A stretch of 64,000 nucleotides of DNA from Chryseolinea serpens (lineage in GTDB: Bacteria > Bacteroidota > Bacteroidia > Cytophagales > Cyclobacteriaceae). Made by a program: the position numbers and the translations under genes. This document shows, one piece after another, positions 1 through 64,000 of the stretch. Where the stretch lies: contig NZ_FQWQ01000005.1 of assembly GCF_900129725.1 (NCBI RefSeq), positions 620,001 through 684,000 of the forward strand. Reading direction: 5' to 3'. Numbering within the stretch: the stretch's first letter is position 1; every line of letters starts with the position of its first letter. The notes below the pieces were generated by a model. That model was not told the origin of the DNA, did no database searches, and saw only the letters and a list, made by a program, of their open reading frames with translations.

Positions 1-211
1 CCGTCCACGTAGCGCCCTGAACCGTGACGGCGCGCTGGAACAAATTGAGGTCGAGATCTTCGAGCGAGCCGTTCTTTTCCTCCAGCGCGGCAATGACCTT
101 AGCTTTCAGCACATGCGATAACACAACACCGGCGACGACGAGCAGGATCGATAGAATGAGAACGGGCAACAGCACCCAACGTGTCAGTCGCGAACGGAAG
201 AACGGCTTCAT
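1..211 (-). CDS. AsmA/DUF748-like membrane-anchored protein, 3' part outside window
   Basis: Only the first 70 codons lie in the window; the gene runs off the left edge. The start is the ATG at 211. Residues 1-10 are basic, followed by one hydrophobic segment at about 11-33 and then a soluble region with a pattern (EEKNGSLEDLDLNLF) like the N-termini of AsmA/DUF748/TamB-type proteins. These are anchored in the inner membrane and extend a beta-rich body into the periplasm, where several members move lipids or help outer-membrane assembly. The family call rests on this short N-terminus only and is an inference. The 50-aa gene on the same strand just upstream could share its transcript. Confidence 0.55.
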   Translation of the reverse strand, partial: MKPFFRSRLTRWVLLPVLILSILLVVAGVVLSHVLKAKVIAALEEKNGSLEDLDLNLFQRAVTVQGATWT

Positions 212-260
212 GGAAAGGAGAAGCTGTCTTGACTCCATGCGGAATCAAGACAGCTCAAGG

Positions 261-413
261 TTAAATCCGCTCTCCGCGAATAAGGCGTAAGATGATAGCG
301 ACAATGGCGACGACCAATAATATGTGGATAAGACCGCCTGCGCTGTACACAAAAAAGCCAAGGGCCCATGCGATGATCAATATCACGGCGATGGCATACA
401 ATAGACTGCTCAT
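261..413 (-). CDS. Lmo0937-family small membrane protein (50 aa)
   Basis: A 50-residue protein that is almost entirely hydrophobic: two membrane-spanning stretches (about 3-22 and 27-45) around a YSAGGLIH turn, ending in the basic tail RLIRGERI. The G-G-L-I-H-I-L-L core is the hallmark of the Lmo0937 family of tiny membrane proteins, which occur widely in bacteria and whose function is unknown. The ATG at 411-413 was chosen because upstream codons in the same frame encode charged sequence unlike the family. Members often sit among stress genes, and a second small membrane protein family (DUF1328) is found in this window's stress island. Confidence 0.75.
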   Translation of the reverse strand: MSSLLYAIAVILIIAWALGFFVYSAGGLIHILLVVAIVAIILRLIRGERI

Positions 414-628
414 AAGGATTAAATTTTGATTCAACCGGAGAAGTACATTTTCGTGCCAGCGCGCGGCGTGAGTTTGAGGCGCGCACAGGCGCTTTTTTGG
501 CCTGAAAATGACGCTTTTTCGCACAGATGGGGAAATAATTCCCCAATTCCGGGGGGATAAAGCAGGCTCCGGGGCTAGGGGGCGGATGGCATGATTTTTA
601 CCCATTGGATCGTAAAAATCCTCTGAGT

Positions 629-829
629 ATGATCGAGTTTCTAAAGTTTGTCGCACTGATGGGAGGTACCTATTTGTGCAGTATGGGATTTGCCATAGTT
701 TTGTTTAGACTATTTTTCCCCTTGAAAACCAAGGAGGAAGTGCAAAAGATGAGAACAGCAAGAAGCACCCAGCCCAGACCGAAACGTCAGCGCCGGGGAG
801 TACTAACGCTAGCCGGTCACGGTCACTAG
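629..829 (+). CDS. Small single-pass membrane protein, unrecognised
   Basis: A 66-residue reading frame with one hydrophobic segment at about 4-28 (KFVALMGGTYLCSMGFAIVLF) and a strongly basic tail (RPKRQRR). A TTG at 605 would add eight residues; the ATG at 629 is preferred. It ends 8 bp before the response regulator at 838 on the same strand, so the two may be co-transcribed. I do not recognise a family. It is plausible as a real gene because of the clean membrane-plus-basic-tail design and tight spacing, but it could be a chance frame. Confidence 0.4.
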   Translation: MIEFLKFVALMGGTYLCSMGFAIVLFRLFFPLKTKEEVQKMRTARSTQPRPKRQRRGVLTLAGHGH

Positions 830-837
830 TCTGGCGA

Positions 838-1194
838 ATGAGAAAAGTTCTAGTGGTTGACGATGAAATGGAGATTTGCCTGTTGGTAACTCAATACCTT
901 AAGAAATTAGGGTATGAAGCTGCGTTTGCCCTTTCCATATCGGAGGCCATTTCAAAAATCGCCGGTTCATCGTATGATATTTTGTTTATCGATCTGAATT
1001 TAACCGACGGCTCAGGCTATGATCTTATTCATGCCTTGCAGGCGTCGAACAACGCATCAAAAATTGTCGTGATCAGTGCCTACGACAGCGAACGTCAGAA
1101 AGCCTTGCAAAAAGGGGCTAGCGTTTTTATGGCCAAGCCCTTTTCCGTCAAGACCATTGAAGAATCGCTGCAGCAACTGAAATTTATAAACTAA
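838..1194 (+). CDS. Receiver-only response regulator (118 aa)
   Basis: A stand-alone receiver (REC) domain with no output domain. The acidic pocket is D8/D9/E10, the phospho-acceptor is D52 (FIDLNL), the switch Ser is S80 (VVISAYD) and the conserved lysine is K100 (MAKPF), so all catalytic positions are intact. Such proteins pass phosphate between kinases or act by binding partners. The NtrC-type regulator starts 48 bp downstream on the same strand and the kinases follow within 2.5-5 kb, so it is probably an intermediate in a local phosphorelay; that link is inferred from position. Confidence 0.85.
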   Translation: MRKVLVVDDEMEICLLVTQYLKKLGYEAAFALSISEAISKIAGSSYDILFIDLNLTDGSGYDLIHALQASNNASKIVVISAYDSERQKALQKGASVFMAKPFSVKTIEESLQQLKFIN

Positions 1195-1242
1195 CGGCCT
1201 GGAAACCGGTCGCTATTCTAAACCCGTATTTATTTTTTGCCT

Positions 1243-2634
1243 ATGCCCCGAATATTAATTATAGACGACGACAAAGACATTTGTCTCGTATTATCGAAAT
1301 TTCTGACGAAGAATAACTACGACGTAGACGCCGCCTACAAAGGAGAAGAAGGCCTGAAGCTACTGCGGGCCTCGCGCTACAACCTGGTGCTGTGCGACTA
1401 TCGCTTGCCCGATCTGACCGGCGTAGAAATGCTCCGGAAAATAAAACTGCTGCAATCGGATGTCGCCGTGGTGATCATCACCGGCTATTCGGATGTGCGC
1501 ACGGCCGTGGAAACCTTCCGCTATGGTGCCAATGATTATGTGACCAAACCGCTCTACCCGGACGAGTTGCTGGTCACCATACGCGAGACCATCGCCAAGA
1601 ATGAAAAGAAGGCCGTCAACGGCGAAAGCAACGACACGGCGCAAGATCCACGCAAACCCAAGTCGCTGGCCAGCTCCAGTTTCTTCATCGTCGGGAAAAG
1701 CATTCAATCGCAAACCGTTCAAAAATACATCGAACTCATTGCCCCTTCCGATATGTCGGTCATCATCAACGGTGAGACCGGCACGGGAAAGGAATTTGTG
1801 GCACAATCGGTGCATAAATTCAGCAAACGTTCCGACAAACCCTTCGTGGCCATTGATTGCGGGGCCCTGCCAAAAGAATTGGCGGGCAGCGAATTGTTCG
1901 GCCATGTGAAGGGTGCCTTCACCGGCGCCGTGAACGACAAGCAGGGAAGCTTTGAAGTGGCCGACACGGGCACGATCTTCCTGGATGAAGTGGGAAACCT
2001 TTCCTACGAAAACCAGGTGAAGTTGCTGCGCGTGATCCAGGAACGAAGAATAAAACGCATCGGCGCCACACGCGACACCCCCATCGATGTGCGCATCATC
2101 GCGGCGACCAACGAAGATCTCATCAAATCGGTGAAAGAAGGACGCTTCCGCGAAGACCTGTATCACCGCCTCAACGAATTCAAGATCCAGCTTTCCCCGC
2201 TGCGCGAGCGCAAGGAGGACATTGTCATTTTCGCCAATTATTTCCTGGAAAAATCAAACCAGGCCCTTCATAAAAATGTGCAGTCGTTCTCGCCGGAGGT
2301 GATCGAGCAGCTCACCAACTACTATTGGCACGGCAACCTGCGGGAGCTCAACAACGTCATCAAGCGTTCGGTGTTGCTCACGATGGGCGATGTGGTGCAG
2401 ATGGATAGTCTTCCACAAGAGATCATTCAGGCCAACAACTCCATGCCGGCTCCAGGGGTTTCGATAGAGGACAATGTAGGTTTGTTGAAATCGATCGCCG
2501 GTTCTGCCGAGCGCCAGGCCATCATCGACATCCTCGAGAAAGTGAATTACAACAAGTCGAAGGCTGCCGAACTTTTGAAGATCGACCGCAAGACCTTGTA
2601 CAACAAATTGAAATTGTATAGCATCAATGCATAG
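1243..2634 (+). CDS. NtrC-family sigma-54-dependent response regulator
   Basis: 463 residues in the classical NtrC order. An N-terminal receiver carries D9/D10, phospho-acceptor D52 and K102. A central AAA+ sigma-54 activation domain (about 145-375) has Walker A GETGTGKE at 177-184, the sigma-54-contacting GAFTGA loop at 224-229 and Walker B FLDEVG at 247-252. A C-terminal Fis-type helix-turn-helix (about 430-460, NKSKAAELLKIDRKTLYNKL) would bind enhancer DNA. When phosphorylated it should form a ring and open sigma-54 promoters. The ATG at 1243 was chosen over an in-frame TTG at 1237. No kinase is fused or directly adjacent; the CHASE3 kinase 0.9 kb downstream is a candidate partner. I found no convincing sigma-54 promoter in the window. 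Confidence 0.93.
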   Translation: MPRILIIDDDKDICLVLSKFLTKNNYDVDAAYKGEEGLKLLRASRYNLVLCDYRLPDLTGVEMLRKIKLLQSDVAVVIITGYSDVRTAVETFRYGANDYVTKPLYPDELLVTIRETIAKNEKKAVNGESNDTAQDPRKPKSLASSSFFIVGKSIQSQTVQKYIELIAPSDMSVIINGETGTGKEFVAQSVHKFSKRSDKPFVAIDCGALPKELAGSELFGHVKGAFTGAVNDKQGSFEVADTGTIFLDEVGNLSYENQVKLLRVIQERRIKRIGATRDTPIDVRIIAATNEDLIKSVKEGRFREDLYHRLNEFKIQLSPLRERKEDIVIFANYFLEKSNQALHKNVQSFSPEVIEQLTNYYWHGNLRELNNVIKRSVLLTMGDVVQMDSLPQEIIQANNSMPAPGVSIEDNVGLLKSIAGSAERQAIIDILEKVNYNKSKAAELLKIDRKTLYNKLKLYSINA

Positions 2635-2689
2635 TCTATAGGAGCCCAACCATCAGTCAATGTATCCGTAATGGTTTTAGGTAATACAC

Positions 2690-2722
2690 AAAAAAGAGAG
2701 GCTGCCTTGCGACAGCCTCTCT
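2690..2722 (-). terminator. Terminator hairpin for the outer-membrane barrel gene
   Basis: A perfect 10-bp stem (AGAGAGGCTG at 2695-2704 with CAGCCTCTCT at 2713-2722) and an 8-nt loop. The run of A at 2690-2695 becomes a U-tract after the stem on the minus strand, 24 bp beyond the stop of the leftward barrel gene. The hairpin may also slow transcripts from the NtrC gene, but the plus-strand side lacks a U-run. Confidence 0.75.
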
Positions 2723-2745
2723 ACCTATTTGCCTACCCCTTATGT

Positions 2746-3396
2746 TTATTGACTGTTATGATTCAGATTGAGCGCCAGGTAGAGTTGTGCACAGGAGTTT
2801 TTCGAGTCACCCAGCATTCTCCGGGCTGCATTGCTATCGGCGATCTTCACCAGACCGTAGTTATAGCGTGCTCCCACCTGGACGGCGCCGAAGTTCAGAC
2901 CAAAGCCACCCACCAAACCAAAGTCGTATGATTTGAGGTTGTCTTTTTTGATCTCGTCGGTGCCATTGACAAAATCGCCCTTGTAGTTGATGTTGGCATT
3001 GAGCAGGTAGCTGGCATACGGACCAACGTGGATCTCGGCAGCTTTGCCCAATTTAAAAACGGCCAGCACCGGGAGATCGAGATAGTTGAGATTGTACTTA
3101 ACGGTTTGGTTGACGATGTTGCTGTATTCTACTTTCGAACCTTTCGTGCTATACAACAATTCGGGCTGGATGGCGAAAACTTCGCTTGCTAAAATCTGAC
3201 CGTATAGCCCAGCGTTGAAACCGTAGCGTGCATTTTCGTCATCTACATCATCTACGTACAGATTGCTTGCATTGAAACCACCTTTGATACCGTACCGGGC
3301 GTTGCTGTTCACTTGCGCGTTCGCATCGTGACTCGACATAACGCCGGCAAAAGCGGTTATTAAGAAAATGGATAAAAGTTTAAATTTCGTATTCAT
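2746..3396 (-). CDS. PorT-family outer-membrane beta-barrel protein
   Basis: 216 residues with a Sec signal peptide (MNTKFKLLSIFLITAFAGVM, cleavage near ANA-Q at 26-28). The mature part has the short alternating strands of the PorT/OMP_b-brl_2 family: it opens with YGIKGGFNASNLY, continues with GFNAGLYGQI and IQPELLYSTKG, and later has ARYNYGLVKI. Such eight-stranded barrels are abundant in Bacteroidota outer membranes; most have no known role, and this one is too general to be called PorT itself. It is transcribed alone, divergently from the kinase at 3548 (151 bp between starts), and ends at its own terminator. Confidence 0.85.
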   Translation of the reverse strand: MNTKFKLLSIFLITAFAGVMSSHDANAQVNSNARYGIKGGFNASNLYVDDVDDENARYGFNAGLYGQILASEVFAIQPELLYSTKGSKVEYSNIVNQTVKYNLNYLDLPVLAVFKLGKAAEIHVGPYASYLLNANINYKGDFVNGTDEIKKDNLKSYDFGLVGGFGLNFGAVQVGARYNYGLVKIADSNAARRMLGDSKNSCAQLYLALNLNHNSQ

Positions 3397-3547
3397 GGTA
3401 AAAATTCATTTGTTTGCACAACACCCCCAAAACATCAGGCCAAAACTGGAAAACGTCCATAATCGTCTTATTTTCAAGGAAAAAAGATTTTTGTGTTGAA
3501 GGCCAAACGGTGGCATTTGTACACAAGTGTAGACGAGCGACCACAAG

Positions 3548-5740
3548 ATGAAGAATAAGTATATAAAGATTTTGTTCCTGGGGATCGTGATGGTGCTGCT
3601 CATCATCAGTGTGATCACGTATAGGAATTTGAAGAATTATACGGAGGAGGTGCGGTTGATCCGTCACTCCAACCACTTGTTCCGTTCGCTGGAACTCGTG
3701 TTGTCTACCATCAAGGATGCGGAGACCGGTCACCGGGGTTATCAGCTCACCCACGATACGCTGTACCTGCAACCGTACTATGCCTCTGTGAAGTTGCTGC
3801 CCGTGCAGTTGCGCACCCTGGAAGAGCTTGTCGCCGGCAACAAAGTGCAATCCAAACAAGTGGACACGCTTCGGCAACTGGTGAACTATCAGTTTGCCAT
3901 CATCCAGAAAATCCTCACCAACGTGCAACGCAGTTCGCTCTATATGGACCGCTATGAGAGCCAGTTGCTGTTGGACGGCCGTACGAATATGAATGCGATC
4001 CGCGGGCTGGTGCATCGCATGAATACGGCAGAAGAGAGCATCTATCGCCAGCGCGTCGCCAGCGAGACAGATTTCAGGGCGACAACGCCCATGGCGATGT
4101 TGGGTTATGGACTTGTGGCGCTGGCCGGCATTAGCCTGTTGTTTGTGCGTATACTCGATGCGTTGGAAAAGCGACGCATCGCAGAAGAACAATTGAAGAC
4201 GAATTTGCAAGCCCTGCGCACAGAGGTCGGCATCCGCGAGTTCACACAAAAAACATTGCGCAGCGTGCTGGACAATTCGTTGTCGGGTATCATGGCTTTG
4301 CGCGCCATTCGCGCGAAGGATGGGAGTATTGTGGATTTCGAATGGACACTGGCGAATGCCGTCAGCGAAGAAATGTTGGCGCTCGAAAGAAATACGTTGG
4401 TGGGAAAGCGCATGCTGGTAGCTTATCCTAAAACCCGTTATGAAGAATCCTGGAACATCTATAACCATGTGGTGGAGACCGGCCAGCCGGCGCTATTTGA
4501 AAAATTTCAACCGGCTGCGAGAAACAGCTGGTTGCAGGTCACGGCGGTGAAGTTTGAAGACGGTTTTGTGGTTACCATGACGGACATTACGCGACAAAAA
4601 TCACAAAGGCTGTTGCTGGAAGAGCGCGGCCTCCTGCTCAATGAAGCCGAACACCTGGCAAAGATGGGCAGTTGGAGATGGAACGAGAAGACGAATGAAC
4701 TCATCTGGTCCGATGGCCTTTACGCCATGCTTGGCAAGATCCGCGACACGTATAGGCCAACCTGGGACGCGTTCCTGGAAAATGTGTATGCCGATGATCG
4801 CCTGTTGGTGGAAGATTTTCTGCGGGAGGTGAAAGAGAATAAGACAAGGCTGGAGATTGAATACCGGATTGAAGCACAAGGCGCGCTTCGCTATCTGTCG
4901 CTGGTGGCCAAACCTACGTCGACGAGCGATACCAACGATGTGTTGGGGGCGCTGATCGACATCACCGACCGCAAGCTCTACGAGGCCCGCCTGGAAAAAT
5001 ATACCGAGGAACTGCAACGATCAAACGAAGACCTCGAGCAATTTGCGTATGTGGCCTCACACGATTTGCAGGAGCCATTGCGGAAAATACGAGCCTTTGG
5101 CGACCGGCTCGCCACGAAATATGACAGCAAGCTGGAGGGGCAGGGGGTAGACTATATTCAACGGATGCAGTCGGCTGCTGCGCGTATGCAGGTCCTTATT
5201 GAAGACCTGCTTTCCTTCTCGCGGGTGTCGCGTGGCGTGGCCGTGCCGGAGGTGCTGGACATGGCGCCGTTGCTGCGCGAAGTCATCGACGACCTCGACG
5301 CGCAGGTTCGGCGCGACGAGGCGGCCGTGCGTCTGGGAATCGTGCCGGCCATTCTCGGCGACAGGACCCAGATGAAGCGATTGTTTCAAAATATCATCAG
5401 CAACGGAATAAAATTCCACAAACCCGACGAGAAACCGGTGGTGGAGGTTCGCGGCCACAAAGAAAAAAGCATGGTACTGAACGCACGTTTTGGCCTTTCG
5501 CTGGCCGACCCGGAATATGTGGTCGTTAGCGTCAAAGACAACGGGATCGGCTTTGACGAGAAATACACCGAAAAGATCTTTACACTGTTCCATCGCCTCC
5601 ATGGCCGCAACGAATATGAGGGTACGGGCATCGGGCTTTCGATTTGCCGGAAGATCGTGAATAACCATAAAGGGTTTATTACCGCCCACAGTACGGAAAA
5701 TGTGGGATCAGAATTTATAATTATCTTACCTGCCGGTTAA
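3548..5740 (+). CDS. CHASE3-PAS-PAS sensor histidine kinase
   Basis: 730 residues. Transmembrane helices at about 8-25 and 183-201 flank an extracytoplasmic CHASE3-type helical sensor (DAETGHRGYQLT at 58-69 is characteristic). Two PAS-like domains follow (about 235-345 and 365-475, the second with a PAC motif ending in GALIDITDRK), then a coiled linker. The HisKA dimerisation domain has H505 in AYVASHDLQEPL, the phytochrome-like H-box. The ATPase domain has an N-box (QNIISNG, 614-620), G1 at DNGIG (664-668) and G2 GTGIGLS (692-698), so it should be active. It should phosphorylate a receiver; the Rcp1-like receiver gene begins 17 bp downstream and is the natural partner. No receiver is fused to it. 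Confidence 0.93.
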   Translation: MKNKYIKILFLGIVMVLLIISVITYRNLKNYTEEVRLIRHSNHLFRSLELVLSTIKDAETGHRGYQLTHDTLYLQPYYASVKLLPVQLRTLEELVAGNKVQSKQVDTLRQLVNYQFAIIQKILTNVQRSSLYMDRYESQLLLDGRTNMNAIRGLVHRMNTAEESIYRQRVASETDFRATTPMAMLGYGLVALAGISLLFVRILDALEKRRIAEEQLKTNLQALRTEVGIREFTQKTLRSVLDNSLSGIMALRAIRAKDGSIVDFEWTLANAVSEEMLALERNTLVGKRMLVAYPKTRYEESWNIYNHVVETGQPALFEKFQPAARNSWLQVTAVKFEDGFVVTMTDITRQKSQRLLLEERGLLLNEAEHLAKMGSWRWNEKTNELIWSDGLYAMLGKIRDTYRPTWDAFLENVYADDRLLVEDFLREVKENKTRLEIEYRIEAQGALRYLSLVAKPTSTSDTNDVLGALIDITDRKLYEARLEKYTEELQRSNEDLEQFAYVASHDLQEPLRKIRAFGDRLATKYDSKLEGQGVDYIQRMQSAAARMQVLIEDLLSFSRVSRGVAVPEVLDMAPLLREVIDDLDAQVRRDEAAVRLGIVPAILGDRTQMKRLFQNIISNGIKFHKPDEKPVVEVRGHKEKSMVLNARFGLSLADPEYVVVSVKDNGIGFDEKYTEKIFTLFHRLHGRNEYEGTGIGLSICRKIVNNHKGFITAHSTENVGSEFIIILPAG

Positions 5741-5757
5741 CTAAAAACCGCTGCGAC

Positions 5758-6204
5758 ATGAAGCACAACCTAAGCCTGCCCTCCATTCTTATGGCCGACG
5801 ATGATCCTGACGACCGGATGTTGGTCAAAGAGGCGCTGGAAGAAAACAACCTGCGCAACCCCATCCACTTTGTGGAGGATGGAACGGAACTGCTGGACTA
5901 CCTGCACCGCCGCGGACGGTTCATCACCGAGAAAGCGCCCAAACCGGCCCTCATTTTGCTTGACTTGAATATGCCAAAGATGGACGGTCGCGAGGCCTTG
6001 CACTACATCAAAAGCGATCCGTCCCTGCGACGTATCCCGGTGGTGGTGCTCACCACATCCAAGGCCGAAGAAGACATTGTGAAAACCTATGACCTCGGGG
6101 TAAATTCTTTCATCTGCAAACCAGTGCGGTTTGATGAATTGGTGGAAGTGACGCGTGAGATCGGCAACTACTGGTTCGGAACGGTGGCGCTGCCCCGGGC
6201 ATGA
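5758..6204 (+). CDS. Rcp1-like receiver-only response regulator
   Basis: 148 residues forming one receiver domain of the Rcp1/CheY-like type that pairs with phytochrome-type kinases. Acidic residues are D14-D16, phospho-acceptor D69 (LLDLNMPKMDG), T99/T100 and K121 (CKPV). The insertion between strand 2 and helix 2 (LHRRGRFITEKAPKPAL) is typical of Rcp1 relatives. There is no DNA-binding domain. It lies 17 bp after the CHASE3 kinase and 13 bp before the receiver-kinase hybrid, so the three genes probably form one operon and one relay. Confidence 0.9.
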   Translation: MKHNLSLPSILMADDDPDDRMLVKEALEENNLRNPIHFVEDGTELLDYLHRRGRFITEKAPKPALILLDLNMPKMDGREALHYIKSDPSLRRIPVVVLTTSKAEEDIVKTYDLGVNSFICKPVRFDELVEVTREIGNYWFGTVALPRA

Positions 6205-6217
6205 GACCATAGAAATT

Positions 6218-7669
6218 ATGAAGAAAACACCCTCGGTTAAAGTTCTCCTGATCGAAGACGATGAAGACGACGTGCTGTTGGCCCGGGAATACCTGGCGGA
6301 GAGCGAATACTACCATTTTGATGTGGAATGGGAACCTTTGCCCGAAAAAGCAAAGGACAAGATGGTCCACGGTCACTATGATATCTTTTTGATCGACTAT
6401 CGGCTGGGCAGTGAAAACGGTCTCGACCTCATCAAGTTTGCCCAGGACAAAGGTGTGATCACACCTTGCATCCTGTTGACCGGCCAGGGCGATCTGAACG
6501 TCGATTTGGACGCAACACGCTACGGTGCGGCCGACTACATCGTGAAAACCGAGTTGAATCCCTCTATGCTGGAGCGTAGCATCCGCTATGCGCTGAGCCA
6601 GGCGGGGGTGATCCGGGAACTGGACGAGAAGGAAAAAAAATACAGGTCCCTGTTCGAACGCTCCATCGATCCCATTTACTTAGCCAACAACGACCTGAAG
6701 CTGATGGATGTGAACGATGCATTCCTCAAATTTTTTAAGTATACAAAAGAGGAGGCCCTCTCGCTGACCATCAGTGAAATATTCGAGCACGACGAGGATT
6801 TCAATTATTTCTTTTCCTCGCTGAAGACCGCCGAGCAGATCCGCGACTTTGAAGTGGTGCTGCTCAACAAAGACCGCGAAAAAAAGATCTCGATGCTGAA
6901 CTGTGTTTTCATCCCCGACCAGATCTCGGAATTTTGCTGTTACCAGGGGATCATTCACGACCTGACCATGCGCAAGAAGGCAGAGCGCGACATGCTGGTG
7001 GCCGAGCGGTTGTCCATGACGGGCAAGATCGCGCGCACCATCGCGCACGAAGTACGCAATCCACTGACCAACCTAACCCTGGCATTGGAACAGCTCAAGG
7101 ATGAAATGCCGCGCAACAACGAAACGGTTAAATTATACAGCGACATCATCGAGCGAAACGCCAACCGCATCGAACAGCTCATCGGCGAAATGCTCAATTC
7201 CTCCAAGCCCAAAGAATTGAACCTGCAGTTGTCGAATGTGGACGAAATACTGGAAGAGACGATCGGTCTGGCCATCGACCGGATGAACCTGAACCAGATC
7301 CGGCTGGAGCGGAGTTTTGCATCGTCGCTGCCGCGCGTGTTGCTGGACAAAGAGAAGATCAAGATCGCTTTCCTCAACATTATCGTGAACGCCGTGGAGG
7401 CAATGAAACCCGGAAAGGGTGTGTTGCGCATCGAAACCCAGATGAGCGACAGTCGCATCACGGTCTGCATCATCGACAATGGAAAAGGCATTCCGCAGGA
7501 AGATATCGAAAAACTGTTCGACCCCTTCTTCACCGACAAACAAGGCGGTATGGGGTTGGGTCTTACCTCAACAAAAAATATTCTGAATAGCCACAACGCC
7601 GATGTGGAAGTCACCAGCAAGCAAGATGAAGGGACCACCTTTATTGTGGCGTTCAAGCTTCCCTCGTGA
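6218..7669 (+). CDS. Receiver-PAS-histidine kinase hybrid
   Basis: 483 cytoplasmic residues with no membrane helix. The order is an N-terminal receiver (D14/D15, phospho-acceptor D60, K110), a PAS domain (about 142-250, PIYLANNDLKLMDVNDAFLK), HisKA with H277 in IAHEVRNPL, and a HATPase domain with N387/N391, G1 at DNGKG (420-424) and G2 at GMGLGL (444-449). With the receiver at the front, it can take input from another kinase and pass it on after its own autophosphorylation. The ATG at 6218 was chosen because it starts the receiver directly and does not overlap the preceding gene. It is the last gene of the probable kinase-Rcp1-hybrid operon. Confidence 0.92.
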   Translation: MKKTPSVKVLLIEDDEDDVLLAREYLAESEYYHFDVEWEPLPEKAKDKMVHGHYDIFLIDYRLGSENGLDLIKFAQDKGVITPCILLTGQGDLNVDLDATRYGAADYIVKTELNPSMLERSIRYALSQAGVIRELDEKEKKYRSLFERSIDPIYLANNDLKLMDVNDAFLKFFKYTKEEALSLTISEIFEHDEDFNYFFSSLKTAEQIRDFEVVLLNKDREKKISMLNCVFIPDQISEFCCYQGIIHDLTMRKKAERDMLVAERLSMTGKIARTIAHEVRNPLTNLTLALEQLKDEMPRNNETVKLYSDIIERNANRIEQLIGEMLNSSKPKELNLQLSNVDEILEETIGLAIDRMNLNQIRLERSFASSLPRVLLDKEKIKIAFLNIIVNAVEAMKPGKGVLRIETQMSDSRITVCIIDNGKGIPQEDIEKLFDPFFTDKQGGMGLGLTSTKNILNSHNADVEVTSKQDEGTTFIVAFKLPS

Positions 7670-7704
7670 TCTGGTGGTTTGAAGCCCATCCCAGGTCAGC
7701 TCTC

Positions 7705-10068
7705 CTAGAAGGGGTAGCCGATGGCAATGTTGAATACAAGATTTTTCCCTCGCCAGCTGCTGCTTCCAAAATCGATGTCGTTCGTCACCCAGCCTGAGGT
7801 TTGGCGCAACGGGAAGGCTGTATCGAATCGAAGTACAAAAAAACTGAAGTCAAAACGAAGCCCGAAACCTGTGCCGACGGCCAGTTGTTGCAGAAAGTCG
7901 CTGCTGATCTTTCCGCCCGTACGCAGTGGGTCTTCATGCCAAAGCCAGATATTCCCCGCATCTACGAACACCGCGCCTTTCAACATCCGGATGATGTCGA
8001 AGCGATATTCCACGTTGGATTCCAATTTTATATCCCCGCGCTGATCGACAAACAAAGTTCCTTTATACACTTCTTCAGACTTCGGGTCAGTGCGCACATT
8101 GTACGTACCGGGTCCCACCGAACGTGCGGGGAAGGCACGGATACTGTTGGAACCGCCAATGGCAAATTGTTTCACATAGGGCAGGGTCGTAGAGTTGCCA
8201 AAGGCATAGCCTGCCCCGAGAATGAGTCGTGTAGCGAGCTTGTTGTGCTCGTCAAATTGCCAGTAATAACGGAAATCAATATCGCCCTTCACATACTGCG
8301 AGTAGGGCAGCCCGAAGATCTCGAGCGAACCCGTCTCTCCGCCATGGAATGCACCTTGCACGGTGTGAAGCAGGTTGCCGGCCACGTCTACGTTGCCATT
8401 GAAATAGAAGTTGTGCGTTTTATATTGACGCTTCTCATATTTCTGCGTGGGTGTTTCATTGAGTTGCGTATTGATGGTATACGAATAGCGTGTGCCCAGG
8501 ATGAATTGATTTTCAAAAGAATTTTTCAGTACCGGATTGTGTGCCACTAGCGTGTCGAAGGTGGCAGAACGTTTGTCCGTTCGAACGTAGTTGAGATCGA
8601 TGGGAAATAATTCGTGGCTTCTCGAAACAGTTTCCCTCCAGTTGTAGCCATAGGCCGCGTTCGCCGAGCTGAGGCGATAATAGCCAACCCGGTTCTGCAA
8701 ATTAAAACCGGTCTTGATGACCGTCTTTGGTAAATACTTTCGGGAGTTGTAATTGATCTTTATCGGGGTAATGAAACGCGGAATGGTCAGGCTGGCTTCA
8801 AACCCCAGCTCGAACGAATTCAACGGATTTTGCTGCTGTTTGCTGATCTGCACTTCATAAGCGGAGTTAAGCTTAAGCTGAAACAATTCCGCACCGCGCA
8901 GAAAATTCCGGTTCGTGAACGTAAGCGTCACGCCCGGTCCCACAAAGTTGTTGGACTTGGATACTCCTTGTACTTCGCCGCGTACCGATTTCTTCTTCAA
9001 CGGGGTCAGAAAAATATTGCTGCGCAACAGGGAAGAGTCGGTCCCCGTTTCCGCAAATTTGATGTTCACAAACTTAAATACCCCCAAACCCATGAGATGG
9101 CTTAGGGTGAGGTCCTGCGCTTCGCGGCTGTAGCGGTCGCCCTTCTTGAGGTTGATCACGTTGGTGATGATCTCCGGCCGGAACATGTTCCCCTTCTCCA
9201 CGTAGGTGACGCCGTTGACGTGTGTGGCGGTGGCGGCATTCTCCAACGAATCTTCGGCGAGTACGTAGTTTGGAAATACTTTTACTTCGCTCAAGGAATA
9301 GATCTTGCGGGCCTTGGCCGGGATACCTTGTTCCAATCGTAGCCGGAGATCGACCTTCCGCTCGGCCACCGTACTGTCGGCCTCAAAGATCAGGTAGCGA
9401 TCATCGAAATAATAGAACCCAAAATCTTTCAACACTTTCTCGATGCGTTCCTGCTCGGCCTGGAGACGCTGCAGATCATAACGCTGTTTCGGCGCCAACA
9501 GGGATTCGTCTTTCAGGGTCCTGAAGATGGCGGCATACGTGCTGTCGCGCCCCGCGGGAAAATTGATCTCGCGCAAACGATAGGGTCGCGTCAGGTTCAC
9601 ATGATAGATGACTTTGCTTGCCGTCTTACCCGTTTTTACTTCTGGTCTTACGGTCGATTCGAAATAGCCCTCATTGTTCAATTGTCCAGCCAATATCTTG
9701 GCGGTGCGCTCGGGTGCGGCATCTTTTAGCAATACGGGAGGCTGGCCCAATTTATTTTTAATAAAGCCGCGCAGACCATTTTTCTTTTTTGGCTCGCCGG
9801 CGACATAATAAAACCAAACGCCGGGACGCATGCCGAAGAGTTTGTTGTTCGGCTTGGGCGTAATGTAGGCATCGAGATCTTTGCGCAACGTTTTTCTGCG
9901 ACCGACACGCCTGCCGTGTGTATCGAAATCAATGTCGGCGCCCGTATAGAATGTTTCGCCTTCTTTTAAATAGCGCACACCGGTGCATCCCGGAAGAAGC
10001 AGCGTCGAACAAAGTCCCAGCCAACAGAGAGACGACCACAGGAGGGTGATGTTATTTTTCCTTCTCAT
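7705..10068 (-). CDS. tamL: TamL: BamA/TamA-family outer-membrane lipoprotein
   Basis: 787 residues. The start at 10068 gives a lipoprotein signal peptide with lipobox LLLPGC (Cys28), then CTGVRYLKEGETFYTG. POTRA-like repeats follow, and the C-terminal half is a Bac_surface_Ag 16-strand barrel; the conserved strand region reads FAIGGSNSIRAFPARSVGPGTYN and the protein ends in NIAIGYPF with the usual C-terminal aromatic. Bacteroidota use a lipidated TamA homologue, called TamL, with TamB. The gene starts 17 bp inside the end of tamB, so translation is probably coupled. Role by family: assembly or transport of envelope components between the membranes. Confidence 0.88.
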   Translation of the reverse strand: MRRKNNITLLWSSLCWLGLCSTLLLPGCTGVRYLKEGETFYTGADIDFDTHGRRVGRRKTLRKDLDAYITPKPNNKLFGMRPGVWFYYVAGEPKKKNGLRGFIKNKLGQPPVLLKDAAPERTAKILAGQLNNEGYFESTVRPEVKTGKTASKVIYHVNLTRPYRLREINFPAGRDSTYAAIFRTLKDESLLAPKQRYDLQRLQAEQERIEKVLKDFGFYYFDDRYLIFEADSTVAERKVDLRLRLEQGIPAKARKIYSLSEVKVFPNYVLAEDSLENAATATHVNGVTYVEKGNMFRPEIITNVINLKKGDRYSREAQDLTLSHLMGLGVFKFVNIKFAETGTDSSLLRSNIFLTPLKKKSVRGEVQGVSKSNNFVGPGVTLTFTNRNFLRGAELFQLKLNSAYEVQISKQQQNPLNSFELGFEASLTIPRFITPIKINYNSRKYLPKTVIKTGFNLQNRVGYYRLSSANAAYGYNWRETVSRSHELFPIDLNYVRTDKRSATFDTLVAHNPVLKNSFENQFILGTRYSYTINTQLNETPTQKYEKRQYKTHNFYFNGNVDVAGNLLHTVQGAFHGGETGSLEIFGLPYSQYVKGDIDFRYYWQFDEHNKLATRLILGAGYAFGNSTTLPYVKQFAIGGSNSIRAFPARSVGPGTYNVRTDPKSEEVYKGTLFVDQRGDIKLESNVEYRFDIIRMLKGAVFVDAGNIWLWHEDPLRTGGKISSDFLQQLAVGTGFGLRFDFSFFVLRFDTAFPLRQTSGWVTNDIDFGSSSWRGKNLVFNIAIGYPF

Positions 10069-13000
10069 TGGCCCTGAACAGTTCGCGTAGCGTATTATAA
10101 TCCTTGATGTAGATGAGGCCGGCTCCGGTTTCAATCAGTTCGCCATCGATCATGTCGTAGTTGCTGTTCCGGAAACCCGTGATGCGCAGGCGGCCATCTT
10201 CTGTGAGTTTGTATTCCAGCGCAAGGTCGCCGATGTAATCGGCAAACGATTCCTGGCTCGACGCTTCGCCCTCTACATCCACATTGCCTGATACTTTCAC
10301 CACAAGCCGGTTGTTTAACAGATTCTTCGACACACCGAGTTGTACCTGGGTTTGTCCCTGGGCAGTGCCGGTGGAGTAATCATCATAGGATTTCACATCA
10401 AAGGTCAACTGCACGCCTTTAATATTTTCAGAGAGTCGGTTGAGCTGTTCGGTTAAAAGCCTGCCCACACTTCTTCTTGCCGTGGCCGAGACGTCGGAGC
10501 CTCCTTGGGCGGCAAAGGGATTGTCGGAGATGAATCGTTTGAGGATCAACAAAGCAAAGACCTGTTTGTTGAGATCGGATTCGCGGGTGTTAATATCCTT
10601 GATGATGGCGTAGACCGCTGGATTGCGTGAGTTCTCTGGCATATCAAGCTGAAAACTTACTTCGGGTGTTAACAAATTTCCCTTCAGTTGTAAATAGACC
10701 AGGAAAGGCATGCGCTGCATTCGATCCTGTGTCGACGGTTCAATACCCGCTTGAGTGAGCAGTTCGGCGGGCGAGGTCTCCACATTAAAAATGGCGCGGA
10801 TCGACATCGTTGCATCCAGCGGATCTCCGGCCCACGTGAGTGAGCCACCCTTCTCGATCTTGAATTTGCGCTTCACCAGTTTGTAGAACGAGAGATCATA
10901 CGTGCCGTCCGTAATTTCGTAGCGCCCCGCGAGTTGCATGTTACCGGTGGGATCGATGTCGAGGGTAAGCGTGGAATTTCCGCGCACAGAAAGCTTGTCA
11001 CCCGTCACCGGGTCGATGATGATGTTGAAGGTGACTTTATCGGTCAGTTCAATGTTGGCCGTCAGCTCCAATCCGCGAAACCTTGATTTGATGGTGTCTT
11101 TCGGGTGAATATTTTTCAGGAAGGGATCTTGTTTGGCGTCATTGTCCACCCACCGAACGATACCTTTTTGTTCCAGCACACCTTTCTCGGATTGTGGTAC
11201 GATGTAGGTGAAATTACTGTCATCGGTCAATCCTGCGGTGGCGCGTACGTTGGGTTGGTCTGCGTTGCCCGTGATCTTTGCCTCGAGGTTGATGCCCACT
11301 TTGCCATAGAATAAGTCGCTGTTGTCTTCGGTAGTGTTCAGCAACTGAAAATTGTTGGCGTTCAGGGTCAGGTTGAGATCGAAGGTTTTGTAGGATTTTG
11401 TCTGGATGACGCCTTTCAAGGTGGCTTTGTTGTTGTTTTCATCCAGCACGGTGAAATTGTCGATGGTGATGCCGTCTTCGGTAAACTTCAGCGTTTCATT
11501 TTTCAGCGTAAAGCGGCTGTTCACAAACGATGGAACAAAGGAAGCATCGTGAAACTCGATCTCACCCCGAATATCAGGCGACGATGGCCGGCCGGTTATT
11601 TTTATGTCACCCACGATGCCGCCCGAAGATTTTTTCAATTGTCCCGCCGAAAGCGGCTCGACGATCGCCAGGTCGGAGATGTCGATATGGGTGGTTAAGT
11701 CGATTTCGGGTGCCGTCTCATCGGGGGTGAAATGCCCCGACACCTTGACGTTGGCTTTTTTCCCATCGACCCTTAGGTCGATGATGTAGGGTTTATCCTT
11801 TCGCTCCACAGCCAGGGCCAAATTGCCCCACGGCTGGTCGAACAGTTTGAAATCTTTTATCGTGAGTTCCGATTGAAAAGCGCCTTGCGCGGCCAGCTTG
11901 AAGTCTCCATTGATCAACCCCTCGGCGGGCGTTACCCCCTCCACCACACTGGTGAGGTTTGGCAGGTTCACATCCTTGAAGACGACCGACAGCGTGGAAT
12001 CCGTTTCGCTTTTGGTGATGAGCGAAATCCTTTCATTGATGTTCGTCAACGAAAAATGATAGGCCACCAAACCTTGCCGGGTAAAGCGAAGCGCGTTGTC
12101 GGGCGGCGTTTCCCAGGGTGAATAGTTCATGATCACCTCGTCTTTCAAAAAGTGAAACTGGAACACATTCTTCAGGCTATTGAATACGCCACCCCAAACA
12201 TATTTTTCCTTTTGCAAGGAGTCCAGCAAGGTGAATCGGGTGCGGATGGAATCGTCGGCCACGTTGCCCGTGAGTTTTATGGCGGAGATGTGCAGGGTAT
12301 CGATCTTTAGATTCTTCAGAGCGAAAGTATAATCGAGTGAATTTTTGTCGGAGGTGGCTAAGAATGCGAGGGAATCGACACCAAAGTCGGCGTATTTAAC
12401 CCCGGCAAGATTCACCCGCAGATCCAGCTTGCTGGCTTCACTGTCGAACGCTCCCGTGATCTCACCGGGTACAAAGGGTTCCAGGTCGGGGAAAATAATT
12501 TCCGTGAGCAGGTCGGTGTTTTTGATGACCAGGTTGAACGCGAAATTTTGAGGTGCTGCCGGTTTTTTGTAGGCGTCATCCTGCAGGGAAAAATAATGAT
12601 CGAAGTGCCGACGCAAAACTTCAGGTAAGCTATAAAGGTTGATGGTGCCTTTGAAATCGCCGGAAAGAATGTCAGAGCGGATGGTGATCGTGCTTTCACC
12701 ATGTTGATCGATGGAAGCAAACAACAGCGAGTCTACTTTATAGAGAGACTCGCCATTAAAGATGGCAACTTTACGAATGTCGAGGTTGCCGTTGATGACT
12801 TTGAAGTCGGAAGTGGCGAGGTCGACATCGATGGTTCCCCTTGCACGGAGGGGTCGCTCAGAGAGGTGCAGGGCTTTGAAGTCGGCGTTCTTTAGTTCGA
12901 GATTGAATTTGTATTCGGGCACCTCCTGGTTATAGTCCAGGTCACCCTTCAGTTTGATGTCCAGGTTTTCGTCCGCCAGCAGGGCGGTGCCGGAGAAGAA

Positions 13001-14980
13001 ATATTTTTTCATGGACCCGTTCACTTTGAGGTCTTGATACGTGTAGCCGGCATATTTAAAATCGTCGACATGCACATCGAGCCGCGCATTCAAGTCGTCG
13101 ATGGAAAGTCCTGAGCCTTTCACACCGGCCCGCATATTCAGCCTGCCCATGGAATCTTGCTTGAGCAGTTTCCCCAAATCAAAATCCTTCACGACAACTT
13201 GCGCCGAATAATTTTCTTTTTGTGATTTCTCCAGGTTCATTCGGCCGTCGAGCTTAATGTTCCCCAGCGACGTGGTGAGCCAGGCGTTGGCCTGGGGTGC
13301 CTGCAACGTGCCGCTGAATTTCCCGGTCAACTTTATCCATTCCGGCAGGGCGATAGATTGCGGGATCACGGAATCTGGAACGACGGTGCGCACATCGGCA
13401 GCCGTGGTGTAAAATTCCTGCAACGTCAGGAGGGCCTTGGCGTGCTTCATGTCGGGCAGCCCGGTCAGGGTTCCGTTTGCTTTCAGGGATGTACGGGAAA
13501 GCAGGCTTATGTTGAGCTTATCCAGGGAGAGGTTTTTTACCTGGCCTTTCGCATCGGCGCTTATCGATACCGTGGCGCTGGGAGGGAGGTTCAGCGGCAA
13601 GCTGTCGGTGAGGGCGGGATAAAAATACAATACGTCCTGTACGGCCACCGTCATATGGTTTAGGTTGAGGTCGACGCGGGCATCAGGGTAGGTCTTGTCC
13701 AGGGAAGCCAGCGACGCAAATTGGGCTTTGGCATTCAGGGCTATTTGGCTCTCGGGCGTTTGAAAATAAAAATCTTTTACCCGTAGCGACTGGTCTGTCA
13801 GGGCGAAGATGGTTTTGAATGCCGTCACGCCAAACCCGCTTTTTTCCTGGAGCGATAAATTTTGAAGATTGCCACCGATCGTGTTGCCGGCATATTTCAG
13901 GTCTTCCGCATGGACATGGAGGCGTGTAACCCACAAGTGATTAAAATCCACTCCCTTTTTTAAAAACGGCTCGCGGAAGTTGTGGTACTGCACATTGTCG
14001 TTGGCCAGTTCCAGGGTTCCCAAGGTGATGTTCCAGGGTTTGGCAACCGTGGTGTCTTTCGACCCGGATTGGGATGACGTTTGACCAGAGGTTTTGGTGG
14101 CCGCCTGGTGATAGGCCAGGAATGTATCGGAAAGTGAGAATTTATCGATAGCGATGTCCTGGCTTTCCAGGTCCATCTTCTCGATCTCCAACAGAAGTTT
14201 ACCCAAGTTTAGGTGAACCATCTGCCCGGTAGCCGATTGTTTGTAGTCGGCCGCGATGTCGCTTAAAGTAATGTCCTCGACGGAAAATGTGAATCTTCCT
14301 TGAGCGTCAGGGGATGGGCGAGACGGAGGAGATGCATCTGGCCTCTTGCTCTGCGAAATCGTGGCCTGGACATTTTCCAGGTCAATCGAATTTATTTTTA
14401 GAACAGGACCCTCCAGGTCGAACGCGTCGATGTCAACCGTCAGGGTCGCCAGCGTCACATCGGCGTCATTTCCTTCCAGGGCGTCCTGGTAGCGCACATG
14501 GATTTGAGTGAGGTCGAGGGTGCCAACGGTGAATTTCCAGGGAGTCTTTGTCGTATCCGGGGGAGAGGTTGGGATGGAGTCGCCGGCAAAGGCTTTGATA
14601 ATATAATCGAAGTTGAACGCGCTGTCCTGGGCCGGGCGTTTGATGTTTCCAGAAAAGTGATCGAGCTCCACACCGCTCAAGTCGATCTCGTGGCGGGTGA
14701 GCGCCCAAAGGTTGGTGTTCACGGCCAGCCTCCCGGCATAGAGCAGCGTGTCGGTGGATTGATCTTCGACATAAAGTCCTTCCAATACGATTTTTTTTGG
14801 GAAGGAGAGGCTGATGTGATCCAGCCGCACTTCCGTGCCGATCTTGTCTTTGAGGAAGCCAACGGCCTTGGCCGTGAGTTTATGTTGAACGTAGGGGATT
14901 TGAATGACCAGGGCGAGAACCAGGAGAAGGGCGATCACCGACAGGAAGATCCAGCCAAAGATCTTCAAGGTCCTGATCAT
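10052..14980 (-). CDS. tamB: TamB-like translocation and assembly module protein
   Basis: About 1642 residues. An N-terminal membrane anchor (about 7-28, GWIFLSVIALLLVLALV) precedes a very long beta-rich body, and the C-terminal 400 residues match the TamB/DUF490 domain (RGNSTLTLDIDPTGNMQLAGRY, then YDLSFYKLVKRKFKIEKGGSLTWAGDPLDA, then VYLQLKGNLLTPEVSFQLDMPENSRN, quoted here as separate short landmarks). TamB proteins span the periplasm as a hydrophobic groove and work with TamA/TamL. The ATG at 14980 (MIRTLKIFG) fits the usual N-terminus; an in-frame ATG at 15010 would add ten residues. The gene is followed by tamL, overlapping by 17 bp, as expected for a two-gene operon. Confidence 0.92.
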   Translation of the reverse strand: MIRTLKIFGWIFLSVIALLLVLALVIQIPYVQHKLTAKAVGFLKDKIGTEVRLDHISLSFPKKIVLEGLYVEDQSTDTLLYAGRLAVNTNLWALTRHEIDLSGVELDHFSGNIKRPAQDSAFNFDYIIKAFAGDSIPTSPPDTTKTPWKFTVGTLDLTQIHVRYQDALEGNDADVTLATLTVDIDAFDLEGPVLKINSIDLENVQATISQSKRPDASPPSRPSPDAQGRFTFSVEDITLSDIAADYKQSATGQMVHLNLGKLLLEIEKMDLESQDIAIDKFSLSDTFLAYHQAATKTSGQTSSQSGSKDTTVAKPWNITLGTLELANDNVQYHNFREPFLKKGVDFNHLWVTRLHVHAEDLKYAGNTIGGNLQNLSLQEKSGFGVTAFKTIFALTDQSLRVKDFYFQTPESQIALNAKAQFASLASLDKTYPDARVDLNLNHMTVAVQDVLYFYPALTDSLPLNLPPSATVSISADAKGQVKNLSLDKLNISLLSRTSLKANGTLTGLPDMKHAKALLTLQEFYTTAADVRTVVPDSVIPQSIALPEWIKLTGKFSGTLQAPQANAWLTTSLGNIKLDGRMNLEKSQKENYSAQVVVKDFDLGKLLKQDSMGRLNMRAGVKGSGLSIDDLNARLDVHVDDFKYAGYTYQDLKVNGSMKKYFFSGTALLADENLDIKLKGDLDYNQEVPEYKFNLELKNADFKALHLSERPLRARGTIDVDLATSDFKVINGNLDIRKVAIFNGESLYKVDSLLFASIDQHGESTITIRSDILSGDFKGTINLYSLPEVLRRHFDHYFSLQDDAYKKPAAPQNFAFNLVIKNTDLLTEIIFPDLEPFVPGEITGAFDSEASKLDLRVNLAGVKYADFGVDSLAFLATSDKNSLDYTFALKNLKIDTLHISAIKLTGNVADDSIRTRFTLLDSLQKEKYVWGGVFNSLKNVFQFHFLKDEVIMNYSPWETPPDNALRFTRQGLVAYHFSLTNINERISLITKSETDSTLSVVFKDVNLPNLTSVVEGVTPAEGLINGDFKLAAQGAFQSELTIKDFKLFDQPWGNLALAVERKDKPYIIDLRVDGKKANVKVSGHFTPDETAPEIDLTTHIDISDLAIVEPLSAGQLKKSSGGIVGDIKITGRPSSPDIRGEIEFHDASFVPSFVNSRFTLKNETLKFTEDGITIDNFTVLDENNNKATLKGVIQTKSYKTFDLNLTLNANNFQLLNTTEDNSDLFYGKVGINLEAKITGNADQPNVRATAGLTDDSNFTYIVPQSEKGVLEQKGIVRWVDNDAKQDPFLKNIHPKDTIKSRFRGLELTANIELTDKVTFNIIIDPVTGDKLSVRGNSTLTLDIDPTGNMQLAGRYEITDGTYDLSFYKLVKRKFKIEKGGSLTWAGDPLDATMSIRAIFNVETSPAELLTQAGIEPSTQDRMQRMPFLVYLQLKGNLLTPEVSFQLDMPENSRNPAVYAIIKDINTRESDLNKQVFALLILKRFISDNPFAAQGGSDVSATARRSVGRLLTEQLNRLSENIKGVQLTFDVKSYDDYSTGTAQGQTQVQLGVSKNLLNNRLVVKVSGNVDVEGEASSQESFADYIGDLALEYKLTEDGRLRITGFRNSNYDMIDGELIETGAGLIYIKDYNTLRELFRANEKEK

Positions 14981-15124
14981 ATATTTTCGTAGACGCCACT
15001 GCGTGAGCATTCAAAGTAATGTTAAACCTGGAGCTTCAATTTTCAGGAGTGGATGACCTGTGACCAATATCCCTAACCAACTATTTTTATCCACTCGCAA
15101 CGCTGCCGAACCATACCGTTGTGG

Positions 15125-15316
15125 CTATGGTTTGCGTTTTGTTTTTCGCTTGTGCAATATACGATCTCCTGGGTCACTTTCCAGCGCACCGGGTCCATTA
15201 TCCTCCTCCCGGCTATCGTTGACGCTATAGTTGAGGCGCGTCACCGAAGCATAGAGCGGCCGGCCGGTCTTGTCTTCCTGGTTGGGATGATGTTGTATGC
15301 GTGAAGCGTTTTTCAT
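15125..15316 (-). CDS. Small hydrophilic hypothetical protein (63 aa)
   Basis: A 63-residue reading frame with ATG at 15316, between tamB and the DUF1328 gene on the same strand. It is very polar with a lysine/arginine-rich end (HKRKTKRKP) and no membrane segment or recognised motif. The start sits 19 bp beyond the DUF1328 terminator hairpin. It fills an otherwise empty stretch, but there is no family evidence, so it may be a chance frame. Confidence 0.35.
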   Translation of the reverse strand: MKNASRIQHHPNQEDKTGRPLYASVTRLNYSVNDSREEDNGPGALESDPGDRILHKRKTKRKP

Positions 15317-15334
15317 GTTGTTGTATAGAAACGA

Positions 15335-15364
15335 AAATCCCGGCGCACACGTACGCCGGGATTT
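15335..15364 (-). terminator. Terminator of the DUF1328 gene
   Basis: An 11-bp perfect stem (AAAATCCCGGC G at 15335-15345 with 15354-15364) around an 8-nt loop CACACGTA. The AAAA on the plus strand gives UUUU after the stem on the minus strand. It begins 14 bp past the DUF1328 stop codon. Confidence 0.8.
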
Positions 15365-15377
15365 CAATTGTTCTTTG

Positions 15378-15545
15378 TCATCGCTTAAAGATGCTGGCAC
15401 CAAAGACCAGCGAGAGTACGAAGAGTACCAGGAAGATAAAGAACAAAACCTTGGCAATGGCCGCAGCGCCGGCTGCGATGCCACCGAATCCGAAGACGGC
15501 AGCGACCAATGCGATGATGAGAAATGTGACTGTCCAGCGTAACAT
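15378..15545 (-). CDS. DUF1328 family small membrane protein (55 aa)
   Basis: Translation from the ATG at 15545 gives 55 residues beginning [20 protein letters not shown], then [20 protein letters not shown] and ending SIFKR. The MLRW start, the GFGGIA glycine motif and the two-helix design are those of the DUF1328/YtjA family. These are inner-membrane proteins of unknown biochemical role, often linked to stress or stationary phase. The gene lies 42 bp after the DUF2267 gene on the same strand and may be co-transcribed with it; a strong terminator follows. Confidence 0.85.
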
Positions 15546-15587
15546 AGTTTTAGCGTTTTAAGTGGTTATTGTATTTGGAAGGATGGA

Positions 15588-16040
15588 TTAGGCTGCGTCT
15601 TCCATGGCAGCTTGCTTCAATTCTTGTGTGAGGGGATAATGCAGCACATTCAAACCGACGATGCCGAAAAACTTGTCGAGTTTCCGCAACACCACGATCA
15701 CTGAATTTAAGGCGTCCACTTCCGACGAGAACAAAGCTCCGGAAGATTGCTTGTCGTGGTGATAAATACTTTCCACCAGCTCGTCGAGATGCTCGATGGT
15801 GTTCGCCTTCTCCTCGTAGCGCCAGTTGGTCACAAAGAGCAACTGGAAGAGACTCGGCATCTTTTTGATAAAGAGCGTCGCCTGCTCGTGCGACAATGAT
15901 TTTCGCAATTGAGAAAGCACTGCACGCACGAGTTTTACGATCTTCTGCGTGGAGTTGGCGCCCAGGTCATTTTTTATCTCCCGGAAGAACTTTACGGCCT
16001 GCTCTTCTTGTGCTAAGGTATTTTCCATCGGTGTAATCAT
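15588..16040 (-). CDS. DUF2267-family protein
   Basis: 150 residues (ATG at 16040; an alternative ATG at 16028 would give 146). The sequence is helical with the DUF2267 pattern: AVLSQLRKSLSHEQATLFIKKMP resembles the family's Leu-x-Leu-x-x-Leu-x-x-x-E-A-x-x-L-x-x-x-L-P core. Family members are soluble, of unknown function, and frequently sit with CsbD, YtxH and other general-stress proteins, as here. It starts the leftward arm of the stress island, divergent from the YtxH gene across a 465-bp control region. Confidence 0.7.
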   Translation of the reverse strand: MITPMENTLAQEEQAVKFFREIKNDLGANSTQKIVKLVRAVLSQLRKSLSHEQATLFIKKMPSLFQLLFVTNWRYEEKANTIEHLDELVESIYHHDKQSSGALFSSEVDALNSVIVVLRKLDKFFGIVGLNVLHYPLTQELKQAAMEDAA

Positions 16041-16505
16041 GGTGAGAATAGGTTGGGTTGAGAGTTAGTGTTTCCGGTGAGGGGATATACATTCTTATAC
16101 CAAACCTGCAAACCTTGAAATTTTGCTGATTTAGGGTGTTCGTTGAATAGAAGTGTGGAATTATATGCCCGTTGCGGGGGATAGATTGAGGAGTCTGAAA
16201 CCAATTGCTGCAGAGGACGGCCCCCGGTCTACGGCAGGATTCAGTCTGGAGGTGCTTGATTTTTGATGTGATTGTTCTTTGCCTTTTTCGGCAAGTCATA
16301 CCAAGTCATACATAGCGGGTTTCAGCGGACACCTGACGATTCTCATGCTGATTTCCCGGGTCAAAGTGTAGAGATCACTACCCGTTTGATACGCATAGAA
16401 CCGGTTAATACCTATGCTCAGCGATTGGCATAATGTTTTCTAAAGGTTAGGCGGATGTTAAATGCATCATCACAGAAATTATCAAATAAATAAAAGAAAC
16501 GTGTT
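16041..16505. promoter_or_regulatory. 465-bp intergenic control region between DUF2267 and YtxH genes
   Basis: No supported gene lies here; short frames on both strands have no recognisable content. The long spacer separates two divergent stress transcripts and should hold both promoters. I did not find an exact TAnnTTTG box. It contains a perfect tandem 10-bp repeat at 16292-16311. Confidence 0.5.
16292..16311. repeat. Tandem 10-bp direct repeat, possible operator
   Basis: CAAGTCATAC occurs twice without a gap at 16292-16301 and 16302-16311. It lies 195 bp upstream of the YtxH start and about 250 bp upstream of the DUF2267 start. A 10-bp period places both copies on the same helix face, which suits a regulator or alternative sigma factor, but no binding protein can be named. 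Confidence 0.45.
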
Positions 16506-16769
16506 ATGAAAGACCCTAAGAACTTGATTGGAGGTTTTATCGCAGGCGCAGCACTGGGAATAGCCGCCGGAATGTTACTGGCCCCGGATTCGGGTCAACG
16601 CACCAGAAAGAAAATTGTGGACGGTTCGATAAAACTGAAAGACGACCTGATGAATACCGTAGATACCTCCCTGGATAATATTCGCCGGCAATTCAATTCG
16701 AAGATTGATCAGTTGGCCCGCGCCGGCAAACAAAATATAGACGAGGCGAGTGAAAAGGTTAAAGCCTGA
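16506..16769 (+). CDS. YtxH-domain protein
   Basis: 87 residues. After MKDPKNLIGGF, a glycine/alanine-rich hydrophobic helix (about 8-26, IAGAALGIAAGMLLAPDSG) is followed by RTRKKI and an amphipathic coil that ends in DEASEKVKA. The A-A-G-x-L-x-A-P-x-x-G motif is diagnostic of YtxH, a general-stress protein family first seen in the sigma-B regulon of Bacillus; its biochemical function is unknown. It is the first gene of a rightward run (YtxH, CsbD, lipoprotein, OmpA). Confidence 0.88.
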   Translation: MKDPKNLIGGFIAGAALGIAAGMLLAPDSGQRTRKKIVDGSIKLKDDLMNTVDTSLDNIRRQFNSKIDQLARAGKQNIDEASEKVKA

Positions 16770-16819
16770 CGCCCGGAGATTTTATTTTTTTTATTGTCAC
16801 ATACTAAACCACAGAACGC

Positions 16820-17005
16820 ATGAACAAGCTCACGATAAAAGGATCATGGAACGAAGCAAAAGGTAAACTCAAACAAAAATATGGAGAGCTCACCGACGAC
16901 GACCTCACGTTCTCGGAAGGTAAGGAAGACGAATTGGTAGGCCGTCTTCAAAAACGCCTGGGTAAGACCAAGGACGAGATCCGCAAAGAATTGGAATCAT
17001 TATAA
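16820..17005 (+). CDS. CsbD-family stress protein
   Basis: 61 residues covering the whole CsbD domain: [21 protein letters not shown] followed by [21 protein letters not shown] and [11 protein letters not shown]. CsbD proteins are small, highly charged four-helix proteins induced by general stress in many bacteria; mechanism unknown. The gene is 50 bp after the YtxH gene and is followed by a stable hairpin. Confidence 0.92.
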
Positions 17006-17021
17006 GCAGTTAAATAAAACC

Positions 17022-17051
17022 TGTGGGAAAACCCTGAACGGTTTTCCCACA
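17022..17051 (+). terminator. Hairpin after csbD, weak terminator or mRNA stabiliser
   Basis: A perfect 12-bp stem (17022-17033 with 17040-17051) with a 6-nt loop CTGAAC, beginning 17 bp after the csbD stop. There is no U-tract, so it may attenuate or protect the 3' end instead of ending transcription, leaving downstream genes partly connected. Confidence 0.55.
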
Positions 17052-17072
17052 ACAACATAACCCCCAAAAGCA

Positions 17073-17498
17073 ATGAAACGAATCGTATATATGGTTGCCG
17101 TGGCGTGTAGCGCGGCAGTCTTCTATCAGTGTAGCCCGTCCTCCAAAGAGAAAGTGGACCAGGCACAGGAAGAAGTGAAAAAAGACATTAGCAAGGACAA
17201 AGAAGAGATTACCAAAAATCTTCAATCGATCCGCGACGACATCAACGGACGGCTCGACAAGATCACGGCAAAGCTCGAAAATGCCAAAGCCGACTCCAAG
17301 GCACAATTGGAAGAAGCCAAGGAAAACCTGACGCAGCAACGCGACCGCGTGGAAAAATCACTGGATGAGATCGATAAAGCTTCTGAGACCGCATGGGACG
17401 ATATTCAACAACGTGCCCGCAATACGGCCGATGACGCGAAGATCGAAGTTCAACGCTGGGGCGACAAGATCGACGCGGCACTAAAAGATAAGCCTTAA
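17073..17498 (+). CDS. Coiled-coil lipoprotein
   Basis: 141 residues. A type II signal peptide (MKRIVYMVAVACSAAVFYQC) places the lipidated cysteine at Cys20, followed by SPSS. The rest is a long charged heptad-like helix (about 25-135) rich in Glu, Lys and Asp (EKVDQAQEEVKKDISKDKEE; LEEAKENLTQQRDRVEK), resembling apolipoprotein- or YtxH-tail-like coils. Probably an outer-membrane-attached periplasmic rod; partner unknown. It sits between csbD and the OmpA-like lipoprotein, with a 22-bp gap to the latter, which suggests an envelope-stress role. Confidence 0.75.
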   Translation: MKRIVYMVAVACSAAVFYQCSPSSKEKVDQAQEEVKKDISKDKEEITKNLQSIRDDINGRLDKITAKLENAKADSKAQLEEAKENLTQQRDRVEKSLDEIDKASETAWDDIQQRARNTADDAKIEVQRWGDKIDAALKDKP

Positions 17499-17520
17499 CG
17501 ATCCGTAAAAACGTACGACT

Positions 17521-18210
17521 ATGAAAAACAAGATCATAACCTTCTTTGCCGCCCTCATGATGTTCCTTGCCGTGTTGCTGACGCAACTCCTGGTAGGGTG
17601 CCAGGCCTCCAACACAACAAAAGGCGGCGCCATTGGTGCCGGTGCGGGAGCGGCCATCGGCGGCGTGATTGGACACCAATCGGATAATACGGTGGTCGGC
17701 GCCATCATTGGCGCGGCCGTGGGTGGCACAGCCGGTGCGCTCATCGGACACCATATGGACAAGCAAGCAGAAGAGTTGAAAAACGACTTGAAAGGTGCAC
17801 ACGTTCAACGCGTGGGCGAAGGCATTCTCATCACTTTCGATTCGGGATTGCTCTTTGAGTCGAATTCGTTTGGCCTGCAACAGGCGACGAAAACAAATCT
17901 CACCAACCTTGCCCAAACGCTCAATAAGTATGATGACACGGACATCCTCATCGAAGGACATACCGACAACACCGGCGAGGATGCCTACAATCAATCCCTT
18001 TCCGAACGCCGTGCGAATGCGGTGGAAGGATACCTCGAACAACAGGGCGTGAAAGCCACCCGCATCACCACGAAAGGATACGGCGAGAAACAACCCCTTG
18101 GTTCCAACGAAACGGAAGCGGGACGACAATCCAACCGCAGAGTGGAAGTGGCCATCTATGCCAACAAGGAGATGAAGAAGCTGGCGAAGAACGGCCAGTT
18201 GGGTGAGTAA
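17521..18210 (+). CDS. Glycine-zipper OmpA-family lipoprotein
   Basis: 229 residues. A lipoprotein signal peptide ends at LLVGC (Cys27). Residues about 36-80 form a glycine zipper (GAIGAGAGAAIGGVIG, then GAIIGAAVGGTAGALIG), which may insert into a membrane. Residues about 105-218 are an OmpA C-terminal domain with the peptidoglycan-binding signature (DILIEGHTDNTG, LSERRANAV, GYGEKQPLGSN, RRVEVAI). It should be anchored in the outer membrane and hold peptidoglycan. The gene follows the coiled-coil lipoprotein by 22 bp and precedes a hairpin. Confidence 0.9.
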   Translation: MKNKIITFFAALMMFLAVLLTQLLVGCQASNTTKGGAIGAGAGAAIGGVIGHQSDNTVVGAIIGAAVGGTAGALIGHHMDKQAEELKNDLKGAHVQRVGEGILITFDSGLLFESNSFGLQQATKTNLTNLAQTLNKYDDTDILIEGHTDNTGEDAYNQSLSERRANAVEGYLEQQGVKATRITTKGYGEKQPLGSNETEAGRQSNRRVEVAIYANKEMKKLAKNGQLGE

Positions 18211-18236
18211 CACCAGTACGCTAATTATATAAAAGG

Positions 18237-18265
18237 GAAGCGCTATGCAAAACGCATAGCGCTTC
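18237..18265 (+). terminator. Hairpin after the OmpA-like gene
   Basis: A perfect 12-bp GC-rich stem (GAAGCGCTATGC at 18237-18248 with 18254-18265), loop AAAAC, 26 bp past the stop. No U-run follows, so it is a hairpin-only terminator candidate. Confidence 0.6.
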
Positions 18266-18301
18266 ACCTATAGGTTGACGGATATTGAAACCATAACAAC
18301 G

Positions 18302-19507
18302 ATGAGACTGCGATCGAAGGAGCCCTACTGGCTATTGAAGAACGGCATCCTTCATGCCTACCCATCGTTGCGAAAAGACATTTCCTGCGATGTGCTGGTG
18401 ATGGGTGGCGGCATAACCGGCGCCCTCCTGGCCTACCAGGTGGCCAGCGAAGGATACCGGACCGTGCTCATCGACAAGCGCGACGTATCTCAAGGCAGCA
18501 CCAGTGCCACGACCTCCCTCTTGCAATATGAGATCGATGAACCGCTGTATTCCCTCAAGAAAAAAGTTGGCGACGCCGTGGCGATAGAAAGTTACCGGCA
18601 AGGCATTGCGGCCATTGCGCAGCTGGGAAAATTGGTGGACAAGCTTGACATCGACTGTGACTTTGAAAAACGAAGAAGCCTCTATATCGCCCATTCAAAA
18701 AAAGATGCAAAGTGGCTGGCAGAAGAATGCCGGCACCGCGCCGAAGCCCGGATAAAGGTGCGGTGGTTGAGCGGGGAAGAATTGGAACAAGAATTTAACG
18801 TTCATGGCGGTGGCGCCATTCTTTCCGAAGACGCTGCCTCTGTGGATGGCTACAGCCTTGCGCACGGCCTATTGACCTATGCCGTAGAGCATCTGCACCT
18901 GGAGATCTACGATCACACCGAGGTGACGGGGGTGAAGTACGATCAGCACAAAAATTTCGTGCGCACCGATAGTGATCATCAGATCACCGCCCAGTACGTG
19001 ATCTATGCCACCGGCTACGAGAGTCATGAGATCTTAAAACATAAAGTGGCGGACCTCATCAGCACCTATGCCTGTATCAGCGAACCGCTGGATGCCCTGC
19101 CCGCCATTTTGAACGACACGGTGCTTTGGAATACGCACGATCCCTATCTCTACGTCCGCAGCACCGCCGACAACCGCATCCTGGTGGGCGGTGCCGACGA
19201 AAAATTCAAGGACCCGGAGCGTCGCGACCGGCTGATCGAAAAGAAAGAAGTGGAGTTGATGGAGCAGTTTGGCCATTTAATGCCGGGCGTGTCCTTCATA
19301 CCGGATTTTAGCAGGGCAGGAACCTTTGGGGTGACCAAAGATTCGCTACCCTATATCGGCGGGCACCCGGATTTTCCGCAGAGCTATTTCGTGCTGGGTT
19401 TTGGAGGCAATGGCATCACGTTTAGCGTGATGGGCATGCAGATGATCTCCGATGCCCTGGCGGGAAGACCGAATCGGTTTTTGGAATATTTCAGGTTTGG
19501 AAGATAG
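18302..19507 (+). CDS. FAD-dependent oxidoreductase (DAO family)
   Basis: 401 residues from the ATG at 18302 (an in-frame TTG at 18275 would add nine). Near residue 30-45 the Rossmann dinucleotide motif VLVMGGGITGALLAYQ binds FAD, with the acidic end of strand 2 in TVLIDKRD. QGSTSATTSLLQYEID is the substrate-loop region typical of D-amino-acid/glycine-oxidase-like enzymes, and the C-terminal FAD contact reads FGGNGITFSV. Substrate is not predictable: candidates are amines or D-amino acids. It is placed between the OmpA lipoprotein and a PNPOx-like protein, 21 bp before the latter. Confidence 0.85.
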   Translation: MRLRSKEPYWLLKNGILHAYPSLRKDISCDVLVMGGGITGALLAYQVASEGYRTVLIDKRDVSQGSTSATTSLLQYEIDEPLYSLKKKVGDAVAIESYRQGIAAIAQLGKLVDKLDIDCDFEKRRSLYIAHSKKDAKWLAEECRHRAEARIKVRWLSGEELEQEFNVHGGGAILSEDAASVDGYSLAHGLLTYAVEHLHLEIYDHTEVTGVKYDQHKNFVRTDSDHQITAQYVIYATGYESHEILKHKVADLISTYACISEPLDALPAILNDTVLWNTHDPYLYVRSTADNRILVGGADEKFKDPERRDRLIEKKEVELMEQFGHLMPGVSFIPDFSRAGTFGVTKDSLPYIGGHPDFPQSYFVLGFGGNGITFSVMGMQMISDALAGRPNRFLEYFRFGR

Positions 19508-19528
19508 AATATCTAATCGTCAAGCATT

Positions 19529-20008
19529 ATGGAAAGCAACATCGAGAAATTGAAAGCGCTGGTGGCCAAGTGCCGCGTGGGCATGCTGGGCTGCTGGGAA
19601 GACGAGGAAACACCGATGCGTTTCCGCCCCATGTCGCACGTCGACGTGGATGACTCGGGGAACGTTTGGTTCTTCACGTCGGTCGATTCGGGAAGGATGG
19701 AACAGCTCAAAAAGCATCCGGCCATTCAGCTCACCTATGCGTGCGAGAGCGAAAGTACGTACCTGCATATCTCGGGGGCCGCTCACCTGAGCACGAACAA
19801 GGGCAAGATGAAAGAACTTTTTAATCCCTATATCAAGGCATGGTTCCCGCGAGGCCTGGAAGATCCGACGATCGCGCTGCTGGTGGTGCGGCCACTGGAG
19901 GTAGAGTATTGGGTGAGCAACAAGGACAAGGTGTTGCAGAACCAATGGCTCATGGGCCGTGAAGAAACGATAGACGCCAAAGCCATGCACGGCAAGCTGC
20001 AGGTTTGA
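19529..20008 (+). CDS. Pyridoxamine 5'-phosphate oxidase-like general stress protein
   Basis: 159 residues with the split-barrel FMN-binding fold of the general stress protein 26 group: MRFRPMSHVDVDDSGNVWFFTS is the typical second-third strand motif and AIQLTYACESESTYLHISGAA the next strand pair. YWVSNKD near the C-terminus matches this subfamily. It probably binds FMN or F420-like flavin; a true PNP oxidase role is unlikely because the family is broad. The close spacing to the FAD oxidoreductase (21 bp) suggests a joint redox or detoxification role. Confidence 0.85.
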   Translation: MESNIEKLKALVAKCRVGMLGCWEDEETPMRFRPMSHVDVDDSGNVWFFTSVDSGRMEQLKKHPAIQLTYACESESTYLHISGAAHLSTNKGKMKELFNPYIKAWFPRGLEDPTIALLVVRPLEVEYWVSNKDKVLQNQWLMGREETIDAKAMHGKLQV

Positions 20009-20162
20009 CAGGCAGCGCCAGGTTTTCAAGGACGTGGCGATGTAGTTATACTAAGCAAAAGCGTGGCTTCGTACACGGAAAAAAACAAACATCCCGAAAC
20101 AATCTGGGCAGACAGATAGTATCCTATTTGGGGAACACATTTTTTATAAACTTCAAAAAGAA

Positions 20163-20750
20163 ATGCTCATGAGAACCACAACAAAATCGAAGACGGCCGT
20201 TTCCATGAAACGCGCGCCGGCCAAAACAAAAACGATCAAATCCTCCAAGGAAAACCTGGAAGATATTTTCGAAGACCAACTGAGAGACATCTATTGGGCC
20301 GAGAAGCACCTCGTCAAGGCCTTGCCAAAAATGGCTCGGGCAGCATTTAATGACGAATTGAAAAATGCCTTTAACACGCACCTGGACGAAACGCGGATAC
20401 AGGTAACCAGGCTCGAAAAATGTTTTGAATTGCTTGAAAAAAAGGCCGTAGCCAAAAAGTGTGAAGCCATGGAGGGTCTGGTGGAAGAAGGTGAAGAGGT
20501 CATCGAAGAATATGACGAAGGCCACGCTCGCGATGCTGCCCTCATCGCTGCCGCGCAAAAGGTCGAGCACTATGAGATTTCAGCCTATGGCACCCTCCGC
20601 ACGATGGCCAACGTGTTGGGCAAAGTCCAATGCGCCCAATTGCTGGAGGAAACCAAAGACGAGGAGGCGCAAGCCGATTTGAAGCTGACCAAGCTGGCAG
20701 GAAGGATAAATCAGCTTGCCGCTGAATTGGAAGAAGAAGAGGTTGAGTGA
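20163..20750 (+). CDS. DUF892/YciF-like ferritin-like protein
   Basis: 195 residues (ATG at 20163, alternative at 20169). A basic N-terminal tail of about 30 residues rich in Lys/Thr precedes the DUF892 four-helix domain: LEDIFEDQLRDIYWAEKHLVKALPKMA is the family signature with Glu/His metal-ligand positions, and HYEISAYGTLRTMANVLG is helix 3. The family (YciE/YciF) is stress-induced and has a ferritin-like di-metal core. The Lys-rich tail could bind DNA in a Dps-like way, which is inference. A strong terminator follows. Confidence 0.9.
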   Translation: MLMRTTTKSKTAVSMKRAPAKTKTIKSSKENLEDIFEDQLRDIYWAEKHLVKALPKMARAAFNDELKNAFNTHLDETRIQVTRLEKCFELLEKKAVAKKCEAMEGLVEEGEEVIEEYDEGHARDAALIAAAQKVEHYEISAYGTLRTMANVLGKVQCAQLLEETKDEEAQADLKLTKLAGRINQLAAELEEEEVE

Positions 20751-20773
20751 AAAGATTATGTTACTCATTCGGC

Positions 20774-20806
20774 AAGAAGTCATCCTGAAGGATGACTTCT
20801 TTTTTT
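20774..20806 (+). terminator. Rho-independent terminator of the DUF892 gene
   Basis: A perfect 12-bp stem (20774-20785 with 20790-20801), tetraloop TGAA, then a run of T through 20806. It starts 23 bp after the stop. This is one of the cleanest terminators in the window. Confidence 0.92.
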
Positions 20807-20994
20807 ATTGGTGTCTCAGCATGGCTAACCTGGCGGTGAGGCAATCAAACAGACATCGGTGTGTAGATCCTATAGTATTTGACGCGCTTTGGGGAAACTC
20901 CGCCACACTGTATCATGTCGAACCCCCTGAAATCGTTTGTTTTTTCCTGGCAGGATTTTTTATACACCACCAGCAAAACAAAACAACATTCCCC

Positions 20995-21348
20995 ATGAAA
21001 AAGGACGAACAAAACGCCACCCTGCAGATGCCGACGCTGTTGGAAATCACCAACAAGGCGATCCAGGATGGATATACCGAAAATTTTAAAGTCGTGTCGG
21101 AGGGGTTGACCAGCGGCAAGGAAGAAAAATTCTATACGCCACAGGAAATATCCATCGCCAATTTTCACCGGTTCGAAGGCTATTCCAACACGGACGACAA
21201 TGCTGTGGTCTACTTCATCGAAACCAACGACGGCGTGAAAGGCTTGCTCATCGATGCCTACGGGGCTTATGCCGACGCCAAGCAGTCGAACTTCATTCGC
21301 GAAGTCGAAGACATGCAAAACCATATCAAGAAAAACTTAAGAAAATAA
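20995..21348 (+). CDS. Conserved 117-aa Bacteroidota protein, unknown function
   Basis: 117 residues from the ATG at 20995, preceded by about 190 bp of non-coding DNA after the terminator. The core (PTLLEITNKAIQDGYTENF, then KFYTPQEISIANFHRFEGYS, then GVKGLLIDAYGAYADAKQSN) matches a small conserved family common in Bacteroidota. That family is often labelled phosphoribosylpyrophosphate synthetase in databases, but it is about a third of that enzyme's length and shows no PRPP-binding motif, so the label should not be copied. It looks like a compact alpha/beta stress protein; role unknown. Confidence 0.8.
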   Translation: MKKDEQNATLQMPTLLEITNKAIQDGYTENFKVVSEGLTSGKEEKFYTPQEISIANFHRFEGYSNTDDNAVVYFIETNDGVKGLLIDAYGAYADAKQSNFIREVEDMQNHIKKNLRK

Positions 21349-21367
21349 TCGACGAGGACGATCGCCC

Positions 21368-21574
21368 ATGATACGGTTTGCCCAAAATTTGCCCGTCCCT
21401 GATGTGAAGAGTTTACAACGCCACACAGAACCTCCGGTTATAACCTTTCACCGGATGGTGTTCGCCTTTCTTCACAACGATTGGATCGCGCTGTTGAACG
21501 CCTCCTGTATCCTGAGTGTCACCTTGCTTTTCGTACTCATGTCGGGCGCGCATTCCGGTAGCACAAACGCCTGA
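21368..21574 (+). CDS. Small hypothetical protein with one membrane segment
   Basis: A 68-residue frame whose C-terminal half contains a hydrophobic stretch (about 38-60, WIALLNASCILSVTLLFVLM). It ends 2 bp before the topoisomerase start, so it could be translationally coupled to it. No family is recognised and its N-terminal half is unremarkable; it may be a chance frame in the leader. Confidence 0.35.
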   Translation: MIRFAQNLPVPDVKSLQRHTEPPVITFHRMVFAFLHNDWIALLNASCILSVTLLFVLMSGAHSGSTNA

Positions 21575-21576
21575 CC

Positions 21577-22662
21577 ATGCTGCAAGTTGTGCCCATCGCC
21601 ATCACACGCACCGAGTCCATCAAAATGCACCGCGACTATAAGCGTGCCGCTGCCGTAGCCAGTTTGCGCTATGTGAGCGACACCCTGCCGGGCATCCGCA
21701 GACAAAAGAAAGGAACGGGTTTCAGCTACCTGCAGGACGCCCGACCGGTGAGAGACAAAGACACGTTGCAGCGCATCCGCAAACTGGCCATTCCACCGGC
21801 ATGGACAAAGGTGTGGATCTGCGCGCAAGAGAACGGACACATACAAGCTACAGGCTATGATGTGCGCGGGCGGAAACAATACAAGTACCACGCCCAATGG
21901 AGCACCGTCCGGAGCCAGACCAAGTTCCATCGTCTCCTTGAATTTGGAAAAGGATTACCCGCCCTGCGTCAACGCATCGAGCGTGATATTTGTGTTTCCA
22001 GCCTCACCAAGGAAAAAGTGTTGGCCACGGTGGTGAGCCTTATGGAGCGAACGTTTATTCGCGTTGGCAATAATGAATATGAAAAATTATACGGATCCTA
22101 TGGATTGACGACGTTGAAAGACGACCATGTGAACATCAGCGGCGCCACGCTGAAATTTTCGTTCAAAGGAAAAAAAGGAATCTTTCATTCGATAACACTG
22201 AAAAGCAAACGGCTGGCCCGCATCGTCAAAGCCTGTCGCGACATTCCCGGGAAAGAGTTGTTTCAATATATGAATGATGAAGGCATTCGCTGTACCATCG
22301 ATTCGGGGATGATCAACAACTATATCAAAGAGGCCTCCGGAAATGATTTTTCGGCTAAAGATTTTCGCACCTGGGCAGGAACGCTGGCGATGTTGAATTC
22401 CTTCAAATCGCTAGGAGAGGCCCTGACGCCAGCCGAAACCCGGAGAAATGTCCTGCTGGCCTTGGATGAGGTGAGCGCCAAATTGGGCAACACCCGCACC
22501 GTCTGCCGCAAATATTACGTGCACCCACAGATCATCGCACTCTACGAAGATCACGGCTTGCAAAAATATCTTTCCCAGCTCGAAGACATCGAAGCCTGCG
22601 ACGGGCTGATGGATCTCACACCGGATGAAAAAGTATTGATGCGTATTCTACGGAAAGTATAG
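21577..22662 (+). CDS. DNA topoisomerase IB
   Basis: 361 residues. The N-terminal part (LRYVSDTLPGIRRQKKGTGF; VRDKDTLQRIRKLAIPPAW) is the bacterial/poxvirus type IB topoisomerase signature. Catalytic residues are all visible: R162 (FIRVGN), K181 (TLKDDHV), R264 (KDFRTWAGT) and the nucleophile Tyr in CRKYYVHP (313/314). It relaxes supercoils by a 3'-phosphotyrosyl nick. It is found in a minority of bacteria and here stands in a stress gene context; the start at 21577 is 2 bp after the preceding small frame, and an ATG at 21625 is a possible shorter start. Confidence 0.93.
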   Translation: MLQVVPIAITRTESIKMHRDYKRAAAVASLRYVSDTLPGIRRQKKGTGFSYLQDARPVRDKDTLQRIRKLAIPPAWTKVWICAQENGHIQATGYDVRGRKQYKYHAQWSTVRSQTKFHRLLEFGKGLPALRQRIERDICVSSLTKEKVLATVVSLMERTFIRVGNNEYEKLYGSYGLTTLKDDHVNISGATLKFSFKGKKGIFHSITLKSKRLARIVKACRDIPGKELFQYMNDEGIRCTIDSGMINNYIKEASGNDFSAKDFRTWAGTLAMLNSFKSLGEALTPAETRRNVLLALDEVSAKLGNTRTVCRKYYVHPQIIALYEDHGLQKYLSQLEDIEACDGLMDLTPDEKVLMRILRKV

Positions 22663-22737
22663 TACGGGGAAAGACAGTAAGGATTTCTCAACAATGCTCA
22701 GTAATTTGGCTACAAACCGGAAATAACCACTGTTTAT

Positions 22738-23283
22738 ATGAACTCAACAACGCCTTCCAGCGACGACAAGAAACTACCTCAAGAAATCGCTCCTAAGCCT
22801 CCTGCCAAATCAGTGAAGCTCTTTGACAAGATCTCAAAATATGTGACCCGCGCTGCCGGTCGCCCCGCCGCCTTTATCACTGCGTTTTGTGTGATCGTGG
22901 TTTGGGGTATCACCGGGCCCATCTTTAAATATTCCGACACCTGGCAGTTGGTCATCAACACCGGCACCACCATCATCACCTTCCTCATGGTGTTTGTCAT
23001 CCAACAATCGCAAAACCGCGACACCATGGCCTTGCAATTGAAGCTCAACGAACTGATTGCTTCACAGGAAAATGCCAGCAACCGGCTCGTGGATGTCGAA
23101 GATCTCACGGAAGACGAACTGCAGGTGCTGAAGAAATTTTACATCCAGCTGTCGGTATTGGCCGAAAAGGAAAAGGACCTTTACGGTTCGCACTCCATCG
23201 ATGACGCTTTGCGCGTCCACACTGCCAAGAGAAAAAGGAAATCGCCTCCCAAAGACAGTGTGGAACAATCTCCACAGTCATAG
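22738..23283 (+). CDS. Low-affinity iron permease family membrane protein
   Basis: 181 residues. After a hydrophilic Pro/Lys-rich lead of about 25, the region KLFDKISKYVTRAAGRPAAF and two transmembrane helices (about 44-60, ITAFCVIVVWGITGPIF, and 70-90, VINTGTTIITFLMVFVIQQ) give the family signature, followed by SQNRDTMALQLKLNELI and a cytoplasmic helical domain. The name comes from yeast Fet4, but the bacterial proteins have only two helices and iron transport is unproven. Transcribed alone after topoisomerase IB; the C-terminus is basic. Confidence 0.85.
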   Translation: MNSTTPSSDDKKLPQEIAPKPPAKSVKLFDKISKYVTRAAGRPAAFITAFCVIVVWGITGPIFKYSDTWQLVINTGTTIITFLMVFVIQQSQNRDTMALQLKLNELIASQENASNRLVDVEDLTEDELQVLKKFYIQLSVLAEKEKDLYGSHSIDDALRVHTAKRKRKSPPKDSVEQSPQS

Positions 23284-23392
23284 CGAGTTTCCATCCGATG
23301 AATGCGTGAAATAGCCGTTTTAAGAGAACGACAGGCCGGATAATCATCTGGCACATTATTTCTCTGAGTCTCTTCACGTAACACAGATGTGA

Positions 23393-24151
23393 ATGAAATT
23401 CAGAAAATTCCTTATTGCCCTGGCCGAGGTCTTCAGGTTTATAAAAAGATTTTTCAAAGAGGCTTTTTATCCGCCCTTCGAGGTGAAGGAAACCCTGCGG
23501 CAATGTTTCCTGTTGGGAAACCGGTCCCTATTCCTGATTGTCTTCACTTCTTTCCTGGCGGGCATCGTGTTCACCAAACAGTCGCGGCCATCGCTGGCGT
23601 CGTTTGGCGCCGAGTCGTGGTTGCCGTCGCTGGTGTCGCAGGCGGTGGTGCGCTCGCTGGGGCCACTCATCACGGGATTGATATGCGCGGGCAAGCTGGG
23701 CTCTAACATCGGGGCCGAGTTGGCCAGCATGCAGGTGTCGGAGCAAATCGACGCCATGGAAGTTTCCGGCACCCGACCCTATGCCTACCTGGTGGTGAGC
23801 CGTGTGCTGGCGACCACCCTCATGCTACCCTTACTGGTGATCTTTGCCGACATCGTGGCCCTGATGGGCTCGTTTGTTATGGTGCATGCCATCAATAAGA
23901 CGAGTTTCACGCTTTTTATCAACGAGGTATCGGCCGTTGTTACCTATCTCGATATCTTTTCTTCGCTTGTCAAATCTGCGTTCTTCGGTTTTGCCATCGG
24001 CATTGTGGGAAGCTATGCGGGCTATCATTCCGAAAAAGGAACAACGGGTGTGGGCAAGGCAGCCAACACGGCCGTGGTGGTTTCCATGATCTTTATTTTT
24101 GTGATCGACTTAGTCTCGTTGCAAGTCCTAACCTTATTCCGCGCCCAATGA
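23393..24151 (+). CDS. mlaE: MlaE-family lipid ABC transporter permease
   Basis: 252 residues with five or six membrane segments and the MlaE hallmarks: GNRSLFLIVFTSFLAGIVFTKQ, RSLGPLITGLICAGKLGSNIGAELASMQVSEQIDAMEV (given as landmarks within 90-125) and GSYAGYHSEKGTTGVGKAANTAVV. By family it forms a dimer in the inner membrane that moves phospholipids between the membrane and an MCE ring. It overlaps the ATPase gene by 4 bp (ATGA), followed by the MCE gene, a complete Mla-type operon core. Confidence 0.93.
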   Translation: MKFRKFLIALAEVFRFIKRFFKEAFYPPFEVKETLRQCFLLGNRSLFLIVFTSFLAGIVFTKQSRPSLASFGAESWLPSLVSQAVVRSLGPLITGLICAGKLGSNIGAELASMQVSEQIDAMEVSGTRPYAYLVVSRVLATTLMLPLLVIFADIVALMGSFVMVHAINKTSFTLFINEVSAVVTYLDIFSSLVKSAFFGFAIGIVGSYAGYHSEKGTTGVGKAANTAVVVSMIFIFVIDLVSLQVLTLFRAQ

Positions 24152-24927
24152 GACCCCAAACCGACACCATCATAGATTCTAAACCCGATACCCGTGGCAA
24201 GGTAGTGGTCGAGATGCAGCACGTTCATAAAAGCTTCGGCGACCGCGACGTGCTCACCGATTTCAATCTCCAACTTTTTGAAAGGGAAAACCTCGTCATC
24301 CTCGGCAAGTCAGGAAGTGGAAAATCCGTCGCCATCAAAATTATGGTGGGTTTGCTCAAGCCCGATTCCGGATCGATAAACGTATTGGGCTACGATGTCC
24401 CTAACCTGTCTAACAAGGAATTGAACGAACTGCGACTCCAGATCGGATTTTCTTTTCAACTCAGCGCTCTGTACGATTCTATGTCGGTGCGCGAGAACCT
24501 GGAGTTTCCGCTCAAACGAAACCTGGGTATTTATGATCGTCAGCAGCTAAATGAAAAAGTGATGTCGGCGTTGCAAGACGTGGGCCTCGAATCGGCCCGG
24601 GACATGAACCCGGCGGAACTTTCGGGAGGTATGAAAAAACGCATTGGCATTGCCCGCACGCTCATCCTAAACCCAAAGATCATGCTGTATGATGAACCCA
24701 CCGCCGGACTGGACCCCGTCACCTCAGGCGAGATCAACGAGTTGATCCTGCGGGTAAGAGACAAGTACAACACCTCCTCCATCATCATCACCCACGACAT
24801 CAGCTGTGCCCGGCAAACGTCCGACCGCATCGTGGGGTTGTTCGACGGTCGCAATAAAGTGGGAGGGACCTTCGATGAACTGAAAAAGCAAAATGCTCCC
24901 GACCTGCAACCATTCTTTAACTATTAA
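24148..24927 (+). CDS. mlaF: MlaF-like ABC transporter ATPase
   Basis: 259 residues. Walker A GKSGSGKS at 53-60, ABC signature LSGGM at 158-162, Walker B IMLYDEP at 178-184 with TAGLDP, and H-loop IITHD. The substitution of Phe-Gln-Leu-Ser (FSFQLSALYD) at the Q-loop is typical of Mla ATPases. It powers the MlaE permease. Its start overlaps the permease stop by 4 bp and its stop is 11 bp before the MCE gene. Confidence 0.94.
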   Translation: MRPQTDTIIDSKPDTRGKVVVEMQHVHKSFGDRDVLTDFNLQLFERENLVILGKSGSGKSVAIKIMVGLLKPDSGSINVLGYDVPNLSNKELNELRLQIGFSFQLSALYDSMSVRENLEFPLKRNLGIYDRQQLNEKVMSALQDVGLESARDMNPAELSGGMKKRIGIARTLILNPKIMLYDEPTAGLDPVTSGEINELILRVRDKYNTSSIIITHDISCARQTSDRIVGLFDGRNKVGGTFDELKKQNAPDLQPFFNY

Positions 24928-24938
24928 AAACACCTGCT

Positions 24939-25931
24939 ATGGAAACCAATGAAGTGAAACAAAACATAAAGCTGGGTGCCTTTGTACTCGGGGGCCTCCT
25001 CCTGTTCGTCATCATCCTGTTCTATATCGGAAGGGAGAACACCTTCTTCAACAAGACCTTCACCATCTCGGCGGTCTTCAAAAACATCGAGGGCCTGAAG
25101 GAAGGTGACAAAGTGTGGCTCTCCGGCGTGAAGATCGGAACGGTGAAACACGTGCAGATCGTTTCGGAAGGAAAGGTTATTGTAGCCCTCTCCTTACGCG
25201 ACAAGCAAAACGAATTCATCAAAAAAGACGCCACCGCGTTCATCGGCTCCGACGGCCTGGTGGGCAACAAGATCGTGGTCATCCGCACGGGCAACGACAA
25301 ACAGGTCATCCAGGACAACGACACCATCAATTCGCTTTCACCCACCGACACCCAGGAACTCATCAACATCGCCAAAGATGTGGGTTCCAATACACGCTCC
25401 CTCACCGAAGATTTGAAGGTCATCACGGCTAAACTAAAGAAAGGCGAGGGCATCGTCGGCGATTTACTGCAAGATGGCCCGCTTTCGAACGACATCCGTC
25501 AAGCTGTCGTGTCTTTGAAAAATGCCGGTGAAAATACCAACCGCGCTACGGCCGACCTGCAAGTGATGCTGAGTGAAATCAAGAATGGCGATGGCCTGGT
25601 CACGAAGCTCATCGAGGACACCACCTATGCGGTCACCTTCGAAAAGGCGCTCAACAACGTGGCCGAAGTGGGAAAGAACTCCAAGCAAATGTCGGAAGAT
25701 CTGAAAGCGGTCATCGCCAAGATCAACAGCAACGACAACGCTATCGGCGTGCTGCTGGCCGACACCGCCTTTGCCAATAAACTCAGGGCCACATTAGGAA
25801 ATGCCGAGTCGGCGTCAGTAAAGCTGGATGCGAACATGGAAGCATTGAAACACAACTTCCTGCTGCGAGGCTATTTCCGTAAACAAAAGAAAGCTGAAGA
25901 AAAAGCAAAGGCTGCTCAACTCAATCCGTAA
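24939..25931 (+). CDS. MlaD/MCE-family lipid-binding protein
   Basis: 330 residues. One N-terminal transmembrane helix (about 11-31) then one MCE domain (about 37-120: FTISAVFKNIEGLKEGDKVWLSG, then VKIGTVKHVQI, then GLVGNKIVVI), then a long helical tail with repeated GEGIVGDLL/GDGLVTKLI/DNAIGVLL segments, spaced about 55 residues, that resemble the needle-like tails of YebT/Mce proteins. It probably forms a hexameric ring on the periplasmic side. It faces the penicillin-binding protein gene convergently with a 9-bp gap. Confidence 0.9.
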   Translation: METNEVKQNIKLGAFVLGGLLLFVIILFYIGRENTFFNKTFTISAVFKNIEGLKEGDKVWLSGVKIGTVKHVQIVSEGKVIVALSLRDKQNEFIKKDATAFIGSDGLVGNKIVVIRTGNDKQVIQDNDTINSLSPTDTQELINIAKDVGSNTRSLTEDLKVITAKLKKGEGIVGDLLQDGPLSNDIRQAVVSLKNAGENTNRATADLQVMLSEIKNGDGLVTKLIEDTTYAVTFEKALNNVAEVGKNSKQMSEDLKAVIAKINSNDNAIGVLLADTAFANKLRATLGNAESASVKLDANMEALKHNFLLRGYFRKQKKAEEKAKAAQLNP

Positions 25932-25940
25932 CGCACATCG

Positions 25941-28409
25941 CTATCCGCCCAGAACCTTCAGCGGACTTATGTTGGTCGTGTCCGGCTGACTGGCGCGCTG
26001 TATTTTGAGCTTGCGCTTATACAACGTTTCAAGAAAGGTTTCATTCGGTGGCGCCTTGGAAGTGTCGGCGGCAATCAGCGAATCGCGTTGCATGACCTTG
26101 CGCTTGATCTGCGCGACCAGCGTATCACTCAATTCATATAAGTCGCAATCCAACTCGCGTTGCAACACCGGCGGAAGGGTTTTGAACTTGGCGTCGGAAA
26201 GATTTTTGAATGCCGGATCCTGGTTGACGTGTTTCATAAAATAGCCCACCATCGGCAGGGCCGTGTTGGAGCCTTGGCCCAGTTCGGTATAGCGGAAGCG
26301 AATGCGTGGATCGTCGGCACCCACCCAGGTGCCCATCACCAGGTGCGGCGTCATGGCGATGAACCAGCCGTCGGCGTTGGATTGGGTTGTACCGGTTTTA
26401 CCAGCCACATCGTTGTAGATCCCGTAACGCCAGCGAAGCCGTGAAGCCGTGCCCTCGTGCACCACGGTCTGCATCATGCGGGTAACCAGTTGTGCCGTCT
26501 CTTTCGACAAGGCCCGCTTGCCGGTGCCTTCGGGTTTAAAATCGGTATACACTTTTCCTTCCAGGTCGCGCACCCCCGTGATATAATACGGAAAATTCGC
26601 CACGCCTTCGTTGGCGATACACGAGTACGCCCCCGTCATCTCGATCAATGAAATAGAAGACGACCCCAGCGCGATCGAAGGCACATCGGGCATCTCGCTG
26701 TTGACACCCATCTTGCGCGCCAACGCAATGGTGTTGTCAACTCCCGCGAGTTGGATCAACTTCACGGCTACGGTATTGACCGAATAAGCCAACGCACCCC
26801 GCATAGTATACTCCACCTGGTAGTCGTTTTGGGAATTGCGCGGCGTCCACTTTTCACCTTCTTTATCGATGTAGGTCTGCTGACCAGCCGAAATCAAGTC
26901 GCACGGCGGCACACCCTTCTCGATGGCCATGGCATAGACAATGGGCTTGAATGTAGAACCGACCTGCCGCTTGGTGGAGGCCTTCACGTGGTCGTATTGA
27001 AAGAAGTCGTGTTCAATGCCACCGACCCAGGCTTTCACTTTTCCGGTCTCCGGTTCCATGGCCAGGAAACCGGCGTTGAGGTATTGCAAATGGTGCTTAA
27101 TGGAGTCGATCGGGCTGATCTCTGCATCCTCTTCGCCTTTCCAGGTGAACACGCGCATGGGAATAGGCTTTTTCAGGATCTTCATGATCTCCTTTTCCGA
27201 CAGGTCGCGCGACTTCAATTGGCGGTAGCGCGCCGAGCGATGGATGGCTTCGGTCACCACCTCTTCCTTGCCTTTCCAGGGTTTTTCTTTTCCCCAGTGA
27301 TCGAAGAATTGTTTTTGCACATCGGCCATCTGCTGACTCACGGCCTTCTCGGCATAGTCCTGCAACTTCGAGTCGAGTGTGGTGTAGATCTTCAAGCCGT
27401 CGGTGTAGAGATTATAGGTGGAGCCGTCTTCCTTGGTGTTGTTCTTACACCACGTGAGCAATTCAGCTTTCAGATACTCCCGAAAATAAGGCGCCAGCCC
27501 CTGGTGGTGCGAGATCTTGTTGTACTTCAATTCAATAGGCAGCACCTGCAGCGAATCGGATTTGCGCTCCGTAATATAGTTGTACTTCACCATCTGGCTC
27601 AACACCACGTTGCGCCGGTTGAAAGCACGGTCGGGGTAGGTGCGCGGATTGTAATAGGTGGTGGCTTTTAACATACCCACCAGTACAGCGGCCTGGTCAA
27701 GGGTCAGATTTTTTGCCGTGGTGGAGTAGAAGCGTTGCGCGGCTGCCTGTATGCCAAAGGTATTGTCGGCAAATGGGATCGTGTTGAGATATAAGGTGAT
27801 CAGTTCCTGTTTGGAATAGATGCCCTCCAAACGACGGGCGGTGATGGCTTCGCGCAATTTGTTGATCAGCATGGAAAGGATCCAATAGCGCTTTCGCGGA
27901 TAGAGATTCTTCGAGAGCTGTTGTGTGATGGTGCTGCCGCCCCCCGAAGATTCGTCCTGTTGCAAAATGGATTTCACCAGCACGCGCCCTAGGCTGATAA
28001 AGTCCACCCCTTCGTGTTCATAAAAGCGCACGTCTTCCGTGGCGATGAGGGCGTCGAATACCATGGGAGAAATGTCAGCGTATTTAACTTCCGTGCGATC
28101 CTGGATATAGTATCGTCCCAGCAGCACGCTGTCGGCGCTATAGACTTCGGAGGCCTGTTGGTTTTGGATGTTACGGAGTTCTTTGTTGCTGGGGGTTTCG
28201 ATCCACACGACCAGGAAAAGCAGGAACACAGCGCCAAACGGCGGACCCAAAATCAGGGTCCATTTGCGGGCGCGGGGATGGGTTCTGTAGTATTCGCGGA
28301 CCCGCTCGTATTGTACGCGCAACACATGCAGCAGCGGCCGGGCTTTGCGTAGCCCCAGAATATAATAATAGCGAATACTGCGTCTGAGCTTCCTGAGTTG
28401 TTCTTCCAT
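25941..28409 (-). CDS. Class A penicillin-binding protein (PBP1a-like)
   Basis: 822 residues. A cytoplasmic basic lead and one transmembrane helix (about 51-69) precede a GT51 glycosyltransferase domain with the catalytic Glu at E125 (ATEDVRFYEHEG) and GGSTITQQLSKNLY at 157-170. The transpeptidase domain has S485-T-F-K488, S543-V-N545 and KTGTT near 672. It should polymerise and cross-link peptidoglycan. It is transcribed alone, convergently to the Mla operon and divergently from the 209-aa gene at 28624. Confidence 0.95.
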   Translation of the reverse strand: MEEQLRKLRRSIRYYYILGLRKARPLLHVLRVQYERVREYYRTHPRARKWTLILGPPFGAVFLLFLVVWIETPSNKELRNIQNQQASEVYSADSVLLGRYYIQDRTEVKYADISPMVFDALIATEDVRFYEHEGVDFISLGRVLVKSILQQDESSGGGSTITQQLSKNLYPRKRYWILSMLINKLREAITARRLEGIYSKQELITLYLNTIPFADNTFGIQAAAQRFYSTTAKNLTLDQAAVLVGMLKATTYYNPRTYPDRAFNRRNVVLSQMVKYNYITERKSDSLQVLPIELKYNKISHHQGLAPYFREYLKAELLTWCKNNTKEDGSTYNLYTDGLKIYTTLDSKLQDYAEKAVSQQMADVQKQFFDHWGKEKPWKGKEEVVTEAIHRSARYRQLKSRDLSEKEIMKILKKPIPMRVFTWKGEEDAEISPIDSIKHHLQYLNAGFLAMEPETGKVKAWVGGIEHDFFQYDHVKASTKRQVGSTFKPIVYAMAIEKGVPPCDLISAGQQTYIDKEGEKWTPRNSQNDYQVEYTMRGALAYSVNTVAVKLIQLAGVDNTIALARKMGVNSEMPDVPSIALGSSSISLIEMTGAYSCIANEGVANFPYYITGVRDLEGKVYTDFKPEGTGKRALSKETAQLVTRMMQTVVHEGTASRLRWRYGIYNDVAGKTGTTQSNADGWFIAMTPHLVMGTWVGADDPRIRFRYTELGQGSNTALPMVGYFMKHVNQDPAFKNLSDAKFKTLPPVLQRELDCDLYELSDTLVAQIKRKVMQRDSLIAADTSKAPPNETFLETLYKRKLKIQRASQPDTTNISPLKVLGG

Positions 28410-28623
28410 AGTCCGTTACACCACCAACCGGGGGCGGAAGATAGTGAGTGTCAAACTAGGGCGCAAATCGTGCCCTGCACCAAAAAGTTCCGTGTCCGGC
28501 AACCCGGAAAGGAAGCCGACGAAACTCTGAAAAAAGCAGTTTATAAGACAACACAAAAACAACTTTGAAAAGATGTAATTTGTCGCCGCCGGCATCGCTA
28601 CACCCCGGTTTTTTGCATCGACC

Positions 28624-29253
28624 ATGACCCCGACCGCCACGTTTATCGATCTCCAAAAGATCAAACAAAAAAAAGTCAGAAAATTCCTGACCGATAAAGG
28701 CATCACCACCACCGCTCAGTTTCCCATACTCATTCCCGTTTGCACGGACGCGTCCCGGTTGGCCACCTACCACCAACACGCCAAAACATTTTTGATACAC
28801 CGGCGTTTGGCGGAAGTCTGGGAGATCTACAAAACCATCAGCCCCGAGGAAGCCTGGCGTGGCGAAATGGTGGGCTTCGGTTTGCAATACAATCGCTCAA
28901 AAGACAGGATAACGTATATGTACGATCCCTACGAAGGCATGGAAAAAGGCCAGGTCATCATCCTGAACCTGCGCCTCTTCGGCGGATTGTTCAACCTGGC
29001 CGTCGCGCATGAAGTGATGGAGGTGAACGATGAAGAACATTCCTTGAAGTTGTGTTATATGAAAGGCGGCGCTTCCGAAGGCTCTCAACACATCAGCTTA
29101 AAGGAAACACCGGAAGGGTTTACGGAAGTATTCCATCATACGTATTACAAAAGCGGTTCAAATTTTCGCGACACGCGTGTCTATCCGCCCTTGCACACCA
29201 AGGCGATCTCGGAATTTCATAACAATGTGAAACGGAAAGCCGAAAGCCTATGA
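28624..29253 (+). CDS. Unrecognised 209-aa protein, possible SRPBCC-like fold
   Basis: 209 residues, no signal peptide and no membrane segment. A lysine-rich helix at the start (LQKIKQKKVRKFLTDKG) precedes an alternating strand pattern (VGFGLQYNRSKDRITYMYD; GQVIILNLRLFGGLFNLAVAHEVMEV; TEVFHHTYYKSG) and a last helix (TKAISEFHNNVKRK). This order of strands and a long C-terminal helix resembles START/SRPBCC or DUF1990-type cavities, but I see no diagnostic motif and do not claim it. It overlaps the convergent cupin gene by 6 bp. Transcribed alone from a 214-bp divergent region. Confidence 0.75.
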   Translation: MTPTATFIDLQKIKQKKVRKFLTDKGITTTAQFPILIPVCTDASRLATYHQHAKTFLIHRRLAEVWEIYKTISPEEAWRGEMVGFGLQYNRSKDRITYMYDPYEGMEKGQVIILNLRLFGGLFNLAVAHEVMEVNDEEHSLKLCYMKGGASEGSQHISLKETPEGFTEVFHHTYYKSGSNFRDTRVYPPLHTKAISEFHNNVKRKAESL

Positions 29254-30156
29254 TCCCACGGTGGCGCGAGGCATCGAGGAGGTCCCATCCAGTTTTTGGA
29301 TAGCTTTCTCCGCCCGCTCATACGCGAGCTTCTTTTTATAGATGAACCATTTCTCATCGTTCATCTTGCGCATGATATTGTCGGTGGTCCGTTGGACGGT
29401 GAGGTTATAGACGCCCCGCAATTTCATCTGCCAGCTATAGGCCATGGTGCGCACCGACAAACCAAAACCTCCTTCGAGATATTCGATGTGATGCCAATAG
29501 CCGCTGGGCATGAACAAGGTGTCGCCATGCTCGAGCACGGCCGATTGGCCTTTCACATAATTCAATCCGGGGTAGGCATCGTAGTCCGGGTGGTCTACAT
29601 CTACGGTAGAGTGAACATTGAAAGGTAAGCGGTACAACAAAGTCGATTGATCGGGCGCAAACAGGATCACGCGCTTCCGGCCGTGAAACTGGGTGAGAAA
29701 CACGTTGCTCATGTCGATGTCCTGGTGCATGCGCACGATGGATTTGGGTGGACCAAAGAACATGAACGGGATCTTGATATAGCCCCCGGCAATGGAAGGA
29801 TATCCGAAATCTTTCAGCAACTCGGGTTTGTATTTGAAAACGGGAAAGAGGAACAACCGCAGATCGGTGGGCTCGCGTTCGATCAGGTTCAGGTATTCAT
29901 CGAAACGCATCTTTGCGTTGGGCACTTGCAGGGTTTTGGAAATGTCTTCGGGGCGGTTGCCAAAAAGCCCCACTTCGATGTTGCCCATCGTCTTCTTGAA
30001 AAAGTCCATGGTCCACTTCGAGTATGCCGGATATTGTTTCCACAGGCCACGCAAGACCACCGGTTTTTGAGGGCGGTAATATTGGGCATAGAATTCTTCG
30101 CGGGTCATGGTGGAGCCGTCCACCACGGGAACAGGAGTCTGCACGTCTAAGGCCAT
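29248..30156 (-). CDS. Cupin-like (JmjC-type) Fe(II)/2OG dioxygenase family protein
   Basis: 302 residues of the Cupin_8 family. The start motif REEFYAQYYRPQKPVVLRGL is typical. Putative iron ligands are H and D in IVRMHQDIDMSNVF and a later His in MPSGYWHHIEYLE; GRKRVILFAPD is the strand before the central loop. Relatives hydroxylate proteins or small molecules, but the substrate cannot be read from sequence. It ends 6 bp inside the convergent 209-aa gene. Confidence 0.85.
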   Translation of the reverse strand: MALDVQTPVPVVDGSTMTREEFYAQYYRPQKPVVLRGLWKQYPAYSKWTMDFFKKTMGNIEVGLFGNRPEDISKTLQVPNAKMRFDEYLNLIEREPTDLRLFLFPVFKYKPELLKDFGYPSIAGGYIKIPFMFFGPPKSIVRMHQDIDMSNVFLTQFHGRKRVILFAPDQSTLLYRLPFNVHSTVDVDHPDYDAYPGLNYVKGQSAVLEHGDTLFMPSGYWHHIEYLEGGFGLSVRTMAYSWQMKLRGVYNLTVQRTTDNIMRKMNDEKWFIYKKKLAYERAEKAIQKLDGTSSMPRATVGS

Positions 30157-30249
30157 ATCCGGGATATTTGAGTCTTTGACAAAAATAACCCGATATTTTT
30201 AAATAAACACGGTAAATCCGGTCACAATGACGAGCCCTGGGATGAGTTG

Positions 30250-31167
30250 TTACATCCGGAGTTTTTTGAAACCGACATAGGCCTTGCAGTAATTGAGCAC
30301 GATGGAGTAGTTCCGCATCACCTCCATGCCCACCGACGCAGAATCGTGCCACTGCGAATACACAATGCCCGCCTTGGGCGCCATGATCTCGAACGCCTCC
30401 ACCAGCAGCCGGTCCGGATAGGCCTCGGTGCCCTCGATGTTGCCGTTCAGCCCCCGTCCCAAAACACCTTTCGTGTAGCCCGAGGGATATTTGGTCAGAT
30501 CGGTCGTTTTCAACAAAAGCCCCAGCGACGAGCCGGTGTCGATCATCAGGTCGCACGATTGACCTTCCTGACCCGTAAAGAAGATGCGCGAGCTGATCAC
30601 CGGCCGCGAATCGACCACGCGGATGGGAAGGCGCTCATACTCCGCCGGGATCTCGGCCCGTGCCGCCGGCCGGAAGGTAATGATGTGCTCTTCGGGGTTG
30701 AGCTCCACTTCGAACTTGATGAAAATGTCGTAGCCGATCACACCATGGACATTGTCGTATTCTATAAAAATATTCTGACGCGGAACCACCACTACCGGGA
30801 TGCGCTCGCCGATCACCGCGTGGATCGACACTCTGTTGTTCAACGAAACACCACCCACCACCGGGTGGCCGGCGCCAAGGCCCGAGAATTTTACTTCCCT
30901 GCCCGGCTGGATGTCGAAGAGTTTTTGAAAGCGCTTGCCAAACAACACCAGGTTCCGGCAGCCGGTGTCGAGAATGAGATTCACTTTCACGGTGTCGTTT
31001 ATGATCACGGGCAAGAGGATGAGCCCTTGAACAGTCTTATAGCGAAAAGTTACCTCGCGCACAGAATCCGGCATCGAGAAACCTACGTTGGCGAGTGTCG
31101 ATTTGTTGCCGAGTATGGCGACTAAAAGCAACAAATTGAAAAAGGAAATTTTGATAAAGGCTTTCAT
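30250..31167 (-). CDS. Two-lobed aspartyl protease family protein
   Basis: 305 residues with a Sec signal peptide (first about 27 residues). Two catalytic-type motifs occur in one chain: ILDTGCRNLVLFG (D67) and LMIDTGSSLGLLL (D210), each followed by a hydrophobic-hydrophobic-Gly turn (HGVIGYDIF near 143; ASVGMEVMRNYSIV near 279). This is the retropepsin-like fold found as clan AA, and the duplicated layout means a single chain could form the full active site. Exported, so probably periplasmic or surface peptidase; substrate unknown. Confidence 0.85.
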   Translation of the reverse strand: MKAFIKISFFNLLLLVAILGNKSTLANVGFSMPDSVREVTFRYKTVQGLILLPVIINDTVKVNLILDTGCRNLVLFGKRFQKLFDIQPGREVKFSGLGAGHPVVGGVSLNNRVSIHAVIGERIPVVVVPRQNIFIEYDNVHGVIGYDIFIKFEVELNPEEHIITFRPAARAEIPAEYERLPIRVVDSRPVISSRIFFTGQEGQSCDLMIDTGSSLGLLLKTTDLTKYPSGYTKGVLGRGLNGNIEGTEAYPDRLLVEAFEIMAPKAGIVYSQWHDSASVGMEVMRNYSIVLNYCKAYVGFKKLRM

Positions 31168-31363
31168 GGAAGTAGCGTTTGCAATAGAAAAGCTACCTCT
31201 CCTCTACTTCGTGGGAAACACGCGTAAAGGCGGATATTTTATCACCCTCGAAACATCGCCCTGGTGAAACTGCTGAAGGGTTTCACGCGAAAGCGGTAGG
31301 CAAGTCGGTAAATATCAAACTAAACCTTCACGTCAATGACGGGATTTTTGATTGCTGACGATC

Positions 31364-31394
31364 AAAAAAAAATGCAAACGACTGGCGTTTGCAT
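31364..31394 (-). terminator. Terminator of the subtilase gene
   Basis: A 9-bp perfect stem (ATGCAAACG at 31372-31380 with CGTTTGCAT at 31386-31394), loop ACTGG. The run of eight A at 31364-31371 gives a U-tract after the hairpin on the minus strand. It lies 37 bp beyond the stop of the S8 peptidase. Confidence 0.88.
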
Positions 31395-31430
31395 GTTTCT
31401 TGTGTCGATAGTGAACGGTTTGTGTACGCT

Positions 31431-33122
31431 TTACTTGTTGGCAGGCGTCGATTTTATCGATTCGGCAAGCTTCACGGCCTCGTAAGCATTGATGACACCA
31501 CCGGTGATGCTCAAATTGTCGAGTGTCACCTCGTTGGCTGTGCCGGGTTGAGTAACTTTCAACGAAGCAAACTTGCGCGTCGACTGATCGATGATGGTCT
31601 TCACCTGGTTGGCCGTGAGGTCGGGATAATAAGAGAACAACAACGCGGCAACACCCACCACGGTGGGACACGCCATGCTGGTGCCTTGCAGATCTTCATA
31701 GCCGTTGTCGGGAATGGTGGAATAGATCTCGACACCGGGAGCAAATACATCTACCGTTTTTTTGCCATAGTTCGAAAAGTCGGCCACCAGGTTTTCGTTG
31801 GCTCCCCACGAGGAAGCGCCCACTTCGATCCAGGTTTTTGTTTGTCCGCCCTTTTGAAAGGTGCGGTTCGGAAAGTCGGGCTCCAGATCCAGGTTGTCGT
31901 TGTCATTGCCCGCGGCATGCACCAGCAAAACACCTTTGGATTCGGCATATTTCACCGCCGCATCCACGAGGTCTTTGTTGGGCGAGAATTTTTTGCCGAA
32001 ACTCATGTTCACCACCTGCGCCCCGTTGTCGACAGCGTAGCGAATGGCGTTGGCAATGTCCTTATCCCGCTCGTCGCCGTTGGGCAATGCCCGCACCGAC
32101 ATGATGCGCACATTGTCGGCGATGCCCCGGATGCCGATATTATTTTTGCGATTGGCACCGATCACGCCGGCGATGTGTGTGCCATGCCGCGCATAGGGAC
32201 CCGTCACATCGTTGTTGCCATAATATTTCTCGTGCACATTGTTGGGATCGTCGCCCACGATGTCGCGCGGGTTGTAGCTCATGTTGTAGCCGTAGTCAAC
32301 GGCCGTGCCATAGTGGTCCACGCCTTCTTTCAACTGCTTCAGGTATCCATCCAGCTCGTTCAGAAAGGCGGTAACGGAAGTGCTATCGTCCGTTTCTTTC
32401 AACACGCGCAGCAACGTTTCCTTGGCGAAGCGGATGGTGTCATTTTTTGGCGCGATGGCAGTCAGCGACGTTTTGGTCAGTGTTTGTCCATCACCCTGCG
32501 CGCGCAGCAGGCTGTCGCAGAAACTCAACGTGCCAAAGGCATTGATATAGACCTGGTATTGTTGATTGTATTGATCGAACTGATCTTTGTTGAATTTGAA
32601 GTCGTGTTCATATTTTGCCTTTACCTTTTTATAGAGGGCATACTCGGCCTTATCTTTTTTGGCGATCTTATTTTCATCCGCGTGCTCGAAGCGGGGTTTG
32701 AGGCGGGCGTATTCACGGGTCACTTCGTAGGTATCCTTTTCTACATTACCATTCTTGCCACCGATAAAATTCCAGCCGTGCACATCGTCGATGTAGCCAT
32801 TCTTGTCATCGTCGATGCCGTTTCCGGGGATTTCGTCTTCATTGGTCCAGATCACATCTTTAAGGTCTTCATGATTGATGTCGATACCAGTATCGATCAC
32901 GGCCACCACGATGGTTTTGGATGGACGGCCACGCAACAACGTGTTGTAGGCTTTTTCCACACTGAGGCCCTGCAGGTGGTCGGTTTCGGGATCGCGTAAG
33001 AACCAATCCTTCGGCACCGTTGTCGTGTCCTGAATTTCGGGTGTGGGGTGTGTGGCCCAAACATCTCGTACATGGACCAAAACGATCAGAAAAATCAGGA
33101 AGCGGGTGGCGTTTTTCATCAT
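31431..33122 (-). CDS. Exported S8 subtilisin-like serine peptidase
   Basis: 563 residues from the ATG at 33122. A signal peptide (about 1-23) precedes the subtilase triad: D77 (AVIDTGIDINHEDL), H313 (RHGTHIAGVIGANR), oxyanion N406 (AAGND) and S482 (GTSMACPTVVG). The spacing between the first two catalytic residues is 236, against about 30-60 in ordinary subtilisins, because of a charged, partly helical insert that also contains a calcium-like acidic loop (NGIDDDKNGYIDD). No T9SS C-terminal domain is evident; the chain ends in STPANK. Function: probably degrades extracellular or periplasmic protein. Confidence 0.93.
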   Translation of the reverse strand: MMKNATRFLIFLIVLVHVRDVWATHPTPEIQDTTTVPKDWFLRDPETDHLQGLSVEKAYNTLLRGRPSKTIVVAVIDTGIDINHEDLKDVIWTNEDEIPGNGIDDDKNGYIDDVHGWNFIGGKNGNVEKDTYEVTREYARLKPRFEHADENKIAKKDKAEYALYKKVKAKYEHDFKFNKDQFDQYNQQYQVYINAFGTLSFCDSLLRAQGDGQTLTKTSLTAIAPKNDTIRFAKETLLRVLKETDDSTSVTAFLNELDGYLKQLKEGVDHYGTAVDYGYNMSYNPRDIVGDDPNNVHEKYYGNNDVTGPYARHGTHIAGVIGANRKNNIGIRGIADNVRIMSVRALPNGDERDKDIANAIRYAVDNGAQVVNMSFGKKFSPNKDLVDAAVKYAESKGVLLVHAAGNDNDNLDLEPDFPNRTFQKGGQTKTWIEVGASSWGANENLVADFSNYGKKTVDVFAPGVEIYSTIPDNGYEDLQGTSMACPTVVGVAALLFSYYPDLTANQVKTIIDQSTRKFASLKVTQPGTANEVTLDNLSITGGVINAYEAVKLAESIKSTPANK

Positions 33123-33321
33123 AAAGACTTGATTTTCAATGGGCATGGGGCAAGTTAAGGAGGCAAAGTTTAAATTATAGAAACGTTATACGAACGGTTT
33201 TCCGGATGGAAAACACACAAAAGTCCTGCCGATCTTACCTTCGTGCCCCCTGCCTCAAGACCGCCAAGTCTACGCGTGCCCGATCAACCATATTTGTAAC
33301 CACAACACCACCACTACGCTT

Positions 33322-33486
33322 ATGATTGGAGTCTTTACAACATTTATACTTTTTTTCACCTTACTGCTGGGCTACGCGGACCATTACAACCGCACGCACG
33401 AGCCGTCGGCGAAAGAAGAAGAAAAATTCATGACTGGCGCTAGGTTGGGTCGGTCGTTTCCACGGGTTCTCGCAGGATGGTTCTAA
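33322..33486 (+). CDS. Possible small membrane protein (54 aa)
   Basis: An ATG at 33322 opens 54 codons: a hydrophobic helix (MIGVFTTFILFFTLLLGYA) and then DHYNRTHEPSAKEEEKF. The last 47 bp overlap the end of the convergent GyrI-like gene. The helix-plus-charged-tail design and position in an otherwise empty 290-bp gap make it plausible, but it has no family and the tail after residue 37 is likely unimportant or wrong. Confidence 0.3.
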   Translation: MIGVFTTFILFFTLLLGYADHYNRTHEPSAKEEEKFMTGARLGRSFPRVLAGWF

Positions 33487-34078
33487 GTTTCACTTCCGCC
33501 GTATTTCTGAAGTCAGAAAGATACACTTCCTGGTGCAGACCAGCTTTGGTAAGCTTGTGGTCCATTATAAACATCTGCATCCTCTCCAGTGTCTCGGGCT
33601 CGCGTGAAAACGACCCCGTGTGCAGCATCTGGACCACCGTTCTCTGTTTCATGTCGTGCAACCCCACCTCGTTTATCGTCACCACTTTCCTTTTTTGAAA
33701 GGCTTTCGCCGTTGCCTCCGCCACCCGGGCAGGTGTTATAAAATCGGGCATCCGGATCAATAGCCGGTAATACCACAAGTGACGCGGGATCTTCAAAGGT
33801 GCCTCCGCCATCGATACGCCACCAAAGGCCTCCTCATCAAACCACCACAATCCTTCCAGCTTCGGCACCACAAAATCGCGGTGATCGGCCTTGCTCAAAA
33901 ATTTCACGCCATAGGCCACCGCATACAACGCCTCGATCTTTTTGCCAAATGCTTCCGACGACGGATCGCCCTGGCCGGAGATGGAGAGATAGGTGACCGG
34001 CTCGATCGTTGCCAGTTCGGGATGGGGTTTGGCCGTGTAGTAGGCCCGGTACTTCTTTGCCAGATCAAGTTTTTCCAT
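33440..34078 (-). CDS. GyrI-like small-molecule-binding domain protein
   Basis: 212 residues matching the stand-alone GyrI-like/AraC effector-binding group: LDLAKKYRAYYTAKPHPELATIEPVTYLSISGQGDPSSEAF (within residues 4-45) is the family start, followed by LYAVAYGVKF and KLEGLWWFDE. No DNA-binding domain is present. Relatives bind hydrophobic small molecules or act as hydrolases on cyclopropanoids, but this protein's ligand is unknown. It is transcribed leftwards alone, divergent from the SnoaL-like lipoprotein at 34209. Confidence 0.85.
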   Translation of the reverse strand: MEKLDLAKKYRAYYTAKPHPELATIEPVTYLSISGQGDPSSEAFGKKIEALYAVAYGVKFLSKADHRDFVVPKLEGLWWFDEEAFGGVSMAEAPLKIPRHLWYYRLLIRMPDFITPARVAEATAKAFQKRKVVTINEVGLHDMKQRTVVQMLHTGSFSREPETLERMQMFIMDHKLTKAGLHQEVYLSDFRNTAEVKLRTILREPVETTDPT

Positions 34079-34208
34079 GAAGATTATTTTTTATTGGATG
34101 AACAAAGAAGGGCCACGCAGTTGACAGCCGTATGTCAGTAGCGAAAAACGGGTTATATTTTTTAAAACCGATAACGCCTATCTTGAGCATCCTAAACCTA
34201 ACCTGATC

Positions 34209-34667
34209 ATGAAAGCCGTCCTTTGTATCGTACTCATCGCGGGCCTCTGCGCCGCCTGCAGCCGCAAGGAGATCTCCGCTGCCGAGTTGGAAAGCATCGT
34301 AAAGAAAAACAACACCCAATTGGGCCACTATTTTATGACGGCCAATGCCGATAGCCTCGCGTTGTTCTATGGCACAAACGCCACCCTCTGCCCCAACGGC
34401 GACGACTTTGTGAAAGGTCGCGACAACATTCGTCAATACTGGAAAGAAGACATGAAGACGAGTAAAACCCTGTCGATGGAAACCGAAACTATTTCGATCG
34501 CCGGCACACCGGAAGTGATCTATGAAACCGGCCGCACCCATTTCAAGATCCTTTATAACGACTCCACGTTCACCACCTCGGTCAAATATTGTAATGTTTG
34601 GCGCCAGCAACCCGACGGCAGCTACCGCCTGGAGGTAGACATCTGGAACCGGGATAAAACCCAGTAA
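34209..34667 (+). CDS. SnoaL/DUF4440-like lipoprotein
   Basis: 152 residues with a short lipoprotein signal (MKAVLCIVLIAGLCAAC, Cys17). The body is a SnoaL-like cone fold: AAELESIVKKNNTQLGHYFMT, DSLALFYGTNATLCPNGDDFVKG and RDNIRQYWKE are the usual helix-strand-helix order, and the last strand is YRLEVDIWNRD. Members include isomerases and ligand-binding proteins; catalytic residues are not conserved enough here to say. A dyad element lies 26 bp after the stop. Confidence 0.82.
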   Translation: MKAVLCIVLIAGLCAACSRKEISAAELESIVKKNNTQLGHYFMTANADSLALFYGTNATLCPNGDDFVKGRDNIRQYWKEDMKTSKTLSMETETISIAGTPEVIYETGRTHFKILYNDSTFTTSVKYCNVWRQQPDGSYRLEVDIWNRDKTQ

Positions 34668-34988
34668 ATGGCCAGCCCAACCCTGAGACCATCCCAGGCC
34701 AGTGTGTAAAATTTTACACATTTTTCTGGGCAGGCGAGGAGCGTTTCACACGCCGATCGTGTTTGTGCAGATAGGATCGACCCACAGGAAAAGGGAAGTC
34801 TTCCGAAAAGGTTTGCAAGCGGCCCAGGGGAAATGCCCCAATCAGGCCGGTTTAGGCTGGTCGACAGCCGGAAACCTTCAAGGAAAAGCCAAAATGGCCA
34901 CAACGCTTTTAGAATCATGACGTTTTGGCACAAGTCCCTGATCTGGTACAGAGGTTGATCTTATGGAATCAGGAAGGAGAAACACAAC
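34668..34988. other. 321-bp spacer between SnoaL-like and Hsp20-like genes
   Basis: No supported gene. The only clear structure is the dyad at 34693-34730. The second half is unstructured and is expected to hold the promoter of the Hsp20-like gene, but no exact Bacteroidota -7 box was found. Confidence 0.5.
34693..34730. promoter_or_regulatory. Perfect 18-bp palindrome within a 38-bp dyad
   Basis: TGTGTAAAATTTTACACA at 34703-34720 is a perfect palindrome. Outside it, CCCAG (34693-34697) and CTGGG (34726-34730) are complementary and exactly symmetric about the same centre, so the dyad extends to 38 bp with a mismatched 5-nt step. As DNA it suits a dimeric regulator; as RNA it could terminate the SnoaL-like transcript because TTTTT follows the inner palindrome. 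It is 26 bp after that gene and about 260 bp before the Hsp20-like gene. Confidence 0.6.
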
Positions 34989-35369
34989 ATGAAAAAAGAA
35001 CAGTATTATGAGTTGCTTACTTCGGTAGACGTGATGAACACTTTGAACGGAGGCAGAACGGAGCCTGTGGTAAACATAAAGAAACACGATCAGTTCAGGG
35101 AGATGCGTGTCAAGGTTCCCGGTATCGATCCGGAGACCATTCAACTGGAAGTAAACGATAACACGGTGTCTGTATTCTATGTCCGCAATTTTGTTTCGTT
35201 CGACAAAGAAGTGCAATTGCCGCACACGGTCTACAATCAACCGCAACCCTATTTCATCGACGTCACCAACATCAATGCCCATGTAGAGGGAAGTGAGCTG
35301 GTCATTCAGCTTCCTTTCAACCGCCTGGCGCAAGGCTATCATAAGAACATTCCTACGCGCGAAGAGTGA
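34989..35369 (+). CDS. Hsp20/alpha-crystallin-like protein
   Basis: 126 residues with a small heat-shock-like core: EPVVNIKKHDQFREMRVKVPGIDPETIQLEVND corresponds to the first strands of an alpha-crystallin domain, and the later strand GSELVIQLPFN to the last. The region lacks the classical GVL motif and the C-terminal I-x-I, so it is a divergent member and may not be a true chaperone. A bidirectional terminator follows. Confidence 0.75.
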   Translation: MKKEQYYELLTSVDVMNTLNGGRTEPVVNIKKHDQFREMRVKVPGIDPETIQLEVNDNTVSVFYVRNFVSFDKEVQLPHTVYNQPQPYFIDVTNINAHVEGSELVIQLPFNRLAQGYHKNIPTREE

Positions 35370-35387
35370 TCTTTCGTCGCATAAATG

Positions 35388-35429
35388 AAAAGGCCGGTGC
35401 ATTTTGTTTGCACCGGCCTTTTTCTTTTT
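35388..35429. terminator. Bidirectional terminator
   Basis: A 13-bp stem (AAAAGGCCGGTGC at 35388-35400 with 35410-35422), loop ATTTTGTTT, then TTTTT C TTTTT. The A-run on the left lets it serve the convergent HNH gene as well as the Hsp20-like gene. Confidence 0.93.
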
Positions 35430-35441
35430 AGTCAGCTAAGC

Positions 35442-36014
35442 TTAAACCTTAACGTGTCCCCAGTTCTCGCCGGTTTTGATCCGGTGGATCTGCATGTCGG
35501 AAACCCTGTACTTTTTGGCAAGGGCCTTCAGTGTAGGCTGTTTCTTGGATTTGAACAGGGCTTGCTTGATCACTTTCACTTTGTCGGCCGTGAGTTTGGG
35601 GCCTTCGTCGGGGTTCATGCGCACCAGTACGTTGGGGTCTTTGAGTGCGTGTTTGATCTGATCCTCGTGTTTCACCCAGCGCAGGTTGCCCGATTTGTTA
35701 TTCTCTTTTTTGTGGTCGACGTGGATAACGAAGTTGTAGAGTGTTCCGGGCTGTTTGCAAAAGTATTCCGCCACCAGACGATGGATGTAGTAATTCTGGC
35801 GTGTTTCCTCCCGGCCGATGGTGATGCTGGGATAACCTTGAGTAAGTCTGGGTTTGAGTGCATAGCCATCATCCAGCTTCTCCTTGAAGCTCACAATGCG
35901 TCCTTTGTCAGAAACGGCATACCGCTTGGTGGTCGTGCCTTTCTTTAGTTTCAATTCCTTCCAGGTTTCCCCCGCCAAGGACTTGAATTTGGGTTGTTTG
36001 GTTGTTTTCGCCAT
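35442..36014 (-). CDS. NUMOD4-HNH endonuclease-like protein with C-terminal HTH
   Basis: 190 residues. Residues about 15-58 resemble NUMOD4 (WKELKLKKGTTTKRYAVSDKGRIVSF). The HNH_3 nuclease core runs about 73-115, with H78 (YIHRLVAEYF), H98/D100/H101 (VIHVDHKKENN) and N110 (SGNLRW), so catalytic residues are present. Residues about 140-185 form a helix-turn-helix (LTADKVKVIKQAL; LKALAKKYRVSDMQIHRIKTG). The layout is that of free-standing homing endonucleases, but there is no intron or intein here. It starts 4 bp downstream of the aminotransferase gene, suggesting stable co-transcription. Confidence 0.85.
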   Translation of the reverse strand: MAKTTKQPKFKSLAGETWKELKLKKGTTTKRYAVSDKGRIVSFKEKLDDGYALKPRLTQGYPSITIGREETRQNYYIHRLVAEYFCKQPGTLYNFVIHVDHKKENNKSGNLRWVKHEDQIKHALKDPNVLVRMNPDEGPKLTADKVKVIKQALFKSKKQPTLKALAKKYRVSDMQIHRIKTGENWGHVKV

Positions 36015-36018
36015 AGGT

Positions 36019-36924
36019 TTAAAATAGTAAGGGTTCAGATAGTTTTGGTATGAGTAAATGTAACTGCTCCTGGAGGGTAGGCAGCAGATTACGTCCTGCG
36101 CGATTGATGATCGCGCGGCCGTCCATTTCGGTAACCGGGGTCAATTCTCCCATGGTGCCGGTGGCAAAGACTTCGTCGGCGTTGTAGAATTCGGTAAGGG
36201 AGAGGTTGCGCTCTTGTAGCGGAAGCGCAAGGGAATGGCATATGTCTATCACAAGGCCTCGCGTGATACCGTGAAGGCATGCATCGGGGAACGGTGTAAA
36301 TACTACTCCATCTTTTATCATAAAAAGATTGGTATCGTTAAGTTCTGCTACAAAGCCTTGAGGGTCCAGCATAACGGCAGCATCTACACCCGCTACATTG
36401 GCTTGAACCTTAGCGAGTATATTGTTTAACAAGTTATTATGATGAATCTTAGAATCCAAGAACTGCGGGTTGTTTCTGCGTTGCGAGGAGCTAATAACGC
36501 GAATACCCCGGGTGTTGTCATACACCAAGGGCTTCCACTCCGCAAGCACGATCAAACATGATCCTTTTGTGTTCAACCGCGGGTCCATGCCCGACGTTAT
36601 CTTCTCACCCCGGGTCAACGTAAGACGGATATGGGTCTCGTCGCGCATGCCGTTGGCCTGCAACGTCTCGAAGATCGCACGCCGGATGTCGGCCTTGGAT
36701 GGAATGTCGGTGAAGGCCAGCGCATGCGCCGAAGCATGCATCCGGTCCAGGTGATGATTCAAACAAAAGATGCCCCCGGCATATACCCGCAGTCCTTCCC
36801 ACACGGCATCGCCACCCTGCACCACACTGTCGAACACCGACACTTTGGCCTCGTTGCGAGGCAATAACTTACCGCCAACATGCACCATGATGTTGGCATT
36901 ACGGACATCGTATTTCTGTAGCAT
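36019..36924 (-). CDS. Class IV PLP-dependent aminotransferase
   Basis: 301 residues of the branched-chain/D-amino-acid aminotransferase fold. The PLP lysine is K159 in LDSKIHHNNLLNNI; the phosphate-binding region ATGTMGELTPVTEMDGR is conserved; R61-H64 and RLTLTRGEK also fit. The acidic GFVAELNDTNLF loop matches family members. It could be a branched-chain aminotransferase (IlvE) or a D-alanine/4-amino-4-deoxychorismate type enzyme; the motifs do not separate them. The HNH gene follows after 4 bp. Confidence 0.9.
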   Translation of the reverse strand: MLQKYDVRNANIMVHVGGKLLPRNEAKVSVFDSVVQGGDAVWEGLRVYAGGIFCLNHHLDRMHASAHALAFTDIPSKADIRRAIFETLQANGMRDETHIRLTLTRGEKITSGMDPRLNTKGSCLIVLAEWKPLVYDNTRGIRVISSSQRRNNPQFLDSKIHHNNLLNNILAKVQANVAGVDAAVMLDPQGFVAELNDTNLFMIKDGVVFTPFPDACLHGITRGLVIDICHSLALPLQERNLSLTEFYNADEVFATGTMGELTPVTEMDGRAIINRAGRNLLPTLQEQLHLLIPKLSEPLLF

Positions 36925-37077
36925 ATTTTATTTTAACCGGCGCGCTATCGTTCCGCATCGTGCAAGAACGTCCATGCGTCAAGACACCTACTTATCTCCT
37001 ACGACTTAACAGTTCACAACCGGATAGGTTCAACAACGGGCTCCGATGATAAAGTTAAAGATTAATTCCACTCCACG

Positions 37078-37791
37078 TCAAGGCTGTAACGAAAATGGTA
37101 ACAGCATCGCGTAGTAGCGTTGGGCGGTGTCGTTCAGTGATTCCAGGGAGCGCGGCAACGGCCGGCTGCTGGTCGGCTGTTTCTCGAAGCCGGTAGAGCG
37201 GTGCACGTTGGCATACCAATGTGGCGCCCACACCCCGTCGTAAGACTTGGGTCCCGCGGGCCACTGTAGCATGGCCTCCTCAAACGGTAGGCCCACCCGC
37301 TTGCACAGCTGCTTTAGGATGGCCGTTGGATGCTCCACCACCCCAGCCGAATCCAACACCACCGGATCCTGCCCGTTGTCTTTTAAGCGTTTGAACAACG
37401 ATGCCTGGTACTCGATGCCGATGTCGCGCAGGGTGGGGGCCTCGATCACCTGCGCATAGCTGGCAATGATCTGCCGCGGGTTTCGGATGAGAAACACGTT
37501 GGTGAGGCCGGCCAGCATCGCCTCGTCCATCAACTCCAGGTGATGGGCCATGTTCTTGATGAAGAGCACAGGCTTCTCCCATTCCTGATACAGCGTGGCA
37601 TAGACTTCTTTGTAGTCCAGCGGCTGGGTCTTTAACACATCTTCCTTGCCGGGATGATACACGCCACTGGCATGAAGGTAGAACGCATAGAAGGGTTCGT
37701 CCAACACCGTGGTGTCGCTCCGTTGCGCGAAGGAGTACATGAGTGCTGTGGAAATGTTGCGGGGTCCCGAAATAAGATTGATGCGGATCAT
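37078..37791 (-). CDS. Sulfotransferase-family protein
   Basis: 237 residues. The start at 37791 gives MIRINLISGPRNISTALMYSF, in which SGPRNIST is the 5'-phosphosulfate-binding loop for PAPS. FLIRNPRQIIASY (about 104-116) is the 3'-phosphate-binding motif. The rest (KPVLFIKNMAHHL, DYKEVYATLYQEWEKP) matches the short bacterial sulfotransferase-like family often annotated near amino-acid genes. Substrate unknown. It lies in a leftward run between RidA and the aminotransferase, separated from each by about 150-165 bp, so it may have its own promoter. Confidence 0.85.
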   Translation of the reverse strand: MIRINLISGPRNISTALMYSFAQRSDTTVLDEPFYAFYLHASGVYHPGKEDVLKTQPLDYKEVYATLYQEWEKPVLFIKNMAHHLELMDEAMLAGLTNVFLIRNPRQIIASYAQVIEAPTLRDIGIEYQASLFKRLKDNGQDPVVLDSAGVVEHPTAILKQLCKRVGLPFEEAMLQWPAGPKSYDGVWAPHWYANVHRSTGFEKQPTSSRPLPRSLESLNDTAQRYYAMLLPFSLQP

Positions 37792-37958
37792 GCGGCAGGT
37801 CTTGGCTCTTACTAAAATACAACATTCCGGGGGAGAATGTTGCAGGTTTAGGGTGGAAGTTGAATAGGGAACAACGCTTTGAAAAAACCTGACCCGGCAA
37901 ATTGGTCGGACCAAGGATCAGTGGAATTCGCCGAAGATCATGTAAAACGAAGATGCCT

Positions 37959-38372
37959 TTAGCGGATCGCAGCAATGCACTTCAGTTCGATGGCGATCGG
38001 CGTGGGTAACGCGTTCACCTCAACCGTTGTGCGACAAGGTTGATCGGTCTTGAAATATTGTGCATAGATCGCATTGAACACGGGGAAGTCCTGTTTCATG
38101 TTGGTCAGAAAAACCGTCACGTCCACCAGGTCTTCCCACCGCGCCCCGGCGTCCTCCAAGATAAATCGCACATTTTGAAACACGGCATGACATTGTTGTT
38201 CGATGTCGTAGCGCACGATGCGACGCTGATCGTCCAAGGTCACACCCGGGATTTCGGAAGAACCTCGCTTTCGCGGACCCACGCCCGAGAGGAACAACAG
38301 GTTGCCCACGCGGCGTGCGTGCGGATAGGCGCCAACCGGTTCGGGCGCTTGTGAAGATTGTATTTCACTCAT
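37959..38372 (-). CDS. RidA-family enamine/imine deaminase
   Basis: 137 residues. The carboxylate-binding R114 is in PCRTTVEVNALP, and NLLFLSGVGPRKR and FQNVRFILEDAGARWEDLVDVTVFLTNM are the RidA landmarks. Archetypal RidA clears 2-aminoacrylate made by PLP enzymes; other subfamilies deaminate 2-aminomuconate. The KYFKTD-type tail near the end and the missing E120-like motif leave the subfamily open. It lies 6 bp after the DUF4198 gene and upstream of a PLP aminotransferase. Confidence 0.88.
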   Translation of the reverse strand: MSEIQSSQAPEPVGAYPHARRVGNLLFLSGVGPRKRGSSEIPGVTLDDQRRIVRYDIEQQCHAVFQNVRFILEDAGARWEDLVDVTVFLTNMKQDFPVFNAIYAQYFKTDQPCRTTVEVNALPTPIAIELKCIAAIR

Positions 38373-38378
38373 ACATTT

Positions 38379-39179
38379 TTATTGATGAACACCATACACG
38401 AGACTGCCCCAATAGCTTTGCCAATCGGCACCTTCCTGTGTGCTAGGCACCATCTTCACCACACTCACCATCCACATTCCCGGGTTGCTCACCCGCGTCT
38501 CCACGACGCCGTTCTTTTCGGTGTAGATGTTTTGAATGGTAGTGCGGCTGTCGAACCGGTTCCAGATGCGCACCTTCGCGCCAAACAAGGGCTTGCCGTT
38601 ATACAATACTTTAAATCGGATCACATCCCCCTGCTTCAACGCATAAGGATTTTGCTCGGACACGATCTCCAGTGGAAAGCCGACGATCTTGCTAAACGTG
38701 TTGTCCGTTTTGTGACCCATCTGCACCAACAACTTGGTGTATCGCATAAAATATTCCTTGGACGGTTCGGTGAGCGTGTTAGTTTTCTTACGTTGGTCAT
38801 ACGCCTCATCCAGGCCGTCTTCTTTCAGATATTCGTTGAATTTGTCGGCTTCCATGCCGATGAACGTATTGTCGCTTTGCATCGCGAGCAAGTGTGTGCC
38901 TTCTTCCCGGATGCGGAGTGAAAGATTGTTCTTGGCACCCGGAGCGACACTGTCTCGTACACTTCGGGATTGGTTGAGGTGGTACAGGTCGAGGCGTTCG
39001 ATCTTGTGTGTGGTCAGATCCCAGGGTTCTCCCGCGAAATTCTCACCCACTTTGAAGCTGACCACCAGGTGCTCGCCAGGTTTCAAAAAAAAGTTGACGG
39101 GCTGTAGCCAAAACTCATGGGCCTGTGCGAGGCCCGCAGCAATGATCAGCAACAAGAGAGAGGTGATTTTTTTTTGCAT
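38379..39179 (-). CDS. DUF4198 periplasmic protein
   Basis: 266 residues with a signal peptide (MQKKITSLLLLIIAAGLAQA, cut before HEFWLQP). The mature start HEFWLQP and FLKPGEHLVVSFKVGENF are characteristic of DUF4198, which resembles the NikM/CbiM-like metal-uptake accessory proteins; an N-terminal histidine could be a metal ligand. The C-terminal domain (GDVIRFKVLYNGKPLFGAKVRIWN, then VVETRVSNPGMWMVSV) is an Ig-like carboxypeptidase-regulatory fold. It follows the aminopeptidase gene by 9 bp and precedes RidA by 6 bp, so these three are one transcript. Confidence 0.88.
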   Translation of the reverse strand: MQKKITSLLLLIIAAGLAQAHEFWLQPVNFFLKPGEHLVVSFKVGENFAGEPWDLTTHKIERLDLYHLNQSRSVRDSVAPGAKNNLSLRIREEGTHLLAMQSDNTFIGMEADKFNEYLKEDGLDEAYDQRKKTNTLTEPSKEYFMRYTKLLVQMGHKTDNTFSKIVGFPLEIVSEQNPYALKQGDVIRFKVLYNGKPLFGAKVRIWNRFDSRTTIQNIYTEKNGVVETRVSNPGMWMVSVVKMVPSTQEGADWQSYWGSLVYGVHQ

Positions 39180-39188
39180 AAGCAGCGA

Positions 39189-40484
39189 TCAGGCGTTCAT
39201 CAGGTCTTCAATCTCTTCCACCTCGATGGGAATGTTCTTCATCAGGTCGAGCACACCGCGTTTCTGGATCACCACATTGTTCTCGATGCGTATGCCCAAG
39301 CCTTCTTCACGAATATAGATCCCAGGCTCCACGGTCCACACCTGTCCAACTTGCATGGCGTGATACATGTTGCCCACGTCATGTACGTCGAGCCCCAGTT
39401 GATGGCTGGTGCCGTGCATGAAGTATTTTGCAAATAAGGGTCTGTCGGCGGGCTGATTTTTTACATCTTTTTTGTCGAACAACTTTAAACCGATCAACTC
39501 GCTTTCCGTGATCTTCTGAACCTCCTTGTGATAGTCGTAATATTTCACACCCGGCGCCAGGATCTTCATGGCCTCACGTTGCACGCGGAGCACGGCCTTG
39601 TAGACCTCCTTCTGACGCTTCGTGAACTTGCCATTCACCGGAATGGCGCGGGTAAGGTCGGCGTTGTAGTTGGCATATTCGGCGCCCACGTCCAGCAACA
39701 GGATGTCGCCGTCCTGGCAGGGCTTGTCATTTTCAATATAATGCAGCACACACGAATTGGCGCCCGATGCGATGATGGGTTCGTAGGCAAACCCACGCGA
39801 TCCGTTGCGCAGAAATTCATGGGCCCACTCGGCTTCGATCTCATATTCTTTTACTCCCGGCTTCACAAACTTGAGCACACGCCGGAAGCCTTGTTCGGTG
39901 ATGTCGCATGCCCGTTGGAGCAGGTCGATCTCGGCATCCGACTTCACGCTGCGCAGGCCGTGCATGATCGGGGCCAGCCGTTCGTATTTGTGGAGGGGAT
40001 ATTTTTGTTGACAGGATTTTACAAACCGCATCTCCCGCGTTTCAATGGCGACATCGGCGCGATAGTGGTCGTTGGTGTTGAGGTAGACATGTTCTACATC
40101 GCCCATCACCATCATGGTATGAAAGAGGCGGGGAAACTCGGAGATCCACTGAACGGTTTCAACACCCGTGGCTTTGCGAGCTTCCTCTTTGGTGAGCTTG
40201 TGGCCTTCCCAGGTAGCGATCTGTTCGTTGGTTTCGCGGAGGAAAAGCACTTCGCGAAATTTTTTATCCGGGAAGCCCGGGCAAAGGACCAGGATGGTTT
40301 CTTCCTGGTCGACACCGGTGAGATAGAAGAGGTCGCTGTTTTGCCGGAAACGCATCGTGCCGTCGGAGTTGGTGGGGTTAATGTCGTTGGCGTTCACCAC
40401 CACCACACTGTGTGACTTCAGTTCTTTGAGCAGCCGCTTGCGGTTGGCGACAAACAGTTCTTTGCCGATGCTTTTGTATCTCAT
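39189..40484 (-). CDS. pepP: Xaa-Pro aminopeptidase (M24B, aminopeptidase P)
   Basis: 431 residues. The N-terminal creatinase-like domain ends at about 165; the pita-bread domain has metal ligands D in LLDVGAEYANYNADLTRAIP (two Asp), H in HGTSHQLGLDVHD, E in VEPGIYI and E in IRIENNVV. It removes N-terminal residues before proline. It is first of a tight operon with the DUF4198 and RidA genes. The symbol is by function; I did not test orthology. Confidence 0.93.
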   Translation of the reverse strand: MRYKSIGKELFVANRKRLLKELKSHSVVVVNANDINPTNSDGTMRFRQNSDLFYLTGVDQEETILVLCPGFPDKKFREVLFLRETNEQIATWEGHKLTKEEARKATGVETVQWISEFPRLFHTMMVMGDVEHVYLNTNDHYRADVAIETREMRFVKSCQQKYPLHKYERLAPIMHGLRSVKSDAEIDLLQRACDITEQGFRRVLKFVKPGVKEYEIEAEWAHEFLRNGSRGFAYEPIIASGANSCVLHYIENDKPCQDGDILLLDVGAEYANYNADLTRAIPVNGKFTKRQKEVYKAVLRVQREAMKILAPGVKYYDYHKEVQKITESELIGLKLFDKKDVKNQPADRPLFAKYFMHGTSHQLGLDVHDVGNMYHAMQVGQVWTVEPGIYIREEGLGIRIENNVVIQKRGVLDLMKNIPIEVEEIEDLMNA

Positions 40485-40527
40485 AGCGAATCCTTATTTT
40501 TCAATGACGCAATTTAATTAAAACTCA

Positions 40528-41874
40528 ATGAAGACAACCAGAATTTCAACGCTCCGGCAATCTGCCCGACATAAACCGTGGCCGGTAGGTGTGCTGCTCG
40601 GACTACTATTACTGACCACCCCAACCCTTGCACAGACCTATCAACCTACACCTGAGAACATGAAAAACCGCGAATGGTTTCAGGATGCCAAATTCGGTCT
40701 CTTCATCCATTGGGGTGTCTACAGCGTGCTGGGCGATGGCGAGTGGGTGATGAACCAGCAACAGATCCCCGTGAAGATCTACGAGAAGATTCCCACCTTT
40801 TTTAACCCGACCGACTTCGACCCGAAGGCCTGGGTGCAAATGGCCAAGGCCGCCGGCATGAAATACATCACCATCACCAGCAAGCACCACGATGGCTTTG
40901 CCATGTGGGACAGCAAGGTGTCGGACTATAACATCGTGAAACGCACACCCTATGGCAAAGACGTGCTGAAGATGCTGGCCGACGAATGTCACAAGGAGGG
41001 CATCAAGCTTTTCTTCTACCATTCCCAGCTCGACTGGCACAGCCCCGACTATTTTCCCCGCGGCTCCACGGGTGGAAGCTGGACCGGCCGTCCCGAAAGC
41101 GGCGACATGAACAAATACCTCGACTACATGGATGCCCAGCTTTCCGAACTGCTCACCGGCTATGGTGAAGTGGCCGGCATCTGGTTCGATGGCATGTGGG
41201 ACAAGAAGAACGCCGACTGGCGTTTGCAAAAGACCTACTCACTCATTCATAAACTTCAGCCCGGAGCCCTGGTGGGCAGCAACCACCACGTGACGCCCTT
41301 TGACGGTGAAGATTTCCAGATGTTCGAGAAAGACCTACCGGGTCACAACACCACGGGCTTTTCGGGCGAGCAAACGGTGGGCGCGCTGCCGAAAGAAACC
41401 TGTGAGACCATCAACAATTCGTGGGGCTTTAATCTGAAGGACGATCATCACAAATCGAAAAAGGAATTGGTGCAATACCTGGTGAAGGCGGCAGGCTATG
41501 GCGCTAATTTTTTACTTAACGTGGGGCCTATGCCGAATGGGAAGATCCAACCCGAGCACATCGCTTCGCTGAAAGGTGTGGGAGAATGGCTCAACGTGAA
41601 CGGCGAAACTATCTACGGCACCCGCGGCGGTCCGCTTACGGCCCGCGATTGGGGCGTCACCACTCAAAAAGGCAACAAAGTATACGTCCATCTCCTCAAC
41701 TGGTTCGACGAATCCATCACCATCCCTTCCTGGGGCAAGAAAATAAAATCGGCTACGCTTTTCCCCGGCAAAACGCCAATAAAATTTCTGGAGAACGACT
41801 ACGGCATCACCCTCAAAGTTCCCAAAGCAAGCCTCGACGAGATCGACACGATCATCGAACTGGAATTAAAATGA
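40528..41874 (+). CDS. Alpha-L-fucosidase (GH29), exported
   Basis: 448 residues with a signal peptide ending near residue 35 (TPTLAQ). Landmarks: GLFIHWGVYS (58-67), KHHDGFAMWDS (119-129), and the nucleophile D221 in GIWFDGMWD. The acid/base residue of GH29 is variable and I cannot fix it. The C-terminal part is a short beta-sandwich. It releases fucose from glycans in the periplasm or surface and is common in polysaccharide-degrading Bacteroidota. Transcribed divergently from pepP; a terminator follows. Confidence 0.94.
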   Translation: MKTTRISTLRQSARHKPWPVGVLLGLLLLTTPTLAQTYQPTPENMKNREWFQDAKFGLFIHWGVYSVLGDGEWVMNQQQIPVKIYEKIPTFFNPTDFDPKAWVQMAKAAGMKYITITSKHHDGFAMWDSKVSDYNIVKRTPYGKDVLKMLADECHKEGIKLFFYHSQLDWHSPDYFPRGSTGGSWTGRPESGDMNKYLDYMDAQLSELLTGYGEVAGIWFDGMWDKKNADWRLQKTYSLIHKLQPGALVGSNHHVTPFDGEDFQMFEKDLPGHNTTGFSGEQTVGALPKETCETINNSWGFNLKDDHHKSKKELVQYLVKAAGYGANFLLNVGPMPNGKIQPEHIASLKGVGEWLNVNGETIYGTRGGPLTARDWGVTTQKGNKVYVHLLNWFDESITIPSWGKKIKSATLFPGKTPIKFLENDYGITLKVPKASLDEIDTIIELELK

Positions 41875-41892
41875 TTAATGATAGGTGTGTAT

Positions 41893-41932
41893 AAAAAAGG
41901 AGCAGAGAGCTAAACTCTCTGCTCCTTTTTTT
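41893..41932. terminator. Bidirectional terminator after the fucosidase gene
   Basis: A 17-bp perfect stem (41893-41909 with 41915-41931) with loop CTAAA, A-rich on the left and T-rich on the right, so it serves both the fucosidase and the convergent DUF4199 gene. It is directly followed by a REP-like palindrome. Confidence 0.94.
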
Positions 41933-41937
41933 GCTTC

Positions 41938-41962
41938 GCCCGCCGAAGCTTCAGCGAAGGAG
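41938..41962 (-). repeat. REP-like palindromic element, single copy
   Basis: The 25-bp sequence reads, on the minus strand, CTCCTTCGCTGAAGC followed by TTCGGCGGGC. Its core CGCTGAAGCTTCGGCG is an imperfect palindrome around GAAGCTTC. The same unit, with a T-to-A change, is present twice at 48304-48353, and a degraded third copy lies next to it. It sits between convergent gene ends. Confidence 0.7.
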
Positions 41963-41984
41963 AGCCTTTCTATGCCCGTCGGCT

Positions 41985-42455
41985 TTATGATTTCTTATCG
42001 ATCGGCTCGTTCACCTGATCCGTGTTCACCCAATTCAGCAACACGAACGTCACCAGCAATCCCGAGAAAAAGCCTTCCAGCACCACGATGAACGCCGACA
42101 TGTAGGGATTGAGGTAGCGTCCCATGGGTTCGTTTGCGACAATAGATGCCATCATGGAGCTGTCCAACTGCATGTAGATAAAAAGAAAGAGTCCGAATCC
42201 AAGCGACCCGATGCCCGCCGTGGCTACGCCCATGATGAGGCCGCGAAAATAATTCAAATGATCGGCGTGCTCATTCTTAAATTTCTTCAACGCAAGATAA
42301 ACACCCAGTGAAAGAATGACCAGGTTCACCAACCGTAGCTCTACGTGATGGCTCAACCCGATAACTTTCATCAAAAGAAAATAAGCAATCAAACCGACGG
42401 CGATGCGCAGCCCATAATTTTCGGGAATGCGATTGGGATCTGTGAACAGGTTCAT
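41985..42455 (-). CDS. DUF4199 membrane protein
   Basis: 156 residues with four predicted membrane helices (about 17-37, 43-58, 70-94 and 115-140) and the DUF4199 features: a short hydrophilic start, LALKKFKNEHADHLNYFRGLIMGV between helices 2 and 3, and a long final helix. The family is confined largely to Bacteroidota and its role is unknown. Divergent from the SRPBCC pair at 42574. Confidence 0.88.
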   Translation of the reverse strand: MNLFTDPNRIPENYGLRIAVGLIAYFLLMKVIGLSHHVELRLVNLVILSLGVYLALKKFKNEHADHLNYFRGLIMGVATAGIGSLGFGLFLFIYMQLDSSMMASIVANEPMGRYLNPYMSAFIVVLEGFFSGLLVTFVLLNWVNTDQVNEPIDKKS

Positions 42456-42526
42456 AGTTGTATCAGACGTTTGGTGTAGCCTAATTTTTGCATTTTTAGA
42501 GACATTTACAACGTTTTCGATAGTTA

Positions 42527-42534
42527 TAAATTTG
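42527..42534 (+). promoter_or_regulatory. Bacteroidota -7 element upstream of the SRPBCC pair
   Basis: TAAATTTG matches the Bacteroidota -7 consensus TAnnTTTG exactly, 39 bp before the start of the first SRPBCC gene. A clear TTG -33 box at the usual spacing was not seen, so the promoter is only half supported. Confidence 0.5.
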
Positions 42535-42573
42535 GTATCTTAACAACGCTAACCCATAAACCCAAATAACCGC

Positions 42574-43146
42574 ATGAAAGCGCTCAAAATCATCGGCATC
42601 GTTGTGTTGGCCATCGTGGTCATCTTTGCGATTGCCGTGCTCGTGCAGCCTTCGCAAGCGCACATTGAAAAATCCATTGTGATCAACGCACCGGCGTCTT
42701 CCGTTTTTCCGGAGGTGAGCCGGTTCAAGAATTTTACCGCCTGGTCGCCCTGGTCGAAGATGGACCCAGAGGTGAAACAAACTTTTGAAGGCGAGGAGGG
42801 AACCGTCGGCGCAAAAATGATGTGGGACGGCCCCAAGACCGGCAAAGGCTCGCAGGAAATCGAAACCATAGAAGAAAACAAGTCCGTGAAATGCGCACTT
42901 CGGTTCGACGGCTATGACGGCGTTTTCTACAGCTCGTTCATCCTGGAACCCGAAGGTGAAAACACCAAAGTGACATGGACCTACGACGGCGCCAACAAAG
43001 GCTTTGGCGGCAAGGCGATGTGGATGTTGATGGGAAGCATGATGAAAGATCAATACGACGAAGGATTGATGGATCTCAAAAAACTCGTGGAAGAAAAACC
43101 CAAACCGGAGCCCGTCCCCGCAGATTCGACAGCTGTGAACCAATAA
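42574..43146 (+). CDS. SRPBCC-family protein with membrane anchor
   Basis: 190 residues. A single N-terminal transmembrane helix (about 4-22) precedes an SRPBCC/polyketide-cyclase-type fold: SIVINAPASSVFPEVSRFKNFTAWSPWSKMDPEV (within 34-67) is the family start. Later strands include AKMMWDG and KCALRFDGYDG. The Pro-rich tail (KPKPEPVPADS) is specific to this copy. It is followed 9 bp later by a paralogue of the same design, evidently a tandem duplication. Ligand unknown. Confidence 0.88.
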   Translation: MKALKIIGIVVLAIVVIFAIAVLVQPSQAHIEKSIVINAPASSVFPEVSRFKNFTAWSPWSKMDPEVKQTFEGEEGTVGAKMMWDGPKTGKGSQEIETIEENKSVKCALRFDGYDGVFYSSFILEPEGENTKVTWTYDGANKGFGGKAMWMLMGSMMKDQYDEGLMDLKKLVEEKPKPEPVPADSTAVNQ

Positions 43147-43155
43147 ACAACCATC

Positions 43156-43698
43156 ATGGTAAAGAAGATCCTCATTGTAGTAGGCATTTTGGTGGTGTTG
43201 ATCATCATCGTGGGCTTCATGCAACCCCACACCACCACGCTATCGCGCCAAAAACTGATCAAGGGCCAGCCGGAGGAGGTGTTTGCAGAAGTGAATGACC
43301 TCCGCCAGTGGCCGGCGTGGTCGTGGTGGATGAAAAATGATCCCACGATGAAGATCACGTTCGGCGAGCCCACCACCGGATTGAATGCATCCTACGCCTG
43401 GACCAGCGACGATGGCAACGGATCGTTGAGCATTATTGAAAGCGATCCGGGCAAGTCACTGAAAACCGCCATCCACTTCACCGATTTTGGAACGGCCTAC
43501 GGAACGTATACCTTCGCACCCGCCGGCGACAGCACGCGCGTGACCATGGAGTTTTCGTTCGAGAACGGAATGAATCCCCTCATTCGCCTCATGAGCGCCT
43601 TCATGATAAAACCGGAGGTGGATGCAGCCTTTGAATACGAGCTCTCCACCCTCAAAACGATCATTGAAGGGAAGCCTGCTGCTACGCCATCAAAGTAA
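43156..43698 (+). CDS. SRPBCC-family protein, tandem paralogue
   Basis: 180 residues: transmembrane helix at about 5-21, then the same fold as its neighbour with the equivalent segments LIKGQPEEVFAEVNDLRQWPAWSWWMKNDPTMK, SYAWTSDDGNG and FEYELSTLKTIIEGK. The two proteins are clearly related but differ through most of their length, so the duplication is old. It begins 9 bp after the first copy and the small conserved gene follows 18 bp later. Confidence 0.88.
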   Translation: MVKKILIVVGILVVLIIIVGFMQPHTTTLSRQKLIKGQPEEVFAEVNDLRQWPAWSWWMKNDPTMKITFGEPTTGLNASYAWTSDDGNGSLSIIESDPGKSLKTAIHFTDFGTAYGTYTFAPAGDSTRVTMEFSFENGMNPLIRLMSAFMIKPEVDAAFEYELSTLKTIIEGKPAATPSK

Positions 43699-43716
43699 AC
43701 CACGATAAACCCCGAC

Positions 43717-44004
43717 ATGACGTTCGACGAATTCCACGCCACCCTAACCCACAACGCACCCCCTGCCGGCCTTCACAAATTAGTGGAAGCTCTCTGGTAT
43801 GACGCCAACAACCAATGGGACAGGGCCCACGACATCGCCCAGGATGTGCACACCGATGAAGGCTCGTGGGTGCACGCCTATCTCCACCGGAAAGAGGGCG
43901 ACCAGGGCAATGCGTTGTATTGGTACAGGCTGGCGCACCGGCCCGCCAGCCAGAAGAGTTTGAAGGAGGAGTGGAGGGAAATCGTCACCGCGTTGCTTCG
44001 CTAG
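43717..44004 (+). CDS. Conserved small protein (95 aa), unknown function
   Basis: 95 residues, hydrophilic, helical. LVEALWYDANNQWDRAHDIAQDVHTDEGSWVHAYLHRKEGD (38-66 region) is a pattern seen in small proteins of many bacteria with TPR-like W/H/A spacing, and the YWYRLAHRPASQ segment supports it. No function is known to me. It overlaps the convergent gene by 4 bp. Confidence 0.75.
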   Translation: MTFDEFHATLTHNAPPAGLHKLVEALWYDANNQWDRAHDIAQDVHTDEGSWVHAYLHRKEGDQGNALYWYRLAHRPASQKSLKEEWREIVTALLR

Positions 44005-44963
44005 TTTTCGTGTGGCCGGGATCGCACCGTCTGTTTTTTCCATAACTCCAATTCCGCACGGCGCTGGGCCAGCTCCGCTTCGCTGGGCATATAGTTGATC
44101 AGACTTTTCAGGTCCGGTTGACCGGCGTCCACCCAGGCCGTGAACCAGAGGTCGCCCACCATTTTGATGGCGTCGCGCATACGTTGCTCGACCATGCCCT
44201 GCAGTGCGCGGTGATAGGCCGCCGCAAATGCCGGCGCGTATACCTTTACCGTTTGACGGCCCTTGGTTTCGAACGTGTATTTTTTGTCGGCCATCTTTTC
44301 CGAGAGCTTCTTTTCTTCCTCCAGCACCTGTTTCAGGTGACGATGCGAATCTTTCACGGCGCTCCAGGCTGCCTGTTGCGGGTTGGCGATGTATTCGGCC
44401 TTGCCCACGAAGAAGTCGTAGCGATCGGAAAACAATTCCGGTAGACGCGACTCCCAGAATCCATGAATGCCCTCCTGGCCGGTGAGCTGGCCGTTGTAGT
44501 TTTCGGTGGTATGCAGCGGCACATGCGCATCGGCCACATAGTGCCCCAGTTCGGCCGACACTTTCAGGATGCGGGCGGGATCGCGCAATTGAAAGGCATC
44601 CCGGAGGGAGCGATACATGCGCGTGATGTGCCAGGGCACGATGCCATACGCCTGCAGCGTGTCTTCAGAATATTTTTCAACCGCTGCGGCCCAGCTTTGT
44701 GGCATTCTAAAAAAAACGCTGTCGCCGTAGTGGTCAAGGTCGATGTAATGGCGGGGTGCTTCTTCTTTCACGGAATAGCGTCGCCGGTCGGGGTTTACGG
44801 CCGCTTCTACGATATAGTGCAGGTTGGCCTTATAGAATCCGATCATTTCGGGGGGCAGGGTGAACACGGCCAGGCGGTTGATGCGCTCGTGCCCAAAAAA
44901 GCCCCAATTTGAAAAAAGAACAAGACAAGCCGCCAGCGCGGCGGAGAGAACGATCCGCTTCAT
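44001..44963 (-). CDS. Zinc-dependent phospholipase C / S1-P1 nuclease-like protein
   Basis: 320 residues from the ATG at 44963, with a signal peptide. The mature N-terminus probably starts at the Trp in FSNWGFFGHERIN; in this superfamily that Trp and H25 bind zinc. Further zinc-type ligands are in APRHYIDLDHYGD and ELGHYVADAHVPLHTTENYNG. All the classical positions seem present. It is exported and likely hydrolyses phosphodiester bonds, as either phospholipase C or a nuclease. It overlaps the 95-aa gene by 4 bp at its 3' end. Confidence 0.85.
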   Translation of the reverse strand: MKRIVLSAALAACLVLFSNWGFFGHERINRLAVFTLPPEMIGFYKANLHYIVEAAVNPDRRRYSVKEEAPRHYIDLDHYGDSVFFRMPQSWAAAVEKYSEDTLQAYGIVPWHITRMYRSLRDAFQLRDPARILKVSAELGHYVADAHVPLHTTENYNGQLTGQEGIHGFWESRLPELFSDRYDFFVGKAEYIANPQQAAWSAVKDSHRHLKQVLEEEKKLSEKMADKKYTFETKGRQTVKVYAPAFAAAYHRALQGMVEQRMRDAIKMVGDLWFTAWVDAGQPDLKSLINYMPSEAELAQRRAELELWKKQTVRSRPHEN

Positions 44964-45230
44964 AACAATCAACGGTTTTGGATGAAAAAAACGAGGGACC
45001 CTTTGGTACACCCAATCTAAACAATGGCCACCCGAAAATAAAAACAGCGCCCCTTGAAGTGCCCCAGGACGGTGATTTCGTCGTTTTTTGGATGGTCTCG
45101 GTCACTCGCGGCCGGCGAAATGCGGGCGTGATCAAAAAATATTTCGCGACGTGGGAGGTCGAAATCAGTGAAAAAACCACATTGAAGGGCATTTTTCCAT
45201 CTTTACGACAGATTTGACGGAGCCAACCTT

Positions 45231-45259
45231 TTGCAAATTCCACAAATCCCTTACCTTTG
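45231..45259 (+). promoter_or_regulatory. rpsT promoter, Bacteroidota type
   Basis: TTG at 45231-45233 and TACCTTTG at 45252-45259, separated by 18 bp, match the Bacteroidota -33 TTG / -7 TAnnTTTG promoter. The -7 box ends 25 bp before the rpsT start codon. This is the clearest promoter in the window and the strongest sequence support for the phylum assignment. Confidence 0.85.
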
Positions 45260-45284
45260 CAGTCCTTATTTTTAGAGAAAGCAT

Positions 45285-45539
45285 ATGGCAAATCATAAGT
45301 CAGCAGAAAAAAGAATCCGCGCCAACGAAATCAAGCGTGTAAGAAACCGCTATCAGCATAAGACTACCCGTACTTTCATCAAGAAATTGAGAACCTCCAC
45401 GGTGAAAACAGAAGCTGTGGCGCTTTTGAAAGAAGTTTCTTCGATGATTGATAAATTGGCAAAGAAAAACGTGATTCATTGGAAGAAAGCTGCCAATCAG
45501 AAGTCGAAACTGACCAAATTCGTTAACAAGCTCGCGTAA
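45285..45539 (+). CDS. rpsT: 30S ribosomal protein S20
   Basis: 84 residues: MANHKSAEKRIRANEIKRVRN and KTTRTFIKKLR are the S20 signature, with the basic helices that bind the 16S rRNA 5' domain. Single gene with its own promoter and terminator. Full length for the family. Confidence 0.97.
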   Translation: MANHKSAEKRIRANEIKRVRNRYQHKTTRTFIKKLRTSTVKTEAVALLKEVSSMIDKLAKKNVIHWKKAANQKSKLTKFVNKLA

Positions 45540-45575
45540 TTTAAAGGAGTCAATCCTTTGTTATACAATATTTTG

Positions 45576-45605
45576 TAAGCCCTGTCGGACGGGGCTTATT
45601 TTTTT
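45576..45605 (+). terminator. rpsT terminator
   Basis: Stem TAAGCCCTGTC/GACGGGGCTTA at 45576-45586 and 45588-45598 with a tight loop (GU pair tolerated), followed by TTTTTTT. It begins 36 bp past the stop. Confidence 0.88.
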
Positions 45606-45664
45606 GTGTTTTTTTTGACCTTCATCCGAGGGGAGAATGTATCTTGGTCTTCCGGTTAGCTGAT

Positions 45665-46363
45665 ATGAAGACAAGAGAGCAAAAGATCACCATCAAAGAT
45701 TGGGCACCCGAAGACCAGCCCCGCGAGAAACTCCTGAAGAAAGGAAGACCCGCCCTGAGCGACGCAGAATTGATCGCCATTCTGCTGTGCACCGGCACCG
45801 CTACACTAAATGCCATGGATGTGGCCAAGGAGTTACTCAAAAGCGTCAATAATAACCTTCACGATTTTGGCGGGCTGACGGTAAAAGACTTTACCAAGAT
45901 CGCCGGCATCGGCGAAGCCAAGGCCCTCACCCTGATGGCCGCCCTGGAGCTCGGACGCCGGCGCGTCGATTTTGTTCCCGATAAAAAGCCTGCCATCACA
46001 AGTTCCCAGGCAGCCTATGACTTGCTGCAGGGCGAACTTTCTGATGCTGGCCATGAACAATTTTGGGTCATCCTTTTGAACCGGGCCAACCGGGTCATAA
46101 AAAAATGCATGGTGAGCCAAGGCGGCGTGTCGGGCACCGTGGCCGACCCGAAGATCATCTTCAAAGCAGCGCTCGACGCGCTGGCTTGCAGCGTGATCCT
46201 GGCACACAACCATCCGTCGGGAAACCGCGAGCCCAGCATGGCAGACCGCGACCTAACTCAAAGATTAAAAGCGGCCGGTAAACTGCTCGACATACAAGTT
46301 CTGGATCATATTATCGTGGCGGGCCGGAAATATTTTAGCTTTGCAGATGAAGGACTGATGTGA
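45665..46363 (+). CDS. radC: RadC/JAMM-family DNA repair protein
   Basis: 232 residues from the ATG at 45665 (a TTG at 45644 is an alternative). A helix-hairpin-helix (ITIKDWAPEDQPREKLLKKG; KIAGIGEAKALTLMAALELGRR at about 78-99) precedes an MPN/JAMM metal site with E132 (HEQFW), H181 and H183 (LAHNHPSG) and D194 (SMADRD). RadC was once linked to repair and is now considered uncertain; the JAMM fold suggests a metalloprotease-like reaction. Alone on the strand, ending 28 bp before the hydrolase gene. Confidence 0.95.
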   Translation: MKTREQKITIKDWAPEDQPREKLLKKGRPALSDAELIAILLCTGTATLNAMDVAKELLKSVNNNLHDFGGLTVKDFTKIAGIGEAKALTLMAALELGRRRVDFVPDKKPAITSSQAAYDLLQGELSDAGHEQFWVILLNRANRVIKKCMVSQGGVSGTVADPKIIFKAALDALACSVILAHNHPSGNREPSMADRDLTQRLKAAGKLLDIQVLDHIIVAGRKYFSFADEGLM

Positions 46364-46391
46364 GGAGACCCCACTTGTCCGGAGCCGCAGG

Positions 46392-47648
46392 ATGAAATTG
46401 AAACACTACATTTTTATCGGCGCCCTGCTGATCATCATACCATTCTTGATCGCCCAGGTGGCCAAGGAAAAGGCCGCTTTGCAGGAGCCTGCCCCGAAAG
46501 CGGCTGTCCAGCCCAAGCCGGTCAATCCCGTCCTGGCCGAAGTGCTTCGGGACTATGAGGAGCAACTTAAGGTGCTGGCCGAAGCTTCGGGCACCCCCGG
46601 CGCTGCCATTGCTGTGGTGCAAGACTCTACGATCGTTTTTTTGAAAGGCATGGGACGCCGCAGCGCCGATGCACCACAACCCGTGGATGTGAACACGTTG
46701 TTTCGCATCGCTTCCGTGTCCAAATGTTTTGCCTCATTCCTCACCGGCATTTTGGTGCAAGACAGTGTGCTGCACTGGAACGACCGCATTGTGGATCGCC
46801 TGCCGCATTTTGCTTTGAACTCGCCGGAGGAAACCCAGAAGCTCACCATCCGCCACGTGTTGTCACACACCACGGGGCTGCCCTATCACACCTACACCAA
46901 CATGGTCGAAGAAGGCAAGCCATTGGATTCGATGTTGTCGTGGCTCAAACGAATTCCCTTATCGTCGCCGGTAGGAGAAACCTACAGCTATCAGAACGTA
47001 GCGTATAGCCTGATCGGGAGGGTGATCGAATCGGCCACCGGAAAGAGTTATGAAGACGAAATGCGCCAGCGGGTGTTTGGTCCCTTGCATATGCTGACGG
47101 CGTCTATCGATTATGCCGGCATACAGCAAAGCACCAACCTGGCCAAGCCCCATAAGCGTCGTGGCAACCAATGGGTGCCCGCCGCGATCACGTCCACCTA
47201 CTATAACGTGGCCCCTGCCGGCGGAGTGAACGCCAGCATCAGCGACATGGCGCAGTGGATGATCGCGTTGTTGGGCAACCGCCCCGATGTGATCTCCCGG
47301 GAAACCCTGAAACAGTTGTACTCTCCGGAAGTAAAGGCCCGTTCGAAGAACCGTAACTATGGCCGGATGCACCGGCTCAGCGATTCGTTCTATGGCTTAG
47401 GATGGCGGGTGATCTACTATCCCGACGATACCTTGTTATACCATGGCGGTTACGTGAACGGCTACCGCAGCGAAGTGGCGGTGAACCCCAAAGACCACCT
47501 GGCCGTGTGCATCCTGGCCAACGCTCCGGGCGACCTGGCCGATAATGGCATTCCCTTATTTTTTAACTTGCTGCAACCCAAACGCGATTCGGTTCGCGCC
47601 TGGGAGGAGAAAGAACGAAAACTCCGTCAGCAAATCCTGGTTCCATGA
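46392..47648 (+). CDS. Class C beta-lactamase-like serine hydrolase
   Basis: 418 residues with a signal-anchor (about 5-21) and Pro-rich linker. The S-x-x-K motif is S108-V-S-K111 (FRIASVSKC), the Y-x-N motif is in TYSYQNVAY, and the third motif is likely YHGGYVNGYRSE. This is the esterase/DD-peptidase-like family, so antibiotic hydrolysis should not be assumed. Its stop overlaps the DUF1684 start by 4 bp, implying coupled expression. Confidence 0.9.
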   Translation: MKLKHYIFIGALLIIIPFLIAQVAKEKAALQEPAPKAAVQPKPVNPVLAEVLRDYEEQLKVLAEASGTPGAAIAVVQDSTIVFLKGMGRRSADAPQPVDVNTLFRIASVSKCFASFLTGILVQDSVLHWNDRIVDRLPHFALNSPEETQKLTIRHVLSHTTGLPYHTYTNMVEEGKPLDSMLSWLKRIPLSSPVGETYSYQNVAYSLIGRVIESATGKSYEDEMRQRVFGPLHMLTASIDYAGIQQSTNLAKPHKRRGNQWVPAAITSTYYNVAPAGGVNASISDMAQWMIALLGNRPDVISRETLKQLYSPEVKARSKNRNYGRMHRLSDSFYGLGWRVIYYPDDTLLYHGGYVNGYRSEVAVNPKDHLAVCILANAPGDLADNGIPLFFNLLQPKRDSVRAWEEKERKLRQQILVP

Positions 47649-48262
47649 AAACAAAAAACATCCTGTTGCTCATTGTCGTTGCCGTGGTGTTGGCAAGCGT
47701 GTTGTACTCGTTCATGGGAAGCCATGACCAATCGGCTTATGTGGATGAAATAAAAAAAGAGCGGGAAGAAAAAGAACGCTTCATGCGCACGTCGCCCGAA
47801 TCGCCGTTTGTCATGGACGCAAAGACCTTCGAGGGGTTGAAATATTTCCCGGTAGATCCAAAATACAAGATCACGGCCGACATCACCCCCATTCAAAGTA
47901 AAAAGATGGTGGTGCTCACCACCAGCGACGCCAACGAGCAGCGCTATATCGAATATGCCTACGCCGATTTCGACCTGGAGGGTTTTCATAACCGGCTGCT
48001 GATCCTGGAGGTGACCGACATGGGCCCCTTTCGTGGAAAGCTTTTCCTGGCGTTTGGGGATGAGACCAGCGCCTCCGAGACCTATGGCGCCGGGCGCTAC
48101 CTGGACGTGAACAAAACGCCGGGGAGCAATACCATTACCCTTGATTTTAATAAGGCTTACAATCCGTATTGCGCGTATATCGAAAAATATTCATGTCCCT
48201 TTCCTCCGGCGGAGAACTTGTTGAAGGTTGCTTTGCGGGCGGGGGAAAAGACCTACCATTGA
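47645..48262 (+). CDS. DUF1684 protein
   Basis: 205 residues with an N-terminal membrane segment (about 5-22). The DUF1684 core is visible: LKYFPVDPKYKITADI, RYIEYAYADFDL, and YNPYCAYIEKYSCPFPPAENLLKVALRAGEK (the terminal motif in several short pieces). The family has a beta-rich fold of unknown function, often beside hydrolases. Its first four bases overlap the previous gene. Confidence 0.88.
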   Translation: MKTKNILLLIVVAVVLASVLYSFMGSHDQSAYVDEIKKEREEKERFMRTSPESPFVMDAKTFEGLKYFPVDPKYKITADITPIQSKKMVVLTTSDANEQRYIEYAYADFDLEGFHNRLLILEVTDMGPFRGKLFLAFGDETSASETYGAGRYLDVNKTPGSNTITLDFNKAYNPYCAYIEKYSCPFPPAENLLKVALRAGEKTYH

Positions 48263-48277
48263 AGGTTATTTTGAACT

Positions 48278-48353
48278 CGCCTTTGCTGACGCTTCGGGGG
48301 ACCCTCCTTCGCTAAAGCTACGGCGGGCCCTCCTTCGCTGAAGCTACGGCGGG
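48278..48353 (+). repeat. REP-like elements: two intact and one degraded copy in tandem
   Basis: Copies at 48304-48328 (CTCCTTCGCTAAAGC then TACGGCGGGC) and 48330-48353 (CTCCTTCGCTGAAGC then TACGGCGGG) are 26 bp apart, with a worn copy at about 48278-48303. They match, in the same orientation as its minus strand, the element at 41938. They lie in the 221-bp spacer between the DUF1684 gene and pheT. Confidence 0.75.
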
Positions 48354-48483
48354 TAAACAAGCAATGTTGTTGCGAAGGGGTTGTGTTGTTTGTGGATTGG
48401 TTCTTTTCGGTTCAGTTCTTTTACGGAAACTGTTTTTACTTCCTTTCAAAGGGCTTATTTTTACACCCTTTACAGTATAGCAA

Positions 48484-50901
48484 ATGACCATTTCTTACAA
48501 TTGGCTGAAGGAGTATATCGACATCCCTGAGACCGCCGATGCCATTGGCAAGGTGCTGACCAACACGGGGCTGGAGGTGGAGAGTGTGGAGGTGCATGAA
48601 ACCGTGAAGGGTGGATTGCAGGGACTCGTCATTGGCCAGGTGCTCACCTGCGCCAAACATCCCAATGCCGACAAACTTTCGGTGACCACGGTGGACGTTG
48701 GCGGCGGCAGGATCTTGCCCATTGTTTGTGGTGCACCCAACGTGGCTGCTGGCCAAAAAGTGGTAGTGGCCCTTCCCGGAACGACCGTGCACCCTACGAA
48801 GGGGGAGCCGTTCACGATCAAGCTGGCGAAAATTCGCGGCGAGCAGTCGGAGGGGATGATCTGCGCGGAGGACGAGATTGGGTTGGGCGAAAGCCATGCG
48901 GGGATCATTGTGCTGCACACGGATGTTCCCAACGGAACGCCCGCGGCTTCTTTCTACAACATTTCTTCAGACTATATCATCGAGATCGGGCTAACCCCTA
49001 ATCGCGCCGATGCCGCGTCGCACATTGGTGTGGCCCGCGATATCAAAGCGTCGCTGGATCGCGAGATCCGTTGGCCGTCGGTGGAGAGCTTTGTTGCAGA
49101 CGATTCAAGTCTTATTATTCCTATTGAGGTACAGAATACTGCGGCGTGTCCACGCTATTCGGGCGTGACGCTTTCCGGTGTGACGGTAAAGGAATCGCCG
49201 GAGTGGTTGAAGAACCGCTTGCTGGCAATCGGGCTCACGCCCATCAACAACGTGGTGGATATCACCAACTTTGTTTGCCACGAACTGGGGCAACCGCTGC
49301 ATGCCTTTGATGCCGACCAGATCGCGGGGGGCAAAGTGATCGTGAAGACGCTGCCCGCGGGCACCAAATTCGTGACGCTCGACAACAAAGAGCGTACGCT
49401 GCTGGACACCGACCTGATGATCTGCAATGGCAAGGAAGAGGGGATGTGCATCGCGGGTGTGTTTGGTGGTGCAAAGTCGGGCATCACGGAACAGTCGAAA
49501 AATATTTTCCTGGAGAGTGCCTGTTTCTCACCGGTATACGTTCGCAAAACTTCACAACATCATCAGTTAAAGACCGATGCATCATTCCGTTTTGAGCGAG
49601 GCACCGATCCGAACATCACGGTGTATGCGTTGAAACGTGCGGCGTTGTTGATCAAGGAACTTGCCGGTGGAAAAATCTCGTCGCCGGTGGCCGATGTTTA
49701 TCCGGCGCCCATTCCGAACCGGAGCATTGAAGTAAAAGACAAAAATGTTAATCGGTTGATCGGTAAGGTCATTCCACGAAACGAAGTTCACGGCATTCTT
49801 TCCAGGCTCGATATTCGTGTGATGGATGTAAAGGACGATCGGTATACGGTTTCAGTTCCTCCGTATCGTGTGGACGTAACGCAGGAAGCGGATGTGGTGG
49901 AGGAGATCCTGCGCATCTACGGCTTCAACAATATCGAATTGTCGGACATTGCGCGCACCGACTTCCTGGCCGAATTTCCCGTAAAGGATATCGACAAGTA
50001 TAAGCGGAATCTTGGCGAGTTGCTGACCGGCAATGGCTTCAATGAGATTTGGACCAATTCGCTGACCAACTATGCCTATCAGCAAAAGCACAACCTGAAG
50101 TTCAAGGGTGAGGCCATTGAGATCTTGAACAAACTGAGCGAAGAGCAAGGCATCTTGCGGCAAACGCTTTTGTTTACAGGGTTGGAAGTTTGTGCCTATA
50201 ACATCAATCGCCGGCAGAAAGACCTGAAGGTGTATGAGTTCGGTAAGATCTACTATAAAGAAGGCGGTGCCTACAAGGAGGAGGAGCGCCTGGCTTTGTA
50301 TATGACGGGCAACGTGGAGACGGAGAACTGGCGGCATAAGACGCAGGCGGTAACGTATTATGACCTGGCGCAACACGTACAGCATGTGGCGCTAAAATCG
50401 GGACTGACCAACCTAAAGCAGGAATCCATTACTGATCCGGTACTGGAATATGGTGTGAAGTTGTTGCGTGGAAATGTGGAAATCGGCAAGGTTGGAAAAG
50501 TAAAAGCCGCGTTGCTGAAAGATTTTGGCATGAAGCAGGATTTATTTTATGCGGAGCTTTATACGTCCTTGCTTTTCCAATCGGCAAACCCTAAGTTAGT
50601 AATTCAGGAAGTGACGAAATTTCCCGAAGTAAGAAGAGACTTGTCGTTGGTGATCGACAAGCAGGTTAGCTTCGATGAGATACGCAACCTGGTCATGGCT
50701 ACCGAGAAGCGGTTGATTAAAAACATTATTGCGTTCGATGTGTATGAAGGAGAGAACATCCCGCAAGGAAAGAAAGCGTATGCCCTGGGCTTCACCCTGC
50801 TGAACGAGCAGAAGACCCTGACGGACGAGGAGATAGACCAGACCATGGCGGCATTGATGACGGCCTTCGAGGAGCGACTGGGGGCCGTAATCCGGAAATA
50901 A
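48484..50901 (+). CDS. pheT: Phenylalanyl-tRNA synthetase beta subunit
   Basis: 805 residues with the full bacterial beta-subunit order: tRNA-binding OB fold (about 40-150, VIGQVLTCAKHPNADKLSVTTVDVG), B3/B4 editing (NNVVDITNFVCHELGQPLHAFDAD near 255-280, then SQHHQLKTDASFRFERGTDP near 360), B5 (about 400-475, VNRLIGKVIPRNEVHGILSRLDI), the catalytic-core-like region and the C-terminal ferredoxin-fold anticodon domain (VTKFPEVRRDLSLVIDKQVSF). It forms an alpha2-beta2 enzyme with PheS, whose gene is not in this window. The coiled-coil, zapA and rny genes follow on the same strand. Confidence 0.96.
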   Translation: MTISYNWLKEYIDIPETADAIGKVLTNTGLEVESVEVHETVKGGLQGLVIGQVLTCAKHPNADKLSVTTVDVGGGRILPIVCGAPNVAAGQKVVVALPGTTVHPTKGEPFTIKLAKIRGEQSEGMICAEDEIGLGESHAGIIVLHTDVPNGTPAASFYNISSDYIIEIGLTPNRADAASHIGVARDIKASLDREIRWPSVESFVADDSSLIIPIEVQNTAACPRYSGVTLSGVTVKESPEWLKNRLLAIGLTPINNVVDITNFVCHELGQPLHAFDADQIAGGKVIVKTLPAGTKFVTLDNKERTLLDTDLMICNGKEEGMCIAGVFGGAKSGITEQSKNIFLESACFSPVYVRKTSQHHQLKTDASFRFERGTDPNITVYALKRAALLIKELAGGKISSPVADVYPAPIPNRSIEVKDKNVNRLIGKVIPRNEVHGILSRLDIRVMDVKDDRYTVSVPPYRVDVTQEADVVEEILRIYGFNNIELSDIARTDFLAEFPVKDIDKYKRNLGELLTGNGFNEIWTNSLTNYAYQQKHNLKFKGEAIEILNKLSEEQGILRQTLLFTGLEVCAYNINRRQKDLKVYEFGKIYYKEGGAYKEEERLALYMTGNVETENWRHKTQAVTYYDLAQHVQHVALKSGLTNLKQESITDPVLEYGVKLLRGNVEIGKVGKVKAALLKDFGMKQDLFYAELYTSLLFQSANPKLVIQEVTKFPEVRRDLSLVIDKQVSFDEIRNLVMATEKRLIKNIIAFDVYEGENIPQGKKAYALGFTLLNEQKTLTDEEIDQTMAALMTAFEERLGAVIRK

Positions 50902-51076
50902 GGCAACCCTTGGCTTGGGTTGGAACGTACTGACTATAGGATGGCAGCGGGATAGGATAGGAGACCCCGGGTGCAGAACGGAATGAAGGGTAGACGGATT
51001 CTCGGATATTATCGGGGCTGCAACAGATAAATTGGTTTTAACGGCCGACGCACAGGCGGAGGCAAAAAAAATTCGC

Positions 51077-51373
51077 ATGGATCAGGAACTCTTAAAAACC
51101 AACCTCAACGGGTTGGAGCGCAAAATCTTGGTGCTCGTCAACGAACACAAGAACCTAAAGGAAGAGCTGAAAAGCCTGAAAAAAGAGAACCAGGATCTGA
51201 AGGGAGCCATTCGCGCCCGCGATGAGCAACTCGCAGGCTTTCATAATCAAGCGAAAATCACTAAAATTGTGGATAGTTTAAACCCGGAAGACGGAAGTGT
51301 TTCGGAGTTGAAGAAGAAAGTGGACGAATACATTCGAGAGATCGACAAGTGTATCGCCCATTTAAGCAGATAA
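51077..51373 (+). CDS. Coiled-coil protein between pheT and zapA (ZapB-like)
   Basis: 98 residues from the ATG at 51077. Residues about 1-70 form an uninterrupted heptad coiled coil (LKTNLNGLERKILVLVNEHKN; LKEELKSLKKENQDLKGAI). The pheT-coiled coil-zapA-rny order is a conserved Bacteroidota arrangement in which this gene is usually unnamed. By fold and position it resembles ZapB, which partners ZapA at the division site, but homology is not established and the name is a working label. It is 23 bp before zapA. Confidence 0.8.
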   Translation: MDQELLKTNLNGLERKILVLVNEHKNLKEELKSLKKENQDLKGAIRARDEQLAGFHNQAKITKIVDSLNPEDGSVSELKKKVDEYIREIDKCIAHLSR

Positions 51374-51396
51374 AAGGAACCCTGTAAGCATATTTC

Positions 51397-51684
51397 ATGG
51401 ACGACCTCTCAATAAAAATCAAGATAGCAGACCGCGAATACCCAATGAAGGTGAAGCTAACGGATGAAGAGCGCGTTCGACTGGCCAGCAAGATCATCAA
51501 TGAAAAATTAAAGACTTACCGGGAGCAATTTGGGATAGATGATAAACAAGATCTGTTGGCCATGGTGGCCTTCGACTGCCTGGTAGACAAGATGGCGGCC
51601 GAGGAAACCTACCAGGTGATCGACCAAACGGTGTTTGAGAAAGTTAGCCAAATCAACCACCTCGTCTCCCAATCCATTCTCTGA
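51397..51684 (+). CDS. zapA: Cell division protein ZapA
   Basis: 95 residues: SIKIKIADREYPMKVKLTDEERVRLASKIINEKL is the ZapA N-terminal domain and the rest forms the C-terminal coiled coil (LAMVAFDCLVDKMAAEETYQ; HLVSQSIL). ZapA bundles FtsZ filaments. Its place right after a coiled-coil gene and before rny is conserved. Confidence 0.93.
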   Translation: MDDLSIKIKIADREYPMKVKLTDEERVRLASKIINEKLKTYREQFGIDDKQDLLAMVAFDCLVDKMAAEETYQVIDQTVFEKVSQINHLVSQSIL

Positions 51685-51761
51685 TCCTTCCCACTCCATC
51701 TCCTTCCTGAGCCAAGGCGGCAATCCGGGGTTAGTGTATATATAACCCATATCTATCTTTT

Positions 51762-53330
51762 ATGCCAACGACCGTCATAGTTATCGTGGTCAGCGCGATC
51801 GCAACGATCCTGCTGAGTCTGTTGATCGGGTCTCTCCTCTATAAACGTAAACTTCAAAAGAACGAGGAAAACGCCGACGCCAAAGCCAAGCTCATCATCA
51901 AGGAAGCCGAAATTGCTGCAGAAAACCTGAAAAAGGACCGCATCCTGGAAGCCAAAGAAAAGCTTCTGAAAATGAAGACCGAATTCGAGGAGGAAGCCAA
52001 CAAGAAGAAGAGTCTCATCATCAGCAACGAGCAAAAGATCAAACAACGCGAGGCCACCCTCAGCAAAGAGATCGAGAACCTCAAACGCAAAGAAGGCGAA
52101 TTGGACGACATTCGCCTCGACCTGTCGGCCCAACTGGAGCACACCAAAAAACGAAAGGAAGAGCTCGACAAGTTCAACCAGCAAAAGATCCAGGTGCTGG
52201 AAAACATCAGCAAGCTCACCGCCGACGAAGCCCGTGAGCAACTGATCGCCAGCCTGAAAGACGAAGCCCAGACCCGCGCCTCCAGCTATGTGAAAGACAT
52301 CATGGAACAAGCCAAGCTGTCGGCCACCAAGGAAGCCAAGAAGATCGTGATCGAGACCATTCAGCGCACCGCCACCGAGCATGCCATCGAGAACTGTGTG
52401 TCGATCTTTAACATCGAAAGCGACGACATCAAAGGAAAGGTGATCGGCCGCGAAGGACGCAACATCCGCGCCCTGGAAGCCGCCACGGGTGTGGAAATTA
52501 TCGTGGACGACACCCCCGAAGCCATCATCATTTCGGGCTTCGATCCCGTGCGTCGCGAGATCGCCCGGTTGTCGTTGCACCGGTTGGTTCAGGATGGACG
52601 CATACACCCGGCGCGCATCGAAGAGATCGTAGCCAAGACCACCAAGAATATTGAAGACGAGATCGTGGAAATCGGCGAACGCACCGTGATCGACCTGGGC
52701 ATTCACGGGTTGCATCCCGAGTTGGTGAAGATGGTGGGTCGCATGCGCTTCCGCTCATCGTATGGGCAAAATTTGCTGCAGCACTCACGCGAAGTGGCCA
52801 ACCTTTGCGCCATCATGGCGAGCGAACTGGGATTGAACGTGAAACAAGCTAAGCGTGCCGGTCTGTTGCACGATATCGGCAAGGTGTGGCCCGAAGAGTT
52901 GGAGAAACCTCACGCCATTGTGGGTATGGAATTGGCACAGAAATACAAAGAGCACCCCGCCATTTGCAACGCCATCGGCGCCCACCACGACGAAATTGAA
53001 ATGACCAACATCATCTCGCCCATCGTGCAATCGTGCGACGCCATCAGTGGCGCCCGCCCCGGTGCCCGCCGCGAGGTGATGGAGCAATACATCAAACGCC
53101 TGAAAGAACTGGAACAACTGGGTCTCAGCTTCGACGGTGTCGACAAGTGCTATGCGATTCAAGCCGGCCGTGAGCTCCGCGTGATTGTAGACGCCGAGAA
53201 AGCCACCGACGAACGGGCAGGTCAACTGAGCTTCGACATCTCGCAAAAGATCGAGCGCGACATGCAATATCCCGGTCAGGTGAAAGTCACGGTGATCCGC
53301 GAAATGCGCAGCGTAGCCTACGCGAAGTAA
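51762..53330 (+). CDS. rny: Ribonuclease Y
   Basis: 522 residues. N-terminal transmembrane helix (about 4-26), long coiled coil (about 30-185), KH domain (about 213-275, [27 protein letters not shown]) and HD phosphohydrolase domain with [12 protein letters not shown] and LLHDIGKV (H and HD metal ligands), then AHHDEIE. It starts mRNA decay by endonuclease cleavage at the membrane. Full length for the family. A strong terminator follows. Confidence 0.96.
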
Positions 53331-53363
53331 TATTCAAGTGCTGCCTTGCGAAAGGCTTTGAAG

Positions 53364-53403
53364 AAACGTTCGGTCCCTTGTGGGGCCGGACGTTTTTGTT
53401 TTT
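53364..53403 (+). terminator. rny terminator
   Basis: A 14-bp stem (AAACGTTCGGTCCC at 53364-53377 with 53382-53395, two GU pairs), loop TTGT, then TTTTGTTTTT. It lies 34 bp past the stop and insulates rny from the downstream surface locus. Confidence 0.9.
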
Positions 53404-53549
53404 ACGGTAGTGCCTTGCTGTCCCTGCATTTGGGGTCCGGTCGTGCTCATGATTCTTTTCGATTTCGTCTCGACAATCATGGCGTTCGTCGCGACCCTAA
53501 CGCCCGCTCGTGTATTCAAACGATTGTATAATTTACTTTAACGGTATGG

Positions 53550-53570
53550 TACTTTTCAGTATTAAAAGTA
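53550..53570. promoter_or_regulatory. Inverted repeat upstream of the DUF4249 locus
   Basis: TACTTTT (53550-53556) and AAAAGTA (53564-53570) form a 7-bp inverted repeat with a 7-bp spacer, 35 bp before the first gene of the surface locus. It may be an operator or part of a promoter; AT-richness makes chance occurrence possible. Confidence 0.35.
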
Positions 53571-53605
53571 TTTTTAGAAACCTGTTACCTACGCTCTACT
53601 GGAAA

Positions 53606-54334
53606 ATGACCCGTCTCCTATGCCTCGCAGGCTTCGGCCTGTCCCTCTTCTGCAGCATACCCTGCACGGCACAGCCCAAGGCTGACACTGCTTTTGTTGC
53701 CAAGGCCGACCTACACGCCAAGCATGTTTATTCGCACTATATACAAGGACAAGCACGTCTCTTCAATGGCGTGGAATACACGGAATATGTTTCGCGAAAC
53801 GACGAGTTTCCCTTCTACCTTTCCGACGATTGGATCATGGGCGACGTGCTCTACGACGGCGAGTTGTATGAGAATGTTCCCCTGGAATACGACATCCGCG
53901 TCGACCAGGTGGTCACCGAACACCTGCTCAATGGTGCAAAGATCCAGTTGGTCACCAACAAGGTAGACCACTTCGCGATTTCCGGTCACACGTTTGTGTT
54001 GCTCTATGGCACAAAGACCAACGGTATCACCACCGGATTCTATGACCGGCTGTATGACGGCGCCACCAAGGTATATGTGAAGCGTGAAAAGAACCTGCAG
54101 GAATCCATCGAGTCGCAGGTGATTGTGGCCCGCTTCGAAGAGAAGAATCACCTCTATATCGTCAAAGATGGCGTGTTTTACCCGGTGAAGAAAAAAGGAT
54201 CGGTGCTGGATGTGCTGAAAGACCGGAAATCGGATGTCAAATCTTTTCTCAACAAAAGTAAAATACGCTTCAAGAAAGATCGTGAGAAGGCCGTAGTGCG
54301 GGCGGCAGAATTCTATGACGCGCCTAAAAACTGA
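53606..54334 (+). CDS. Secreted protein of unknown family, first gene of the DUF4249 locus
   Basis: 242 residues from the ATG at 53606. A signal peptide (MTRLLCLAGFGLSLFCSIPC, cleaved near TAQ-P) leads a beta-rich globular part: HYIQGQARLFNGVEYTEYVSRND, DEFPFYLSDDWIMGDVLYDGELYENVPLEYDI, then IQLVTNKVDHFAISGHTFVLLYG. A basic helix-rich C-terminus (VKSFLNKSKIRFKKDREKAVV) ends the chain. I recognise no domain. The stop is 2 bp before the TonB receptor start, so it is translated in step with the receptor and probably belongs to its function. Confidence 0.8.
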   Translation: MTRLLCLAGFGLSLFCSIPCTAQPKADTAFVAKADLHAKHVYSHYIQGQARLFNGVEYTEYVSRNDEFPFYLSDDWIMGDVLYDGELYENVPLEYDIRVDQVVTEHLLNGAKIQLVTNKVDHFAISGHTFVLLYGTKTNGITTGFYDRLYDGATKVYVKREKNLQESIESQVIVARFEEKNHLYIVKDGVFYPVKKKGSVLDVLKDRKSDVKSFLNKSKIRFKKDREKAVVRAAEFYDAPKN

Positions 54335-54336
54335 GC

Positions 54337-57108
54337 ATGAAGACACTTTACACGTTTATTATTTGTGGGATAGCCATGCTGGCCCTGACGCAGACCGCCA
54401 ACGGTCAACAACGGGGACTCATCAACGTAGAGTTAAGCGGCGCTCCATTCAAGCAGCTCGTTGATGCGATCGAGTCGCAAACGGATTATCATTTCTATTA
54501 TAATCCCCGGACAACCGACAGCCTGAAGATCACCCTGTCGGCGCAGAATCAAAACGTGAACGCCGTGCTGGGGCATGCGCTGGCCGGCACGCAACTGCAT
54601 TTCGCCGTAGACCCTCAAGGGAATATTTTTGTGACGGAAGGCCGCGACATCATGACCGACTTGCCCGTAGATTTTTTTGATACGGGTGTTGCACCCTCGC
54701 AGCAGACGCTGGCGTCAGGATTTGACTACACCGCCTACGAAAAACGGGAAAAGGAGAAAAAGTTGGTGGAGAGCAAGCTCTACGCGATCGGTCCCAAGAG
54801 CAGCAACCTGCAGGGCAACGCCACCATGGCCGGCCACGTGCGCGACGTGACAAATGGCGAGCCGCTCGTAGGCGCCACCGTGTATATAGAGAAACCGTTG
54901 ATCGGCGTGATCACCGATCAGTTCGGATACTACGCCATCACCCTGCCCAAGGGACGCCACGAACTGAAGATCAAAAGCATCAGCATGAAGAGCACCGTAC
55001 GCCAGATCATGCTCTATGCCGACGGTAAACTGGAGATCGAACTGGACCCGGACGTTACGCCGCTGAAAGAAGTGGTGGTGGAGTCCGACAAGGACGTTCG
55101 GGTGATGGGCATGCAGATGGGGATGGAGAAGCTGGACATCAAGACAATGAAAAATATGCCACTGGCCTTGGGTGAGACCGACATCATGAAGGTGGTGCTG
55201 GCCTTGCCGGGCGTGCAGAGCGTGGGCGAGGGCACGGTGGGCCTGAACGTCCGCGGCGGCGCGGCCAACCAAAACCTGATCCTGTTCAACGACGCCGTGG
55301 TTTACAACCCGTCGCACCTTTTTGGATTTTTCTCCACCTTCAATCCCGACGTATTGAAAAATGTGGAGCTCTATAAAAGCGGCATCACCGCCGACTATGG
55401 CGGACGTTTGTCGTCGGTGTTGGATGTTTCTTCGCGGGAAGGCAACCTGAAAAAATTTCAAGGGTCCGGGGGCATCAGTCCCATCACGGGGCGGCTCACC
55501 CTCGAGGGCCCTCTGATCAAAGAAAAGACCTCGTTCCTGATCGGCGCCCGCTCAACCTATTCCGACTGGATCTTGCGCCAACTGCACAACGAACGCTTAA
55601 AGAACAGCCAGGCGTCGTTCTATGACGTGAACCTCAACGTGAGCCACAAGATCAACGACCGGAACAATCTTTACCTGTCGGGCTACATGAGCCACGACAA
55701 GTTCAAGCTCAACACCGACACGTCCTATGCCTATAGCGATCGCAATGCGTCGATCAAGTGGAAGCATATTTTCAATAACAAGCTTTATGCGGTGGCCACG
55801 GGAGGGATCAGCAAATACAGCTATACCATGAGCAGCGATCTGAATCCGGTGGAAGCATTCGATATGAATTTTTCCATCCAGCAGATCAACGGCAAAGTGG
55901 ACTTCAGCTATTTTCTCAACGCCAAGCACACCATCAATGCCGGTGTGAGCGTGGTCCGCTATTCGCTGCAGCCGGGCCACATTGCGCCCAAAGGCGAGCA
56001 GTCGACACAGAAAACAATGGCCCTGCAACACGAACAAGGTCAGGAAAACGCGATTTATATTGGCGACAATTTCGAAGTGTCGCCCAAGCTCTCCATCTAT
56101 GGAGGGGTTCGCTATTCGTTCTATGAATACCTGGGGCCGCGCAATGTGTACCAATACGCCAACGGCATTCCGCGTTCGGAGAGTTCCATCACCGACAGCC
56201 TATACTACGGCAGTGGTAAATCCATCGCGTCCTACGGCGGTGCGGAGCCACGGTTCTCGATCCGCTACAGCGTGTCGCAAAATGCGTCGGTGAAATTCAG
56301 CTATAACCGGATGCGCCAATACATCCAGATGCTGTCCAACACCACGGCCATGACGCCGACCGATATCTGGAAATTAAGCGACGCGTATATCAAACCGCAA
56401 GTGGGCGATCAGGTGTCGTTGGGTTTCTACAAGAATACCCGGAAACATTCGCTGGAGATCTCGCTGGAAGCTTACTACAAGACCACGCAGAATGCACTCG
56501 ACTTTAAAGGTGGCGCCGTGTTGTTGCTGAACAAGCACATCGAAACGGACGTCGTCGATTCGCGGGGCAAGGCCTACGGCGTGGAGTTTATGCTGAAACG
56601 CGCGGCGGGTAAGTTGAATGGCTGGTTGAGCTATACGTATTCGCGCTCGTTCCTGCAAACGGTGAGCCCGTATGCGTCGGAGGTCGTCAACAAGGGTGAT
56701 TATTATCCGAGCAATTATGACAAGCCGCATGCCGTGAATTTTGTGGGGAACTATAAATTCAGCCGTCGCTTCAATTTCTCACTCAACATGACCTACAGCA
56801 CGGGGCGGCCCATCACGTTGCCGCTGGCCAAATATGAATTGGGCGGCAACTACCGGCTTTATTACTCCGACCGAAATCAATACCGGATCCCCGACTATTT
56901 CCGCACCGACATCTCCATCAACATCGAAGGCAACCACAAGATCAAGAAGCTGGCCCACAGCTCGTGGACGTTTGCTGTGTATAACCTGACGGGTCGCGCC
57001 AATGCCTACTCGGTGTTCTTCCGTTCGGAGAATGGCCAGGTAAAGGGCTACAAGCTTTCCGTGTTCGCCCAACCGATACCGACGGTGACGTATAACTTCA
57101 AATTCTAA
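54337..57108 (+). CDS. TonB-dependent outer-membrane receptor with STN and carboxypeptidase-regulatory domains
   Basis: 923 residues. Signal peptide (about 1-24), STN domain (about 27-100, LINVELSGAPFKQLVDAIESQ), a carboxypeptidase-regulatory-like domain (about 163-240, GHVRDVTNGEPLVGATVYIEKPLIGV), plug (about 255-385, PGVQSVGEGTVGLNVRGG; NQNLILFNDAVVYNP) and a barrel of about 530 residues ending in TVTYNFKF. The STN domain usually signals to an anti-sigma partner; none is adjacent. The DUF4249 gene begins 1 bp after the stop, as in the common receptor-DUF4249 pair. Substrate unknown. Confidence 0.93.
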   Translation: MKTLYTFIICGIAMLALTQTANGQQRGLINVELSGAPFKQLVDAIESQTDYHFYYNPRTTDSLKITLSAQNQNVNAVLGHALAGTQLHFAVDPQGNIFVTEGRDIMTDLPVDFFDTGVAPSQQTLASGFDYTAYEKREKEKKLVESKLYAIGPKSSNLQGNATMAGHVRDVTNGEPLVGATVYIEKPLIGVITDQFGYYAITLPKGRHELKIKSISMKSTVRQIMLYADGKLEIELDPDVTPLKEVVVESDKDVRVMGMQMGMEKLDIKTMKNMPLALGETDIMKVVLALPGVQSVGEGTVGLNVRGGAANQNLILFNDAVVYNPSHLFGFFSTFNPDVLKNVELYKSGITADYGGRLSSVLDVSSREGNLKKFQGSGGISPITGRLTLEGPLIKEKTSFLIGARSTYSDWILRQLHNERLKNSQASFYDVNLNVSHKINDRNNLYLSGYMSHDKFKLNTDTSYAYSDRNASIKWKHIFNNKLYAVATGGISKYSYTMSSDLNPVEAFDMNFSIQQINGKVDFSYFLNAKHTINAGVSVVRYSLQPGHIAPKGEQSTQKTMALQHEQGQENAIYIGDNFEVSPKLSIYGGVRYSFYEYLGPRNVYQYANGIPRSESSITDSLYYGSGKSIASYGGAEPRFSIRYSVSQNASVKFSYNRMRQYIQMLSNTTAMTPTDIWKLSDAYIKPQVGDQVSLGFYKNTRKHSLEISLEAYYKTTQNALDFKGGAVLLLNKHIETDVVDSRGKAYGVEFMLKRAAGKLNGWLSYTYSRSFLQTVSPYASEVVNKGDYYPSNYDKPHAVNFVGNYKFSRRFNFSLNMTYSTGRPITLPLAKYELGGNYRLYYSDRNQYRIPDYFRTDISINIEGNHKIKKLAHSSWTFAVYNLTGRANAYSVFFRSENGQVKGYKLSVFAQPIPTVTYNFKF

Positions 57109-57109
57109 G

Positions 57110-58267
57110 ATGCAGGCCGGCAAACCATATGGACTCTTCTACTACACCTGCATGACCATGATCATGTCGGGATGTCTGGAGCCCTATGCGCCGCCCGACG
57201 CCGACACCGGCGTCGACATTTTGGTCGTGGAAGGATTTCTCGACCATGGACGTTCCGCGGCATCGGTGCGTCTGACCCGTGCCATCGCGCTTGCCGCCAC
57301 GGAAACGCCCAGCCCGGAAGAGAATGCCAAAGTGACTATCGAAGAAAGCGATGGCCCCACGATCACCCTGACAGCCGACACGATCGCCGGCTCCTACAGG
57401 GCAAGCGACCTTACCATCGACCCCGACAAACAATATCGCCTGCACATCACCACGCAACAAGGCAGCGAATATGTGTCGGACTATGAAAATGTTTACCCTA
57501 CGCCCGACATCGACAGCGTTACCTGGCATGGCACGGCGGCGGGTACCACGGTATACGCCAGCACACACGACGCCACGGGAAACGGCAGGTACTACTTGTG
57601 GGATTATGTTGAGACCTATGAGTACCGGTCGACCTATGCGCCCGGCTATCAAATCCAAAGAGGTGAAGTCGTACCGTTACGCGAGGAGGACTATGTGAAT
57701 CGCTGCTGGGCCACAAAGCCGGCGACGTCTATTCTTTTGCATTCGACAAAAAATCTGGGCGTCGATGCCATGCTCGACTACCCCCTTGTGTTCATGCCGG
57801 TGCGTTCCATCAAACTGTCGATCCGCTATAGCATTCTGGTAAAGCTGAAGGTGGTGTCGGAGAAGCACTACGCATTTTGGCAACAGCTGAAAAACACCAC
57901 GGAAAATATAGGCGGTCTTTTCGACCCCATGCCCTCGCAGGTGGTGGGCAACGTACATAATATACGCGATGCCCGGGAGCCTGTGTTGGGATATTTTGGG
58001 GCAGGAGAGTTGCGCGAGAAACGCATCTTCATAAAACACGATGAATTGCCCGAGGAGTTGCAGCGGGTCACCCCCAAGCCGCAAGGCTGCGAGATCGACA
58101 CCGTGTTGCTCGGGTTGATCAAAGCGCTCCCCGACAAGACGTACCTGATCTACCCGGTGGGCGCGAACGGACCGGGAACGGCGGGAGGCTACACCACGGC
58201 GATGCCCATCTGTATGGATTGTCGCGTGCAGGGCGGTGTGACGAAGCGACCGGATTTCTGGAATTGA
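57110..58267 (+). CDS. DUF4249 lipoprotein (copy 1)
   Basis: 385 residues. The lipobox is at MSGC (Cys22), followed by LEPYAPPDADTGVDILVVEGFL, the DUF4249 N-terminal strand. A central FN3/Ig-like region contains RLTRAIALAATETPSPEENAKVTIEES and the C-terminal family motif is CMDCRVQGGVTKRPDFWN. Such lipoproteins are thought to sit on the outer face of the outer membrane as a lid or partner of the adjacent TonB receptor, analogous to SusD; the role is not proven. The ATG at 57110 is 1 bp after the receptor stop. Differs from copies 2 and 3, which are closer to each other. Confidence 0.92.
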   Translation: MQAGKPYGLFYYTCMTMIMSGCLEPYAPPDADTGVDILVVEGFLDHGRSAASVRLTRAIALAATETPSPEENAKVTIEESDGPTITLTADTIAGSYRASDLTIDPDKQYRLHITTQQGSEYVSDYENVYPTPDIDSVTWHGTAAGTTVYASTHDATGNGRYYLWDYVETYEYRSTYAPGYQIQRGEVVPLREEDYVNRCWATKPATSILLHSTKNLGVDAMLDYPLVFMPVRSIKLSIRYSILVKLKVVSEKHYAFWQQLKNTTENIGGLFDPMPSQVVGNVHNIRDAREPVLGYFGAGELREKRIFIKHDELPEELQRVTPKPQGCEIDTVLLGLIKALPDKTYLIYPVGANGPGTAGGYTTAMPICMDCRVQGGVTKRPDFWN

Positions 58268-58371
58268 ACGCCGTATGAAATGATGGAAGGAAGAATGATA
58301 CAAGAAGAAACCATGATGCTAGAGAAATTTTTGCCGCGGACTATTGAACAGATCGATTTGAACTTTGCCGT

Positions 58372-59505
58372 ATGACGTTTACAAAAAAACATATCTCTGT
58401 TTACGCACTGGCGGCCTTTCTGTTTTCCAGTTGTCTCGACCCTTATTCACCGCCGGCCACGACCGGCGATGTCGACCTGCTGGTGGTGGATGGTTATCTG
58501 AGCGTGACGTCATCCTCTGTCGCCGTGCGGCTCTCGCATGCCGTGGCGCTGGACGACAGCGGTGTTCCTCCCGCTGAGCAAAATGCCAATGTCAGGCTTG
58601 AGGAAAGCGACGGCGGCGCGGTGATCTTATCCGGTGGCACGGATGGTAACTATACGGCCACAGGATTGACCATCGATGCATCCAAAAAATATCGCGTCCA
58701 CATCCAGACCCTTGGCGGGAAAGAATATTACTCCGACTATGTCGACGTGCTCAAAACACCCGACATCGATAGCGTGACCTGGCGGCCGAGCGACAAGGAT
58801 CTTACGCTGTATGTGAACACGCACGACGACACCGGGAACTCAAAATACTATCTCTGGAACTATGTCGAGACCTTCGAATACTCCGCACCCTATCCGGCGG
58901 GTTACGAAGTAATAAATGGAGAGCCTACGTATTTGCCAGTGGATGAACGGGTGGACATCTGCTATAAAACGAATCTGTCGACCAACATCCTGGTCACGTC
59001 TTCGGAACGTCTTTCTGTCGATCTCATCCGCGATTTTCCCTTGGTGGTGATTCCCGCCGGCACCAGCAAGATCTCCAGACGCTACAGCCTGCTGGTGACC
59101 CAACGCACGATCTCCAAAGAGGCCTATACCTTTTGGACGCAACTGCAAAAAACAACGGAAAGCCTGGGAGGATTGTTCGACCCCATGCCTTCGGAAGTGG
59201 TGGGCAACGTTCACAGCGCTACCAGCGCCACCGAACCCGTGTTGGGCTTCTTCAGTGCTGGTGAAGAAAAGCAACAACGGATCTTCATCAACAACCGCGA
59301 TCTGCCCGACAACATCCGGAGGATGCCGCTTCCCTTTTGTCCATTGGATTCTATTGAGATGCCCATTGTCAGATCGCTTCCAGACCACACCTTTCTCGTA
59401 TATCCTTATGGCGTTCCGGTCACCCTGGGCTATGTTTCGACGACAATTGATTGTATGGATTGTCGGGTCAAGGGGGGCGTAACACACAAGCCCGATTTTT
59501 GGTAA
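58372..59505 (+). CDS. DUF4249 lipoprotein (copy 2)
   Basis: 377 residues. Lipobox FSSC (Cys21), then LDPYSPPATTGDVDLLVVDGYL. It shares with copy 3 the blocks SSSVAVRLSHAVALD, FWTQLQKTTESLGGLFDPMPS and the tail CMDCRVKGGVTHKPDFW, so both are recent paralogues of equal length with no gaps. It starts 104 bp after copy 1 and ends 20 bp before the macroglobulin-like gene. Predicted surface lipoprotein. Confidence 0.93.
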   Translation: MTFTKKHISVYALAAFLFSSCLDPYSPPATTGDVDLLVVDGYLSVTSSSVAVRLSHAVALDDSGVPPAEQNANVRLEESDGGAVILSGGTDGNYTATGLTIDASKKYRVHIQTLGGKEYYSDYVDVLKTPDIDSVTWRPSDKDLTLYVNTHDDTGNSKYYLWNYVETFEYSAPYPAGYEVINGEPTYLPVDERVDICYKTNLSTNILVTSSERLSVDLIRDFPLVVIPAGTSKISRRYSLLVTQRTISKEAYTFWTQLQKTTESLGGLFDPMPSEVVGNVHSATSATEPVLGFFSAGEEKQQRIFINNRDLPDNIRRMPLPFCPLDSIEMPIVRSLPDHTFLVYPYGVPVTLGYVSTTIDCMDCRVKGGVTHKPDFW

Positions 59506-59525
59506 TAAGAAATGCAGCAACTTTC

Positions 59526-61931
59526 ATGAACGTAAAAAAGATCATCTCGCTTTTCCATACACGCCTCTCGCTCGGGGTGATGATGACGTTGCTGGTAACC
59601 GCGACATCCGCGCAGCAAGCGGGGCTCGACTCACTCCAACGGAAATTCGACCGCTATCGCATCAATCACCTGCAGGAAAAATTGTATGCCCACCTCGATC
59701 AATCGCTCTACCTGACCGGCGAAACCATGTGGTTCAAACTTTACCTCGTCGACGGCGCGCGACACCGGCCTTCAGATATCAGCAAAGTGGCCTACCTCGA
59801 AGTGATCGACAAAGACAAGCAAGCCGTGGTGCAGACCAAGGTAGCTTTGCAAGACGGTGTGGGGAATGGCTCCGTGTTTCTGCCGGCGTCGATCACATCG
59901 GGAAACTATGTGGTGCGCGTGTACACGAATTGGATGAAAAACTTTGCGCCCGAATTTTATTTCCACACCCCCATCACCATTGTCAACACCTTCCGGAAAC
60001 TCGATCTGGATAAACCCACCGCCGCCGCACCCGACATTCAGTTTTTCCCGGAAGGCGGCAACCTGGTCAACGGTGTTCCAGGCAAAGTGGCATTCCGTGT
60101 CACGGATAAAACCGGTAAAGGATTGGTGTGCAAAGGCGCGTTGCTGAATCAGCAGAACGACACCGTCGCCCGTTTTGAGCCTCATAAATTTGGCATAGGA
60201 AATTTTTCCTTCACACCCCTTCCAGGAACGGAATACCGGGCCGTGATCACCGATGATCAGGGGAGGAAGAACACCGTCAAGCTTTCTGCTGCATTGGATG
60301 CCGGCTATGCGCTGCAGGTGAAAGACAGCACTAACGATCTGTTGTCGATAAAAATAATCCAGAAAGGCGTCGTATCGTCCGCGCCGGTGGTGTATTTGTT
60401 TGTACACGCCCGCAACGTCGTGTCCACGGCTTCACTTTATTTTCTACAACATGGGCAGGTCACCATTGCCATCCCAAAGAAGAGCCTGCAGCCCGGCATT
60501 TCGCACATCACGCTCATCGATAGCGATCTTCATCCACAATGCGAACGTTTATATTTTACGCAACCGGATAAAAAACTAACGCTGGGCGCAGAAATAAGCC
60601 AAGCCCAATTTGGCATCCGGCGCAAAGTCTCCGTCGACCTCACCGCGCAAAATGCACAACATCAACCCGTGACATCGAACCTCTCCGTGGCCGTCTATAA
60701 AACGGACTCGCTGCAGGGGCCACTTCAACAAGATATTTATTCCTTCCTCTGGCTCTCTTCCGATCTGAAAGGAGCCATTGAATCGGCGGAATACTACATG
60801 GACGGCTCCGACGCGCTCGCCACCGACAATTTAATGCTCACCCACGGCTGGCGGCGATTCAACTGGAGCGACGTGTTGGGTACAGCGCCGGCACTCACCT
60901 TTGTTCCGGAGTATCGCGGGCACCTCATCACCGGCCATGTCTTTGATCCGATCGGCGGCAGCGCACGCGGCATCACGACCTTCTTGTCGTCGCCCAGCCG
61001 GAAAATTCAGCTCTACACATCGGTGAGCAACAACAAGGGTGAGGTGTATTATGAAGTGAGGGATTTTATCGGTCCCAAAAAAGTGATCGTTCAAACCAAT
61101 ACCGAAAAAGATAGCATGAGCGTCGGCCGCATCACGATCGACAATCCTTTCTCAGATAAATTTGCACCACTCAAATTTGCACCGTTCACCTTTTCTTCCG
61201 CGCTGGAAAAACGATTGCTTTCGCGCAACATGAGCATGCAGGTGCAGGACATTTTCTACCAGGATCGCGCGCCCCTTGCCAATGCCGTGAGGGATAGCTC
61301 CAATTTTTATGGAAAGCCCGATGCTTCCTACCTCCTTGACGACTACACCCGCTTCACCGTTATGGAAGAAGTGATGCGGGAATACGTGCCCGGCGTGTTG
61401 GTGCGCAAGCGCCGGGATGGGTTTCATTTTATGAATCTCAACGACGCCCACAAGAGCGTCTTCAACGACGACCCGCTGGTGTTGCTGGACGGCGTGCCCG
61501 TATTCGATATCGACAAGATCATGGAGTTCGATCCCTTGAAAGTGAAAAAGCTGGACGTATTCACGCACCGCTATTACCTGGGCAACGTCTCCATGACCGG
61601 GCTCGTGAGCTACACCACCTACACGGGCGACCTGGCCGGCTTTGCACTGGATCCACGCAGTGTGGTGGTCAACTACGAGGGACTGCAGCTTCAACGCGAA
61701 TTTTATTCACCTCCTTATGACACACCAAAACAACGCGAGAGCCGCTGGCCCGACCAACGCAACGTGTTGTTCTGGGCGCCGCAGGTGGTGACCCGGGAGG
61801 GCAAACAACATCTTGAATTTTACACCTCCGATGTGGCCGGTGATTATAACATCGTGATCCGTGGCATGACTGCGGATGGGCTTTCGGGGTCGGCTGTGTA
61901 TGCTTTCCAGGTGAAGCAATTTGATCATTGA
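59526..61931 (+). CDS. Exported macroglobulin-like protein with plug-like C-terminal region
   Basis: 801 residues from the ATG at 59526, signal peptide to about residue 29. The first mature part (EKLYAHLDQSLYLTGETMWF at 51-70, then VRVYTNWMKNFAPEFYF) is an MG2-type macroglobulin domain as found at the start of Bacteroidota alpha-2-macroglobulin-like proteins; no thioester (CGEQ) is seen. Later Ig-like segments follow, and residues about 610-740 resemble a degenerate TonB plug (VFNDDPLVLLDGVPVFDIDKI; VKKLDVFTHRYYLG). No beta-barrel follows. It lies between two DUF4249 genes, 20 bp and 25 bp away. Proposed extracellular or periplasmic partner of the receptor; function unproven. Confidence 0.88.
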   Translation: MNVKKIISLFHTRLSLGVMMTLLVTATSAQQAGLDSLQRKFDRYRINHLQEKLYAHLDQSLYLTGETMWFKLYLVDGARHRPSDISKVAYLEVIDKDKQAVVQTKVALQDGVGNGSVFLPASITSGNYVVRVYTNWMKNFAPEFYFHTPITIVNTFRKLDLDKPTAAAPDIQFFPEGGNLVNGVPGKVAFRVTDKTGKGLVCKGALLNQQNDTVARFEPHKFGIGNFSFTPLPGTEYRAVITDDQGRKNTVKLSAALDAGYALQVKDSTNDLLSIKIIQKGVVSSAPVVYLFVHARNVVSTASLYFLQHGQVTIAIPKKSLQPGISHITLIDSDLHPQCERLYFTQPDKKLTLGAEISQAQFGIRRKVSVDLTAQNAQHQPVTSNLSVAVYKTDSLQGPLQQDIYSFLWLSSDLKGAIESAEYYMDGSDALATDNLMLTHGWRRFNWSDVLGTAPALTFVPEYRGHLITGHVFDPIGGSARGITTFLSSPSRKIQLYTSVSNNKGEVYYEVRDFIGPKKVIVQTNTEKDSMSVGRITIDNPFSDKFAPLKFAPFTFSSALEKRLLSRNMSMQVQDIFYQDRAPLANAVRDSSNFYGKPDASYLLDDYTRFTVMEEVMREYVPGVLVRKRRDGFHFMNLNDAHKSVFNDDPLVLLDGVPVFDIDKIMEFDPLKVKKLDVFTHRYYLGNVSMTGLVSYTTYTGDLAGFALDPRSVVVNYEGLQLQREFYSPPYDTPKQRESRWPDQRNVLFWAPQVVTREGKQHLEFYTSDVAGDYNIVIRGMTADGLSGSAVYAFQVKQFDH

Positions 61932-61956
61932 TGTAGGGGTGAGTGTTCTTTTGTAG

Positions 61957-63090
61957 ATGATCTTTATAAAAAGATATAACGTAATCGGCTTGTTGCCCGC
62001 GCTTGTTTTTTTCGGGTGCCTGGATCCGTATTCACCCCCGGATGTGAAGGGCGATGTCGACATCCTGGTGGTCGATGGTTTCCTGAGCTCCACGTCTTCT
62101 TCCATTGCCGTACGCCTTTCACACGCCATCGCCCTCGACAGCGCAGGCACTCCGCCACCCGAGCTAGATGCTACGGTAATCCTGGAGGAGCAAAACGGAG
62201 CTTCGGTCACGTTGAACGGCACCCCTGATGGCAACTATGCCAGGGCGGGATTGAGCGTGGACATTGGAAAACAATACCGCCTTCATATCAAGACATCTGG
62301 CGGAAAGGAATATTTTTCAGACTTTGTAAATGTGATTAAAACGCCTGAGATCGACAGTGTGGCCTGGCGGGCTGGTAACCAGAACCTGACCATCTATGTC
62401 AACACACACGATGCCTCTGGAGAAGCCAGATACTTCTACTGGGATTATGTCGAAACATACGAACATCACGCGCAGTTTCCGGCAGGGTATATCATGATGG
62501 CCCATGAACCGAGACCGTTAGCCCTATCCGAACGCCTGGACCAATGTTGGACGACACAACCTTCCACCAATATTTTTATAGCGTCTTCCGAAAATCTTTC
62601 CATCAATGCCATCCGCAATTTTCCGTTGATCGTGATCCCCGCAGGTACGCCACAACTTTCCATCCGGTACAGCATCCTGGTGCGGCAGCGTGCAATTTCC
62701 AAAGAAGCATATGTCTTTTGGACGCAACTTCAAAAAACAACGGAGAGCCTGGGTGGGCTCTTCGACCCCATGCCGTCGCAGGTAGAGGGCAATGTTCATA
62801 GTACGACCGATGCCCACGAACCCATTCTCGGTTTCTTTAGCGCAGGCGAAGAGCGACAAGAGAGGATCTTCATCCGTCACGATGAGTTGCCCGTTGATAT
62901 CCGCATTTATCCCCATTATTTTTGTCCATCGGATTCGATTAAACTCGGAGCCGTTAAAGCCTTACCGGACTATACGCTCCTGGTATATCCTTATGGAATG
63001 GGTTTACCGGAAGGATACATATCCACGAGCGCCATTTGCATGGACTGCCGCGAAGTGGGCGGCGTAACTCAAAAGCCTGATTTTTGGTAA
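61957..63090 (+). CDS. DUF4249 lipoprotein (copy 3)
   Basis: 377 residues. Lipobox FFGC (Cys21), then LDPYSPPDVKGDVDILVVDGFL. The long shared blocks with copy 2 include STSSSIAVRLSHAIALD, YVFWTQLQKTTESLGGLFDPMPS and CMDCREVGGVTQKPDFW; the two align end to end without gaps. It starts 25 bp after the macroglobulin-like gene and closes the surface locus. Predicted outer-membrane surface lipoprotein; function unknown. Confidence 0.93.
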   Translation: MIFIKRYNVIGLLPALVFFGCLDPYSPPDVKGDVDILVVDGFLSSTSSSIAVRLSHAIALDSAGTPPPELDATVILEEQNGASVTLNGTPDGNYARAGLSVDIGKQYRLHIKTSGGKEYFSDFVNVIKTPEIDSVAWRAGNQNLTIYVNTHDASGEARYFYWDYVETYEHHAQFPAGYIMMAHEPRPLALSERLDQCWTTQPSTNIFIASSENLSINAIRNFPLIVIPAGTPQLSIRYSILVRQRAISKEAYVFWTQLQKTTESLGGLFDPMPSQVEGNVHSTTDAHEPILGFFSAGEERQERIFIRHDELPVDIRIYPHYFCPSDSIKLGAVKALPDYTLLVYPYGMGLPEGYISTSAICMDCREVGGVTQKPDFW

Positions 63091-63227
63091 CGACCAGGCC
63101 TGTTCCCGCACGATTCTGCGGCCTCTTGTCTAAAACATTTGTCCCAGGAGAAAATCTTTTCATTCCAGGTCTTTGCGGGAAAATCATACCTTAGCAGTAG
63201 CCTGAAGTATCAAAAAACATCAACCCC

Positions 63228-64000
63228 GTGCTGCGTCATCGAATCGCTGTAAAGATTGCCTTCTTTGTTAATGGGTTTATCCTGGCCAACTGGGTGTCGC
63301 GGCTGCCACGCATCCAGGAACTCTACGGGGCCGACAATGGCGACATCGGCTTGGTGTTGTTCTCATTGTCTATCGGGGCCGTTGTGGCCATGCCGTTTGC
63401 GGGGTGGGTGATCATTAAAAATGGAAGTCGCAGCATCTCGTTGCTCACGGCGATCCTCTATTCGGCCATCGTGCCGCTGGTCCCCCTCATGCCTAACTTT
63501 CCTGCGCTGTTGGCGCTCTATTTTTGCATGGGCGTTGTCACCGGAATGTTCGACGTAGCCATGAATGCGCAGGCCGTGATGGTAGAGCGGGAATACCAAC
63601 GTCCCATCATGACCTCCTTTCACGCCTGGTTTAGCCTGGGCATGATGCTGGGCGGAGGATCGGCCGCATTGTTCTCGATGGCGAGGGTTAACCTGGAATC
63701 ACATTTCCTGATCGTGACAGGAATTTCCCTGGCGGCTGTAGCGTGGGCCAGCAGGAATTTAATACACGATCGACCAGATCCCGGAGCACATGCCGAAGGG
63801 CCTTTGTTTCGGCTACCCAATGGATCACTGATCAGCATCGGCGTCATCGCTTTTTGTTGTATGATGGGAGAGGGGGCCATGTCAGAATGGACCGCAAACT
63901 TTATGGAGCACATCGCTCTTGCCCCCAAGGAGCTGGGACCCATCGCAATTTCGGCATTTGCCACAGCGATGACGTTAGGACGATTTTTTGGTGATCGTGC
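63228..64000 (+). CDS. MFS transporter, YbjJ-like, 3' part outside window
   Basis: The first 257 codons are present, opened by GTG at 63228; no in-frame ATG is better placed. About seven transmembrane segments are visible, and GFILANWVSRLPRIQELYGADNGDIGLVLFSLSIGAVVAMPFAGWVI (start of the chain) matches the YbjJ/fucose-permease-like branch of the major facilitator superfamily, followed by the MFS loop KNGSR. No regulatory gene or enzyme adjoins it, so the substrate is unknown. The frame is open at the window edge. Confidence 0.85.
   Translation, partial: MLRHRIAVKIAFFVNGFILANWVSRLPRIQELYGADNGDIGLVLFSLSIGAVVAMPFAGWVIIKNGSRSISLLTAILYSAIVPLVPLMPNFPALLALYFCMGVVTGMFDVAMNAQAVMVEREYQRPIMTSFHAWFSLGMMLGGGSAALFSMARVNLESHFLIVTGISLAAVAWASRNLIHDRPDPGAHAEGPLFRLPNGSLISIGVIAFCCMMGEGAMSEWTANFMEHIALAPKELGPIAISAFATAMTLGRFFGDR

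Follow-up and report, generated by a model that had tools for sequence, protein, structure and literature searches.

What a single TonB receptor does in the company of three DUF4249 lipoproteins, a macroglobulin-like protein and one further exported protein is the question raised by a locus of Chryseolinea serpens. Bacteroidota take up scarce nutrients largely through TonB receptors, whose lids outside the SusD family are only now being characterised. The six genes (g1 to g6; Table 1) lie within a stretch of 64,000 nucleotides, called the window here. ORF coordinates placed them next to one another on the plus strand at 53606-63090, as the first-pass annotation had described, and 5' to 3' they are separated by gaps of 2, 1, 104, 20 and 25 bp, in agreement with the earlier figure of 1-25 bp for most gaps, the 104 bp gap being the one exception. 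Export signals of the six products were judged from sequence only. An RNase Y gene lies upstream, from which a terminator-like hairpin sets the unit apart, and downstream, after 137 bp, an MFS gene begins; promoter patterns at the cassette were not above chance. A domain scan of the six genes and their two direct neighbours found no degradative or carbohydrate-active enzyme, and Pfam revealed neither a sigma nor an anti-sigma gene among the cassette members, both as had been claimed at first. When the window genome was compared with its nearest relative, all six genes had dN/dS < 0.16.

Table 1. Features of the cassette and its upstream flank (window coordinates).
Feature	Position	Strand	Basis or remark
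Terminator-like hairpin in the RNase Y/cassette interval; 16 pairs, then T-rich tail	53362..53397	+	Pattern match, not proof
g1, exported protein, 242 aa; first cassette gene	53606..54334	+	ORF coordinates; no Pfam or PDB match
g2, TonB-dependent receptor, 923 aa: STN-like N-terminus (weak), CarbopepD_reg, TonB-box-like LKEVVV, Plug, barrel	54337..57108	+	Pfam
g3, DUF4249 lipoprotein copy 1, putative lid, 385 aa	57110..58267	+	PF14054 E 5.1e-46; C-terminal CxDC..P.FW extension
g4, DUF4249 lipoprotein copy 2, putative lid, 377 aa	58372..59505	+	PF14054 E 2e-43; tree
g5, exported macroglobulin-like protein, 801 aa; neither thioester domain nor barrel	59526..61931	+	Pfam, profiles, fold
g5 domains (residues): MG2 52-134; then MG domains; possible CarbopepD-like ~460-545; degenerate TonB-plug-like ~606-705; MG7/A2M-like 706-801			Limits approximate
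g6, DUF4249 lipoprotein copy 3, putative lid, 377 aa; 3' of g5	61957..63090	+	PF14054 E 5.7e-45; tree

The core of this locus is a conserved cassette consisting of g1, the TonB receptor, one or more DUF4249 lipoproteins and the macroglobulin-like g5. Co-location in related genomes, on which the first-pass annotation had staked its grouping, was found in three samples. Among 80 survey loci, selected by g5 likeness and labelled by best score with a profile set whose receptor profile had absorbed g5 sequences, 70 carried a complete same-strand order of g1, receptor, one to four DUF4249 genes and g5; six of the ten incomplete loci were cut by contig ends, leaving four real exceptions (L089, which has no DUF4249 gene at all, L131, L133 and L149). 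In searches from g1 instead, a 118-genome draw of the phylum gave ten g1 matches at E <= 1e-20, each surrounded by a complete cassette, and in a family sample the cassette was complete in 16/16 uncut loci among the 19 sampled, with a different gene order in one (L176). At the same threshold g1 was present in 61/98 genomes of the family draw, and loci devoid of it also exist (L070 and L072). Dyadobacter fermentans (L146) is one of the carriers of the cassette. The grouping goes beyond chance, for these genes are found together in other families and orders too, next to different flanking genes. Spacing in the survey was tight, with median gaps of 1 bp (g1-g2), 4 bp (g2-DUF4249), 12 bp (DUF4249-g5) and 4 bp (DUF4249-DUF4249), and same-strand gaps between receptor and DUF4249 gene were <= 60 bp in 72/74 cases and 1 bp in the window. 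The receptor was the most conserved core protein, with a median pairwise identity of 52.9% (69 loci) versus 41.7% for g5, 37.6% for the lid and 28.3% for g1. Pairwise distances of the cassette genes correlated at 0.73-0.86 (69 loci); these values were never set against a control gene and are therefore not counted as evidence.

The product of g2 matched CarbopepD_reg_2 (5.7e-15) and Plug (PF07715; 7.6e-8, residues 279-357) in Pfam, and weakly STN (0.0056). The LKEVVV stretch at residue 243 is TonB-box-like, and the strict form of this pattern was present in 10/26 relatives. Compared with its counterpart in the nearest relative of the window genome, g2 was 97.1% identical, versus 86.0, 89.7 and 78.0% for the lids. 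Several cassette receptors gave N-terminal STN or FecR_C matches, all weak and under the curated cut-offs, in keeping with g2 being mainly a signalling receptor whose N-terminus relays a signal via g1 to the cell. We consider this quite unlikely, as the cassette contains neither a sigma nor an anti-sigma gene, and no anti-sigma domain was matched in g1 of the window or in 14 relatives. A similar weak N-terminal match was also observed in the receptors of the two g1-less loci, which ruled out an STN domain as the reason for the presence of g1.

All three lipoproteins were assigned to DUF4249 above the curated cut-off (PF14054, 157.9, 149.3 and 154.4 bits for g3, g4 and g6 versus 28.5), DUF4249 being the only Pfam match at E <= 0.1, with no SusD-family match; sequence searches of the PDB gave no convincing relative (best E 0.017). 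Across lid proteins a C-terminal C..C...P.FW motif was present in 104/104 and a loose lipobox in 101/104. In the phylogenetic tree g6 is the sister of g4, with which it shares 61.3% identity. All three window lids are under purifying selection, with dN of 0.080, 0.052 and 0.128 versus dS of 0.825, 0.619 and 0.842 for g3, g4 and g6 relative to the nearest relative. The first-pass annotation regarded three copies as unusual, which did not hold: survey loci carry one to four DUF4249 genes and L176 carries six, all 3' of g5 with 40-46% mutual identity, and since lid number thus ranges from one to six and rose repeatedly, three lids are not exceptional. Neither the number of copies nor the placement of one behind g5 is unique to the window, L176 having six in that position; among the 80 survey loci no DUF4249 gene lay 3' of g5 on the same strand, and L131 and L133 each had one there on the opposite strand.

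Lid duplication has recurred in many lineages according to the tree, the copies of one locus forming their own clade in 9/19 multi-copy survey loci and those of the three Dyadobacter loci a clade of the genus, which is consistent with the earlier suggestion of extra lids. It is equally a feature of the strongest alternative, in which the additional copies are plain tandem duplicates that reflect dosage or drift rather than a choice of lids for different cargo. No diversifying hot spot was found in the lid copies; because they vary along their length much as orthologues do, there is no pointer to diversifying selection for new substrates. Against plain duplication, the copies in 22 multi-copy loci have been kept at identities of 40-82% (median 55%), all three window lids are constrained, and L176 retains its six copies. 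On balance, we regard plain duplication as a serious possibility, albeit the lesser one.

Receptors adjoined by a DUF4249 gene have been described before. The TonB-dependent transporter BT2172 and the DUF4249 protein BT2173 are encoded in one conserved operon and act together, and disruption of either gene has similar consequences (PMC11003636). The cassette shares the adjoining receptor and DUF4249 protein with this pair, but adds g1 and a plug-bearing macroglobulin, and its DUF4249 proteins are longer, carry the C-terminal CxDC..P.FW extension and number one to six. SusCD "pedal-bin" systems likewise combine a barrel that has CarbopepD and plug domains with a lipoprotein lid, whereas the cassette lacks a SusD family match and degradative enzymes and has additional exported proteins. 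In BtuBG (PMC10404256) and XusAB (PMC13142918), too, the lid of a TonB receptor is a lipoprotein from outside the SusD family, although XusB is a DUF4374 beta-propeller instead of a DUF4249 protein, and the excerpts of both sources mention no macroglobulin partner. A receptor-plus-lid uptake system, as first proposed, is still the best reading, DUF4249/receptor pairs being already on record (PMC11003636). Surface assembly, the other function put forward at first, received no pointer. A cassette that builds or exports surface lipoproteins might account for several lipoproteins adjoining one barrel protein and for their recurrent duplication; it is highly improbable given that the plug and TonB-box-like stretch of g2 are importer traits and that the studied DUF4249 protein is described as a transporter with its partner (PMC11003636).

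The first-pass annotation had left g1 as an unknown secreted protein. The window protein had no Pfam match, and 14 relatives gave scattered single weak matches; g1 is nevertheless a regular cassette member and no bystander. Its relatives carried no lipobox (0/73), and a signal-peptidase-I-like pattern was present in 63/73. The AlphaFold2 model of g1 was confident (pLDDT 92.9), its fold had no PDB match at E <= 0.001 (best 0.091), and by sequence none was found in the PDB at E <= 1.

For g5, the macroglobulin-like character recognized earlier was upheld by the fold, while that reading lacked both its core membership (it is the final gene of the set in 78/80 survey loci) and its plug-like domain. 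MG2 was detected in the window protein at E 2.3e-5 (25.1 bits, under the curated cut-off of 32.8) and in 57/59 g5 relatives at E <= 0.01. The AlphaFold2 model (pLDDT 89.9, pTM 0.87) was matched best by E. coli alpha-2-macroglobulin in Foldseek (E 2.5e-17), and all 50 matches listed were of macroglobulin or complement type, going by their titles. On this predicted structure, g5 has a macroglobulin fold that lacks the thioester domain. It shares the MG-domain array with the bacterial alpha-2-macroglobulins of E. coli and Salmonella, its best fold matches, but differs in having no thioester domain or recognizable bait region and a plug-like part in between. The fold would suit a role in the periplasm of trapping or warding off proteases, or other proteins, that enter via the receptor, as bacterial alpha-2-macroglobulins do, and sister proteins do possess a thioester domain (below). 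Such a role appears unlikely for g5 itself, as the chain ends just past the MG7-like part, the thioester C-x-E-Q motif occurred in 0/59 relatives, none of which showed a listed thioester-domain match, and the bait-region domain A2M_BRD was found in 1/59 and was absent from the window protein. Furthermore, six short g5 forms have lost the middle MG domains and kept MG2 and the plug-MG7 part. A loose lipobox was present in 3/80 g5 relatives.

Several comparisons bear on the plug-like part. Pfam Plug was matched in 5/59 cassette g5 members, the window protein not among them, and a plug model built from five relatives matched 59/59 members versus 0/59 reversed sequences, a partly circular result. 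A g5 profile that included non-cassette relatives found the SusC plug in the PDB (E 5.9e-6), a cassette-only profile did not at E <= 0.01, and profile comparison of the region with the g2 plug was weak (probability 11%, E 0.0028). Plug-bearing macroglobulins related to g5 also occur with no such receptor beside them (L023, L024, L074, L200 and L201), for which reason a plug-like domain alone is no proof of partnership.

A sister locus in the same genome (L021; G000:C10, about 922295-929785) encodes a SusC barrel that has neither plug nor TonB box, next to a thioester macroglobulin carrying a plug and a TonB-box-like stretch, LNEVVV. Such pairs were present in 11 genomes of the family (L021 and ten relatives), the thioester domain showed a G-C-F-E-Q stretch in 8/8 sister macroglobulins, and no published description of the arrangement was found in open PMC papers. 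These proteins are kin of g5 and have the same MG-plug-MG7 order. The sister locus differs from the cassette in the canonical plug, TonB-box-like stretch and thioester domain of its macroglobulin and in its plugless barrel. This hints that receptor plugs are able to move onto a partner protein. We tentatively propose that they work in trans on macroglobulins, the L021 protein supplying the only plug and TonB box of its SusC barrel and being pulled by TonB from the periplasm, and that g5, of the same family, might act in trans on g2, either as a plug-like gate or as a docking subunit.

Taken together, we favor, with a probability of roughly 60%, a single TonB-driven outer-membrane importer with exchangeable DUF4249 lids, in which g1 and g5 are exported accessories and g5 docks on the receptor from the periplasm. 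Here g2 would provide the barrel together with a plug and TonB box of its own. On the model of SusD, BtuG and XusB, g3, g4 and g6 would be lids on the outer side, catching cargo and shutting the barrel, and several lids per receptor would let one conserved barrel work with different lids. The g1 and g5 proteins, exported and mostly free of a lipid-anchor signal, would act on the periplasmic side, where g5, as an array of MG domains with an embedded plug-like domain that has no TonB box, would most likely dock beneath the receptor barrel to hold or pass on incoming cargo. For g1 and g5, half of the core set of four, we could find no described role in open PMC papers. A split between plug and barrel, if confirmed, would violate the rule of one chain for both in a TonB receptor, and because the receptor is strongly conserved while its lids multiply, the question of whether one barrel serves several lids is directly testable in this cassette.

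The six genes at 53606-63090 of the window lie on one strand with intergenic gaps of 2, 1, 104, 20 and 25 bp, and the same-strand grouping proposed in the first-pass annotation was borne out, with four of the five gaps falling within 1-25 bp. Pfam identified one TonB receptor (g2) and three DUF4249 lipoproteins (g3, g4 and g6; putative lids) among the encoded proteins. The MG2 domain of the 801-aa macroglobulin-like g5 was sub-threshold, g1 had no Pfam domain, and NCBIfam named none of the six. An RNase Y gene and a terminator-like hairpin are found upstream, the former preceding the cassette in close relatives too, and an MFS gene follows 137 bp downstream. The window genome (G000; 8.36 Mb, 10 contigs) carries seven DUF4249 genes in five places, the four outside the window (L018, L019, L020, L022) being receptor-DUF4249 pairs without g1 or g5. 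Elsewhere in the window, overlapping genes for an Omp85-family and a TamB-like protein constitute an ordinary outer-membrane assembly pair.

Coordinates of the cassette genes, the barrel-macroglobulin pair and further loci (L, fetched locus)
Feature	Location	Strand	Detail
g1	window 53606-54334	+	exported, 242 aa
g2	window 54337-57108	+	TonB receptor, 923 aa
g3	window 57110-58267	+	DUF4249 lipoprotein
g4	window 58372-59505	+	DUF4249
g5	window 59526-61931	+	macroglobulin-like, 801 aa
g6	window 61957-63090	+	DUF4249
RNase Y gene	window 51762-53330		directly before the cassette
Omp85-family gene	window 7705-10134	-	overlaps next
TamB-like gene	window 10052-15010	-	1652 aa
SusC-like barrel	L021 5296-8169		957 aa; with partner at G000:C10 about 922295-929785
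Thioester macroglobulin	L021 8173-12786		1537 aa; starts 3 bp after barrel gene; outside window
Thioester macroglobulin	L195 5838-10424		no plug
Interrupted plug-macroglobulin	L204 3643-8346		a stop
Interrupted plug-macroglobulin	L198 5442-10186		two frames
Inverted DUF4249	L131 3798-4958		behind g5
Inverted DUF4249	L133 12354-13583		behind g5
DUF4249 array	L176 840-7909	-	six in a row behind g5

Twenty loci were taken around good g5 matches from a 39-genome search, 11 of which (L056, L057, L058, L060, L061, L062-L067) contained the full set (g1, receptor, DUF4249 and g5) in unchanged order, with the DUF4249 of L061 confirmed separately and RNase Y kept upstream in L056-L058. Among the same 20, L068 had the full set but with g1 in last place, L059 and L069 were cut by contig ends, L070 and L072 were without g1, and L071, L073, L074 and L075 held a solitary g5 relative. 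The first-pass annotation had suggested a synteny search across Bacteroidota, and the cassette does recur: in a survey of 80 loci of named genomes, selected through g5 as the best 80 of 592 confirmed matches to a g5-alignment query, 70 showed the full order on one strand. Six others were cut by contig ends (L108, L112, L129, L143, L150, L152) and four were exceptions, namely L089 (cassette without DUF4249), L149 (g1 and g5 only), and L131 and L133, with inverted DUF4249 genes. Organisms surveyed include Hymenobacter, Pontibacter, Mucilaginibacter, Pedobacter, Dyadobacter, Spirosoma, Niastella, Terrimonas and one Flavobacterium.

Searches from g1 were also made. A draw of 118 genomes from the phylum gave 22 g1 matches at E <= 1e-10 in 17 genomes, and all 10 matches at E <= 1e-20 were inside full cassettes (the window, L063, L156-L161, L168, L169); seven of the 12 weaker matches were inspected (L025, L162-L167) and none lay in a cassette by these models. 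In the family draw (98 genomes), g1 was present in 64 genomes at E <= 1e-15 and in 61 at E <= 1e-20. Nineteen loci at the latter threshold, hand-picked at intervals down the list (L189 left out; L172 and survey locus L141 seem to come from the same assembly), comprised 16 full sets and three cut by contig ends (L174, L184, L185). In L170, one full cassette is succeeded by the beginning of another in the same genome. The phylum draw yielded fewer strong matches for g5 (9 of 118 genomes at E <= 1e-100, a cut-off that excludes short g5 proteins), and the four matches above 1000 bits, in three genomes, each had a strong g1 some kb away. Upstream of the cassette in L158-L160 is a gene whose start resembles that of polynucleotide phosphorylase. 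RNase Y and polynucleotide phosphorylase are both RNA-decay genes, and their position upstream of the cassette in the window and L158-L160 is probably coincidence. Overall, these genes form a conserved transport cassette whose general type is known.

The three DUF4249 genes, first regarded as an unusual departure, proved to be a common sort of variation: complete survey loci (from the best 80 of 592) carried one copy in 51 cases, two in 13, three in four and four in two. The largest array seen was in L176, where g5 lies ahead of six DUF4249 genes with mutual identities of 40-46%. DUF4249 is common overall (77 of 118 genomes in the phylum draw), and cassette-type proteins are longer and carry a C-terminal C..C...P.FW motif, found in 104/104 lids of the best-80-of-592 survey and, with a slightly looser pattern, in 23/25 and 12/12 of two further sets. 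The strict pattern was missing in two of the six L176 copies, and in L019, L020 and L022, where the DUF4249 proteins are short, the motif was absent. A tree of 68 sequences placed the copies of nine of the 19 multi-copy survey loci (again from the best 80 of 592) in clades of their own (L080, L083, L092, L093, L094, L115, L135, L140, L153). The three Dyadobacter loci shared one older duplication, one copy of Spirosoma L086 clustered with the Flavobacterium lid, and most copies of the larger Mucilaginibacter arrays were intermixed between loci; this pattern therefore indicates many independent duplications, some predating the species. Within the window, g4 and g6 group as sisters, separate from g3, and the nearest relative (G001) has the same three. 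Identities between G000 and G001 were 97.1% for the receptor, 93.0% for g5, 90.5% for g1 and 86.0, 89.7 and 78.0% for the lids, with dN/dS below 0.16 for each gene. A comparison of 47 paralogue pairs with 289 control pairs showed that variable lid positions coincide in paralogues and orthologues, so no part of the lid stands out as a special region for substrate choice.

AlphaFold2 modeled g1 confidently (pLDDT 92.9, pTM 0.80), predicting a long N-terminal helix, long strands and three C-terminal helices, and Foldseek matched this model to nothing in the PDB at E <= 0.001. A signal-peptidase-I-like pattern was present in 63 of 73 g1 relatives and a lipobox in none; among g5 relatives, the former was found in 68/80 and a loose lipobox in 3/80. 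The closest match to the g5 model (pLDDT 89.9, pTM 0.87) was the alpha-2-macroglobulin of E. coli (E 2.5e-17); all 50 matches listed were macroglobulin- or complement-type going by their titles. A C-x-E-Q motif was present in 0/59 g5 relatives. Short g5 proteins (about 530-606 aa) fill the g5 slot in other lineages, and the six examined retained the MG2 and plug-MG7 parts, with the middle missing.

Residues about 606-705 of g5 resemble a TonB plug and are read, from sequence comparison, as a degenerate one. A g5 profile including non-cassette relatives matched PDB SusC plugs (E 5.9e-6, profile positions 612-702), and Pfam Plug was detected in 5/59 cassette-type members (best 2.8e-6). A model of five relatives' plug regions matched 59/59 g5 proteins, 0/59 reversed sequences and 0/26 cassette receptors, a test that is partly circular because the five were pre-aligned with g5 and two (L070, L072) themselves adjoin a receptor and DUF4249. 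Two results count against the plug reading: the cassette-only g5 profile matched no PDB plug at E <= 0.01, and similarity to the plug of the cassette receptor itself was weak. A TonB-box-like stretch preceded the plug-like part in 0/59.

A sister locus in the window genome (L021) pairs a SusC-like barrel lacking a Plug match with a macroglobulin containing MG2, bait-region, Plug (E 3.7e-14), A2M and thioester (E 2.8e-20) domains. The TonB-box-like stretch of this pair likewise sits in the macroglobulin and is missing from the barrel. Thirteen further loci were taken around long g5 relatives, and the pair was found in seven (L190-L194, L196, L198; the L196 barrel is partial and the L198 macroglobulin split over two frames). 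L195 is a natural control: its thioester macroglobulin, of the same family, has no plug, and no plugless barrel is encoded next to it. L197 and L199 were cut by contig ends, L199 being without an upstream barrel, and L200-L202 held shorter relatives (1148-1234 aa) with no such barrel, although L200 and L201 had a Plug match. With three pairs from the family draw (L203, L204, L205), the total reached 11 pairs in 11 genomes (G000, G001, G002, G004, G007, G013, G014, G016, G161, G164, G170). The interruptions in L204 and L198 are possibly sequencing errors or decay.

Pfam Plug was found in none of the 11 paired barrels (one partial), whereas the two ordinary SusC proteins used as controls gave E 1e-18 and 8.8e-18. 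Conversely, it was found at E <= 0.001 in six of eight aligned thioester macroglobulins, L195 being among the two without, and in L203 (5.4e-15), L205 (1.1e-18) and the second piece of L204 (7.2e-22; L198 was left out of the scan). When the 10 complete barrels were aligned to ordinary SusC, the CarbopepD domain was retained, a gap spanned the TonB-box stretch together with most of the plug, and the alignment resumed ahead of the first barrel strands. A TonB-box-like pattern occurred in 7/8 macroglobulins (not L195), 0/10 barrels and 2/2 SusC controls. In nine of the 98 family-draw genomes the macroglobulin scored 980 bits or more, and in all nine a barrel scoring 700 bits or more lay immediately upstream; six of these genomes (G000, G004, G007, G013, G014, G016) had supplied profile rows, and G161, G164 and G170 were new. 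A tenth place (G014:C300) was cut by the contig. Ordinary SusC proteins scored below 490 bits (match only from position 144 on, frames 1069-1138 aa). Across a class draw of 295 genomes, such a barrel appeared at E <= 1e-140 in the window genome alone, four longer proteins (frames 1063-1083 aa, match from position 154) also passing; the pair was therefore not seen outside the family, with two candidates scored per genome and limited sensitivity.

Earlier reports describe DUF4249 with its receptor (PMC11003636), BtuBG (PMC10404256) and XusAB (PMC13142918); in the parts available, the main text of a Bacteroidota BAM paper (PMC12611786) mentions neither macroglobulin nor DUF4249, and PMC12632263 does not mention macroglobulin. 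Searches of the open-access PMC literature turned up no paper dealing with the four-gene cassette or with macroglobulins that bear a plug, nor a described role for the core members g1 and g5.

The most surprising part of the findings is the connection between plug and macroglobulin, g5 being a member of a family with a plug between macroglobulin domains. Plug-bearing macroglobulins also occur without an adjacent receptor of the cassette kind (L023, L024), so the plug is no proof of partnership. Both plug ends of TonB receptors point to the periplasm, and g5 and the sister macroglobulin therefore most likely hang below the membrane. Since the window receptor has its own plug, g5 is not needed for closing it, and the likelier role for g5 is docking or the handling of cargo.
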